Shown here: piece by piece, positions 1 through 64,000 of the stretch
Position numbering within the stretch: the first letter of the stretch is position 1
Layout: each line of letters opens with the position of its first letter
Source: Pelecanus crispus
Lineage: Eukaryota; Chordata; Aves; Pelecaniformes; Pelecanidae
Length of the DNA stretch: 64,000 bases
Assembly: GCF_030463565.1 (NCBI RefSeq)
Contig: NC_134653.1
Location: forward strand, 32,425,150 to 32,489,149
Reading direction: 5' to 3'
Made by a program: the position numbers and the translations under genes
Notes under the pieces: generated by a model
What the model saw: only the letters and a program-made list of their open reading frames with translations
What the model was told of the DNA's origin: nothing
The model's database searches: none

Positions 1-733
1 GGGCTCTCGGTGCAGCGTGGTGAGCAGATAAATAAGGCACCGAGGGACGAGAAGCAATAATCAAATGAAGCCAGGGGTCCCCAGAGTGGGATGCACGTGC
101 TGAGGCAGGGTCCAGTGCTGCTCATGTTGTTCTCTGCTCCCACCGGCAAAATAAGTTGGGGGATGCCTGGGAAGAACTCCGATGCTTGCTCTGTTCCCGG
201 CAGTCTCCAATTGCAGCTGATGCTGGGTAACTTTGTATTTTGCAGCCAAAGCTAGACAAACAGCCAATTTTTCAGCCTGCTTTTGGTAAACGTTACGGCA
301 AAATCATGCCGGTTCCTTCCTTCACCTCTCCCTTTCCAATGAATTCTTCTGCCAGGTAATCGCAGGGAATTGGGAATTGCAGATACTGGATGCAGTAGTC
401 AGTAAAACTTACTTCTGGGGGGAGAAAATCCTCCCAGACTTGGCTTTGCTCTCCTTTCCAGCTTCTCACACCTAGTGCGGCTCCCCGCTGCACGTTCAGT
501 TGTTGCACCGTGGGTTTCAGACGAGGATACAGCCCCTGTATTAAGCAGCTGGAGACTTGTAAACATGCTTCCTTCTTTTTTTTTTTTTCTTTTTTTTTTC
601 TTTTTTTTTTAAAAAGAGAACTTTGACTTGTTTTCACTAGTTTTCTTAATTACTTAGGCATGAGGGTTGGATGTTCCTGTTGCTCTTGAATGAAAGAAAA
701 GCGTCCCTGATGAACTCCAATCTGGTCTTGCAG
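1..733 (+). other. CAMKK2: CAMKK2 intron (partial)
   Basis: This stretch precedes the acceptor at 731-733. I found no match to the preceding CAMKK2 exon. It contains a T-rich run at about 575-612. Nothing else is recognised. Confidence 0.7.
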
Positions 734-1297
734 ATCTTGGTTAAAACGATGATCCGGAAGCGATCCTTTGGGAACCCGTTCGAGGGGAGCAGGAGGGAAG
801 AGCGGTCGTTGTCTGCCCCTGGGAACCTGCTGCCGTAAGTCTCATCGCCTCGCCTCGGCCCGAAAGGATGTTTGCAGCTTGTCTTGTGCTCTGGAAGTCG
901 CTGCAAAGCACAGGAGGAGAATTCGAGGAGTTGGGCTTTGACTCTTTCATGTGGGGCCATGACTGGGGTGTTCACACACCCTCTGTCTGACCTGCAGCTC
1001 CTTTGTGGGATTTTTTTATGACATGGTGTATCCTGCCCCTCTGATGGGCTGAAAAGCATCTTTTCCTGGCACTTCCAGCCTGTTACAGGGGAGCTGGGGG
1101 GAGACCACACGTGCTCAGGGCCCCACAGGTCCTGTGGCGGGGAAGGGGCAGGTGCTGGTGTCTCATCATCTGCTTTGCCTTTTTCCGAGTTGCTCGGCAA
1201 CTGTTTTATTTCCTTTTAAAGCAGGAAACAAGGCAGTGAAGATAATCTGAAATGCAACGACTTGCCCAACGTGGGAGAGGAAGAGCTTCTTTCGTGA
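734..1297 (+). CDS. CAMKK2: CAMKK2, last two coding exons (3' partial)
   Basis: Calcium/calmodulin-dependent protein kinase kinase 2 phosphorylates CaMKI, CaMKIV and AMPK in the cytoplasm. Only the C-terminal tail after the kinase domain is present. Exon A is 734-834, with acceptor ttgcag and donor GTAAGT. It reads ILVKTMIRKRSFGNPF and then a Ser/Arg-rich stretch ending SAPGNLL, which matches the conserved CAMKK2 tail. Exon B is 1225-1297, with acceptor aaagcag. It joins in phase and reads KQGSEDNL ... VGEEELLS, with stop TGA at 1295-1297; this is the short C-terminal splice form known from mammals. Earlier exons, including the catalytic domain, lie left of the window. The gene order CAMKK2 next to P2RX4 on opposite strands matches other vertebrates. 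Confidence 0.93.
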
Positions 1298-4200
1298 ACA
1301 TCGACTTTATGGTTCTGTTGAGCAACTTGGTCTGGGGCGCGTTATTAAAGCGTGCAGCTGAGGATGAGTGACATTAACAGAGCCTACACCAAACACAGCA
1401 TGACATGGCGCGATTTCAGTATAATGCTGGATGTAGAGCTTACATAGCAGCACGTTATAAGACATCCGACTACTTGTCATAAACATTGAACATCTCCGAT
1501 CACTTGGACTGCTGACTTCCTGTGGGAAAGGTGCTGGCTGATAGCAGAGAGGTGAGATACCGTGTTGAGCAGCAACAGTGCTTTGCAAAAAAAAAAGAAA
1601 AGCAGTCCAACAAAAATGCATTTGGAACTGCTTTTACCTGGTTTTAATGCCAAATAATTTCTGGGGACTAATGCCAGCGTCCCAGAGGTGTCGTATGCCC
1701 ATCACATGGTGGGCACATGCAGAAGGGTGAAGCTTTTGCCAAGTGGCATACACAGCAGTAAAACTACACGTATGCACTTTGAGAGTTCACGACCTACCGG
1801 ATATGTTGTTGCATCTATTTCTTGTCATTCTGGTTTGTTTTTAATTGACACCTTTTTAACTGCATGGGAACAAAGCAAAAAAAACCCCCACCTTTTCAGC
1901 TTTTTAAAGAATGCCTACCTTTGTGAGCCAAGTTGTATTAAACAGCATCTTCAGGATGTTCAGAAAGTGAGGCTAATTGCCGTCTAAGTTAATTAACGCC
2001 TTTCCTAAGGTCTTGGTGTGACTAGAGCTTGGTAAGTTGAGTATTCAGTGTATGAAAGGAAAACGGTATTTAAGGGCTTAAGTTCAGACTGAACTATTTT
2101 TGCTGCAGACATACGAGTGAACGGTGGTGTTTAGCTGAATGTTTGTTTTGAACAGCAGAGGAAGCACTAACAGTTTGTTTCTAAATCTTTTACTTGATCT
2201 AGGTAGATATATTATTAAATATGAAATTCAGGGTAAAATCCTTCACTTCCATGTACATTACATGGTTTACTACAATCAAAAATAATACAACTTATGCTAT
2301 TTTTTAAGTATAGACTTAGGGCTTGCTTAGAATTTAAGATCTTGATGAAATACTTAGATTAGCTAGTACTTTTCAAAGAAACTTTTGTTTTTCCAAACTC
2401 TTAATCTGGATTTTGGGGCCAATGCTATGTATTTTTTGCAACTTCGTTACCAGTAATTTGTGAATGCCTGTGGCTCAGAGGCTTGTTAGTAAATTAAGTG
2501 TATACCTAATTCACGGATTGTTTCTTACGAAGAGCTCTTTCACCTTCAGTCAGATTACTCTGATTATTTTGTGGTGCTTGTAAAAAAATAATAATCTGTC
2601 GTGTGGTGGGAGAGGTTCTGACGTCCAGACTGACTTTCCCGAGTTCTCTGTGCTCGGACAAAGCTGGAGAATGGCAGAACGTGGGTGAGCTGGAGAAGAG
2701 TCAGGGTTTGCTTGGGGAAAGGGGTCACGGTAAGTACGGTTGTTTTGTGGATGGAGCGTTGGACTGGGGCGGGGGAAGGTCTGATCTCTTCTCAGTCTGA
2801 TGTGGTTGTGTGACCTTGAATGAGGCATCTAAAGTTATGGTGTACCTGAAAGAGGGGGATGATTCGAATGTCCCAAGCATGGAAGGGACTGCTAAGGCGT
2901 AATTCTTTGCCCTGAGGAAGAAGGCACTAGGAGAGACCCAAGTATTTTTGGTTAACGGTAAGATCTCTGCCTGCTAACCCTGGCCACGGGTGCCCTGCCT
3001 TTAGGAAGTGACTGTCCCCTTGTCTTCCTTGATCTTGGGCACTGCAAGCAGCAGAACGCTGAGGTCCTTGGCCCTGCTGCAGTCGGACCTAGCCCGGTAA
3101 TTCCTGGTTAGGCTGGGACTTTGTTAAAGTCGGCGTAGCGTTAGCAAGTGCGCAGGTGCCTACACAAACTGTCCCTCACATCTTTTGATCACTTGAAGCA
3201 ATGCTCCCCCTAAATCGCAGTTTATTGCCGAAACATTGTGCTGCTGGCCTCTCCAAAGCCAGCGACGATGGTTCGTGGTTTAGGAGCAGTACTACGGAGT
3301 TTGGAGCCATAAGACACGCACTGTTTTCTTCCCATTTTAGTCCGAGGCTATGCCAAAGCCCTGCAGCTTCAGCTATGGGAAAAACCAAACAGGTAACTTG
3401 GGTGCCAGCACTATTACAGCTGCCTGCTCCTCCTTCCTAAACAGGACTTGTCATTGCGGAAATGCGTGCGAGCGGGCAGCTTGGTTCTCTAATCTTGTAA
3501 ATGGACTTGTTCTGCGAAAAAAAAAAAAGGGGGGATCTGATTATTTATAGCTGATGCATAGTAATGTGTGTGGTGTGTTTTGTTAAAGGTGAGTTGTAGA
3601 GATGCTGTGTGCTGCGTATCTCCGGTGTGTGATTTGTCAGGTGCCTAGCGTGACAGTTTACATTACAAACAGGCTTGCCAGGTGCAACACAGCTTCTGAA
3701 CAGAATAAGCTTTCCAGTTCCTTATTGGGCCTCAGATATGACCGTAGATCAGTGTCTCACGGCTACCACGGGCTTGGTTTGTAAACATCCTAAAGCTCAG
3801 CACTTCCCAAAGGATTGTCTCTGGTGCCAGCTTCGGTAGGGCTGCAGCGAAATGCACATTTCTGAAAGAAAGTCGATGTAGATTTTTTTTTTTTTTTAAT
3901 CTTGTTGATTAGTTCTGTTGAAAGCATAAAGCGTGGCTGTGTAAGGAAGATCTATCTTGCATGACCTGTTAGAGAAGCTGTACTGTACATATAGATCTGC
4001 TCAGTTCCCTAGCTGCTGTTTCTTAGTAGTAAAGCTAGCTTTTTTTTTTTCTTATGGTGAAGTAAACATTTTGCTTGTGCCTTGGAACTGGGCTGTAGCT
4101 TGATTTCCCCAACTCCCTTCCTTTCAAGCAAGCCCAGTGCTGACTGTAGGCTTAATGCTGGGTACTAAGCCTTTTTGGCTCTGAAAGCACACAGGAAAGT

Positions 4201-5395
4201 GCTAAGGGGAAACCAGGCCTCTTGTCTTGAGTAGTTTTTCTCAGTGGTCCCCTCTTACCTATCAGGCAATCGATCTGTTTCTTTTCTAAGGGCCTGAGCT
4301 ATTGCTGATTTTTATACTGTTTGTTTAATGACTGAGGCTTGTGTTTCACTCCTACCCCTTTATTATGCATTTAACTTTATCAGGTGTATCAAGTTTAAAT
4401 ACTGTGTATTTACCACTTTTAAATTATATTACCTAAGAAGAAAGAAAAAAAACAAAAAACAAAACCAACTAAATGTTTTTCCACACAGCTGTTCAAGCTT
4501 CTCTGTACAAGTTGAAATAAATGACATGCAACCAAACCCGGTTAGTTGATCATATGGAACCATTATCCTGTTTGACTGGTCTTTATCAATCTATGAGAGT
4601 TTGCTTTGGAAGAGGAGTCTGAAAGCACCCTCCAGTTTAGTGAATTTTGGTGCTCTACCATTACTGGGGATCTTGGGCTAGGATGAGACCACAGTGGCTC
4701 TAGCCCCTGCGCGATCCAAACTGAGCCATTCACATGCACAGCCTGGAGCGCCAGCTCTCGGAAAGGCACCGTTTGAGTTGTGACGCTCAGCTTAATGCTC
4801 AGCAGCAGGCAAATAAAGCATAAACTAAAAGGATACTGCTGTAGCAAACCCACCGTGCTGCTGGAAAAAGGCAGCGAAGCCCCAGCCAGGATGCTGGAGG
4901 TATGGAATAGGACCCAGGGCTCTGTAACACTAGAAAAGGTTCAGAAAAAGGGAAGAACTGTACCATGCGTGCCGGTGTGATCACAAGAGATGCTCAAGGC
5001 CATGTGCAGCTAAAAGCCAACAAATTCACTTAAGCCAAATTATGTAAAGCCATTAAATGCAGCAGCCCAGATAGTGGGTCTGGGGGTGGAAAGCATGGGA
5101 GGTCTGCCAGTTGGTACTAGCGTTTGGCTGAGGCCATGCTAGGCGAACCCACCCTGGCCTCTAACTGTCAAGTCTTTTCCCTTGGACAGGGTTTTAATGC
5201 AGCAGACACAGACAAGGTGTTAGGAGAAACAAGGTGGAGCAGAAGCTGTAGTTGCAATCAAGAGGCAAAGCAGACAGCAGCACTGGCTTTGATAGCTCTC
5301 CAGTAACAGTTGCGATCTGTGTAAAATGAAGACAGGTTACTTGCCCTAACCTTCACGGGCCCTGGGGAAAAATAAACCAGCAAAACCCAGCTTGC
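1298..5395 (+). other. CAMKK2: CAMKK2 3' UTR (extent inferred)
   Basis: After the CAMKK2 stop there is no other plus-strand gene before the tail of P2RX4. AATAAA poly(A) signals occur near 4515, near 4811 and at 5371-5376. I place the distal end about 20 bases after the last one. Mammalian CAMKK2 also has a 3' UTR of several kilobases. The region holds short A/T runs and a possible SINE-like fossil near 2.8 kb, but no convincing coding sequence. The exact end is inferred. Confidence 0.5.
5371..5376 (+). terminator. Candidate distal CAMKK2 poly(A) signal
   Basis: AATAAA on the plus strand, about 50 bases from the opposing P2RX4 signal. Usage is not shown by the sequence. Confidence 0.4.
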
Positions 5396-5409
5396 AGGAC
5401 TCCCAAGAG

Positions 5410-6082
5410 GGCTGAGAGAGAGTAATATTTTATTAAAAAGAAAGAAAATTTTAAAGTAGTGCTACAAAATTAGACAAAACAGAAAAAAAAATAATCTGTA
5501 ACCAGTAAGCCATTTACCATAACACAATGGAACCAGACACTGCTTTGTCACAGTCTGTGGCCACTGGAGCTTGGAGACACGATTAAATAGTAGGCACAGG
5601 CTCAGCTAAGCATCACAATCCTTCAGGGCAGGGAAAAGTGATTTGACAACAGCAAGGAGCTGCTCTCCCAAGGTTAGGCAACACCTGGCAGGGCCACGCT
5701 CACTGTAAGGAAGAATCTGCGCCTGTTCCCCTGTGCTCTCTGCTACCTGTGAGCTCAGGGAAAGGAGTGTCAAAATGAGCAGTCCCTGTCCCAGGCTTAC
5801 CCAGTGCAGAGGGCCGGCATAAAAGCACAGTTCTCCCTATGTCCTTAGTGCAATTAACCTGGAAAGACAGCAGACAAGGAGCAGACCCAGTTCTTCTCTC
5901 TGGGGTTGGCTCCAGCCAGCAAAAGTAGTGAAGAGTAGTGAAGAAGGTCCCTTTCTCCAGTTTGTTCCCCCCTTCCTTCCAATGAAGAGGGGGTGGGTCT
6001 CATGGCAGGGTCAGAGGAACGTTCACAGCAGCAGTTCGCAGCAACAGTTCACAGCAGCAGTTGGTGCTGTAGCAGCAGGAGG
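5410..6082 (-). other. P2RX4: P2RX4 3' UTR
   Basis: Runs from the stop codon of P2RX4 exon 12 to the minus-strand AATAAA at 5434-5429. A CAG-type trinucleotide stretch (cagcag/aacag) lies at about 6025-6080, just after the stop. No other feature is seen. Confidence 0.6.
5429..5434 (-). terminator. Candidate P2RX4 poly(A) signal
   Basis: AATAAA on the minus strand, 649 bases beyond the P2RX4 stop codon. Cleavage would fall at about 5405-5415, almost abutting the CAMKK2 end. Confidence 0.5.
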
Positions 6083-6115
6083 TCAGGAGTTTGTTCCGTA
6101 TGTCTCATTGACTCC
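6083..6115 (-). CDS. P2RX4: P2RX4 terminal micro-exon (10 codons plus stop)
   Basis: The preceding exon ends EDYER at a GTAAGC donor (6808-6803). The next plausible acceptor, ccttgcag, opens a frame of ten codons, [10 protein letters not shown], followed by TGA. Human P2X4 has the same architecture, with a last exon of eight residues starting G. Residues differ after the G, so the match rests on phase, acceptor quality and the conserved YXXG pattern across the junction. Confidence 0.7.
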   Translation of the reverse strand, partial: GVNETYGTNS

Positions 6116-9100
6116 CTGCAAGGATCAGAGATTAGAGTTCTCTGCCAGAAGACTCTTCTTTCTCCCCCTTCGTCTCCCATAAAACCCTCTGCACAGGCAA
6201 GCTACTCTTCGCTACTCAGACTTTGCATTTCCAGTGCCACAAGGCCTTTTGATTCAGAAATCCACTCTCTGCAGCAACACTTCCCACCAAGCACAGGGCT
6301 GCAGGGCTGAGCTCTACCCTCAGCACCTGTCAAGCAACCCCACTACCCCACTAAACCCTTCTACTGGCCAAACAGATCATTTGGAACCTGAAGGGAGGCG
6401 TAGCTGCGGCTGTCAGCATACCAGTCTCAGAAAATACCAACCCACTGGATGCAGCAGGAACCCCCAAAAGCCAAGAAGGAAGGATTTGATGGGGACAGAG
6501 CTGTTGTCTGCAGCTCTTGGAAGGCAAGTGCCAAGGACTGCAACCCAAAAAAGAGGTGTAGTGGGAGCATGAAAAGTTCTTGAACACACATTTCCCTCTC
6601 CAAGAGCGGTTGCCCAGGAAACATGACAATATTTGTTTCTAGTGCTCCTCCCTGCAACAGCTTTGAGGTAAAAATGAGCTTCTGTTTCCTCAGAGCTGTG
6701 GTTCAAAGTCCCTGTTTGATGTGGACTTTCTAAATCATGTTTCAGAATCTCTCCAGAGTCAGAAGAGGAAGCAACTTTGACTTCAACTCTGCCTTCACTG
6801 ATGCTTACCCGTTCATAATCCTCCACATATTTGTATTTCTTCTCCCGATAGTAGTATTTCTTCTTCATGCAATACAGAACAACAATGTCACACAGCACTG
6901 TTGCCTAGTGGAGATTGAAAGAATTTAAGACAATGATTCTCAGAACTGAGGCACTAATCCAGAATCGAGTCCAAGTGCAGACAGTGTCACTTACCACACC
7001 GAACAGCGCTAAGCCAGAGCCGATGTTAATCATTGTAGGAATTATATCAAATTTTCCTGCCTAGAAGACAGTTATAAAAGGTGAATATGTTTTTCCGGCA
7101 CCTCTGAAAGCTGTCACCACAAGATCCCCAGGAATTAAGTCACCCTACCTTTCCAAACACTATGATATCAAAGCGGATGCCATAAGCTTTGATAAGCGTC
7201 CGTGATTCAGTGCCATTGCTATCCTTGTAGTATTTCGCAAACCTGGAGAAAAGATAAGTCAGAGCTTAGCTGGAAGTTTTGAGGTTGCTTATGCGATCAT
7301 GCAACATCCAGGTGTGTCCCCCATCCCAAGAGGATGGGTTGAACATTGGTACTTCCAGAGACAAGCCCCAAATGATGGAGGGGGATTTCATGCAGGCAAG
7401 CACATATAGGAGAAAAGCCCAGAACAGGCGAATTTAAGACAGCAGTTAGCACAGGCCAAATCAGGAAACTTGCAAAGCGTAGGAAGGGAAGAAAGTTAGC
7501 TTTAGTAGGGGAGCAGAAGGACAGACGGGAAGAAACTCAGCTACACAGGAGAAGCAGCCCCCTCAGCCAGAGGCAAGCAGGAGGCTGCAGGAGTGCAGGC
7601 AGCCACGAGAGGGCAGGGCCGGGAGCAGGCAGCGAGGGAGGCAGCAGGGCTCAGCCTGGCACACGGAGGCTGGTCCTTGTCCCGCACAATGTGACTCACA
7701 GGCAAATGCTAGGGAAAAGGGACGAGACCAAATAAGTGAGATCAGACTTACTCCGCCACATGGTTGACTAAGCCAGGAGGAAGCAGAGAAGGGGGTGGAA
7801 GAGAAGAGAAAGGATTGGTAAGGGGCTGTACCACGGTCTGGAATTAGCAAGAGCACTTCAGAACCCGCACCAGCTGCGCCGCGCTATCTCCAGCTGGTCT
7901 CGCCTGACACCCCAATACCTGCAGGCCCAGCACCTCCCGAGCACACGCCTGTGCTGTCTGCATGACAGCAGCTTCTCAGTGAATTCATTCAAGTTCCACC
8001 ACAAGAGATCCCCTGTGCTAAGAGAGAGTTCGTGATCCTAGAAAAAAGCACAGCCCTGAGCCGTGTTTCCTCACGAGCAGGACTGTTGCGAGGATCTTGG
8101 CAAGGTGGCCAATCCATGTTATTATAGCTCTGAGCCCGTGTGCAAGCAGCTACCTGGCTCTGCGCTGGTGGTTTTCTTGGAGGTGCTGGACCTATCCATA
8201 CTGGCCAGAATGTATATGTGGTAGCGTATGCCAGAAGGATACTTCTGGTGCAGATACGGTCTTCAACTGACAGAGCCGCTTCTAGAGGTTAGTTTTTCCC
8301 TCCTGCAGAGTGAAGGAGGTGCTTCTGTCTCCCACCCCCACACCCCAGCCCCCTCAAATCCTGCCCTATCAGCACACCCTGAAACAGTCAGTTCTCACAT
8401 TGCCATGCCACGGGAGGCTGGCCCACACGGTCACCCAAATGCTGATGCAAACATGACTCAGACACTCTGACGCAGTCAGCGGAGCTTCATTCTCCTTCCC
8501 CCTCTGCTGTGGTTTGCACACAGTGAGGATCTGACCTGCTCTATGTTTTACAGCACCAGGGAAACTCTCCAGGTTTTACAGCACCACCGAAAGTCCAAGG
8601 ACTACCCGCAACTGCCAGAGGAGTGCAGGCAGCCCGTAACACCGTGCCAGTGACGGACTGAGCCGCAGGGACACCAGCTGCCCTCCATAGCCACATTACC
8701 TGAAGTTGTAGCCAGGCGAGACGGTGTGGGCAGAGTCCCTGTTGTCGAGGCGCCGGAAGGAGTACTTTGGCACACAGTGGGAAGCAGCTCTGTCAAGGTT
8801 GCAGTCCCAGTTGATCTGCAGCGCCATGACTCCACCCTGCCAAGTGGAGGAGAGAAGGTGAGCAGTCCAAGTGCCCAGCCAGCCCAGCACTAGGCTCTCT
8901 GCTGACCAGGACCCTGATTTACAGGCCCTCATCCTAGTCCCAGTCCAACACACTTTCCCCCTGCTACAGAAGGACCTTGCGCATAACCCCACCCAAACAA
9001 GCCAAGGCCAAATATTTTTTAAGTAGAATTGACTCCGGTCCCTCTGGCCAGAGCAGCTCTCCATTCTGCAGCTACTCTGCATCCTGTGGCTCATGCCACA

Positions 9101-12100
9101 AGGCAGAGGTGGACAACCACCTACTGCTCCTCTTCTACACAGCTGAGGCCCAAGAGAAGGGTTTGTCAGATACCTCCACAGCCATTTCCTGGAAGTTCTG
9201 CCCTGCAGCTTCAACTATTTTCCCTAAACGAAAGATAGGGCAGAAGGGATCTGTCTGGGAGTCATAGATGCAGTTCTTGAGGTAGGTGGAGTTGATAGTG
9301 GGGAGGATGTTTCGCCTACAGGGGAACAGAGAGAGATCTGTTGCATCTTCTTCCACTCCTCCAGCTCCCCTTTACTGTCCAAGAGACCAGACAGCGCAAT
9401 GCCCCACATGCTATTTACTTGCTGAAGTTGAACTTGGGGTACCAAATGTTGTTCTTCACCAGAACGGTGAAGTTCTCAGCTTCTCGCAGGAACGCTGGCC
9501 TACAAAACAATAGGAAAAGTAAGTAAGTTTCACTTATATTTTCACAAACAGGACTCTGCAGGGACCTTGGTGACCACCTCTTCACAGCTTTTTCCAATAG
9601 TACCTCATAGGGAGAAACATCAGCTGCATACTGCTAGCCTCCTCTCAGGAGGGCCACCACAGAGTAGGAAGACAGAGCACTCACTTGGGTATATGATAGT
9701 CTTCCTCCACAGGGCACCACGCAAAGATTTCACAGGTCTTAATGCTGCTGTTGTACGGTACACACTCCCCAGTCTGGATGCCTGGAAAGACATGTGAACG
9801 GAGGTACTACCAAGCAAAAATACAGAGGCAGTATTTGCCCTGTGACATCTCCTCACTCCGTAAAGTGAAAGCAATCTGCTCAGAGGTGAACTGCCAGCAC
9901 CAAGACCCCCATTATCTTCCATTGCCATTTGTAGTGCAGTTTCAGAGAAAGTAGCATCAGGTCTGTTTCCCGCGTCAAATCCTCATCTACTTGAAATAGC
10001 GCTTCATGGATTCAAGGTCTTGACAAAGCCCTCACACTGTTTGCTAACCACCAAAGCACACATGTATCCAGCATCCACCCAAAACAGTCTAAGCCCATCT
10101 GGCCTCCCCCAGAAGAAAAAAATCTGAGCTTCCCTTTCAGTTCTCTTATGTCTGAGAAAATGAGAACAAGGAGACTGAAGTGAAATGCTGCTTCCTTTGC
10201 AGGAGGGAGAGCACAGCACAGAGGTATCACAACACAGACTGAAAGGAGCTCTTGCAGCAGGCTTCTTACCATTGCTGTGGGTGCTGACATATCCTGGAAC
10301 ACAGTTATTCTTCACCTTGCACTCTGTTTTATCATCTGGAAGCTGGAGAGGAACAATAATTACACTAAACTCTACGAACTCTCTCCCCCACACTCCCACC
10401 CACCCAAGGGAGGATTAAAGCAGATCCTGTACCTACCTCTGGGCAGCGGCCTTGGTGCTGGTTCAGTGTGAGTATCACATTGGTCATGACAAACACAGTG
10501 TTCTCCTCCTGAACATGCAAAACAAGAAGGACATTTAAGAGCGACAGTCTGCAAAGAATATCCAAGGCACTGCCCCAAATGTCTTTGTTGACAGAGCCCA
10601 GGTGGCCCCGCAGAGAGGACTTGCTTTGGACAGTGCTGGTAGGGCACTGAAGGAGCAGATTCCTGCAGGTATCGCCTGATGCCGCTGCCTTTAGGCAGAG
10701 GAAGGGCTGTAGTGCTAGTAACCCTTTCTATTCTCCCACTTGGCCCAAATTTCCTCATTCACGTTATGAAAACAGAGAGCACACAACTCCTCAAGGGAGT
10801 TGCAAGGCAGGAGCAGAAATAAAGCTTCAGCTGCAAGTCTGAGCACAACTCCCGTTCTTTTTTTTGCAATATATCCATTAGAAAATCACCGGTCCTGGTT
10901 TGTTTCTCCAGGGAGCACCACTTCCATTATTTTCAGATCTGTACAATTCAGGATCTGCTGTTTGCTTCTGCTCTACTGATATGTCAATATGATCACTCAG
11001 CCAAAATCTGGCTACACCTGTCACTTTTTTCTGCACCACAACTCATGCAGACAGAGTGACCCACGATTAGCAGCTTGGCCGTGCCTGCCAATCCCCGAAA
11101 GCCACCACATGTTGCCCACGCAGCGCAGACTCCCACAGATGCAGTCAATCAGTAACTACAGCGATACCTCCTGTTCAGTTCCGGATCAAGTGACTTGCAG
11201 GCTATTCCCAGGGTTTCTGCCAACAAGTTAGCTTAGATGTTTGCTTTAGAAAGCAGTAAAAAAGAGGACATGTGGTTATTGTTGCAACCTTTTCCTGAAG
11301 CCTGCAAAATTCTCCCTCCTATACAAGCACACACAGAGACACGCTTTTCTTGAAACAAGCTTCCTCAGGGCTAGCGGTGCAGGCGCGCAGCATGATCTGC
11401 AACAAAGCAAAGCCGCTTCATTCCCTCGTATCAAGGCCACGTTAGAGCCGAAGCTGCTCCAGACCTCAGCGGACTTTGGCAGAGCAGCAGCTGTTCGTTA
11501 GAAAACCCTCCCTCTGCACGCGAAAGCGCTCGGTACCTGAGGAGGGATGACATAGTCAGCTACATCCCAGATCCTGGCTCCCAAGGCGGATGTGTTTGTC
11601 AGCGTTACTCCTTTCACCTTTATGGTTACAGAACTGACCACAGAGTCCGTTTCCTGGTAGCCCTTCTCCCACACAAAGACCCAGCTGGAGGAGAAGGATT
11701 GCAAGAAAGAAACAACAAAAAAACCGATAAACACCATAAACCAGCACAGGGGATTTCTCCTTTTTTCATGTGACACCTGAAAGGGCCAGTCCAGAGAGTT
11801 TCACGGCGCTTCCCTACAAGAGGGTCGCAGGACTAGCAATCTCCCTTCTGACTTTTTTTTAAGAGTGGTTTGGCAGGGTGTCATTAGCGCTCTTAGGCAC
11901 CCCCCGCCGGGGGAATGACGCCCGCCCGCCGGGCCGGGCTCGGCCCCTGAGGGGCCCCGTCCTGCCTGCAGCTGCCTCTGCGCCGCCCCACCGCCCCGGT
12001 TAAGGCCTCCCGGGGAAGCCGCCCCACCGCCCCGGTTAAGGCCTCCCGGGGAAGCCGCCCCACCGCCCCGGTTAAGGCCGCCCGGTGAAGCTGCCCCCCC

Positions 12101-12567
12101 GCCCGCTCGTCACCTCCCGCTGCCGCCACCCACGACGGCTGCCGCGGCCGAGCTCCCCTCAGCCCCGCGGCGGGCGTTCCCGCCGCCCCGGCCCGGCCCG
12201 CGCCTCCCTGACAGGAAAGGGGGTCCCTGAGAGGGGGTCCCGGCAGCCGGGAGCTGAGGGAGGCGGCCGGCTCCCGCCCCTCAGCCCCACGCTCCCGGCG
12301 AGGAGCTGCCCTTCCTCCCTCACGGCAGCCGCCTCCCCCCGCCGCCTACAGCCGCGGCGGGGCTGCCGGCTTCCCCCCAGCGCAGCCCGGCGGGGAGGGG
12401 ACCCCGGCCGGCGGCGGGGCCCGGCCGCCCGCTCACCCGATCACGTAGGCGAGGATGGCGAGCTGCACCCCGCGGTTGATGAGCCCCACTTTGCGGCTCC
12501 GGATCAGCACGATGCGGGGGGTGTCGTACTCGAAGAGGAAGCTGCGGAACGCCCCGCACGACACCAT
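6083..12567 (-). CDS. P2RX4: P2RX4, ATP-gated cation channel P2X4 (complete, 12 exons)
   Basis: Trimeric ATP-gated Na+/Ca2+ channel of plasma membrane and lysosomes. Coding exons (minus strand): 12567-12437, 11684-11537, 10508-10437, 10342-10270, 9781-9685, 9499-9419, 9315-9174, 8836-8700, 7242-7149, 7060-6995, 6904-6809, 6115-6083. All introns are GT-AG and phases fit, giving 389 residues (human 388). Seen: N-terminal YDTPR kinase-type motif; TM1 at about 30-50; ATP-contact residues KVK (66-68), NFTVL (183-187), NFR (292-294) and K312 in LIKAYG; an ectodomain with the family's paired cysteines; TM2 at about 333-355 with IGSGLALFG and the conserved Asp in LCDIVV; then the YREKKYKY tail. Exon 12 adds [10 protein letters not shown], so the junction makes YERGV, equivalent to the human YXXGL endocytic motif. 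The start is the ATG in the CpG island, as in other P2X4 proteins. The gene looks fully functional. Confidence 0.95.
11982..12089. repeat. 36-bp tandem repeat, three copies
   Basis: Three consecutive copies of a 36-bp GC-rich unit containing CCCCGGTTAAGGCC start at 11982, 12018 and 12054. The first two are nearly identical and the third diverges at its end. The repeat lies in P2RX4 intron 1, about 350 bp downstream of exon 1. Confidence 0.85.
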
Positions 12568-12763
12568 GCTGGCGGCGGCCTGGAAGGGCGGCTGGGAGCC
12601 CCCCGCACGCCCGGGCAGCGGCTACCGCGGCCCCGCGGAGCCACAGCGCCCCGAGCAGCCCGGAGAGCGCTCCCGCAGCCCCGGGGCTTGTGCCGGCCCG
12701 GGCCCTTGATCGCCGGCCCCCTCCCCGCCAGCTGCGGGCCGCCTCCCAGCCGCCCGCCCTGCC

Positions 12764-12837
12764 CGCGGCCGAGGAGGGGGCAGCGGCTGCCCGGGGCCGC
12801 CGCGGCCGAAGAGGGGGCAGAGGCTGCCCGGGGCCGC
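12764..12837. repeat. 37-bp tandem duplication in CpG island
   Basis: Two 37-bp copies start at 12764 and 12801, each with GAGGGGGCAG followed by GGCTGCCCGGGGCCGC. They differ at a few positions. They lie in the 5' flank of P2RX4. Confidence 0.8.
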
Positions 12838-12969
12838 CGCGGCCTCTCCCCCGGCTGTTTTCGGCAGGGGAAAGGGGTTCCCCGCCGCCCTGAGCCCTTT
12901 GGGGCTGCCCGGGATAAGCCGGGGCAAGGCTCTGCCCCGAGGCCTCCCGCTGCTGTAGCTCTGCTGTGC

Positions 12970-13590
12970 GTGGGTACGGGCTTGGGAAGTGCGGGTGGGG
13001 GGTCACCCTGAGGAGGATGCTCTCATCCCAAGTTGCTAAATCTGGGAGATTTTTTTTTTTTTTCCCCATGCTACTCACTGTTAGCAAGTTTATGGGGAGT
13101 TTTTCACCTCCATACTGGCCAGACGTGAGTCAGCCGTTACCTGGAAGTCTGCTGCTGTCAGTCCTACGCTGAGTCTGGGCTACCCAGTCTCACAAAGAAG
13201 CTGGACAGACGACCTCAGGCAAGGACCAAACTAACACCGAGACATAACCTGCAGCCAGCTCAGGGCAAGGACAGAGAACCTGCCCGCAAAAGATAGCAGA
13301 AGCATATCTAAGACCATCACCCTCCCATCCACAGTGAGCAAATCCTTTATTTATCCTCTTGCAGAATTAATCTTGGCTATAAAAGCAGAGATCCGCACCA
13401 CCTAATTCATGTACCTTCCACCTGATGCTGAGCTGCCCAACACAGTGCTTATTTTAGAAACGTCACCATAACCCTCATAATAGCAGGTAAATCATTAGAA
13501 AGAGATGAAGCGAACTGACAAACTGGCAGTGGGAATTTCAGACAGTACGAAACTATTAAAGAGACTTTGAGTCAGCTGTAGATTAGTAAA
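12970..13590. other. Spacer between P2RX4 promoter and P2RX7 remains
   Basis: No exon, RNA gene or clear transposon is recognised. It holds a short T run at 13050-13064. Confidence 0.5.
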
Positions 13591-13598
13591 ACACTCTA

Positions 13599-13604
13599 TT
13601 TATT
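13599..13604 (-). terminator. Candidate poly(A) signal of the P2RX7 locus
   Basis: AATAAA on the minus strand, about 1.4 kb beyond the ancestral P2RX7 stop. It could end a P2RX7-locus transcript or one using the possible exon at 14.0-14.3 kb. Confidence 0.4.
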
Positions 13605-14003
13605 ACAAAAACAGTCAGAACTGAAAGGACCAAAAAAAAGGGGGGGAGAGGATAAAGAAGAACATACATACAAATGTGAAAGGAGATTAAAATCACAGTC
13701 TTAAGTGAATATTCAGTCTAATTCTTTCCAAAAGGAGAGTCGGTTCATGTGTCAGAACAGGAATGCATTAATGCCAACTGTAATATTTTCCCACTCTAGA
13801 TATATGCGATGCTGCAATGTGAATGTTAATACAATTAATGCATATTACAACTGAAGATATAAATACGGCTGGCATAATCTGCCAGCAATATATCTTAAAA
13901 TATATGTGGGAAATGGAAATGGCAAACTGCTGGGTTAGCTCAGAAAGAACAAAGCTTGAAAGGAGCGCAGAATATACATGTTACAATCCTTCTCACCTTG
14001 TTT

Positions 14004-14309
14004 CTACACAAATAGAACGTGTCCAAGTATAACAAAAAGAAAGAACTGAAAAGGTGTCGGAGCACAGATTAATCTGCCCTGAATTTGCTGCTCCTCGGCT
14101 GTGCGCTGGCCTTCTGCATCCCAGCACAAAGCATCTCGCGCTGTGCCAGGTTCAGTGGGAGGAGGTGTAGGAGGCAAGGCCTGTTTGAAGCGAAGAGCAA
14201 ACAGGAGGCCAAAGTCCAAGATCACAATTTCAATGAGTATGAATGAAATGCCCGAAAATATTACACAAAGACGGTAAAAGTACTTTTCTTTGTCATTCCT
14301 GAGCTCAAG
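14004..14309 (-). CDS. Possible exon encoding one membrane segment, unidentified
   Basis: A frame of 101 codons, open up to the stop, follows an acceptor-like ctccttttag and starts LELRNDKEKYFYRL. A hydrophobic segment of about 22 residues follows (VIFSGISFILIEIVILDFG), then LLFALRFKQ and a proline-rich tail PPTPPPTEPG. It ends at the stop at 14004-14006. It lies downstream of the P2RX7 stop and upstream of the AATAAA at 13604. I do not recognise the family. A charged head, a membrane segment and a basic flank look protein-like, but there is no second exon I can attach, so it may be a chance open frame in the P2RX7 3' region. Confidence 0.3.
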   Translation of the reverse strand, partial: LELRNDKEKYFYRLCVIFSGISFILIEIVILDFGLLFALRFKQALPPTPPPTEPGTARDALCWDAEGQRTAEEQQIQGRLICAPTPFQFFLFVILGHVLFV

Positions 14310-14996
14310 CTAAAAGGAGTAATACAAAGAGAACAGCTGGGCTTTTCAGAAAATGCTTTGTCTGTGTCACTGAAATCATCTGAAACGAGCCTGTTTAATC
14401 TGCAGGTACCGTGAGGCCTTCAATGGCGAGTTACGAAACAACATGCTCAGTGGCCTCCTCTTTCTAGAGCCTCTTGATCCAGGGCTGCAGAAAAGTGTGA
14501 GGCTGGGGGAGAAAAATGCTCAGGACCATGTTTTCAAGTGATACCTCTTTGGGACTTCCTTCCTTCAGGGGTCATGCTTTGAGATGACTCTTGGCTCCAT
14601 CTTATTTTCAGGCTGCTGGTCATCTCCCGACTCAGCTGGGATCCTGGTATGCACCAGCGCAAAGGCAGGAGGCCTGGAACCTCCCGCTAAAATGTAGCCC
14701 TAAGAATTCATCCCAGAACCTCCATTTCCAAATCACGTGGAGTGACTCACAAAATGAAGCAAAGACAGAAGCAAGCACTTCAGCTCAAGGTATCCGTTCC
14801 TCTATGCTAAGCAGTAGGCAACTGTGCCTCTCCAAAGACAATATACAAGAATTCAGCTGTACTACAGAAAATTTTGGGAAGTCACACACTTTCTTCTCTT
14901 TTTTTTTTTTTTTAAAGGTCTGTGAAAGAAAACAAAGGTTAAATGTCCAACGTGAGTCACAGTGTGAGCTGAGGTTGTGCTACATCCTCATTCCAT

Positions 14997-15462
14997 CTAA
15001 AAACCAGTATAGTTGTTGACTGCTTTGGGACAAGTATCTCTAATTTTCCACCTGCAGCAGGCTTGGAATGATGGCTCTGTCTTCCAGATCAAAAAAGCCC
15101 AAGTGCCAGTGAATGTACTGCTTGTAAGCAAGGTGATGCAGCTGGTTGTTGATATTGCCATCTGTCGAGTCCAGAAAGGGGTCTTTGTAGAAAAGGGCTT
15201 TCTTCAGAGCGCGACTGGACAGCACCAGCTGCTGAAAGCAATGGGAGGCTGTGATGCACTGCCCTTTTTTCCTTCGGCAGCAGAGCTGCTCATGGTACTT
15301 CTGTGTTGGCTGGCATTTGCCACAGCAGCACCACTTTTGGCAGTCTGGGGAAGAGGCCCCTTGTCTGAGAGGTCGCCCCAGCTCGTATTCTTCATTATCA
15401 TGGTTCTCGTTGGACTCGCTGGTGCAGCAGCTGCCAGCATCACAGAATTTCACAGGGTGGCT
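14997..15462 (-). pseudogene. P2RX7: P2RX7 exon 13 remnant (cytoplasmic cysteine-rich domain)
   Basis: Starts after acceptor ttgttgcag with SHPVKFCD. It retains the P2X7 tail signature: DCQKWCCCGKCQPTQ, LCCRRKKGQCIT and the LAYKQYIHWHLGFFDLED block. The frame then meets an extra C near 15057-15063, which creates LLQVEN and an early TAG at 15042-15040. Ignoring that base, the sequence continues CCRWKIRD ... NNYTGF to a TAG at 14999-14997, aligning with the known P2X7 C-terminus. Length is 466 nt, one more than a multiple of three. Confidence 0.85.
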
Positions 15463-15934
15463 CTGCAACAACAATTCCAACATAAATTAGAGAAGAAAAC
15501 AGCATTTGCTGCTTCATCCAACTGCAGAGAGAATTTAGAAGAGTGATCCTCGCCATTGGGTTTTTCATTTGACACAGCACAATAGGGATAATGATGATAG
15601 ATCAGCAGATCTGGAGGAGGATTGTCTTTCTGTGCTGCCAACGCCCACCCTAGCGAAACTGAATCGGCACCTCGCAAGTTGTTTCAACACCAACGTACTC
15701 CCGCTGGCACATACCCACCACAGGAAAGCAGCAATTTTTAGCTGACTCTAGAAAATACATCCTCTGTTCACAGGACCTATTAACTTGAAGCGGACAATAG
15801 GAATCTAGTTTTAGCCTCTCAGAATCTAGTCTGGAAATATGGGGGGGTGGCAGAAACCCAAATCAGTTTGGAATGACATTCCTCAGTTCTCCCTTCTGAA
15901 GGGAGGATCCCAAAGGTTAAGTGTCTGTCTTTAC

Positions 15935-16030
15935 CTCAACAATGCTGCCTTGAGCAGGCTGTGAGCTTGTTTTCAAAGGCTTCTTTATCAAGGTAACATG
16001 TGGCTCATCAGCATAGCACACATACATCAC
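15935..16030 (-). pseudogene. P2RX7: P2RX7 exon 12 remnant
   Basis: Thirty-two in-frame codons between acceptor ctgcacag and donor GTAAAG, including YADEPHVTLI, which matches the P2X7 region FVDESHIRMV. The exon itself has no lesion. Confidence 0.8.
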
Positions 16031-16643
16031 CTGTGCAGCAGAAGAACCGAGCATTGTCAGCTGGAGTAGTTCCTTGGAGAACTGAGGACAAACACAGCTT
16101 AGATCTGACCTCAGGGCTTGGGTTCTGCAGTCTGTACTCCAATAACAATCCTCTGCAATTGCACGTTGCAAGGGCCCATATTTCCAGTATCCAGGATAGC
16201 AAGGACATGGGGAGCTGCAGGAACAGAGGGAACGGGAAGAGAAGGTATGGAACTAACTGTAGGAGTGTGGTTGTGTCTTTAGGTACTCTCCTCTTCACTC
16301 TTCTTTAAAAATACATGTCTAAAATGCTGGGGAAATAGTAGAGGCAGCCTAGAGAAATAACCATTAATATCTTGAAAAAGAGGAAGAGGCAACTGAAGTT
16401 GGCAGGGAAGAGGCTTTGAGCAATGCCCTCTTCATGGACAACCCTTTCATGACATCCTTCTGCGGTTCTGAAGGATCACTACTCCCTGCAGGTTTCCCTG
16501 ATAGAGCTGGTGTGACTCTGCCATGTCAAGGCTGTGTGTAGAGCTCACTGTACTCATGCAGTGCATGCTGTGCACAGCTCCATGGAAGCTTTCTGGATCA
16601 GCTGCATTTTTGTGTCCATAGAGCAGCAATTTACATTCTTTAC

Positions 16644-16760
16644 CTGTCTTGGATTCAGCACAGTCTCAGACTTTTTTCTGTTGTAAATTTTGTAGAATGG
16701 TGATTTGCCGCAGCTGGAGCAACTACCTACCCAAGTAGCAATTGCAGTGGTACTCACAAC
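16644..16760 (-). pseudogene. P2RX7: P2RX7 exon 11 remnant (end of TM2, cysteine anchor)
   Basis: Thirty-nine codons ending YNRKKSETVLNPRQ, matching P2X7 YYRKKCESIVEPKP. Compared with the human exon (about 50 codons) roughly eleven codons are missing in the cysteine-rich palmitoylated segment. The acidic residue of TM2 that is conserved through P2X channels is replaced in this alignment. Confidence 0.65.
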
Positions 16761-16855
16761 CTGCACATGAAAAAAAAGCAAGTAGTGATTCCACTTTTGT
16801 AATGAGACTGTATCTCCAGAACTGGTTTTATCAACACAAAAAATAAGTCTCTCGC

Positions 16856-16921
16856 CAAACCAAAATAGGAGATCATGGACCCAATGTTTTTAATGAGTTC
16901 AATGCCGTTAAATTTTCCACC
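16856..16921 (-). pseudogene. P2RX7: P2RX7 exon 10 remnant (start of TM2)
   Basis: Exactly 66 nt as in P2RX4, reading GGKFNGIELIKN then IGSMISYFGL. The block IGS-SYFGL identifies P2X7. Charged residues Glu and Lys now lie inside the expected membrane helix, and the donor is GCGAGA rather than GT. Confidence 0.8.
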
Positions 16922-17074
16922 CTTAAAGCAAGCAGAAAAGAATAACTGGGAGGCAAGATCTGTTATCATTCATTCAACTTAATGGCTTTTCTCTTTTTGT
17001 CTCTTCACAATGTATCTTTGCCTCTTTATAATTCAGCCAATCCCAGAATTTCATAGACCATCTCAGACACTTTG

Positions 17075-17136
17075 CAGGGGAGAATAAACAACCTGAGAGG
17101 GAAACCAGGGGAGAATAAACAACTTGAGAGGAAAAC
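17075..17136. repeat. 31-bp tandem duplication
   Basis: Two copies of a 31-bp unit containing GGGGAGAATAAACAAC start at 17075 and 17106. They lie in P2RX7 intron 9. Confidence 0.8.
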
Positions 17137-17414
17137 AGTGGTGACACACGGGGTTCATGACAATAACATCACATCATGATGATACCTGTTGTTGTCTCAG
17201 TCTTAAACAACAATCCTGCCTCTCTCCCAGCCCTGCCATTTCATCCTCAGCTTTGCTGTCCTATGCTGTTCAGATCAATTTACATCTACTCATCCAACAT
17301 GACTTCCATCCTACAATGATGGACACAAGAGAGGAGAGCAGTATATGGCAGAAGTGGGGCTAAGGAAATAGCAAGCTTTCTTCTCCCTCCACGAAGAAAA
17401 AGAATTGCGTTTAC

Positions 17415-17508
17415 TGTGCCAAAGACAAGGACATCAAACCATATTCCATAGACTTTGAAAAGGGTTCTCTGCTCCTTCCCATGTGGTAGCTTGTAGTACA
17501 TTGCATAT
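17415..17508 (-). pseudogene. P2RX7: P2RX7 exon 9 remnant
   Basis: 94 nt, the P2RX4 exon 9 length. It reads YAMYYKL...EQRTLFKVYGIWFDVLVFGT, matching P2X7 RTLIKVFGIRFDILVFGT, with an Arg to Trp change in the GIRFD motif. Confidence 0.85.
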
Positions 17509-20500
17509 CTGCAAAAGAATGAATGATGATCTGTGCAGCTTCCCTGGGAGATACAATGCCATGAGGCTGCAGAACACACAAAGAGGCATAGTTTCTTCTC
17601 CCTTCTTCCTCCAGCCCTTTCAGCCTTCTGAAATGAAGGTGCTGAGCCCAGCTTGATGTATTTTGCCCAGCATCTGACCTGGCAGTCTAAACTAAATTAA
17701 TACACATATAGAGATTCAAACAAGTTAAAAATCCAACTAATGTCCAACGAGTGTTTTGCTGTCTCAATTCAAATTGGAACCTGAAGCTGCAGAAAGCAGT
17801 TCAATCACAGGTAAAGCAGAAAAAGAAAACCCCAGCAAGGATGTGTGAGGATCTGGCAATGACAAGAGTGCCCATGCTCTGAAGGCTTTAATATCATGTT
17901 ATCCAAGACCAACTCTGAACTCCTGAGCACATTTCAGCATGCTGGATATCAGCCGTTTTCCTTTCTTCGATCAGTAGCGAGTGGCAAGAATTATGTGAGC
18001 CTTTACTAACTTCCAGGTTCTTACTCCGTCAAGAACGTGACCCTCCTGATGCACAGCTCACATCAGCTTATGGATCAATAAGCAGCCACAGAGCATGGAA
18101 CAAAGAGATCTTTTTAAATCTGACAATGAAAAGCTGGCAGTACAGACAAAATCATTACATTAAACTGAAAGACATACTAAAACACACAGTGGTACTAATA
18201 TCCAGCCTCGGATAACAACACCCATATGTCTTCTGCCTCAGACATGCTGTCAGGACTTAAAAGTGCTGTATTGTTCTTGACTGGTTTACTTGAGTGAACT
18301 CTAAGTCCTGTTCTCCTTCATTTAGATAAATCATTTGAACAGGAATTTGCTTAGCTGAAGGGACAGAAGGTCAGTTCCAGGGGCAGCAGATACTCACAGA
18401 TCACTCTGTCATTGCTAATCAAATTTTGTTTTGCAGTTGTTTGACTGTTCAAGTACCAAAAGAGTAAACTGTTTAAGAGGGTATGTCTGGTGTAAATACC
18501 ATCAGCTCAGCCCTCTGCTTTCTAGCATCTCCAGGTACTCATTCAGATGATAGAGACATCTAAAGAAAAATACACTTTCCTCCTTTCCTTTCTCTTTGGG
18601 TTCAGTCCCTGCTGCTCTGCTTTGCCATCTTGATGCTAACAAACCAGCCCAGAGCAAGCTTTTACTTGATTCCACTCTCTCCCGCACATCCTACTGCAAG
18701 CTAAGTTTGGCTTTCAGAGTGCTTTTAATCAGAGTTCCCCAGATCATGCCATCATTTGCTTCCCATTCACCACGATCTGATTTGTATTCTCTGAAGGCAG
18801 TGAGTCACTCAGAAAAACACACTGTAATGTGTTCTGCTTTCTCCTTGCTTGCACAGACATGAAATGCCCTTTTTCTGGTGCTGAACGGTTCTGCAGTCTA
18901 TGGCCAAGGCATGTTTTATTGGCTAGCTCTTAGCCTCTGAAGCCTGCAGGTCAGTTAGGTTTTATTTGAAAGTTTTCCTAGCTCTTTCCAGGATCAGAGG
19001 TTTTTTCCAGCCCTCAGGGTAGAGGTTGTTTCACATCTGCTCTTGATGGCATAGAAGCCTTCTCCTCTGTAACAGCTTTGTGCCCAGAGCTGATCTGTTA
19101 AGAGCTTTCTTGATCACTGGCTGAAGTTTTGCTCCCTTGCACCTCAAGTAGTTATTTTCTTTCAGAAGGCTAAAGCCTGTTTCCATTTAAGTCTATCACA
19201 AAATTCCCTTTGGAACTGAGATGAAATCAATGGGGCTCCATGCAGACAGAGATTATAAGCTGCCCAAAGTTGCTTTCCTGACTTCTAGGATAGCTAGACT
19301 GCAGGAGAAGCAGCATTCTGTATGTGCCCTGTTTCTTATGCTCTTTTCCAAAATTTTCTCCTGCTATTGATCTTTGTTAGCTTTAGGACACTGGGCTGGA
19401 TGGACCTCTGATATGATAATATTTTACATTCTTATGACATGTCACTGATGTCAAATAAGTTTTCTTGAAATATATTAATTGTAGGATCATTTCTAGCTCT
19501 ACCCCCCCCCTTACTCACTTGGGTAGTTCTACTGAAATCAGCAGCTCTGTTTATACAAGTTGGCATACGCTAGCTCAACAGTGTGGCAGGGTTCGTGCAC
19601 GTTCTTCGCCAAAACATCCATGCTTGTTTTAAATAGTATTATGCTCAGTCTATTCACTGCTCTTCAACTTTCACTGTCTTTTCTTTTTAAATTGCTGCAC
19701 TGAACTACTCTGCTCCTCTTTTTTTAATTTTGGAGACATTAGAGAAGGACATTTCTTTGCCAATAAACCCCTTGACTAACATATACAGAGTCACGCCACC
19801 AGGATGTGGTCTGGCATCATGCACGCTCTCCCAGCAGCCTATGTTCTCAGACCAGGCTCACTTCCCACAGTAGAGATTTCAGCTGAATGCAGCATAATAA
19901 TTTTGTTACAGACTGGTATTTTGATGCTTAAAAGATAACATATTTTGGGCAAACCCATTCTTGGCATTTTGACGCCAGCTGTTAATCTGCCACTAAACAT
20001 CCTCAAAACTACTCCACTGTCTTCTTCCAAAAGCCTTCTCAGAAACTGCTTTGCCTACAAAATGTATTCAACAGAAAGGTTGCTGGCCTCAGCCTCACAG
20101 CACTGTCTTGCTTTTTCCTTGTGATCTCCCCCACCTCCTGTCTGTGGTTGCCAGGTCAGAGGGAACACCTGTATGTTCTTTGTTTGCACAGTTCCAGCAC
20201 AGTGCAGCTTTGGAATATGCTGGCAGCTCCTAGACAGTTACAGCACTCATGTTAGCATCACAAATGTATGAAAACCCATAATAATAATCATGCCGTGAGT
20301 CAAAAAAAGAGTGTTGTTACACAAGAGTTTTGACCTAGATCTGAAAGACAACTTTAGTTTTAAACATGCTGATAAGCATGTGATAAATGCTTTGTGTAAC
20401 TATTTAGAACTGGAGTCACATCAAGATTTTTTGTCAAAACTTCTGCTATATGCACACAGAACCAAAAGCTCTAATTTGCTTTTGAATAAATCCTGATTCA

Positions 20501-20901
20501 GTGAACTGTGGAGTTACCCAGATGGAAGAAAAACACTTTGTTATTTTATTTGTGTTAATTGCCTTGGGAAACTCACAAGTTTAGGTAGTTTCAAGCCTCA
20601 ATTGCCATATGGTGGAATCTGCCCAAACTATTCTCTGTGTTAGCTCCCAGAATACTTGTTGGAAATTGCTAGGCCTTTCAACACAGAAATCAAATCTCCT
20701 GCAATACAAGCATGGTCATTTGGAAGGTGACCACGATGACACATCTATACAACTGCAGTAACTGCAGGTTAAGGACATGACTACAAGAGTGAAGAAGGAG
20801 AATCAAATGTCTTGTCATTCCAAGTCATCATTCCCTGTACCTCACCACATCTTTGCTTCAACTCAGGAAACATGCTACTTGCTTCATGTAGCACTTTTTA
20901 C
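17509..20901 (-). other. P2RX7: P2RX7 intron 8
   Basis: No exon recognised. A short CR1-like stretch lies near 19385-19430 (ggctggatggacctctgata). Otherwise nothing is seen. Confidence 0.5.
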
Positions 20902-21027
20902 CTGAAGTGGAATCCAGGCTTTATTTTTTTGTCATCAAGGTGGTGGAAACCATACTTTGGACTGCAGTCGTAAAACCAGCTGCCCAAAGTTACAGTCCCA
21001 GTTCATCTCAATGGCAATGATTCATCC
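20902..21027 (-). pseudogene. P2RX7: P2RX7 exon 8 remnant with nonsense and frameshift
   Basis: Bounded by acceptor tttctag and donor GTAAAA. Codon 2 is TGA (21024-21022) where the family has Gly. Then IIAIEMNWDCN follows in frame. A one-base insertion at about 20977-20989 shifts the frame before WFYDCSPKYGFHHLDDK, which matches P2X7 [17 protein letters not shown]. Length 126 nt equals the P2RX4 exon (137) minus four codons plus one base. Confidence 0.88.
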
Positions 21028-21399
21028 CTAGAAACAGACACAGTAAGCTTAGGGACTAGCGCTGTGATTGTTGCCTGTGCTAACCTGCTGTTAAAGTCAG
21101 CAGAGACTTGAGGGATGCCATTGCCAGGGACACATCTCTATAGACACACTAACTCATAAAGAACATTTGCCAAGCAAGCAGTCTTCTACGGAAGTGACTT
21201 AGTTACGTGAGCTAGAAGCTACCATTCATTCAGGCCTTTCCTATATTCTATTTCTCTCCACCTTAGCAGCACAAGCGTGGATGTAGCTGATACACTGATG
21301 GTCGTTTCATTGCTTTAAAGTACCTATAGGCTCAAACCAAAAGCCTGAATGCAAGCCTAAGTTTTGTAGGCACCCAGTCCAAATGTTTCATCTTGAATG

Positions 21400-21500
21400 C
21401 ACTGTGCCAGGCTGAGAATCAATACATGTGACTCAGTTGATGACTCTGGGCAGGACACTTTGTCTGTCCTTCTATTCTACCCATCTGTTAATACTGACTT
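21400..21500 (+). mobile_element. Possible MIR-like SINE fossil
   Basis: The segment tgactctgggcaggacactt followed by ccatctgttaata resembles the 3' part of ancient core-SINEs (MIR/LF-SINE type). It is short and diverged; the call rests on pattern recognition alone. Confidence 0.35.
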
Positions 21501-21541
21501 TCTAGAGGTATGGCTGGATACTGTGTTAAGGGCATTTGGCT

Positions 21542-22107
21542 TGTCCTGGTTTCGGCTGGGATAGAGTTAATTTTCTTCCTAGCAGCAGGCATAGTGCTGT
21601 GGTTTGGATTTAGTAGGAGAAGAATGTTGATAACACGCTGATGTTTTAGTTGTTGCTAAGTACTGCTTATGCTAGTCAAGGACTTTTCAGCTTCCCACGC
21701 TCTACCAGGTACACAAGAAACTGGGAGGGGGCACAGCCAGAATAGTTGATCCAAACTGCCCAAAGGGCTATTCCATACCATATGACATCATGCTCAGTAT
21801 ATAAACTGGGGGGGATTGGCTGGGGAGCAGCAATCGCTGCTTGGGAACTGTCTGGGTATCGGTCGGCGGGTGGTGAGCAATTGCATTTTGCATCACTTGC
21901 TTTGTATATTATTATTACTATTATTATTATATTGTTATTATTATCATTACTATTTTACTTTATTTCAATTATTAAACTGTTCTTATCTCAACCCAGGAGT
22001 GTTTCTCACTCTTACTCCTCCGATTCTCTCCCCCATCCCATCAGGGTAGGGGGAGTGAGCGAGCGGCTGCGTGGTGCTTAGTTGCTGGCTGGGGCTAAAC
22101 CACAACA
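21542..22107 (+). mobile_element. Solo LTR of an avian ERVL-like endogenous retrovirus
   Basis: A 566-bp element starts TGTCCTGG and ends CCACAACA, so it has TG...CA ends with TGT/ACA inverted tips. It is flanked by a 4-bp direct repeat GGCT at 21538-21541 and 22108-22111. It holds a TATATAAA box at 21798-21805, an ATTAAA signal at 21971-21976 and an internal ATT-rich microsatellite. There is no internal viral gene on either side, so it is a solo LTR left by recombination. I recognise the start as a common interspersed LTR of neoavian birds. It lies in intron 7 of the P2RX7 remnant, antisense to it. Confidence 0.85.
21901..21962. repeat. ATT-rich microsatellite inside the LTR
   Basis: Irregular run of ATT/ATC triplets on the plus strand, part of the LTR. 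Confidence 0.75.
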
Positions 22108-22542
22108 GGCTCAATACTCTAAAGAACAGAGAGAAAATGCAATGGCAGAAATAAGTGCTTTTTGACTCTGAATATAAGCTGCCACTTGTGCCAGTCTGAC
22201 TTTGGATGATTGCCCCAGCAACATGATTTAGGATCTGCTTGGGTAGAATCAAAAGATGACCACGAGTGACAGCCTTCTATAGGACCTATTTAAATGCACT
22301 GTGCTTTGTAAGAGGGCCTCTACTTGCTACAATACTAACAAAATAATATCAACTCTGTCAACATGGGTCCCATCCTGTGAAATGTTAAGCACATTCAATT
22401 CTCGAAAGTTGGGGTTACTTTGCTTCTCACACAGTTTCTCCACCTAGAACAATTCCATTATATGACAGACAGCAGAACATGCAGGAAGAGAATCAAGAAA
22501 GTGTTGTAACACGGAGCATGAAAAAAAAGTGATATCACAGAC

Positions 22543-22684
22543 CTTTACTGCCACTTCAGAAAAATTCTCTTTTGTTTCCTGAAAGATATCTCCCAGATGC
22601 AAAATTGGACAGAGCAGGGAAGTTATCCTGTATGTGCAGAAAGTACTCAAATTTGATGGAATAGTGTGCGTGTGTGTGAAATGT
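22543..22684 (-). pseudogene. P2RX7: P2RX7 exon 7 remnant
   Basis: 142 nt, identical to the P2RX4 exon 7 length, after acceptor gttcttcacag. The 3' half reads CPILHLGDIFQETKENFSEV, matching P2X7 CPIFRLGDIFRETGDNFSDV. The 5' half has drifted to a Thr-His repeat caused by a CA-rich run. Confidence 0.85.
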
Positions 22685-23257
22685 CTGTGAAGAACACACA
22701 CAATTGTTTAAATTTAAAAACAAGCTGGAGCAGCTACAGATACAGGTACGGGACTTCACACTTACTAGAACCTGCATTAAATGTGCTCAGTTTGTAAGTA
22801 TATGAGCTTTTGGTTTTGTAGCTACCAGATCTATACATCCCTAACTGGGATCTGGGAATCAAGATGAATTCTTTACTCTTTAGATTCAAAATTCAACCTG
22901 TGTAAACTGAACACTTTCACCTTGTAATTTGAATCGCATGTCTGTTGTGCTATATGTTAGTGATTTTACCCTAACAAAAACCAGTATATCTGAATGAACA
23001 ATTCTGTTGTTCAGTGCATGAGAGACATAGAGTTATGCTGGGAGGCTCTGTTCCCAAGATCTCCTTATTTCTCTTGGTTCCTGAAGAATTAATAGGGCTA
23101 AAGAATTATAGAAACTTGATATCATATTTATCACTCAGGCAGATACAGCCCTCAATGCATAGCCTTTTAGAGTAAAGAAGGTGCCAATTTATACAATCTT
23201 TTTTTCAGAGCACAACTATTCACTCTTCAGAAAGCATTGAGGGATGTTTGCACTTAC

Positions 23258-23338
23258 ATGGTGTAATTAAATTTTGGGAAGTGAATGTTGTTCTTTATTA
23301 GCACAGTGAAGTCTTCAGAACTCCTCAGAACAGCAGGC
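23258..23338 (-). pseudogene. P2RX7: P2RX7 exon 6 remnant with lost acceptor
   Basis: 81 nt, as in P2RX4, reading PAVLRSSEDFTVLIKNNIHF and ending at GTAAGTG. It matches P2X7 PALLNSAENFTVLIKNNIDF. The bases before the exon are GG (23340-23339) instead of AG, after a good T tract. Confidence 0.88.
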
Positions 23339-26300
23339 CCAAAAAAGAAACATCAAATTAAGTAACTTCTTTTACTTAAATACATCAGTTAACGTTAACT
23401 GCTACTTTACTATTACCTGGAAAGCTGTCAGTAGGAGGAATATTTTGCTAAGAATAACAGATTGAAATGCAGGGAGTTAGGTGGCTCAGGGGATCAAAAA
23501 AAATATAGGTGGTTTTCTTAGTTTTAGGTATAAATTGTTCTCTCTCTATTACACTTGTTTGTGTGGACCAAGCCTAACCGGAGTCTCTACATGCAGCTGA
23601 AATATGATCCCAGGAGACTTCTCATATAAATCTTGCTATAGTAGAGTAGTAAGAAATTACACCATTTGACAGCTGATGGTTTCTGCACAATGAATTGGCA
23701 GTTTCATTGTTGGTCCCCACAGACACGTGGCCATTTACACCAGACCTGCATAGCTGGTAAGAGTATAAGAATAAGCCATGTGCTCAATCCTAGAGGATGT
23801 CCCTGGAAGTCAGGTGTCAATCACATCACCAAAGGTTGTCCTGCCTTCCTAGCAGATACTGGTTTGAGGACCTCCCCTGCAGTGGTTTGTGTCACTAAAT
23901 ATGTAGGTGGAATGCAAACACAATGGAAAGCAGGCTGCCAGTCTGACCCTTCCTCAAAAGAGTGATTTCTCTGAAGCTAACGTGGCACGAAAGCAGGAAT
24001 TTTCCCACCAGTTGCCAGCTAGGTAACCTTGGCCTAGACTGTGTGAGACAGCCCCTGCTATACTCCAGGACTTGCCAGGGCTTTAGGAAAGTAAGAGATA
24101 CAATTTTTAGCATTGTTTGTCTAGCATAGTGACTATGCTGAACTGGAATATTGGCATTGTTCCATTTTAAGAATGAGCCAGGAATATTTTAATTTCCATC
24201 AAGACAGCCATTCCAAGGGGAAAACCCAGTCTTCAAAGCAGTCATCCACATAAAGGACAGTACTTCTAAGCAGGGAGTATTTTTCCTATCATTGTATTTC
24301 GAGCAATGCCTCTGCATCAGAGATCTGTTATGACAAGAAGCACATTAGCTGGATGACATGCAGCTTCCATGAGCGACTTCTCATGAATGTCTTCTAAACC
24401 AAGACAACAAATGAGACTTGATTGCAAACCAAACTAACATTTGTGGATGCTACCTGGACACGAAAGTCACTGATGATTTTCAGTGCATAATAGTCAAGAC
24501 ATTAATAATGTATGTTAATTCTTAAAGAACCAAAAATGAATGAACCTATAATGTGAAACTGTCCATAATTCACCCACTGGGAAGCATCTGGAATCTGATC
24601 CAAAGGTCTTCTGAAAAAGGTGTTGTAAACACCTGTCCTTCAGCCAGCTAATCTGACAACTGTGCCCTGCCTCAGGCAAAAATGAACAATCAAAAATAAA
24701 AGAATCTTCTTGCCAACAGGCAATGGCTTTGTTCAGCTCCTGCCATAACTAACGGGAAGGAAAAGGAGGCCTCCTGTATAGTTCATGAATCTTACCTGTC
24801 AAAGGAATTTGGACAATAAAGACAATCATGGGTGTAACCAAAGCCCACCATTGCTACTTCAGTATCTCAACCAGATTGCAAAGCCTCCTGGGCTCTAACC
24901 TTGCTCTTATGTACTGTTCTGGGAGAAAATAAACACTCAGATTTGCTTTTTGGTGATTCCTCATCTTTTTCCTTGTCAGTGGAACTTGTGAAGGAACTTT
25001 ATACATCAGTGGTTTGGATCAAACCTTTCATCCATTATTGTTGGTCCCTGGTAGTGACCAACTACTGGCACTTTAGAGGAAGGTTAGGAAACAAGACAGA
25101 ATGTGTCAACTGTGCAATGTAATTAAAAGCAAAATTCCCTCTGTAACATACGCAGCAGTGAGCCTACGCAGTGTGACATTTAAAAATGACTGGCAGTCAC
25201 TGAAACTTTATAAAAAACCCCTAGGATTTCATTAACTCAGGAAGCTCATGCATATCTTTCCCGGATGCTGTATGAACAATTACAGCCTTCCTGTTGTTGG
25301 ACAAAGCCTTTTTCAGTTCACAACTCTGTCTGACGGAGAAGGGAATGGCAATTCCTTTAAAGAGCTGAAAAACACTCAGCTGAACGAGCTGTAGGAGGCA
25401 TTGTGGGCTCTGGAGTGGACCTGGCAGTGGAAAAACTGCTCAGTCTCTGCAGAAACCCCTGAATTAGGGAAAAGATTGGATATATAATACATAGAATCAT
25501 GCTTGTATCTTTTAAAAGTAATGAGTTAATAAAAGTGATAATTGACCTAGTTTCTTACACATACATTTCAAAGCTGGTTGAGAGGAGCTAAACTTGATTC
25601 TCATTTGCTCTCTTAGAGTATAATTTCCATCATTTCAGTTGAAATCAAATATTTTATAAAGTTTTTTCATGCTTTGGCTGGTACAGAATAGAAACAGAAC
25701 ATTTTAATCTTGGAACACTGTACAGTCATGGGGTTACAAAAAAAGATGGCTATGATGCCACTCTATCCTGCTCTCTAGGTCAAAGCAGCATTGTTCCATG
25801 GAGTCTTTTTCCTAGAGTTTTCTTCAGCTCGCTATTACAGATTGCCAGCACTGAGGTTTTTATCATCTACCTAGAGAGGATGGAGAGACTGTTCGTCGGT
25901 CTGAGGTAGATCCCCAAACACTAGCCCGCAACACAATGCACAGACAACCAATCTACCCCTACTGTTCTGGGAGGTGGAAGCAACCTCACTGTGATAAATG
26001 AACCCAAAAAGAACTTCTACACCATAGAGCCCTACGCCGTGCAGAAGAAAACCCCAAGTTAGGAAACTTTTTATTTCTGTCACTGATTAAACCTATCTTA
26101 TGTTGATGCATTTTCCTTGACATTTGAATTAATGAGCCAAATGCCTCTAGTGAATTCAAGATGAGCCTGTGACATCTAAAACTGTTTCTATGGCAGCTGC
26201 ATGATGATACAAACTGGAGGCTATGACTTCACTGCAGAATCATACAGCAGGACAGATTGTTAGAAGTTATTTAGACATTATAGTGAGTGTTAACAGTATG

Positions 26301-26439
26301 GCTATGAAGGAAATAGCTGTTTTACATACATGAGATCTGTATGTACCTAGGCAAAGGGATTATCCTAAAATCTCATGACTTTGTCAAAGTAAATCCTTCT
26401 TTTGACATAAAAAACCCCACAGATATCTCTTTCACTTAC
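23339..26439 (-). other. P2RX7: P2RX7 intron 5
   Basis: No exon or clear transposon recognised. Confidence 0.45.
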
Positions 26440-26531
26440 TCAGGGGGGGTTTCCATGGATCACAGGGCACCATGCCCTGACCTCATAGATTTTAACAGTT
26501 GCGTTATTCACACATCTTCCTGTTTGAATTC
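26440..26531 (-). pseudogene. P2RX7: P2RX7 exon 5 remnant with frameshift
   Basis: Starts after ctctacag with GIQTGRCV, identical to human P2X7 at that point, and includes RAWCPV. A conserved Cys is Tyr (KIYE for KTCE). Seven consecutive C (plus-strand G 26443-26449) give a +1 shift, so the exon ends in TGA directly at the GTAAGTG donor. Length 92 nt is 97 minus two codons plus one base. Confidence 0.85.
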
Positions 26532-28413
26532 CTGTAGAGAAACAAGCTCTTACTGAGCAAAGACAAGAGTTTTTCATGAGTTAGAGACAGTTTCAACATG
26601 TCAGTGGATTCCTCCTCAAATGTAAGATAGGGAGCTTGACATTTCAGATTGTTGCAGCTTTCCATAGGAGGAAGCTGTAGGAAGAACTACCCAAACCATG
26701 GTCCTGCCACACCTCCTCAATCCTTATTTAGCTGTTTGCTCGGGTCAACAGTGCTTGTCATTGTTTGGGCTGAGGGTGAAGTAATTTCCTTCAGTTTTAG
26801 ATGAAGTTATGTATCTGAGAAACCCACTGCTTCAGTCAGAAGTTTAATTCAACAACATGAGCAAATTAAACAAGGATATAAAGGTGGGCAGAGAACCTTA
26901 ATTCTTTCTGCGCTCCTGGAAACTCAGCATTTTCTGTGAGTGTTTAGTCTTTACCAGGGAAAGTGATAATCCAGCCAGCAGCCCAAATTCAGGGAATCTC
27001 AGCACTACAAAGAATTCACATAGCTCATGAAAACAGTACGATGCCTCCTGGACAACTGGTTCCAAATAAAGGACACAAGTCCCCTGCCTTATTCTGAGAA
27101 CTACCTAACCATCACAGGGGTGTTACAGACCCTTCAAACAGATCCTGCAGTCACTCCACTTGCTAAGCAGCCATGGACTTCAGTGGGAGTGACTGTGAGA
27201 TTGGCCCTCATTCACACCAGTCTGTACTCTTCACATCTCCCCTTCCTCTGCTCCCTCTCACTGTTGAGAAACAGTGAGAATCCGTTGAGAAGTGTTGAGA
27301 AACTACTCCTTTTAGTAAGGGCACACACAAGCTGATAGGAACTCAGTTTTGTGGTTTTGAAAATATGTTCTCAGATATCTCTTAGGATTCTGTACTGTTC
27401 TACTGTCATACTGCAAGTTGGATCTTGCACATGCTGCACTGGTCAATAATGCAATAGAAGATAGTGCCCACAAAAAATATTTCAATCTAAAAATGCCGTT
27501 TATGTAACATGACTGTGGATATCTACACTCCCTTTTTCACTGGACTTGTCTGAAGAGCAGATAGCTTTGGTGAAGGGATACTGGAAAAAAATTACATAAA
27601 AGAGCAATATAAATATCTCCCTCTCCACATCTATGTAAAAAGTCTTACTCAGCTTCAGCGTAAAAATACCGAATAATAAGAGAAAATAACAATGCAGAGC
27701 AGGTATACCCCTTACTAATTATTTGGCTGATAGGAGATAAAGGCTCAGCTACTTGAAAAAACAGAAAAAAGCCCTTTCCTTGCTTACAATAACATTTTCC
27801 TTTATTATTTATGTCTTTTCATGTTTTTCACACTCTCTCCTATACTGTTAAGCACAATAAATTTAATACTGGACTATTTAATTCTTTGTTTACTAACAGT
27901 CCCATATACTTTTGCCAGTGAAAGTCAACTTGTATTCAGGAACTACTCTGCAGGTCCCACTTCTAGGCCAGCCAAATGAAGAGGAGAGCTGCAGCTGACG
28001 ATGAGGTCTGACCTACAGAAAGGGAGGAAGGGGACATGTAGGAATGAGTAATAGTAAGAGCACCATAGTAGCAGAGAAGCTGATAGCAGTTCTGTAGCTC
28101 CATCATTCCTTCAGGTTTTCCTCAAAAGCAGCAGCAATGCCAGAGAAGCTGGACAGCAATCACTGGCCTGAATGTCATCACCTCCTGAAAGTGATGCAGA
28201 TAGGTTTGGCTGCAAGGTCATTGGTGCAAGGCAAAGTCACAACTGCCACCTGATTCCCCGAGAAAGAAAAGGAGCAATTAAACTAGATCTGCTGAGATAC
28301 AGACATAAAGAGCAACAGTATTTGCTTGTACCAGACTACTCCAAGGACAGTTCACTCTTTTACATCAGCATTCATTTGATACATCTGAAATATAATCCAC
28401 AAAACATACTTAC
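26532..28413 (-). other. P2RX7: P2RX7 interval where exon 4 is expected
   Basis: I searched the minus strand for the short cysteine-bearing exon 4 and found no convincing match. It may be deleted or too diverged to see. Confidence 0.45.
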
Positions 28414-28485
28414 CTCAGGGCACCTCTGCTCAAGCTGATTCTCTGTCTTAATGATGTTGGTCATGATGAAAAAAGAGTTTACTGC
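28414..28485 (-). pseudogene. P2RX7: P2RX7 exon 3 remnant
   Basis: Seventy-two nucleotides, as in P2RX4, reading AVNSFFIMTNIIKTENQ then EQRCPE, matching human NSFFVMTNFLKTEGQEQRLCPE. Good acceptor and GTAAGT donor. Confidence 0.88.
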
Positions 28486-29048
28486 CTACATGGAGGAAAG
28501 AATATGAATCTGGCTGAAATTTCACATACTCTATTCAGACCTCAGTCATTCCAGAACATCACCTGGAAGGACAACAAGGCTGTTCCTGCTCTACCTCCCC
28601 CTGATAGACATTCAGATTCTACCCAGCTCAAACAGGAAAAGCCAGGGACATCATCAGGGCAGGAATGAGCAGCCAGAGGCAAGAAGGCACCGATTTTTTT
28701 TTTTTTTAAACTGGCATTACAACTAAGAAAAATACACTAGCATTAATTGGTAATAACACTACTGTGTTTAGTACAGCTATACTGGAGTGAATCTGTTCCT
28801 ACGTTTACTATTACTAAAATACTAAATTGATTATGTAAAAATTGTGCAACAAATAGCACCACAGAAATCTAATAAAAGAGGATAATTTTTTTCCTTATAT
28901 TAAGGGAGGAAGGGAAGACTTGGCTTTAAACATTGCTGTCTGCAATGTAAAGTAATCACATTGAATGGTAGGAAACAGACATTTCAGGAAAGCAACCAGA
29001 TGTATCAATGGAAGCTGAATACTGGACTGGCGTTAAATTAAGACTTGC

Positions 29049-29181
29049 CTGCATTGGTATAGCATATTCTGCTGTATCCCAGATCCTGTTGTTTGTGTAA
29101 GCCACTCCCTTCACACTAGTGCGAACTGAGCTGTTAACTTCATCCATCTCCTGGCAGAGTCTGTAAGCAATGACTATACAA
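29049..29181 (-). pseudogene. P2RX7: P2RX7 exon 2 remnant
   Basis: Reads CIVIAYRLCQEMDEVNSSVR then VKGVAYTNN-RIWDTAEYAIPMQ, aligning with P2X7 exon 2 including the KVKG-type ATP site, where the first Lys is Ser here (TSVKG). The donor is GCAAGT, a GC-AG type that can function. Exon 1 was not found upstream. Confidence 0.8.
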
Positions 29182-29207
29182 CTGGCTAGATAAAACAGAA
29201 AGGACAA

Positions 29208-32200
29208 CTAAGCCCATAAGAATGAAATGGGTCAGCTTCTTTGTATCATTCTTGGACAAAATGCACTGCAAGATAAAAGTCAGATGGACATTTTCAAGTA
29301 ATTGAGAGCCTTTTTGTGTGAGACACATGCATCAGCTGGACAGACTTTGGTCTGCTTTGGTTTCACTTTTGCAACTTTTGGCTTTGTCAGAAATGAATTG
29401 ATATATGCAAGAAGAGAATTTCTATTTTCCCATCCTAAATGATGTAGACAACATGAGGTGACATCCTGGCCCTTCAGATGCCATTTGTGAAACACCAATT
29501 AACTGCAACAGGGCTTGATGTCATCCAAAAATTTTCACCCGTGCTGCGTTGCTGTGTACCTAGACTTTGATTTTTTCTGCCACGAACGGTAGTGTCCGCT
29601 CTACATTTTTTCTTTTTAAGACAGCATAAAATACTTAGTCCTTAACTTCCCAGAGTGTCTATTTTTGTGCCTCATGCTGATTGCTTCAAAAACTTTGACC
29701 TAATGTTTTCACTTTCTCATTAATTTAATGTGTTAATAAAAGGAGGAAGGATGCCTCTGTCTTTAAGCTGACAGGAACATCATCTAGCTCATCTAACTCA
29801 TAAAAGCACTGTCAACTTTGAAAAACTATTGTGTGTTCAGAAGATACTTTCCACACTACATAAAAGTGATATAAAAGGTTTGCTTTGAAAAACAAGCTAC
29901 AAGAGCTAGCACCATTTCAGTTTAACAACAGGCTGTTCTAGGCAGGGATAAAATAACATCTGAAGAACAGAAATACAAACCAACTGATCAATGTTCCTTT
30001 ATTTATATCGTCTATTATAATAGCATTTCAGCCTTTTCCTTCTGGAGAACAGTGCTTTGGGATAACCATGTTGTTGGAAACTGGCAGTGGGAACCCAGCT
30101 CTGAGCAGCAGTAGGTGGGTATAGTACCTTGGTAAGGCAACTTGAATTTCCTGCGGACTTGATTCTGTGTGAGATTGGGATCAGTGTGCTCAATGTCCTG
30201 GCTTGCTGCCCTCCCCTGAGAATGAAACCAACTTTATGAACTTCGGCAGACTTTGTTCAGCAAACACTTATCACTGAGAACAGCCCTAGTTTGGCAGCAA
30301 GGAGGAAAATCTGCCCTTTAGAGGCAACCAATTATTGCATATTCCTAAAACATCTTATTGTTCTTGAAATCTGCTGCAAGGGGTGACTCGCCATTTCATC
30401 TGACCCTGAATAGGAGACTCTGCAGGGCAGACTCTAATCTCAGAAACACTGGTGTAAATCTCAGATTATTCAGTGGAGTTATTTTGGATTTTTCAGACAA
30501 GAAACAAAACCAGAGAGCATGGCAAGAAATGAACTGCGAGTGTTTTTTAGAGGAAGCTTAGGTAACTCTGTCCAAGCAACCCCACCTTGTTAGATAACAT
30601 CCTATGTCACACTCCCACCACAAAGTTCCCACCAACACATCCATCTTCCAAGAATGGTCTAACACCAGATCAATGATCTTGTTGGCTGCCACAAAACTCA
30701 AAGCGCTGAAAGCCAAGTTGTAACCAGACAACCTCCAATACAAGAAACATTCACTCATGTCCAACACAGCATCCTGTCACCAAATAGACAGAGCAACAGT
30801 TATATAAGGGAAAGATTTCACAAATCCAGGTGTAACACTCTGAATGCGTATGTATTTCGGAGAGTCATACCGAGTCAGGCACTCCAGCCAGCCATGTACA
30901 CCACCTGCTAGCACTTCCTCTGAGGAACTGGCTTTTGAAAACCACAGCTGCCTGGTGCTGTCTTCTTCTACCCCTGCATCGTTCCTGGGCCACCCCACTT
31001 AAAGGCACAGTCAGAAACCTGTATGAGAATGGTACCACAGGCCTTTTCAAGAACAGCATTTGATGGAATCAAGAACTGCCTGAAGAGCCACGTCCTTTGG
31101 TTTGTTCACAGAAAAAAGCACCAAATTTCACTCTGGACCTCCAGAGGTGATTGCTCAGCACTGTTCTTGTTACCTTCTGTTGATGGCACCATCTCTCCTC
31201 CGTACTACCAGACTTTGCCACTCTGAAGCAACGCTGGGACAACTGTAGAGATGAGGCTAAACAGATGGAAGCCAGCGTCACACTGACCTCCTTCCAGACC
31301 TGACTCTTCACCACCCAACACTTCACACCAGCACAGAGAATGCGTAATGCACTTCTGGACTGTGCAGATGCGTATAACACCCACTTTGCAGGGGTGGCAA
31401 CGGCCATGCAAGGTGCAGGGCACTGGTAAAGCAAGCTTTTGGGTCATCAATGGCCACAGAGATCTCCAGCTTCTCATCTCACATTACACAGGACACCACC
31501 CTATTTGGTCTTAGATTGGTTTTATATCAGGTCACGGGGTTACAAGGGAGTGACAACATCACTACTCCTCTCAGCAGAGCCAATACATGGCACATACTTT
31601 GCCTGCAGCCTTTCCTACTCCACAGAACCATGCACAAAGCAGAGCTGGTCAGTGTGCTGCAAGCCAAATATTTGCATCTGGTCCAGGGGGTCAAGGGTGG
31701 GTGTGAGGCCACTATCTGACACTGTAAACACAGGAGGGGGAGCTGTAAAGATGTGGAGCTGGCAAGGTGGGACCTGTAAATCTCAGGCTCAGAGTCTGAA
31801 AGACAAGAAATTTGGATCGGAATGCATTAGCACCCAGATTAAAAGGAGCAGGGTCCTCTCTCTGACAACAGAAGACCCACACAGAGGCACAAAATATACA
31901 AACCTTGCAACACAGATCTAATGCTTTTCTTCCAATCCTTTAGTATTTTAAATCACCTAGGATGCTACCTTTGGCTGTAGTCATGACAAAACATTCAGAA
32001 CCAGACAGGCTCCTTGGCTGTCAGTATTGTCTTAAATGCTTTAGGACACAGGAACAAGTTACATTCTGCACAAACAGGCTTAATTTTTTGAGACATCAGT
32101 GATCACTCCTCAGGCTTTTGCTGACCACAGTCCATACTCCTGTGATTGGTATTAGCGACACTTCAGCAAGCAAAATCCTGCTACATAATAACAACGGAAA

Positions 32201-35200
32201 AAGCTGCAAGTGGGAACCAGAAACAGACCTGGGATGCATTTAGGTGCTAGAATAGCCACAAAGAAATTGATTTGTAATATAACACAGACCTATGTGTACA
32301 TACACATAACAATATTTATAATAAAAGAGACAAACAGGAGGGCTCAGACTGCATAAGCAAAGCAGAAGTGTGTGTTGTCTTCTCTTCCTAAATGCTCTTG
32401 TTTTCACATTAACATCTTCCATCTGTTTGGGATCTGACCTCAGCAGCTCAGCCGGACGTATTCATCTTCTTGCCCCTGATGTTCCCATATAAGGTGATCT
32501 CTCTTCGCCCATGGAGCACGATTTTGATTTGCTCAGGTTTCGTTCCACTCTGATTTGCTGGCCTCTATGGTTGATCTCTCTCACAGTTTTGCACGGCAGT
32601 CATCCACACAGCAGTAGCTATAAAGGGAGGAGAAAGTCAGGAGGGAGTAATGAAGCTGTGCCTGCAGATCTGAAGAGCTCTGGATAGTTTATTTGCAGGC
32701 TCCATTCTCTGTCTTCTGCACGTTGCCTCTGCATGATGCTTTTTCAATAAGCAGCTTCCATAAGCCTTTCCCAAGCAATATAAAACTCAAGCCCTATCCA
32801 GAGAACTAGATGGAACTATAGGGCTGAACTGCTAATAATAAGAAACTTTGCTTGAGACCCTGTATCACTTTCCATGCAAACTAACTTGGGAATTTGGGAA
32901 ATGTCCCCAGAATTATATAACAAATATATATGAACACTGGCCTTTGATTCTGTAAGACTTGGTCCAGATACCACATCACCCCAACTTAGATAACTTAAGA
33001 CAAGTTAAGCGTCAAACATCTCAGCTGCTTCCTGTAATATTTACCCAAGGCTGCACTGAAAGCTATCATCTCTTTTATGTCTGTGAAGATTCTGTCACGA
33101 TACAGAGGTCAAGACACTGAGCTAAACCTTAATTTTTTTTAAGCAGTAAGTTTGAAAAATCAGACACCACTACAGACTGTAAATATCAAGCAGCAGGCGG
33201 GCAGCCCGGGGTAGCTGTATGGCTACTTTGGGCTGCACGTACAAATAGCACAAAACCGTTGGAAGAAAGGATCATGTAAACATACAACTTTAAGGACAAC
33301 ACAGGATCCCCCATACTTTCCCCATGTTGGGAAGTCCCATAGAACTGGGCTCCGATGTATGATTTTGCTCCTGCCTTCAATCAATTGAGCTTTCAAACAG
33401 GCCAGCAAGCCGGAGCTCAACCAGTCCAGTTCTAATGACGTCTGGTCATAGAGATCTCCTTCCCCAAGAGTCAGAACAATCAGACTTCATGGCTTTCCAC
33501 CACGACAGAGTGAAACAATCTCACCATCTTTTTTTCTTATCTCGGTGTTTTCTAAATTTTTTCAGACATCCTTCCTCTTCTTTATCTGTTGCCTCTTTAA
33601 CGTTACAGAAACATGAGAAGATGGGAACAGCCCTTTGTTTCTTGGAAGGTGTAGGGACTGAAACAGTCCGATGTAAAGGAGAATCTCAGAGCAGCACCCT
33701 CCCACTGTACGCAGCACAGATCCCTCTCCATTCTCAGCACTGTGGGCACAATCACTCTGTCTTCTGCACCAAGGTCTGAAGAAAGGATGTGTGTCAGTGT
33801 TTCCAGAAACAGGGTTTCTCTAGCATGAAGTGGTGGACCCACATCCACCACTTCCTATCATCTATTAATGTGATCTACGGGGAGCAGATCTGGCCCCCAG
33901 CGCCTCCACAGGACATGCCGTTTTCATTTGCTCTCTCTGTGTATTCTATATGCTCAAAATACTCATCAGAAGAAAAGTGTAATTGATACCAGGAAAGCAT
34001 GTCAAGGGAAAGTAGATCTCTTCTGGGAACTTGTAGGTAAATACGATTCCTAAAGGTCAGTATACAGACTGAAAGCACAAAGGAAACATGATCTGGTTTT
34101 AAAGTTCAAATCCAGGAGTCAGGAGACTTGGATTATGTTCCTGGCTCTACAACAGCTTTCATGCACAATCACAAGCAACCCATCCATCCCCTCTGTAACT
34201 TAGTTTAGCCAGTTAAAAGCTAGGACACCAATGCAGTGGCACTTTTCAGGCTTCCCGTGAAGACTGGTGAAATAGTATGTTATGAAGTTTCTGTTCCTCA
34301 GAAAGGAGCTAATCTAAGATAGACGCAGTGCTTAGAATTGCAAAATATTACATTTATGATTGCTATTTACTGAGTCAAATTCTGCAGTGATTTACAACCT
34401 GTGCATTTTCAATTGGCACCAATTTAATATGACTCACTGCATATTTTAATCCATCATCTGTGGACTCACATGGGATTCTAAGACTATCCAAGAAGCTAAC
34501 TGCAATAGCAGAGGCTCCAAAATCCACCTATTTAAGCTCTAAACACGAGTTTTTAAGGACCTGCAATAAAAAACTTGCAGATTGAGAGATACCCGTTTCA
34601 TGAACAAGTTTCACTTTAATACCTAATCTGGTTTTGTTTGTTTGGTATTTTTGAAGCTCCTGGCCTTGTTTCAGATTTTGCACAGCTAGCACTACGTATT
34701 TATTGCTACTTTGAGGCACACTGACAACTGATGTTCAACCCCAAGGACATAAATTTGCCATTTGCCCCTAATGAAGCCTGGGCACAGGACTGGCATTCCT
34801 GTTTCACAAGGATCCTCTGCGCATTTTTCCATTTCAAAGAAATGAGGTAACCATTCACCTGGTATGTACATCAGCTGCACTTGACATGTCTTTATGTTGT
34901 CAAAGACTGCCAGAAATCTGAATTGGGTAACTGCATCAATCTGTTTGTACATCTCCTACACATGCGACAACAGCCTCCCTCTTAAGAAGCCACAAAGCTA
35001 AGTATATACTTTAAAGGGTGAATCTCAAACCTATTTTTGCCATTCCTTGCATCAAGAGCACCTGGGCTGCAAAGAAGCCCCACCAGAGGCTTGGCCTACG
35101 GAGCCTACGCCCCAGCATCACCTACAGTGACCGCAGCCATGCTTCCCACACAGCAAAGTGGCATCGACGCTACCCTACTGCTAAGCCCATCTGATGTGTA

Positions 35201-35300
35201 GCCATGATGTCCTGCCTGCTCCCGCTGCCTCGCACCCCGGCGTGGGGCAGGGCCTGCTGCTCTGTAGCCGCCACCAGCTGCCCTCTGGTCAGGAGCTGGG
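29208..35300. other. Intergenic / upstream region of P2RX7 remnant, no gene recognised
   Basis: P2RX7 exon 1 would be expected here on the minus strand but was not found. Short open frames are present (for example 33875-34078 minus and 31069-31434 minus), with no family match or exon chain. A SINE-like fossil lies near 34.1 kb. I see nothing else that can be supported. Confidence 0.5.
34095..34215 (+). mobile_element. Possible MIR-like SINE fossil
   Basis: The run aggagtcaggagacttggat, then ttcctggctctacaac and cctctgtaacttagttt, follows the order of motifs in ancient core-SINEs. Heavily diverged. Confidence 0.45.
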
Positions 35301-35631
35301 GATAAAATATCCCAATTCCCGCCCAATCGCCCAATTCGGGGCAGAAAGCGGGCGGGGGGGGGGCGGAGACTGAGTTTCCCAGAGGCGGGCTGGCAAAGCG
35401 GCGCAGCAGGTCGGGCTGTCCGGGGCAGGCCGCGACGCCGTCGGGAGGCCTCCCGCTGCGGCCTGCTCCGCGTTGCCTCCCCTTAGGCCGCAGCCGGCTG
35501 CGAGGGCAGCGAAACAAAGCGAGGAGAGGGTAGGGGTCCACCCTCCGCCGGGAAAGCCCGTCCCGTCCCGGTCCGGCCCGGCCCGCCGGGACGGCCGCGC
35601 CCCCGCTCCCCGCTCAGCCCCGCCGCCGCTC

Positions 35632-35643
35632 TGCGCATGCGCG
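35632..35643. promoter_or_regulatory. NRF1 binding site
   Basis: TGCGCATGCGCG matches the palindromic NRF1 consensus exactly, common in CpG-island promoters. Confidence 0.7.
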
Positions 35644-35736
35644 GGTTCCCCCTCGTGCCAGCCCCGTTTCCAGCCGCTCCCGGCGCGTTGGCAGAAGCGC
35701 GCGGTAGCGACGGAAGTGACGCCATCGCCCCGGCCT

Positions 35737-35757
35737 GGCAACCGTTGCCAGGGTGAC
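35737..35757 (+). promoter_or_regulatory. RFX X-box-like element in IFT81 promoter
   Basis: GTTGCCAGGGTGAC at 35744-35757 fits the X-box pattern (GTNRCC, spacer, RGYAAC) with one mismatch. An everted half site GGCAAC precedes it at 35737-35742, so GGCAAC-C-GTTGCC forms a palindrome. RFX factors control ciliary genes, and IFT81 is ciliary, which supports the call. Confidence 0.65.
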
Positions 35758-36088
35758 CGGGAGGCGCGGGCGGGGGGCGAAGGAGGAGGCTGCCCCCGCC
35801 GCCTCAGGCCGCTGCCGCTGGCGGTAGGGGCCCGGCTGCCTCCCCCCGCAGCCTCCGTGAGGGGCCGGACCTTCCTTCGTAGGCCGCGGGGCGCCCGCCG
35901 GGGCTGAGGGGGCGGCCGGGCTGGGCCCCGCCGAGCCCGGTGCTAGCTCACCGCTTCTGGGCTGCCGTGGGCCTCGCTGAGGTGGTGCCTTCACCCGCCC
36001 TCCCGGCAGCCCCCAGCTCCCTCTCCCTGCCGAGGCCCCCCTGATATCTCTTCTGTCTTTTCTGCGGAGGTTTTTCCAGGACACGATT

Positions 36089-39000
36089 ATGAGTGATCAA
36101 ATCCAGTTCATTGTTGAGAAGCTCAATCAGGAGCCCTTCAGGAAGAACTACAATCTAATCACGTTTGACTCCTTAGAGTCAATGCAGCTGTTGCAGCTGC
36201 TCAATGATGTTCTGGGGGAGATTGACCCAAAGGTAAGGAAGGCAATCAGAGGTGCTCAGACCTGCGTTAATTATGAACATCTGAAAGGGGCTTGGCACAG
36301 AAATTTGCTTTTATTTAGGTCTGGCTCTGTATAATCTTGTGGCATGTTTCATTTACCAAAACAGCTCGTATGAATCTTCCCGGAAATAAATGTGCCTGGC
36401 AAAACTCCTTTCTGTCTATACATCCATGTGTTTTTGGCAAACCAGCAAGTGTTTCTTGGGCCAGGGATACTGGATCCCTGTTCCCCAGAGGCTGATGACT
36501 GTATTTTTCCTTGGGATACAGATCTTAACTTGGTTCATACCGACAACTGCTGTGTTCTTAAGTCAAAAGTCAGGCTGTGTCTTGCACATGTACACAGTGC
36601 AGGAACTGATTAAGAACTGAACCTCATGACTTAGCTGTTGCAATAGATATTGAATCCCTCTCCTTTGAGGCTACCAAAAGTGCATGTAAGATCAGAAAGG
36701 ATTGTTCTTACATCTGGGGCGCAGATACGTGTGCCTTGGTGTGCTTGGATATCTGACTTCCTTGGCGGAAATCATCAGTTTGTCTGCATAGATGAGGTCC
36801 CGTGAGCAGGGTAAATGTATACCTAGAATAAATTTACTTGAGTACACATACTGGAGAAAAATCCATTAGAAGAGAATTGAAATTTGGTGATAAAAAGGAT
36901 GTTCTGTATGGAGCGTCTCACTTCATTGACATATTGTGGTAAATGGATAAAGTAAATTCTATATAGAATCATCGAATGGTTTGGGTGGGAAGGGACCTTT
37001 AAAGATCATCTAGTTCCAAGCCCCCTGCCATGGGCAGGGAGAGCTTCTGCTAGACCAGGTTGCTCAACGCCCTGTCCAACCTGGCCAATTATTTTAGTAT
37101 TGCTAGTTAATTAACTTGGCTTGGGCAAACAGTGGATAATTTTTTTAAATTTTTTTTTTTTTTACTATTTAGCATGCTGTTGACATTAGAGAGGAGCTGC
37201 CGGAACAAACAGCTAAAAGAATGTTGAGTCTTCTTGGTATCCTTAAATACAAACCTCCAGGAAGTATTTCAGACTTGTAAGTATCTTTTTGTCTACAAAT
37301 CATGGTAAAACATGTTTTACAGCTTATACCGTAGCGACCTTTAATTCAGTAGCTGTGTGTATTTTTGACCTCGACTACCCCAGTGGGTATGTGTAACGCC
37401 TTGAAGACGGCTCCTCCCCTGTCCTATAGAGTATGGTATAGGGGATGCCCGCAGAAGGCTCCTGCAGGTGTGGGCTGTCCCTCGGGCCCGGCTGCAGCAG
37501 CTGCTATTGCGGAGTCAGCCAGGAGAGGGTGCCGCATGACTGGCAGGGTCAGTCCCTTCCCCATCCCTTTCAGACCAGCCACCCGAGGCTGGATTGCACC
37601 CTCCTGCGCCAGGTTATAACCCAGAAAACCCACGCTCTTCTCACATTACCTTTATTCCCGAGGAATATCGCAGAAAAGGAAGAGTCGTTGTTGCTGGCTT
37701 TAGCCTTTTGATGAGTTATGGGGTTGTTTGTCTGTCTCAAGGTAGCAGCATCGGGATTGTGAATAGCAAACTGGCATCATGAGTGTTTTCTCTTTTAACA
37801 GCATTAAGAAAATCATTAGGCAAGTGGAGAGAGAATGTCAAAATATTGCAAATTGTTCGTTCCAAGCCAGTGTTCTTTAGGTTGAGATTTACTGGTATTT
37901 TCTTTTTGTTGTTTTCATACAGGAGTGCATTTCGCCAAGGGTTAGTTGCTGGAAGCAAACCTGTAATTCATCCTGTCTTACATTGGCTTCTTCAGAGGAC
38001 CAATGAACTCAAGAAAAGAGCTTACCTGGCACGTTTCTTAGTAAAATTGGAAGTGCCAGCGGAGTTCCTACAGGATGATACTGTGGCTGACATCAACAAA
38101 CAGGTACCATTTTTCATGAATGCCAACATTTTATGTTAATTAATGAGAGTGCCAATAGGAGGAGGGATGAATGAATTGGGGAGTTACTGTTGAAATACAT
38201 GTTCAAGTGAGTTATGTTAAGAGCATGTTGGAATCAAGGGTGAGCAAAATTCATAATAAGAAATATATGTCTTGACCACCTTTCTTCCAATAACCCTGAA
38301 ATTGTGTATTAATAGGTAGCATTGAATTAAAAGGTTTTAAGCCCACTAGGTACTGGGTACTAATTAATGTTTGGAGCCATGTTGGCCAAGACAGATTTTT
38401 ATTTCTTAATTTTTAAACACTTTTTTTTGTCCTATGAACTATGACATGGATATTTTTAACTTTATAAATTACCACTTCAAACTAGTCCGGAAAATGTTGT
38501 GACCAAAAGCCATTGTCTCCTAATGATTGTATAGTATTTAGCACCTAATATTTGTATTAGCCTTATCCCACTTCTGCTTCAACCATTTATTTTTTTGTGA
38601 ATAAGTAAAAAATTTCTTTTTCCTGGGCTGACATTCCTACTCATTATGTTCCCACTTCTTTTGTGAGCATTAAATGTTGATTTTAGATAGTCAGAGTGGG
38701 TGGGTTTGAAATGTAAAGCTTAAAGTGAACCAAAGTTATGTTTTTAGATCTGTATTATCTGAGGTACATATTTACCTAATTTTTATCCAGTTTTCTGTGC
38801 CTTTTGTTATGTATAGTGACTTGCAAAATCACAGTGTTTTTGCATGTTTGTAACAGGTAACGCGATCTATTAACTGTGCACCAGCAAAGCTGTATAGTCT
38901 GACTGAAGCTTGATTAAGCCTTTTATTTTTTTGTTACCACTAACAATGTTGGATTTATAACTTGGAATAAGTAAGCAGAAGTAGCAAAGAGAGACAGGAA

Positions 39001-42000
39001 TACAGATTGTATTTTTCAGTATGTTGCAGTCTTAATGTGTATAAATATCCAACTCCATTATTTCCATTACGTAAGATGTGTTCCTTTTGGGGATTACAGT
39101 AATATAACTGTCTTATTAAACTAATGCCCTGCTGATTAATTCAAAACAGAAGCTGGGGTGATATAGTGCCTTAATGTAATTTAACATTACCGTGCAAATA
39201 TTTAGATACTAATGAATTAAAGAATTTAGCCTCAAGTATTTAGATAGACAGGCTTGCAGTAGTGTATTTTAAGAGAAACATGCAAGTCTGGAAATCTTAG
39301 AACATGGTCAAGTTTTATGGGTGTATAGAATCAAGCTCAAATGTACTTTTCTAAGTTATTTGTACTCGGAGTACTTGCCACCTTCCCAACTGCGTTGTGA
39401 TTTGGACATCAGGTTGGCTGCAGTATATAATTAAAAAGTAAGCAACTTCAGGCATAAATCTAGTTGTCCAGTCTTCAGTGAGTTGCCCTCAGGTGCCAGG
39501 AATCTTTCTTTCCGCTATAGGAACCTGGGTGTTCTTTGCTCATTTGAGTGTGTCACTTATTTCCGGCGCACATGGGGTAGGCTGCAGCTTTTATTCGGTG
39601 AAAGTGAAAAGCCTTCCCTTCGTTATGGTCTGGCAAACTGTGCTATGCCCTTGTTTGAATCTTACCATTAGTCTTGAAATTTTGTGTCCCAATAAGGAAA
39701 AGACTTACTAAACTCTCCTTTTGAAAGAGATAGAGAATCCACACAAAGGAAAGCTGTTGGACATCAGCAATCGTGAATACAGTTGCTCAGAGACTACCTG
39801 CTATTTCATTATTTGTTAAAGTACTTCTATAATGCATAAGTGATATAATGCAGGCCAGTTGCATTTTTACTCCTACTTTTTTGTAACTCATTCTTCATTG
39901 TCCAGCGTGTGCGTGCCTTATCATACCTTTATTTGCCATTTAATCAAGCTCTTTCTCTATTATCTTCTTCTCAGTAGCCATTTTATTGCTATTTTTTAAA
40001 ATTCATTCCAGCTTGTCAGTGTGTGCCTGATATTGAAACAGCCAGAAATGAACAGAGCATTCTAGATGCTGGTTCGTCAGGGTTTTGTAGAATGGAATTG
40101 CTGCTTCACTGCTCAGGGATATGATGCCTTTGTTTGAACTGGCCTTTGCCGTTGCCATTTTGTGTTCAACATTCATATCAATCGCTCTTTCCAGGAAGTG
40201 AAAAATGACTTGATATTCTCTTTTTAGATTTTTTCCATCTTATTGAATGGTTGTTTCTGTGGAGATTATCTTTCCTTGTATCTCAGCTTGCATTTCTCCA
40301 AGTTGAATCTAAATTTATTTCCTATCCATATTTCTAAACTCTTTCTGTCCCCTGTTATTTCTCTACCCACACAGACTTTCACACTGCCTCTCAGTTTAAG
40401 ATTACTGGTGGGCAATGTATTGGTGTGGAAGTAGCACACTGTCTACTTCTTTCTAACTACCAAACTACATATATCAATCTCTATATTATACTGAGGGCAT
40501 GATTATGCAATGTGTCAAAACTATTTCTCGCATAAGTCAGGTGTGCTCTTGGACCGCTTTGCTGGATTGAAGCTCAGTGCTCTATAAATTCAAGCCTCAT
40601 TGCTTCGATCAAGCATGTTGTTAGTTCAAGCTCTTCCTTTTTGGGCTGATAAATTTAAGTATGTGATATACACAGATTTATAGTTGACGAGCTTTTGTGA
40701 TGAAAAATTGCCTTTAATTCTTGGTCTCGCCATATTTCTATTTCTGTATTTACTGTCTTAGTAGTAAAGCAACATGTTGATCTGAAAATCCTTGGACACA
40801 GAGCTCATTCTGCATGGTTTTTATTTCATTTCATAGTATGAAGAACTGATGGAAGCATTTAAAAACCTACATAAGGAGTGCGAGCAGCTCAAAACATCTG
40901 GTTTATCTACTGCAGAAATAAGAAGGGTAAAAAAACCTGACAAAATCGCGCAACTTTTGTTTAGGTTTTTTTGAATGTCAGTTCTATTTTTGTTGGTTTT
41001 GTGGACTCATTGCAGTGTATAAGTTGTAGAGGTCAGAGCTGGTAGGCACTGCAGCTGCCTTTTTGAAAATGTTCTCTGTTGGCAAACAGATGAGATAGTC
41101 CTCGCTCGTGCTTACAACTGAGCTTTCTGAAGCAGATTGGGAAACAAGGCTGCCAAGCCTCTGTTCAACATGATTTTCAAATATTAGAACTCCCTTTCCC
41201 GTGAATGCAAACTGACACAAAGCCTTTTGCTTTACTGATACAGGGTAATAATTTCAGAGGGTGTTGAATGAATTAAGAGCTTAAGTCAACAAAAATGATG
41301 ATCCTGTGTGGCTAAAGTGTTAAGTAAAGATATTTGCCCTGTTTCAGCAAAATATTTAAGCATGGGTACAGCTTTCCAGTGAGACATATGGACAAGTTAA
41401 GCAAATGTTGAGAGAAGGCCTAAATTTGGAGAACTTATTTCCCTTTCTCTCATAACTATCAATCTCTGGAATCCTGCTGTTGTAAGATAGGATTAAAGGA
41501 GAATAATAATCAGATACGTGTTTTAGCACTAGAAAGTGTTTCTTCTAACACAATTTTAATACAAAAAGTGGCAGCAAACATCACTCATATGCAACTTCAT
41601 GCCAAATTGTCTGCCAGGAAGTGGGTAATGATGGTAACAATGTTTGACTGTGTCAGATGTTGAATTAATGCTGGTTTTTGCTTGGTTGTTTCCGTTTGTT
41701 TTTACTTTAGAGAAACCCACCTGCTTTTATTTTACATGTGCACACTAATGCTCAAGGATGCAGATGAAGGAATGTTAGCATAAAGAGAGTAGCAACTGTG
41801 GGGGGAAGTAAGAGAGAAGAGAGAGATTGGAATCCTGGATGTTCTGATCATAGATCAATAAAATTGTAACTGCTTTGGTGTATTCAGAGAAGAATTCTGA
41901 TTTTTGCATTAATTTGAACAGAATTTAGTCCAATCCATATTATATTGTAAATAAATTACCATTTCTTTATCTATTTTTTTCCACTTTTTAGGACATCAGT

Positions 42001-45000
42001 GCAATGGAAGAGGAGAAAGATCAACTCATCAAAAGAGTAGAGCGTCTTAAGAAGAGGGTAATAAGAGAAGTAACGCTGTTACATTTCAGTGTCATAATCC
42101 TTGGCTTGCATCTCTGATTTTGGAATGCAAACAAGGATTAAGATAAACATACTGTATGTCTAGGAAGGAATTGAATAACTAATTGACCCACAGGGAATCT
42201 CCCTAGGCGTTAGTCCAGAGCTTTTAAGAATCTTGAGTCCAGTACTTCGCTGTCATTTCTGAGTAGTAACATGTATGGAAAGGAAGTGCTAAGTGGGTTT
42301 GTGAGACATATGATCTCCTTAATGTATTTCTCAACTATCTGACAGTAACATGCACTATTTATCCACTTGCTGTAGGTGGAGACAGTACAAAATCATCAAC
42401 GAATGCTTGAAATAGCAAGACAGCTTCGCTTAGAAAAAGAGAGAGAAGAATCTTTGGCTCAACAGAAACAAGAACAAAAAAATCAGGTACTGACATAGAA
42501 GCATACCTATTAAAATAAATAGTTGTTGACATTTGTTTGGGAATCGTGCATTTAAAAAAGTACCTCAGGAACAACAGTACGGAGTTTCTCCCAACATCAG
42601 AACATCAAATCCCATTTAAAATAGAAATAGTTATGTACATTTTAAGGGAAGAGGCTTGACCCTGCAAGTTTTGAACACCTCATTCAAGATACTTGGCTGT
42701 CTCAGCTGCCACTGACATCATCATTTAGCAGTCCCAGGAAATGTTCCATGACTTACTGTTGTAGCACCCAAGAGAATTCTTTATATTTATGGTAGTGAGC
42801 AAATGTTTCCTTAGTTTGATTTGTATCTCTGTGCATCTGCACTAAGATTTCAGGGGCTGAATAACACAGCAAGTACCTCAGCTTTTCGCTGGGTGGGGGG
42901 AATATGTGTTCGGGAGCAACCTTGGGATTTTGGTCCCTCAGTTTGACAAAGATGATGTCCTAGGAAGCACTGGAAGCAGTTGACATCTGCATATAAGGGT
43001 GAGTTTTATTCCTGAGCTATGTTGTCAAAACAAGATACTTTAATAAAATCCAGTGCTGTATTGTTATATCATCTCACCAAATTCTGTAACGTGAAATTCA
43101 ACACATTAAAAGGGGAAAACCCCTGAGATTTCTAGTATTGCGGTCTATATCTGGATGTGGAATCAATGTGAATCAGTAGGCTTTCAAGCTATTGGGTCTT
43201 TGCTTGAACCTGAGTGAGATCACCAGTAAAATGAATGTGATGTCCAGCTAATTCCAGTTCTTAGTACACATCTCTCTAAATCAGAAAAATGCTAATCAAC
43301 TGGGTGGTGTTTGGCAACAAGCTTTCCCATGTGCTCTCAAGCTGGACAGTGGATTGCTGTGACAACTGAGCTGCGTTGAAGAACTGTAGTGTAAAGATAG
43401 TTATCCGCTGCAATCCTGCTTCTTGCTGGGTTTTTTTTGTCGTTGTTCTAATGTTCAAGCCACTCATATTTTTGGTTGAAAATTGTTTACTGAATTTCTG
43501 CCATAGAGAAAATATCACTTGGGAGTACAAGAATACTTTCCTTAATTAACACTAAAGAATATCAAATAAACCCAGGCCAATTGTTGAAAAATTGTTTGGG
43601 CGCGTTCCCTTGTGAAACAGATAATCACCAAATGCTTATAGCTACCATTTTTTATATCTGGGATTCTTTTTGATACTCTCTTGTTTTAGTTGTTTGAATA
43701 TGCATTTCAAAGAAATGAGCTTATGCATGTCCAATTCTCTCTCAAAAGTTGTTCCATGCAGAGCAGAGACTGCAAAGAGCACAGCTCCAGCTGAAAGAGA
43801 TGCATCATGCAGTAGTGGATTCAAAACCTGAAAGTAAGTAGTAATCTGTAAAGGCTGGGGGTTTACACTTCTTTGTTAGAAATGAAATCAAAACTGGATG
43901 GCTGTCAGTAATATGGTAGTGCCAAAAAGCATATGGGAACTTAAGAGAATCTAAAGAAAGAAACAACTTGTGTTCTAAAGGCACATGCTGGCGATCCTAA
44001 GCCTGAATGTGCCTTGCCACAAAAAGCCAGAGAGACAATCACAAGGGAAGATGATACCAGTCATATTTTTGAGGTCCACTTTTTAAAAATCTTAAAACAG
44101 TTAAATACTGAATACCAACCATAAATACTCTGCAAGAAAAAAACAGTTGGAACTACAAAGGGTTGGAAAAAGCAGAAACCTCTTAGAAAAGACAAACTTC
44201 TGATTTAGTAAGGTTTTATGTCTTTTGTGTTTGTAATTGGGCATTGGTGAAATACTGCTGCTTAAAAATTTTCTCAATGAATGTACATATACACTGAATA
44301 CCATGTTTTATTCAGTGTAGACTTGTTTTTCTAGTTACCTTCTATAAAATATTTGTTTAAAAAACTTTAAGGCGTGTTTCTTATCGTAGTGCAATTTTGT
44401 GTGGTAGTTTTGTATGGTACCAAAAATAAAGCTACTTCCTAATTAAGCATTTCTTATAGATCATGGATTATACACACACACACTCTCTCTTATATATGTT
44501 TATAAGTATATATAATATATACTAGCTATATCTATATATTAAAATTTTTGTTTACATATGAAAATACTTTGTTCTCATGATACAACTGTAGCTGATTGAG
44601 TTGTATGTTGCTGTATTACATTGGTAATAACAAGATTGCTTCTCCTCGCTTTCAGAGATATCTCAGTCTGCAAATAACCTCAGCAAAATAAATTATACTA
44701 CTTGTGGAGTAAGTTAGTAGTCTATGAACATTTATGAAAATAGCAGGTGGGAAGGAATTGCGGTTACTAGATAAATGCATAACTCGCTGTCTCCAAAGGC
44801 TACAATTTTATAACCTCTAGGTTTCTGATGATTTAATCACTTTGAAGGAAATGTAACAAGGATTAACCTGGCAGTTTGGCAACAAAACTGGGAGTCAATT
44901 TAGGGTTCAGTGTTTCAGATGTATGTGATACTTGGCAAATTGCTTAACCCTTTCCAGTTTGTCTCTTGCACTTGGTTGTTAATAACACATCACAGGATTG

Positions 45001-48000
45001 ATAGAGGTTTTATGTGCTGTTCGTACAGTCATTGGGGTTGATTTATAGGGAAATACTTTACTGTATGTGAAGTAGTGTGAACATATAAGACTCAGAATGG
45101 TCCTTTTCACAGGGCTTTTAGAGTTGCATTCTAAATTGCTATGGTAAAAAAAATGCCATAGAATTATGTTTACTGTATGTATAAATTACTTACAAAATGA
45201 TAGAATCTGACTAGTTATTGATTTAAACTTAGTAAAGAAGTCATTGTCTTACTCTTTCAAGTACACTTAATATTCCAGTTGCATCACATAACTGCTTTGG
45301 CAGCTGGTTTGAGTTAGAGAAGTTTTTTCAGTCACCACCACATTGCGTTGTTGTTACTTCGGAATTGTACTTTAATTTTTTTACAATGCTCATCAGCCAC
45401 TGAACCACAAATGGAACTAAAAGAGTATCTGAACTATCTTCTTTACTCAAAGGGACCTGCAGTGGATTTTATAACTGTTCCATTTTTGCAGTAGCTATCA
45501 GAAAGTTTATACAGCAAAGCTGTGTCAACATTTCTATTTAAGTCCCTGGGTTTTTTTAAGGCCAATGGAAACTTGATGGGTTCAGTTCGCAGAAGCAAAG
45601 GTAACATAATGAAAAGCCAGTAAATATGTCATTTAATCATTGAGATGAAAATAAAGATAAAGTTAACATATTTAATTTCCTTATCTTGACTCTTGCTTGC
45701 AGGGGAAAAAAAAGTATTTAGATGTTCCGAAGAAAAACTTGGAGTCATTACTTAAGAAAACTTGTGTTGAAATTTTGCCCAACCAAAGACTTCAGGACTT
45801 AGCTTTGTAATTGCCAATAGTAGTTACGACGACACTGCCTGTAGTAGCAATTACAGAATGCCAACTGTGTTTTTTAAATAATTGAAATTACGTGACCACA
45901 GTGCACTGAATAGGATTCCATTTATTTTAAAAGCTTTGTTGGTCTACAGTTAGCACAATTTATTTTATTTTAAAAATTTCCTTTGGCTGCAGTTTGGTAC
46001 CTCAGCTGCCTACTCATATCAAGATAGCTTGTATGCTGACAATTCAATGGCTGGTTGGTAGGTGTGGATTTTCACTGGAAGTCACATACTTTCCTTTAAA
46101 ATAATTTTCTTCTATTTTTAATACTTCAGGTGTTTTTACTTCCAAAACAAGATAAAATGGTAGAAGTTGTTGTTAACGAGTAGAAGCTTTTTTGTTTGTC
46201 TTACAGATGCATGCTGCTTTGATTACTTCATCTTATAATTAATTTAGGATGAAGTACTTTAGGGAAATAGAAAGGAACTCTTTAGGAATGCAACTAGCAC
46301 GTATTCATGAGTATCATTAACATGCAATTAGCATCAGTCTGCTTTAGCTGTGCCAGGAAAATACAGCTTATGGTTAGCAGGTTTTTAACTCTTAGAAATA
46401 TACTATTTAGAAGATTTTGTATTGTATCATGAAAAACAGTTGATTGTTATGAGATGTTTTGTAGGCTAAAATTGATCATACTGCTTTCCACAGTACGCTC
46501 CATTCCCGTTTATTAACTTCAGTACTACTCAGTATGTTGTTGAACTACGGAGAGGCAGTTGCTGCTGGTAGCACTGAGTAACATGAATTTACAGTTTCTG
46601 GGGTTTTGTTGTTGTTCCGGATACGAATAGTATTTATATTAACACTGACCACTAGTTTGAACATCCTTTTGCTTTGAATCTCTCTGCTGGCTCAAACACA
46701 AATTGTTAATGCCAAGAAGCAAACTGACTGAAATTCTTGATCTCTGTCCATTTTACAGAACATTATTGTTCACTTTATTGGCAGAAATATGAAGAAGTGG
46801 ATGACTAGCTTGAAAATATTGATTAAAAGAATGTGTTAAGATGATTGTTGTTGATAAACAGTGAAATGTGTAATTTATATACTTCATTAAGTTACTATGT
46901 AGTAATAGATTTAGAGCACTGAGAGCATCAAAGATGCTGGTTGAAGAGGAATTGCTTTGTACAGATGTCTTTTATGTCATTCTGAACACTTGATGAAAAA
47001 TAGACATTTAGGATGCTATTATTTAAATAGTCCATTTGAATGAAAACATTAACATTTTTCTTTTCTAGAAACTAGAAGCTAGGGAACTAGCTTTCCCTAA
47101 AATTCCAAGTTTAAATGATCTCCACCAACACAGCAGACCACATTACAATTAAAGTTATAGATGTATTTGGTAGAGGAGAATGGCTTAGATGGGACTTCAT
47201 TTCCATCTTTAAATCTTTAAATGATTTTATTTATTATAAAGTCACTGTTTTTATTAATATAATATATAATAAATTTCATTTATTATAAAGTCACTGTCAA
47301 TAGGTGCAAGGTCAGGGGTAAAGCACTTTCAAGCTAACTTGATAACTTTGAGAATACAAGTCTGGTTGGTAAGATTAATAGTACTGCTATGGTTGACTTT
47401 AAGACCACTGACTCTTAACTTGCACCCCATTTTGAAGAACAAACAAGGCAGCAAAAATTCAACATGACCTATGTTAAAAGGATTAAGAGGAGTTTACTGA
47501 AAGTTTTAGAAAGGAAATTAATCGGGGAATCATCGAGTATATATTTTAAGGAACAGCCAAATGCCACGGTATTCCTCTAGGAATAACGTATATGCAATGT
47601 AGTTATAGCATGTGGGACTCTTTCCTAAGAAGTGACTCTGAAAAGGACTTGTGGGTCATGGATTAAAAATGGTAGAACTGGAGCTTCCAGTGTCACAGAT
47701 TTGATGCTATCCATACATTTATTTATGAAAGGAAATGCAATAGGAGATAGGTCTGATATATCCATCACTGCAATACTGTGTCCTTTGACCAGAATTCAAG
47801 AAGAATGTTGAAAGGTCAGAGAGATTTCAGAGAGCATCAATAATAATTATAAACATGGAAACTTACAATGGCAAATTCACGAAGGTTTTTAGTTTTTCAA
47901 GGAGATATTGAAAGGATGATTTGATCATAATCTGTCAGTGTTTGCATGTCCAGGCCTCTGTTTAATACAGGGAAAATTGGAAGTGATATCATTGGAAGCT

Positions 48001-51000
48001 GTGGATGGAATAATTTCAGTAGTCTCTTACTGAGAATGATTGCAGAAAGGGAAGTGAAGGCTTTGATGTAAGTGAACGCCATGGGGAAGTCTGTTCTAGA
48101 CCTGCCTTTGTTGTGGCCTTCCTATGTGATATTAAATGAAGTGTTGGCAGATAAGTCTATAAAATGAGTGCTTCTTTTTTTCCTTTTCCTTTCTTTTTTT
48201 CCTTTTCCTTTCTTTTTTTCCTTTTCCTTTCTTTTTTTTTCCTTTTCCTTTCTTTTTTTTTCCTTTTCCTTTCTTTTTTTCCTTTTCCTTTCTTTCCCCT
48301 TTTTAAAAAAAATCAGTTATTGTTGCAAATGGTTTTGGTATAGGATGCACAATTGGTAGCCTCTAGAGGGAAAAGAAGCAGGAATCTGAGCACATGGTGA
48401 ATCAAGTTTTAGATCCATTAGCAGAATTCTGGAGGGAAACTTGCCTCTTTCCTACATGACTGAGCAAGCACGAAGAACCTCCTTCTCCCATCCCTCTCTT
48501 TGTAATAATAATAATAAAAAAAATTTGAATGGAAAACATGAGGAGCTGCTGTTAATAGCTCTCCACATGTAAATACATGGTTGGCAGAACCTTGCTAAAA
48601 TAACCTTAGGGCACAGAGCCAAACTTTCTGTGCAGCTTACGTATATAGATTTTGTAACCGTAAGTCAATGTTAAAACATTAAAAAAAGAATTTATATGTG
48701 TAATGGAAAGATTGAAAGTATGCTTGCTTTTCTTTCCTCTAGCCTGGGAATTTGAAAAGATAATATTTTCACTGAAAAGAAAATAAAAACAAGAGCTGCC
48801 TCATGGGGGTTTTTTTTAAGGTTAAGAGCAAAAATAATTCTTCGGTCGTTACTCCTCCATGTGTTGAATTGTATAGGAGGAAAAATATATCCAAAGTATT
48901 CAGGAAAGAAACTGCATCAGTCATGAGGGATGTTGACATCATCATGTCTTTCCCCATTGAGATGTCAAGTTTTAACTCGCTTCATTGCTTGTTGCGCTGT
49001 CAAGAGTAAGCATGATGCTGAAAAGAAGTTGGTAATAGCTCTCAGGTTACCTGAGAAATAAATCTAGATAGTGATCAAGGTTATGCCCTGTGAAGTCAGT
49101 AGGTCCCCGCTCTTATGGAAGCACTTGTTTAGGCATGTTTATTTCCTGAGTTTTGTGTCATAGCTACAGTAAATTATTTAGGCATGTACATTTTTATAAT
49201 AAAACTGGAGTAGTACAAGAAATAAGGTATGGGCTATATGTGCAGATTTTTTTGCTACTAAGAGGAAAACAAGAAATTAGTTTGATGAAATAAAAATATT
49301 CATACTTAATATCAGAATAATTTAATTGATATCACTTTGATTTCCACACCAAAGATCTTGGTTATAAATATCACACTGGGAGTTGTGTTCCTAGTCAGTT
49401 CTGAGGTGATAATTCAGCTCACAGTGTACGTGGGAAGCCTTGCTGCATTTGCAGAGGTGGTAGGTTTCTAGTGAGACATTGAAACGTGGTCCCTCCTGCC
49501 CAGCTCTGTCGTGGGCTGAGGAAGACTGGTATCGGGTTATTCTGGAAGAAAGAAGTGGGAAACAAGTGTGTTTCTCAGGGTATGGCTGTAGTGCCAAGTA
49601 CATAATGGCTATTGCATACGTAGAGTAACTTCACTTACCATTCTGAAACCAGTATTGATGCTGTTTGTTTGGCACAAGATAAATGACCTTTCCACAAAGG
49701 GGAAAAGATCATGTGGTAGTATCGCTTTTCATAAACACAGAAATCCACAAACTAAACTGCTGGAAAAGAGGAATTCCTGCTCATTTTTAGTTTGTGTTCA
49801 CTTTGTTAGCAACACTGCTTTCCCTAGGGTCTGTTCTCTTTCTTGTAGTTCTTGAGGCTTTCTCAAGAACTAATGGCTTATTTCCTCTCTGGCAGGTAAA
49901 CCAAGTAGTTTTCCTTTCAGTCTGAGCTGAGAACAGAGGGTGAGGAGGGGTCTATCGGTACAGTGTTTCTAGAGGTAAATAGCAGCAGAATAACGGGACA
50001 CCCTTTTCCTAGGCTTTTATTTCACTTTGTTCTGACATTCGCCCTTTGTCATTCAGTGATACGGTCGGCAGGCTTTTTAGCCTGAGAACCAAAACCTCTG
50101 CTTTCACCTACATCCTTTTCCCGTCTCTGTTTCAGCAACATCAGCTGTACTACTGTATCTCTGTACTCAAGGTTTTCTCTGCTTGTGCAGTATAGGAAAG
50201 AGATCGTGAATTTCTTGCTTTTCTTGGCATTTCATGGCAATTCCATATTCTCCCAAATATGGAGAGAACTCCTCCACCCACCCCCCAAAAAAAACCCCCA
50301 GCTCTAGCAAGTAGCTTTCAAAAGTACCTAGGATACTTAGCATTTAGTCACCTAGATCATGAAAAATATTCTGAAATACCTATTCCCACTCTCATCTGAC
50401 ATACAACTTCCAAGTCTTACTGTAGTCCTCGGCACAGGTGTCTCGGAGGAGTAATTGCATTAAACTGCCTGTTGTCAGGAGAATACTGTGTAATGTAATT
50501 TAAATAGATGCTTTATTTTATTCTGTCACATTTTCCTAGCTGTGTTTTGTTCTTATCTGTATGTACCTGTGTCTATTTATAAATTATCTGTTAAGGAGGC
50601 TAAATTACTCTCCCTAGCAAGAGTCAAGTCATCATAAGCATGGTAACATGCAGTGCACATCAGGCTTGTGTAGAGCAAAACTTACAAATGGGGTTTCTTT
50701 TCTCAACAGAATTTTTTACGTTACTTAGGAATTCCTTCTTGTTTTTTCTATTTTATTATTATTTTCAGCATTTTCAGTCTATATACTGTCCTAAGATTAA
50801 ACACTTGTTCTTACAAGAAAAAATAGGCTGCTATTTACAGAGAGGCAATTTATAAGTGTTCCAGCAATAAGAAAGACCCTTAAAGTAGGCATACATTAAA
50901 TTCTGCTCATTTTAAGGCCTTTTTAGATGCCAGATTAAAGTTTTATTTTAAGGGAGAATTTCCGAGGATTTAACAAATCCATGTGTGAGCTAGGCCAAAT

Positions 51001-54000
51001 TTTGTACAGCTCTTTGTACGGATAAAGGATTCACACAGAGACTATTTCTGTCTGTAGATGAAGTAATTCACATGAAACAATGACTTAAGCAATCTGTGAG
51101 CAGGACCAACTTCAGGATCCTCCACTGCTCCAGCCAGGGAAGTTCCAAGGGATACAAGCTTGGAAAAAGCTCTGAGCAAGTCAGCATAGCCGTGACGTGC
51201 TTTGCTGCCCCTCATCTTGCATGCACATAAGCAACTGAAGTCTAGCTCTTAACTTTTAAAATTTCAGAAGAATGTAATTCACAACACAAAAAAGTAACAT
51301 AGAATCCAGTATCTTAATGTGTGTAAGACACATATAGGGTTTATGGCTTTTCTATACCAATGCTGCATGTTGAATTTTGCATCTGATTCAGCTAGAGCTT
51401 CATGTAAGAAGGGTTTTACTTAATTTATTGATGAAAAGGATCTGTCAAGGAGTTAATAGTTATATGTTAGAGATACAGATGGATAATAATACGTATGATA
51501 TTGTTTAACATCCAGATTAAAAATCTAAATCAAGTAACTTCTTTGAGCGTTGAAAAGAAGATTCAAACGTTACACTGTTGTTGTAATCTGCTGCTAAATA
51601 CTTTAATGTGTTGGTGAAATCAAACTTAATTATCCGCTACATTACTTTTATAAACACATACTGATTTAATTTGTTTTTAAGGTTTAATGAAGAAACTAGA
51701 AGAGGAGATAAACTTCAATTCATACCTGGTTACTGAAAAAATACCTAGAGAGCTTGAAAGTAAGAAGAATTCAGCGTATTTCTTACAAAAGGTGGCTGCA
51801 GAGCCAGCTATGAGTCAATCTGATCTCAATGTACTTGAAATCAAGGTAAGCTGACCAAGGTCATACTTAATTTGTGTTCTGTAGCATAGTCTAAGGTTCT
51901 TGTACACTGTAGTTTTCTTATCCCTACTTCATATCCTTGAGAACATGTTTCACTCCCAAAGGAACATCCCTTCAGTTGTAAAAGAAAAGAAGATGTGTTA
52001 ATCACTAAATGCAAACTCTCAGATTTAAAAAAAAAAAAAAAAAAAAAAAAACCACCACAAAACAAACACAACCGAACAAAAAAACCCCAAACCAAACCTC
52101 AAACCCAGCCCTATCCTTAAATGCTATTTGGAAAATTGTGTTAGCAGCTTGCAATGGTATGAGCAGAGATGTTAGTTTAGCACTAAAGGTTTGATTTTTC
52201 TTCTTTTCAGTTTTTACTTGTTTTAAACTCTCACTGACGTCAAGGGAGTTTATACCAATGTATAGAGAGTGTTTATGGAGTGTTGAACAACGTTCTCTGA
52301 GTGATTCTTAGCAATAGTATGTCGTAATCAATGTGCAATGGCTGAGAAGTCCTTAATGTTTGGAATAGGTCTGTATAGTTTGTTTTAGTCGGTAAGACCA
52401 ACAAAGACTTGATTTACCTTTCCAGATTTTTTCAGAAGTTAAAAGCAAATAGTGTTAGAATGAGCAAAACCCTTATTTGTAGCATATATCCAAATGTGCA
52501 GAGGGATTTGTTGCCACGGAAGTAGTACCTTTCTATATTTCGCTCAAGGAAGTTTTCATATTTGCATAATCCTACATGAAAGATTAAATATGTAATATTA
52601 TGCTCTAGAAGAATTTAGAGGAATGCTAATTATTAGTATTTCTATTGATGATGATGAAAATTTACAACAATGTTATCAAAGGTAGGCAGACTAGTCCTGT
52701 ATACTACTAGGTACACTCTTTGGTCTAAATGTCTTCTCCTTCTCCTATCAGTTGTTTTTTAATATTCCCAGGATCTCCAACTCAGGCTTTGCTGTGAAAT
52801 ACAGATAATGAGGAAACAAAGGATTTGTAATAGATCAGAGACTGATTTACCCATGGGTGTGAGGCTTGCCATCCACCATTCTTCTCGTGTCTTGAAGCAG
52901 AGAGAGGTTCAGCAACTACATCAGCATCACAGTAGCCTGTGCATTCACACACAGAACATGCCAAATTCATGTAATAAAGAAATGCCTCCAAGTTTTTTGG
53001 ATCAGACGAGAATCATCAGTCAAACGTCGCCAAGAATATGTTCTATTTTAAGGTTAAGACTAGTTTTTATAAAAGTAAAATCAGTGACAGCCCAATGCTG
53101 TTTTGGATCCCGATCGTTACACTTGTAAGGATGACACCGTTTTTAAACTGTAGATTAGGTTTGAAATACTAAACTAGCTCTGTGATTCAGCCTCTGCTTC
53201 CTAGTTTATTTCTTCTAATCAAAACAATATTTGTGGCTGCAGTTATTTCTTTTAGGCATAGTTGAAGCCCTGTTTTGCACCTTTCTTTTCCAAGAGTATT
53301 GTTGGGGTTTTGGCAATATTTTAAAAAGCTTCAAGTTTGGTGTGGGCTTTTTTTTTTTTCCCCTCTCCATGAGGTAACCTTTTAATTTGTTATATTTTGG
53401 AAGCATGTTCTTCTTAATAGATAATAAAAACATGTCATATACTTGGCTGTTATCACAGCATGGCCTTAGACAGCATTTTTTTTTTAAGTCAGCCTTCTAT
53501 TATCTTAAAAAGGAGATGAGTAAGCATGCTACTATCATGCATTTTATAATATATAAAACAGGAATTTATTCACAGAAAGGAATTCTTATGCTGTCTTCAA
53601 ACTCAGGCCTGTTCTAGCTTTTGTAAAGGAATAGAATTTACAGGAGATTTTTTTTCAGATGTTGGAGTATTTTTAGTCCTATTGAGCACTTTATTTTAAA
53701 TATTTAGCTTTCAAAGTACACAAAGTACTCAGAAATGTTAGAGTAATGCCCAGCACTGTACCTGCGTTACGTTTTGACTTCATTACATTTCAGCACATAT
53801 TTACACTGCTTGCTTATCAGCACTCATCTAGTTAGCAGAGAATTAAAGGAAGGTTGCTAGGGCTGTGGTTTCCATGGCTGATGAGAGTCCCAGTGTAGCA
53901 TTAAGTCAGGACTGGAAAAGCTGCAGTCAGTACATTGATGTAGCTGTTTATGAGTTTCCAGGTGCAGTAGGCTCCAAAGCTTCAGCTAGAATGAAGATCA

Positions 54001-56757
54001 ACAATTTGAGACTATGGACAAACAAGTGCACTTTGTGGCAGTAGAAAGAAGGTACCATAGAGCTGGAATATGATGGTCTGTGACTCTTCAAAGTATTGAT
54101 GAAATTTGGTATCATTTAGTCTTTATTTGCTCCCCTTTAAACTTCTGATAAATGGTTGAGTGAAAAGGGCATTTTAGTTAATATTCATAAAATTACATTT
54201 TTCACATAGTATGTGACAACATCAGTCTTTTTTCTGTCTGTACCAATTCATTGTAATTTTCTCTCCACGTACACCAGTTTACTTCATTTTCAGGGCCAAC
54301 GTCATGCTTCTGCCTTATCATAAAGGCACAGAACTGGAAATCCAAAAACATAGCCTCTTCCTGGCCAGTACTTAATGACTCATTGAGTTTTTTGGGTTTG
54401 TTTCTCTGTTTTAAAAATGGAACTAACTGGATTGTAAATCTGGTTTGCAAAGCATTTAATTCTCAGAGAAGACAAAGAAATAAAGCTCCAATTCCTTAGT
54501 TTTCTACTCTGTCTTGCAGATAAATGAAGTAAACGCACAAATTAATCAGCTTATTGAGAAAAGAATGATGAAGTATGAGCCCATTGATAGTAAATTTTCC
54601 ATGTATCGCCAACAGGTAAGAAGGAACAAAACATTTTTTAAGCAGAAGCAGTAGAGCAATTTCAGTCACTGATTATTTTACATACTGCTTTTTTTCTTTA
54701 ACTTATTTAGCATAAATCAGTAGAAATACATAATAATGGAGGACAAAAAGAAAATAAATAGCTGTTGAACATATGTATGTTTAGGGCTGAGTCAAACAAT
54801 TGCTTTCAGTCATGTTAGTGAGTTTGTATTGACTGCTGTCCTTAAGCTGTTAGGTGCTGCTCTTCAGCTGCATCACAGTAATTCTGGAAGGATCATTTTG
54901 GAGGAGCTATTTTGGTAAAGCTCCAGCTGTGGACAGATTCTTACAAGGCAGCATGTGGGCTGACTGCTGCAGTCAGACCTGGATGCAAGGCTTGCTTTCA
55001 GTTATATCCCTTGCTTGTGTTTGACCACGTGCTGTTTTTCCCGTTACATCTATTAAGAAGGTGTTCTTTGATTTTTCATCCTGAGGCTATAAAACAGTTC
55101 TTCTATAAAATAGGCTGTCTGGTCTAGTCTTAGTAAATTCACAAGTTATAAAAGGATTTATGAACTCTGAGTTTTTCAGAGCTTACGCAGAAACGTAAGT
55201 GATTTCTTTTCCAGGCAACCTGTACCACTGCTAATTTTATTGAAGATTTTCATGATGATCCTTATGGTGACGGTTTAAAAAAATAAAAAGGCTTAAGTAA
55301 AATGTATCAGTGGGAGGAAAAAAATTCTGATAAAATGTATACTGCAGCTCAATCACATATGCAATATGAAATGCACCATTTTGTTTTGTAAGAGATGCTC
55401 CTCTTCTCCAAAGAAAAGCCTGCTACGTAATGTGCTGGTACCAAAGACCAACTGGCTTGCGATATAATTATGTTCAATGGAGGAACCATTCCAGGAGTTC
55501 AGGTTGCTGCTGTGAGTTGAAAGCATGTGGTGATCTTTGCTTTGTTCTGCTAGGGACTGGCTTCTGTTTCACAAAATAATCATATATTCTACCACAATTT
55601 GTCACTGCCAATATCTGATGGAGCAAAGAGCTGAGATACTACCCCAGCAGAATTCTGTTAGATATATTTTTAGAAATAAAGCTGGTCCTTTTCACCTAGT
55701 CAGTGTGTATTTGGCTTCATTTTTCCTTAAGTTTTCCCTTTCATATGAAGAAACCATGCCTCCAAATTCACGTGCATGCATCTAAATTAATGTGTTGTGT
55801 TATTGTAAAATATTTTTAAATAGTATGCTTTGGCAAGATAAAAATACTCCCCCCCCCCCCCCCCCCCCCCCAACTAATGTATACTTATGTTCCCAAATCT
55901 GTTAGCTTCTGGTCAAATGTTAGGTACAGGTTAGGTTGTATAAAGTATTATTTTTTAAATGCTTTATCTTCTAGACGCAAAAAAAAAAAAAAGGGATGAT
56001 CTGTAATCTACACTATTTCTGTACGGTATTGCTTTATTCATCGTCTTCTAGCTATTTGCCAAAATTTAGTGGCTCAGTTCTGCTGTTAGTATAACATATT
56101 TCTGTAGGTTGGAGTAGGTTGGAGTTATAAAAATCTGTATTATGACATTTGTGAAATCTTGGATAGCTTTCCAGTTAAGCCATGTTGGTGTATCTTACAT
56201 ATGCACAAAAAGGGACTAAGTAGAAGAAACGGAGCAGCTAAAATGCCTACCTTTTTCTTCAATGAAAATGAAAAAATGAGGTGAAGAAATGTAAATGTAA
56301 AATGTAAAATATATCAATGTGAATCTGGGAGAAAAGGGTGTATTTGAAATCTCGGCCATACTGAAGAAAGTTGGGAGTCTGCAAAAGACTTCAATGAAGT
56401 TGTGGTTTAACCCACTGTATATAATGTGTAATCAATGCTTTCTTCTTTGCAGAGAGACGTGCTCACATTTCCTAATGAAAATCAGTTTCTGACGTTAAAA
56501 TGTGGTTTCAGTGGTGCAATGCCTGAAATTTAATGGATTACATTTCACTAATGATTAAACAAGGCAATTTTTACTTTACTTGTCCATATGCATTTTTAAT
56601 GACTCTGCAGGCATCTATAATTTCCCGGAAGAAGGAAGCCAAGGCCGAAGAACTTCAGGCTGCTAAGGAAGAGATGTCCCGCACTGAAAGGCAGATGCTA
56701 CAGAAGACCAATCAGGCCCATGCATTAGAAGGCTCTGAAGTTCTGAAAGGGGATGAG
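36089..56757 (+). CDS. IFT81: IFT81, intraflagellar transport protein 81 (5' partial, 10 coding exons)
   Basis: IFT-B core subunit that pairs with IFT74 and carries tubulin into cilia. Coding exons: 36089-36232, 37173-37276, 37923-38103, 40837-40926, 41992-42057, 42376-42486, 43749-43833, 51682-51845, 54520-54615, 56611-56757. All are GT-AG and in phase, giving 396 codons of a protein that is 676 residues in human. The start [13 protein letters not shown] and [16 protein letters not shown] match the family. Residues 1 to about 125 form the calponin-homology-like tubulin-binding domain, with basic residues K73, K75 and R87. From about 130 on the sequence is charged coiled coil ([17 protein letters not shown] and similar). 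The last exon here ends SEVLKGDE. Remaining exons, starting with the FKRYVNKLRSK block, were not found before 64000, so they lie beyond the edge. No lesion seen. Confidence 0.95.
36965..37086 (-). mobile_element. CR1 LINE 3' end fragment
   Basis: Plus strand reads agaatcatcgaatggtttgg, then gggaagggacct, gatcatctagttcca and ccaggttgctcaa, the reverse complement of the avian CR1 3' end. The element is therefore on the minus strand, truncated at its 5' side. It lies in IFT81 intron 2. It is well preserved, so relatively young. Confidence 0.92.
38104..40836 (+). other. IFT81: IFT81 intron 4
   Basis: AT-rich intron. It holds an old CR1-like stretch at about 40.0-40.4 kb. No other feature recognised. 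Confidence 0.6.
39995..40420. mobile_element. Possible ancient CR1/L3-like LINE fossil
   Basis: Segments such as gaacagagcattctagatgc, ccttgtatctcagcttgcat and cactgcctctcagttta resemble diverged amniote CR1/L3 sequence. Orientation is uncertain. Confidence 0.35.
44895..45015 (+). mobile_element. Possible MIR-like SINE fossil
   Basis: The order acttggcaaattgcttaacc, cagtttgtctct, then taataacacatcacaggatt follows the 3' half of MIR-type SINEs. IFT81 intron 8. Confidence 0.4.
45703..45810 (+). other. Possible cryptic exon in IFT81 intron 8
   Basis: After a strong acceptor (gactcttgcttgcag), 35 codons read [19 protein letters not shown] and on to a TAA at 45808-45810. The phase fits a splice from exon 7 (phase 0), not from exon 8. 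Not recognised as any family; may be chance. Confidence 0.2.
47228..47302. repeat. Short direct repeat
   Basis: TTTATTATAAAGTCACTGT occurs twice, at about 47232 and 47280, separated by an AT-rich stretch. Confidence 0.7.
47600..48000 (+). mobile_element. Ancient CR1 LINE fragment
   Basis: Stretches aaaaggacttgtgggtcatg, attcaagaagaatgttgaaa, gtcagagagatttcagagag and ggatgatttgatcataatct follow in order the 3' ORF2 region of CR1 on the plus strand. Strongly diverged. Confidence 0.55.
48171..48300 (+). repeat. Pyrimidine minisatellite (T7-9 CCTTTTCCTTTC)
   Basis: Six imperfect copies of a 19-21 bp unit of T tract followed by CCTTTTCCTTTC. All-pyrimidine on the plus strand. The open frame through it is an artefact. 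Confidence 0.9.
52027..52051 (+). repeat. Poly(A) run
   Basis: Twenty-five consecutive A followed by an A/C-rich tail to about 52100. IFT81 intron 9. No retroposed body recognised upstream. Confidence 0.85.
55849..55871 (+). repeat. Poly(C) run of 23
   Basis: Uninterrupted C homopolymer in IFT81 intron 10. The opposite strand could form G-quadruplex structure. The length may be affected by sequencing error. Confidence 0.85.
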
Positions 56758-58879
56758 GTATGCAATGTAACAGTGGATATAAGGAAGAGGAAATTTGTAA
56801 GAGATGGGTCAATTTTTGTTAACTCACAATTGCCTTTTAAATTTACATTGCAACAACTGCTTCTACAGTATCTTATCCGGTTTTGTAGTATGTTGTCAAA
56901 CTACATGACCTCAGCATTGCAGCAGATTGCCCTCTGCTTTTTTTCATATATATTTTTTGTCATCAAATTCCAAAATTAACATATTTGAAGACTTTTTTTT
57001 TTTTTTTTAATGTGCAGATAGTACAATACTGTCTGGTGCGTTCAGATGCCTTCCAATATTTATACTGCAGCAGTGCTTGATTTGTAGCTATTTTCAAATT
57101 ATTAACTTCAATTATTCACATTGTACCTGATAGATTGAAAGGTATATGAGGACTTAATGTCTTAACATTCCAGACTCTGAGTCAAAATAATATCAATATC
57201 ATCACAATGTTACGGTGGTAAATAACTAATTATAAAAGTCAACAAGACCAATGAAGGGATTAGGAGTTCAAGTGATAAGTCATGTAGATTAATTTTATTA
57301 TTTGATGTATAGTAAAAATCTGCATTACTATCTGTTCTCTATATAATACTGTAAAGCATAATACCAGCAATTATCAAAAAAGCAGTTAGTCCTGTTGTAC
57401 TTATTACCCACAAAAGTTTTTACTTAAAAAAAAAAATTCCCAGACCCTCCTGAAGTTTGTCTGCAATACAGACTTTGGCTAGCACAATCAGCATAGCTCA
57501 GGCAAAGTTATATTTGAAGCTGTACTTATCAAAGCAGCTTTTTCTGCTTCAAATTTTGCGAAGAATAAGGCTGCTGCAGCTGGGTAGTGGTTTGTCAGCA
57601 AAACAAATTGACTTTTCTTAAGACAACAATTTTTCTCAGCTTGGAAAAAGCCTGCTAAGTGTACTTACAGGCAGAATCACTCAAGCAAAGAGTATTTTAG
57701 CTGCATCATTCTATGAATTAATATATCTTTTCATTCCCTCCATATTGCATTAATTTGCACTGCCATCATTAATCAAGAGTAACACCCTTCACTTTCTTTT
57801 TCTTTGTCTGTTTCTGTGCTTTTTTTATATACTACTCAATACAGGGAACTCCCTTTGTAGAAGGAACTCCCTTCCTGATCCCATAGGACGTGCCTGCCCC
57901 ACAGAAATGAGTTTTCTTTTAAAGGAGTTTTAAGGAGTGAATCAAGTATGGAAACGTGTATGTGTACACTCGTGCATAAAGGCTTCCTGTGTAATATGGA
58001 ATGCATGCATATTTCACTTGTGCCTTCTTGCCTTTCTCCCCTTCTCTAAATCAAGATGGAAACTACAGGTGGAAGCAATGGCACAGAGACTTCGAAGAAT
58101 TAAGATGTTGATTTCTTTTACCATGATGTACTATATACATTCCATAGGTGTTCCATAGGTAGTAATAATAAGACAACCACTGCATTAGATTTCTCTCCAC
58201 TACAAGGTTTTCAACCCCAGTGGGCATGTTGCTAAAGTCTTTGACAACTTTTTAAGTAAAAATAAAAACAGAAAGCAGACGACCTGTGTTTCATGACATG
58301 TGATGGGAAAGAAGTATTTAATTAATCAACAAGAATGCATTACCAAGACAGCAACATATGTTTTACATTATCTGTAAATGCACCATAAGGTAAGAAATAA
58401 TTCATGTTGTGCCTGTTCTTGAGGGGGACAACATACTCTGATCCACAGAAATTCAAGGAGAGCAGGGTAGGAGGGAAACATGCTTACAGAACATCGTAAG
58501 AGGCTTAATAATGAAAAATTAAAGTTAATTGTCTTACAGAAGAAAGAGGCTCAAGACAGAAAAAAGACATGTTTTGAACATAACCTGCATTCCTTTTCTT
58601 AAAATACATTCTGCTTTTGACTTCTAAAATCTTTTCAAGTCTTCATTTTGAGGAGTGAAGAACAAATGACTGAGCACTTTGGACAAAACCATCAGCTTAA
58701 AATAAGAAGTGTTTGTCTTTTCATAAGAAGCATTTCCTACTTTGTAAAATACTTTCTGCACATTGGCCCAAGGAAGCCAGTATTAGACAATCCATGTCCT
58801 GTTCTTGTTTGCTACTTCATTAGGTATACTGTAGTGGTACTCATGGGCACCAGCGTAAAGCAGTAAAAAGAGTGGTTCC

Positions 58880-58985
58880 TATGGCTAAAAACTAGGAAAG
58901 GATTTCAATTCTTGATGATTTTGATAGCTTCTTTTTCAAAGGTTGCGGTTTCCTCATCTGGAGAATGGAGATAGCAATATTTAAT
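58880..58985 (+). mobile_element. Possible MIR-like SINE fossil
   Basis: The segment gtttcctcatctggagaatg followed by gagatagcaatattta resembles the MIR 3' region. Diverged and short. Confidence 0.35.
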
Positions 58986-61714
58986 TCTTTTGTGAATGTC
59001 TGCTCCCAGAAATGCTGCATAGGCCCTTGGTACTATAGTCTTCGTATCTCCTTAAAGTACATTGCAAACGCATATTACAGAAATAGTCCTGCTTCAGTCT
59101 AGGTTGTGAGAAGGCAGGACTGATAGATGAGACAAATAAGTTGGCAGGGAAGAGGCGATGAAGCAAAAATGAAGTGAACGGGTTATCTCTCATCAGTAAA
59201 AGTCTCGGTTCATCACTCACCAGACAACCTTTTGCTATAGATTTGTTTGTGGTATGCTATGCTTTTAAATTTGTATTTTCTGGTTCAGTGCTCTGTTACT
59301 CCAGCTTTGAGCCAACACCAAAGGAAATCTTGATTAATGTAGTAGTAGTGAGTCACTGTTGCAATAAATATGTTCAGTGGGGACAGAAAGAGGTTGTACA
59401 TTCAACCTTCACTTTGCACTCTCTGACAACCAAGAGCTTCTTTACGCTTTCTTGTTGCAGTTGCACGCATTTTACATTTAATTCCTCCATTTTCAAAAGG
59501 AAGAAAGAGGGGTTTTTAACAAATAGCTTTGCTGTCTTAAGTTTAAAATGGGCTTTTAATCCTGCTATGTTTAAGCTATGTAAATGCTACAGTTAAATCA
59601 CAGAATTCTTTTTCTCGATACCCAGTATTTCTCATCATCTCTCTGTCTCGCTTTGCTGTATCCTCTTATATCATGGCACTCGCAAGACTTGGCAATCGAA
59701 GAATCAATGCCTTCCTAGCCTGTGCTCCCACACCAGTATTTGGATCTACATTTGAGGTCTTCTTAGCACTTCATTCACCAAAAGGTCAATCCTGGCTTAT
59801 GTTTTTAGGTGCTAGTGTTCTGCTTTCTTCTGTAATCATAAAAAGGAATGTTACAGCATTCCAGTTGGTTGGAGAGGTTGTACAGCTAGATAGTACTTAG
59901 AAGAAAGAGCAGGGAATAACCCATTCATTTACATCAAACACAAAAAAGTAGGAATAAATTGTCTGCTTCGGGGATTATGAAATCTTTTTAAGTACTTCAA
60001 ACAAAGTACAATGAGCATGGGGCAGAGTTGGCAGGCTCCTAGCTGCAGCTGTCAGATCCTGAAAATTAGGGAATCAAATGTTGACACTTAGAAGGCTGGA
60101 TGGTTCAATTACAAGTGATCCTAGGTAAAGCTGTGATATTTTTAGCTCTTTACACAACACATTGTACTTCTCAGAGTTCAGCATAGGGCCCCAAGAACCT
60201 AGACTTTCCCAAGGTATCAGAATAGAATAGATCATAGCTGTGCTTAGCTACAGTAGTTGGAATGAGTATATTTTTGAGAATGTGGCATAGAAAGTCCTAT
60301 CTGTTTGTTAACAGAGATGTGAGGTTTACGTCTTCATTTACATAAGGATTTTAATTTTTTTCATACAAGTGCTCATCCGATGCCTACCTGCCCCCTGGTA
60401 AAACAATATAAAAAATGTTTCAATTCATAAGCAGAGAAAACAGTCAGTCTTGGACCAGAGGTCTTGTCACTTTTCCTCTAAAACTGTCAGGTCCATCTGA
60501 ATCCACCAGAAACAGTTATCTAGGTCCAAATTAGGTGGAGGAATTTTTAAGAGAGTAGCTATGAAGGAGCTCACAGCTCGAACATTAAATGGTTTAAGCC
60601 AGGACCCACGATATATTATCCTATCAGTTTGCTGTCTTTCCCCTAGCTTTTCACTAAGGTTCTAGGTACAGTTATATTCCTGTCTGTCAAAGGCTCCTTA
60701 CATGTGAAAATAAGGAGAGTAGCTGGTAGTCAAGTTGTGGGAACAAAAGCGGCAAATCTGTAGGATTCTTACAGGAGCCAGCAGCTTTTTGCTGTAAGAA
60801 GTTAAGCATCATTTAAGCCAAATGTATGCAGTGATTCAGACAAATCTGCACTGAACTGAATGCTCTTTCAGCACCCACTGGCATGAATAAATCATCAGTT
60901 TTATTGATCTGTGCATTTTCAGTGATAACTGAAAATGGTTTTTCATTAAAAATATTCTGATTGATCCAAATTATTAGTAATGGCTGCTTTAATACTTCTT
61001 TCCTGACCAGAAGCAAGCACTTCCAGAAGAGTTATCCTACTTAACGCTAATGAAGAATTTTCCTGATTGATCTGTCTAATGAGCAGGCTGTAGGATACTT
61101 TCATTTTAATAGATTGAGGTACTACTGCTCGCATCTTTTAGAATTTTGTCCTTCTATGTATGAGTTATTAACTATATCCAACAGTGGTTGTACTAGCTTA
61201 AATTTAGAGCCTTTTAGGAAAAAATACTGAAAATCTGTCATGATCAGGAACTTTTCCTAACTGAATTTTAATACTTTGGACATTCTGTATCCCGTTAATT
61301 GGTCTAGTTAGAAAATTAAAACATCTGTTCCTCAATTCTTAATAAAAATAGAGATAGTCAGATAAAGTTTTCTGCAATTGTTGTCCTCATGCAAATAATT
61401 TCATTAACAAAACTGTTTATTTGGGACCTTGTTTAGATTATGTATTTCAGAAATAATTTTTTTTTTACAATTAATACTTTGTTTTCTGTAGTACTTTCGT
61501 GTGAAGAATATTTTGATTACTATAACACAATCAAATTGGTACAGTAATCCAGAAAATACTGGTTTTGAACATTTGACTCGAAAGTGAGGGATTAATCTGG
61601 GATTTGTTCTTTTCTGAAAAACGAACTTACCCATTTTCCCCTTTAATGATAATCTTGGAATAAGAACCTTGTGAAAAATTCACATGGGGCAAATGTTAGT
61701 TTTAAGGAGATGAA

Positions 61715-61810
61715 ATGATGGGCTTATAGTGAGAGCATAAGACTAAGCAGCAGAGGAGCTGGGCTTTGATCCCAATTCAGCAACACACTGAAGCATGTGG
61801 TCAGGGTACT
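61715..61810 (+). mobile_element. Possible SINE fossil
   Basis: The segment agcagaggagctgggctttg followed by atcccaattcagcaacac resembles the 5' core of MIR-type SINEs. Weak. Confidence 0.25.
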
Positions 61811-63632
61811 TATGTTCTTTCCTGGAGGGGGGTAACCTGCCAGACTCTGTATGGTCCTGGAGAAGCCATTTTAATAGCTGTGATTCGATTTTGTTGTATT
61901 TAGAAGTGTCATAATACTTAATTACTTCACAATAGTGTGATAAGATTTAATCGATAGCAATCACTTTCAGATTGTAGTAAGCGGAGAAGCATAAAGTACT
62001 AGCATTGCTGGATTCTTTCAATAAAAATGGAACATAGTACAGGAAACTTGCCCAGGGATGCTAGATACCTGCATGCTGCAGGACGTTATATGAGAGATCA
62101 AAGTCCTGTTTTCATTAATTCTGTTTCATAATCTAGATTCCACACTTGTTACGTTACAGTCAGCCATAAAAATAGCCAAGTGAAAAAGTATAATCTTTCT
62201 TTGCTTTCCTTTGGATAGTTTTTATATCTCAGGGGGCTCTGACTCGGCTAGGAAACATGGGTCTCCAGGCTTGTTTACTTTAACTGCGAAGTCAGTGCCA
62301 GCATTTGGTTCTTGTCCAGTTATTTAATCTTTGAAGCTTAAATAACTATTTGTGTTAAGTTGCTTGAGAAAGAAAAGCTTAGTAGTGGACATAGCCTTGA
62401 ATGGTACATCACTGCGGGCACTGACAGATCCATGGGAATTCTGTAGGTTGAGCCTGCTGAGTTTCTACGCAGGCAGCAGTTGACCTGGTCTATGGGAAAA
62501 TGCTGCTGCTCGAAAACGGATTCCCTTTGGTTGGTTAACTTTAAAGTGATATGGTTAGACAATGTTCTTCTTTTGTGAACTATTCAAATTATTTAAAAGA
62601 CCTTTTACCGCAGTAAAATACAATGTTTTATAGCATTTTAAGGGCTTGATTTTTCATCTACGTATAGATGGGAGCATGAGATGTATAAAGCTTGAGAATA
62701 ATGCTTACACAAATTAAAGCACTGGTATTTTACAAGAAGCTTATTTTTAATTTTTGGAAAGCTACAGAATGATTCTCAGCTTTTAGGCTGAAGAAACCTA
62801 ATTTTGCCATAAGATCTCTACAAGCTGCTGATTTAAGTGGAGTCAAATCTAATAACTCCAGCTCTGAATTTGGCCCTGGATCTAAAGAAGCCTTCAGTTA
62901 GTGAGATTTTGAGGGGCTAATCTCTGCTGCGTTTGGAGTAGATGAAGTCTTTTGAACATTCTGACAAACTATTGATTGATTTTATTTATTGATTGATTTT
63001 TTTCTACAGATATTATCATTTTGCTACTGTTGTTTATGTCTTCTTTTGCCTTGTTTACTGCAACAGAAGCTATGCGAAAGGTTAAGTTTGCTTTTAAAAA
63101 GCCAGAGATTGCGGTGAAAGGTCCATCTCCTAAAATGAATAGGTTTCACTTGTCAATGTGAGCAACTTGTAGTTAGCTTTGGATGAAATTTTTATTATAC
63201 AGTCCTAACTTAATCAACTAATAATAGAACATTGGTGGAATCAGTTCTTTAATCAACAAGATCCTTTGACTTCCATTGTAAAATACATTATGCTTTGAAT
63301 ATTGAATATGCAAATACTCTTCCTCCCACTCGAGCTATTTTCAAGATCTTAAAAGTAGCTATAGAAGTGAAGAGAATAATAGTTTGCTTTTCATCTTGGG
63401 ATAAATTGTCAGAAAATTGTTCAGATTTGATAGCTGTATATGGTCACATATTAAGTAAGTTTAATCCTTTACATCATTCTTTACTATATTCTACTGGTCA
63501 AATGAAATATCTCTAGATATCATCAAGACAGATGACTGTGCTTCCCTTAAATTTTCCTCAGTTAGTGGGGGAGATTGTATTTATACTTTTCTAATCTCTT
63601 GAAAATCAGAAAAAACTCGGTATTGTCTAAGC

Positions 63633-63654
63633 AATAAATAAATAAATAAATAAA
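63633..63654 (+). repeat. (AAAT)n microsatellite
   Basis: About five and a half copies of AATA/AAAT. Confidence 0.85.
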
Positions 63655-64000
63655 GGTCTTTTGTATTAACGAAGAGGATATACTTGAATTTGCTCTGAAA
63701 AATAATTAATTCTGGTAATACTCTATTAAGTGTGCCAATAATGTACCAAAGACAGTATGACTGTAACAGAACTGCCTCCGCTGTGCAGCGCTGGGGCTTA
63801 GGTGACCTTGTCTATCCTTGTCCTAGGTAGCGCGCACAATGTAAAATGGTATCCCAAAGCCACGCATAGTCCAATCTGCATAGAGCACATTGAGTAATTT
63901 GTGGGTTTGTTCTTTCACCAAAAACGTTTATAGCTTTTGGCTTTAAAAATAGTTCTGGAGCATAGCAAGAGAGAAGCAGCTTTGGCCTAGATATTGCACA

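Follow-up and report, generated by a model that had tools for sequence, protein, structure and literature searches.

In mammals, P2X7 is a cell-surface channel that senses ATP leaked from damaged cells and helps to start inflammation, where it also ranks among the main ATP-gated triggers of the NLRP3 inflammasome. Immune gene losses announced in the titles of papers on birds include MDA5, RIG-I, RIPLET and CNR2. The nearest solved relative of the gene described here is chicken P2X7 (PDB 5xw6; named XP_001235163 in PMC5638823). According to the available text of that paper, ATP evokes currents through chicken P2X7 in HEK-293 cells (PMC5638823). The available portion of a 2020 survey reports typical P2X7 in all tetrapods studied, with chicken the sole bird named in the available legend, and describes ballast-only proteins in fish, frog and invertebrates (PMC7016195). 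A review, in its accessible part, lists ASC, RIPK3 and ZBP1 among the immune genes lost in birds and notes that several birds lost ASC yet kept NLRP3 (PMC11599095). P2RX7 is not named among bird immune gene losses in the available text of the literature matches listed, and those matches include no report of avian P2RX7 loss.

The window, the whole 64-kb stretch of Pelecanus crispus DNA analysed here, carries remnants of all 13 P2RX7 exons, ordered on the minus strand from 14997 to 30895 (locus end about 30895). We conclude with high confidence that P2RX7, lying where it is expected with IFT81 on one side and P2RX4 on the other, is a unitary pseudogene disabled by multiple independent lesions. 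It would resemble the other bird losses as a lineage-specific inactivation of a gene of innate immunity or inflammation. Reading-frame, splice-site and exon-skipping checks agree on the multi-lesion pseudogene proposed in the initial annotation, and two nearby genes free of lesions served as controls. Exons 2, 3 and 5-13 were placed by tblastn and translation. The annotation had counted eleven ordered exon remnants and had not found exons 1 and 4; the order stands, but the count is 13, as both exons were located (30869-30781 for exon 1 and 27580-27509 for exon 4). The features are as follows.

30781..30895, minus strand: P2RX7 exon 1 remnant; 89 nt (30869-30781) run from the conserved Tyr to a GT donor
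29049..29181, minus strand: P2RX7 exon 2; 133 nt, in phase, GC donor
28414..28485, minus strand: P2RX7 exon 3; 72 nt, the length of P2RX4 exon 3, with AG and GT sites
27509..27580, minus strand: P2RX7 exon 4; 72 nt versus 73 in P2RX4, out of phase at the donor
26440..26531, minus strand: P2RX7 exon 5; 92 nt, one base out of phase
23258..23338, minus strand: P2RX7 exon 6; 81 nt, in phase, acceptor GG rather than AG
22543..22684, minus strand: P2RX7 exon 7; 142 nt, in phase
20902..21027, minus strand: P2RX7 exon 8; 126 nt, nonsense TGA as second codon, one-base frameshift after WDCN
17415..17508, minus strand: P2RX7 exon 9; 94 nt, in phase, AG and GT sites
16856..16921, minus strand: P2RX7 exon 10; 66 nt, in phase, GC donor in weak context (TTG|GCGAGA)
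16644..16760, minus strand: P2RX7 exon 11 (TM2 end and cysteine anchor region); 117 nt, open
15935..16030, minus strand: P2RX7 exon 12; 96 nt, open, AG and GT sites
14997..15462, minus strand: P2RX7 exon 13, encoding the ballast domain (PF20478); in frame for 140 codons, then a frameshift
6809..12567, minus strand: P2RX4; 11 exons located (1,137 nt), the short last exon not among them
36089..56856, plus strand: IFT81 (probable), upstream neighbour; 10 matched pieces

A ballast exon, closest similarity to P2X7 and linkage to P2RX4 mark the remnant as a P2RX7 ortholog. Exon 13 matches Pfam P2RX7_C (PF20478, E=4.9e-42), and this ballast exon is joined to P2X exons, with exons 1-12 lying upstream in order. 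Among solved structures, the joined exons 2-10 match chicken P2X7 best (5xw6, E=3.9e-115, 387 bits), followed by panda P2X7 (303 bits) and human P2X7 (302 bits), compared to 268 bits for the best P2X4, placing the remnant nearer P2X7 than P2X4. Chicken P2X7 shares 189 of 311 aligned residues with the remnant (60.8%), and both show a gap in the part encoded by exon 2 and lack Lys at position 64; in contrast to the remnant, the chicken protein lacks none of the ten ectodomain cysteines and reads through the start of exon 8 without a stop. P2RX4 adjoins the remnant on the same strand and has collinear exon phases and five equal exon lengths (72, 81, 142, 94 and 66 nt), but it is intact, has no ballast exon that we could find, and matches the remnant at 151 of 348 residues. 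With 13 separate exons and introns between them, the remnant retains its intron-exon structure and is not retrocopied. The chicken reverse primer of PMC9899245 matched exon 13 with 2 mismatches, and the forward primer had no match in the window at ≤3 mismatches.

The two newly located exons were compared with shuffled sequences. The exon 1 candidate scored 48 against rat P2X7 exon 1, above all 300 shuffles (maximum 41), and 45 against human, a score reached by 1 of 300 shuffles, with weaker scores against P2X4 exon 1; its span from Tyr to GT, 89 nt, equals the corresponding P2RX4 span. No in-frame ATG was found in the 43 open codons upstream of the conserved Tyr, and the ATG at 30895 stands in a different frame from the remnant. 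For exon 4, the score against its chicken counterpart was 90, and no shuffle out of 300 exceeded 41. Exon 4 carries Ser in place of the conserved Cys135, and exon 5 carries Tyr in place of the conserved Cys162. Exon 7 contains a CA-rich stretch of five codons missing in chicken, and the start of exon 11 is strongly diverged.

All five lesions named in the initial annotation are present: the nonsense codon and frameshift of exon 8, the frameshifts of exons 5 and 13, and the defective acceptor of exon 6. We found further defects in exon 4 (out of phase at the donor), exon 1 (no in-frame ATG) and exon 10 (weak GC donor). We counted as hard lesions the shifts in exons 4, 5 and 13, both exon 8 lesions and the exon 6 acceptor. 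The exon 5 shift adjoins a run of seven C and yields a TGA at the exon end, while the exon 13 frameshift falls at, and splits, the third Zn-cysteine cluster of the ballast domain, leading to a TAG at 15042-15040. Together, the defects lie in the start region, the ectodomain, splice sites and the ballast domain. Across all 4,095 exon subsets, skipping yields a longest open reading frame of 314 aa, and in no subset does the longest frame contain more than 3 of the 8 motifs of exons 2-10, so that no channel frame was recovered in this way.

Several candidate defects were rejected. An upstream CAG gives exon 7 a length of 142 nt, as in P2RX4, and correct phase; a second AG (CCAG) restores the expected phase at the start of exon 2; and exon 9 has the length of its P2RX4 counterpart and a GT donor. 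The GC donor of exon 2 lies in strong context (CAG|GCAAGT), is possibly usable and was not counted. Replacement of K64 and N292 is no proof of lost ATP binding, as chicken P2X7, which remains ATP-gated, carries T64 and has S at position 292.

Errors of sequencing or assembly in an intact gene would have to explain these lesions as consensus faults, most of them single-base length changes. The shifts in exons 4, 5, 8 and 13 are indeed one-base length changes and make up four of the six hard lesions, and the C run beside the exon 5 shift is a place where such an error is possible. However, the exon 8 nonsense codon and the exon 6 acceptor are substitutions, and Cys135, Cys162 and other family-invariant residues have changed as well. 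The neighbouring genes serve as a control for sequence quality: P2RX4, held to be clean in the earlier reading, indeed shows no stop or frameshift in its 11 located exons, and none was found in the 10 matched pieces of the upstream neighbour, which we take to be probably IFT81. With six hard lesions, P2RX7 (about 1,690 nt) shows a significant clustering relative to P2RX4 and IFT81, which have none in about 2,343 nt (Fisher p=0.005); p is 0.087 against P2RX4 alone and 0.07 when only three lesions are counted. We consider consensus error very unlikely.

A decayed duplicate, with an intact P2RX7 elsewhere in the genome, is just as improbable: in the 64-kb window, which is the sequence examined, the remnant adjoins P2RX4 and has full intron-exon structure. 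It is extremely unlikely that exons 9-13 encode a shortened product, such as a free ballast-domain protein of the kind that the available text of PMC7016195 describes in fish, frog and invertebrates. These exons are open for 264 codons, 262 of them counted from a Met in exon 9, and Zn-cysteine clusters 1 and 2 are intact; against this, the exon 13 frameshift deletes cluster 3 and the last ~20 residues, and the donor of exon 10 is a weak GC.

Under inactivation of a single P2RX7 in place, the gene probably worked in an ancestor, because chicken P2X7 is ATP-gated. The gene would have been inactivated long after its lineage parted from that of chicken, because exons 9-13 have stayed open over such a length and overall protein divergence does not significantly outpace that of chicken: with human as outgroup, a Tajima-type count gave 36 changes in the remnant versus 27 in chicken (p=0.31), and of 243 sites invariant in mammalian P2X7, 103 have changed in the remnant and 91 in chicken (p=0.31). 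A set of 120 sites that do not vary in mammalian P2X7 or in P2X4 gave 18 changes confined to the remnant and 6 confined to chicken (p=0.023), or 14 versus 6 (p=0.12) once the stop and three doubtful positions are left out. That one disulfide pair (C135/C162), and no other, has gone hints at an easing of head-domain constraint before the final inactivation.

Cells of this bird would then be without the P2X7 route of ATP sensing, with P2X4 and other purinergic receptors remaining. Such a loss would plausibly fit the reduced inflammasome toolkit reported for some birds. We regard as possible but rather doubtful the wider proposal that P2RX7 loss is common to a whole bird clade as a step in the dismantling of the ATP to NLRP3/ASC pathway, a process in which loss of the head-domain disulfide C135/C162 preceded that of the channel, so that these birds would be natural P2X7 knockouts. 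Any bird without P2X7 would be a natural knockout for studying whether its role passes to P2X4, P2Y receptors or sensors independent of ASC, and whether the loss goes along with infection tolerance or other avian inflammasome losses.

The minus strand of the window carries P2RX7, with its paralog P2RX4 downstream, as located by tblastn and translation, and a third gene lies on the opposite strand:

About 14997 to 30895, minus strand, P2RX7
Downstream of P2RX7, minus strand, P2RX4
Start at 36089, plus strand, IFT81, match to the human IFT81 query

Judged within this 64-kb window only, the locus is a unitary pseudogene of P2RX7. Using a human P2X7 query (confirmed residue by residue against PDB chain 9e3m), tblastn recovered exons 2, 3 and 5-13 in order, together with a weak match for exon 4 (27583-27512, E=0.09). 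The exon 4 interval scored 90 against chicken exon 4, compared to a best of 41 among 300 dinucleotide shuffles. For exon 1 the score was 48 with the rat exon (0 of 300 shuffles as high, the best at 41) and 45 with human P2X7 exon 1 (reached by 1 of 300 shuffles), with weaker matches to P2X4 exon 1 (9 and 34 of 300 shuffles as high). The part of exon 1 that begins at the conserved Tyr and ends at its GT donor measures 89 nt, equal to the matching stretch of P2RX4 exon 1 in the window (131 nt less the 14 codons preceding Tyr). Because of these scores and this length agreement, we conclude that all 13 exons remain and that the locus spans approximately 14997-30895. The initial annotation was thus right about the order and identity of its eleven exon remnants, but the total is 13, the locus reaches about 30895, and exons 1 and 4, which it did not find, are both present.

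Comparison to P2RX4 exon lengths defined the damage. Exons 3, 6, 7, 9 and 10 have P2RX4 lengths (72, 81, 142, 94 and 66 nt), and exon 2 keeps its phase (133 nt versus 148 nt in P2RX4). With the upstream CAG taken as its acceptor, exon 7 would begin with a short CA-rich stretch (22670-22684) that makes it five codons longer than in chicken, in frame. Exon 4 falls one base short of its P2RX4 counterpart (72 nt versus 73 nt). To stay in phase, exon 5 would have to leave 1 on division by three and exon 8 would have to leave 2, but their lengths are 92 nt (P2RX4, 97 nt) and 126 nt (P2RX4, 137 nt); the second codon of exon 8 is TGA. The exon 6 acceptor reads GG, compared to AG at the other 11 acceptors; donors are GC after exons 2 (strong context) and 10 (weak context) and GT at the other 10. 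In exon 13 the ballast domain is mostly open, with cysteine clusters 1 and 2 in frame, but the frame shifts at the third cluster, whose motif (as defined in PMC7016195) is present only in the neighbouring frame. No ATG was found in the exon 1 frame within the 43 open codons preceding Tyr. Reading frames and splice sites bear out the lesions previously named in exons 5, 6, 8 (two) and 13.

In contrast, P2RX4 is clean, as initially described: its 11 located exons have no stop codon over 1,137 nt (a count that leaves aside the short last exon), donors are GT in 11 of 11, and acceptors are AG in 10 of 10 (exons 2-11). No stop codon occurs in 10 IFT81 pieces matched with an unconfirmed human query. 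Counting exon 4 phase, exon 5, the exon 6 acceptor, exon 8 twice and exon 13, there are six hard lesions in about 1,690 nt of P2RX7 (1,672 nt by exon ends) versus none in about 2,343 nt of controls, a total in which IFT81 length is approximate (Fisher p=0.005), upholding the multi-lesion pseudogene call. The contrast weakens with three lesions only (p=0.07) or against P2RX4 alone (p=0.087).

We then tried every combination of exons 1-12 containing one exon or more (4,095 in all), joining each to exon 13 and translating it; to be lenient, the GG acceptor of exon 6 and both GC donors were allowed. The longest ATG-started ORF was 314 aa, and skipping produced no channel frame, as the longest ORF of every subset, the only one scored, held at most 3 of 8 motifs of exons 2-10. 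The uninterrupted frame across exons 9-13 runs to 264 codons; TM1, the final Zn-cysteine cluster and almost the whole ectodomain are missing from it.

The joined pieces best match chicken P2X7 (structure 5xw6; 189/311 residues identical, 60.8%), and chicken and human P2X7 share 168/315 (53.3%). Expressed in HEK-293 cells, chicken P2X7 responds to ATP with biphasic currents (PMC5638823). At two of the six ATP-site positions both birds carry a replacement: K64 is T in chicken and S in the remnant, and N292 is S in chicken and H in the remnant. Because both are also altered in chicken, we rejected them as a sign of loss. With human as outgroup, the remnant has 36 changes versus 27 in chicken (p=0.31, not significant), and at 243 sites where three mammal P2X7 sequences agree, 103 versus 91 (p=0.31, not significant). 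Of 120 sites with a single residue across mammalian P2X7 and the P2X4 of human, zebrafish and this window, the remnant has changed 32 and chicken 20 (Fisher p=0.084); paired, 18 were changed only in the remnant versus 6 only in chicken (p=0.023), falling to 17 versus 6 without the stop (p=0.035) and to 14 versus 6 without the stop and three doubtfully aligned sites (p=0.12). Four of the 18 remnant-only changes replace Arg by His or Trp, a pattern that CpG decay could produce. Constraint for most of the history since the chicken split, with loss afterwards, would fit these sequence comparisons, which do not prove it.

Unlike chicken P2X7, which keeps 10 of 10 ectodomain cysteines, the remnant keeps eight, having lost C135 and C162 (27509-27580, 26440-26531), which we take to be disulfide partners by P2X receptor pairing. 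Chance alone would make two lost cysteines a pair in one case out of nine, so the pattern no more than hints that relaxation began in the head domain.

The window contains other elements. A 566-base TG...CA element (21542-22107) flanked on both sides by GGCT lies in the intron between P2RX7 exons 7 and 8 and resembles an avian endogenous retrovirus solo LTR. In the first intron of IFT81, a fragment at 36960-37100 (consensus tag at 37001) is CR1-like. Open frames were listed in 1-6000, downstream of P2RX4, with gene identity not assigned among them; by human synteny we would expect CAMKK2 there.

Among the literature matches listed, from which most subscription papers are absent, there is no report of avian P2RX7 loss, nor in passages of PMC13230957, PMC7016195 and PMC10179175; some of the listings are weak tests, as no paper in them carries the term P2RX7. 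An eLife article about caspase-1 and gasdermin A mentions ASC and NLRP3 only among its references. Passages of PMC11599095 describe loss of ASC in several birds, with NLRP3 kept, and losses of RIPK3 and ZBP1 in birds. Because of these losses, the wider picture of a reduced avian inflammasome proposed in the initial annotation has some support, although none of them is linked to the Pelecanus genome.
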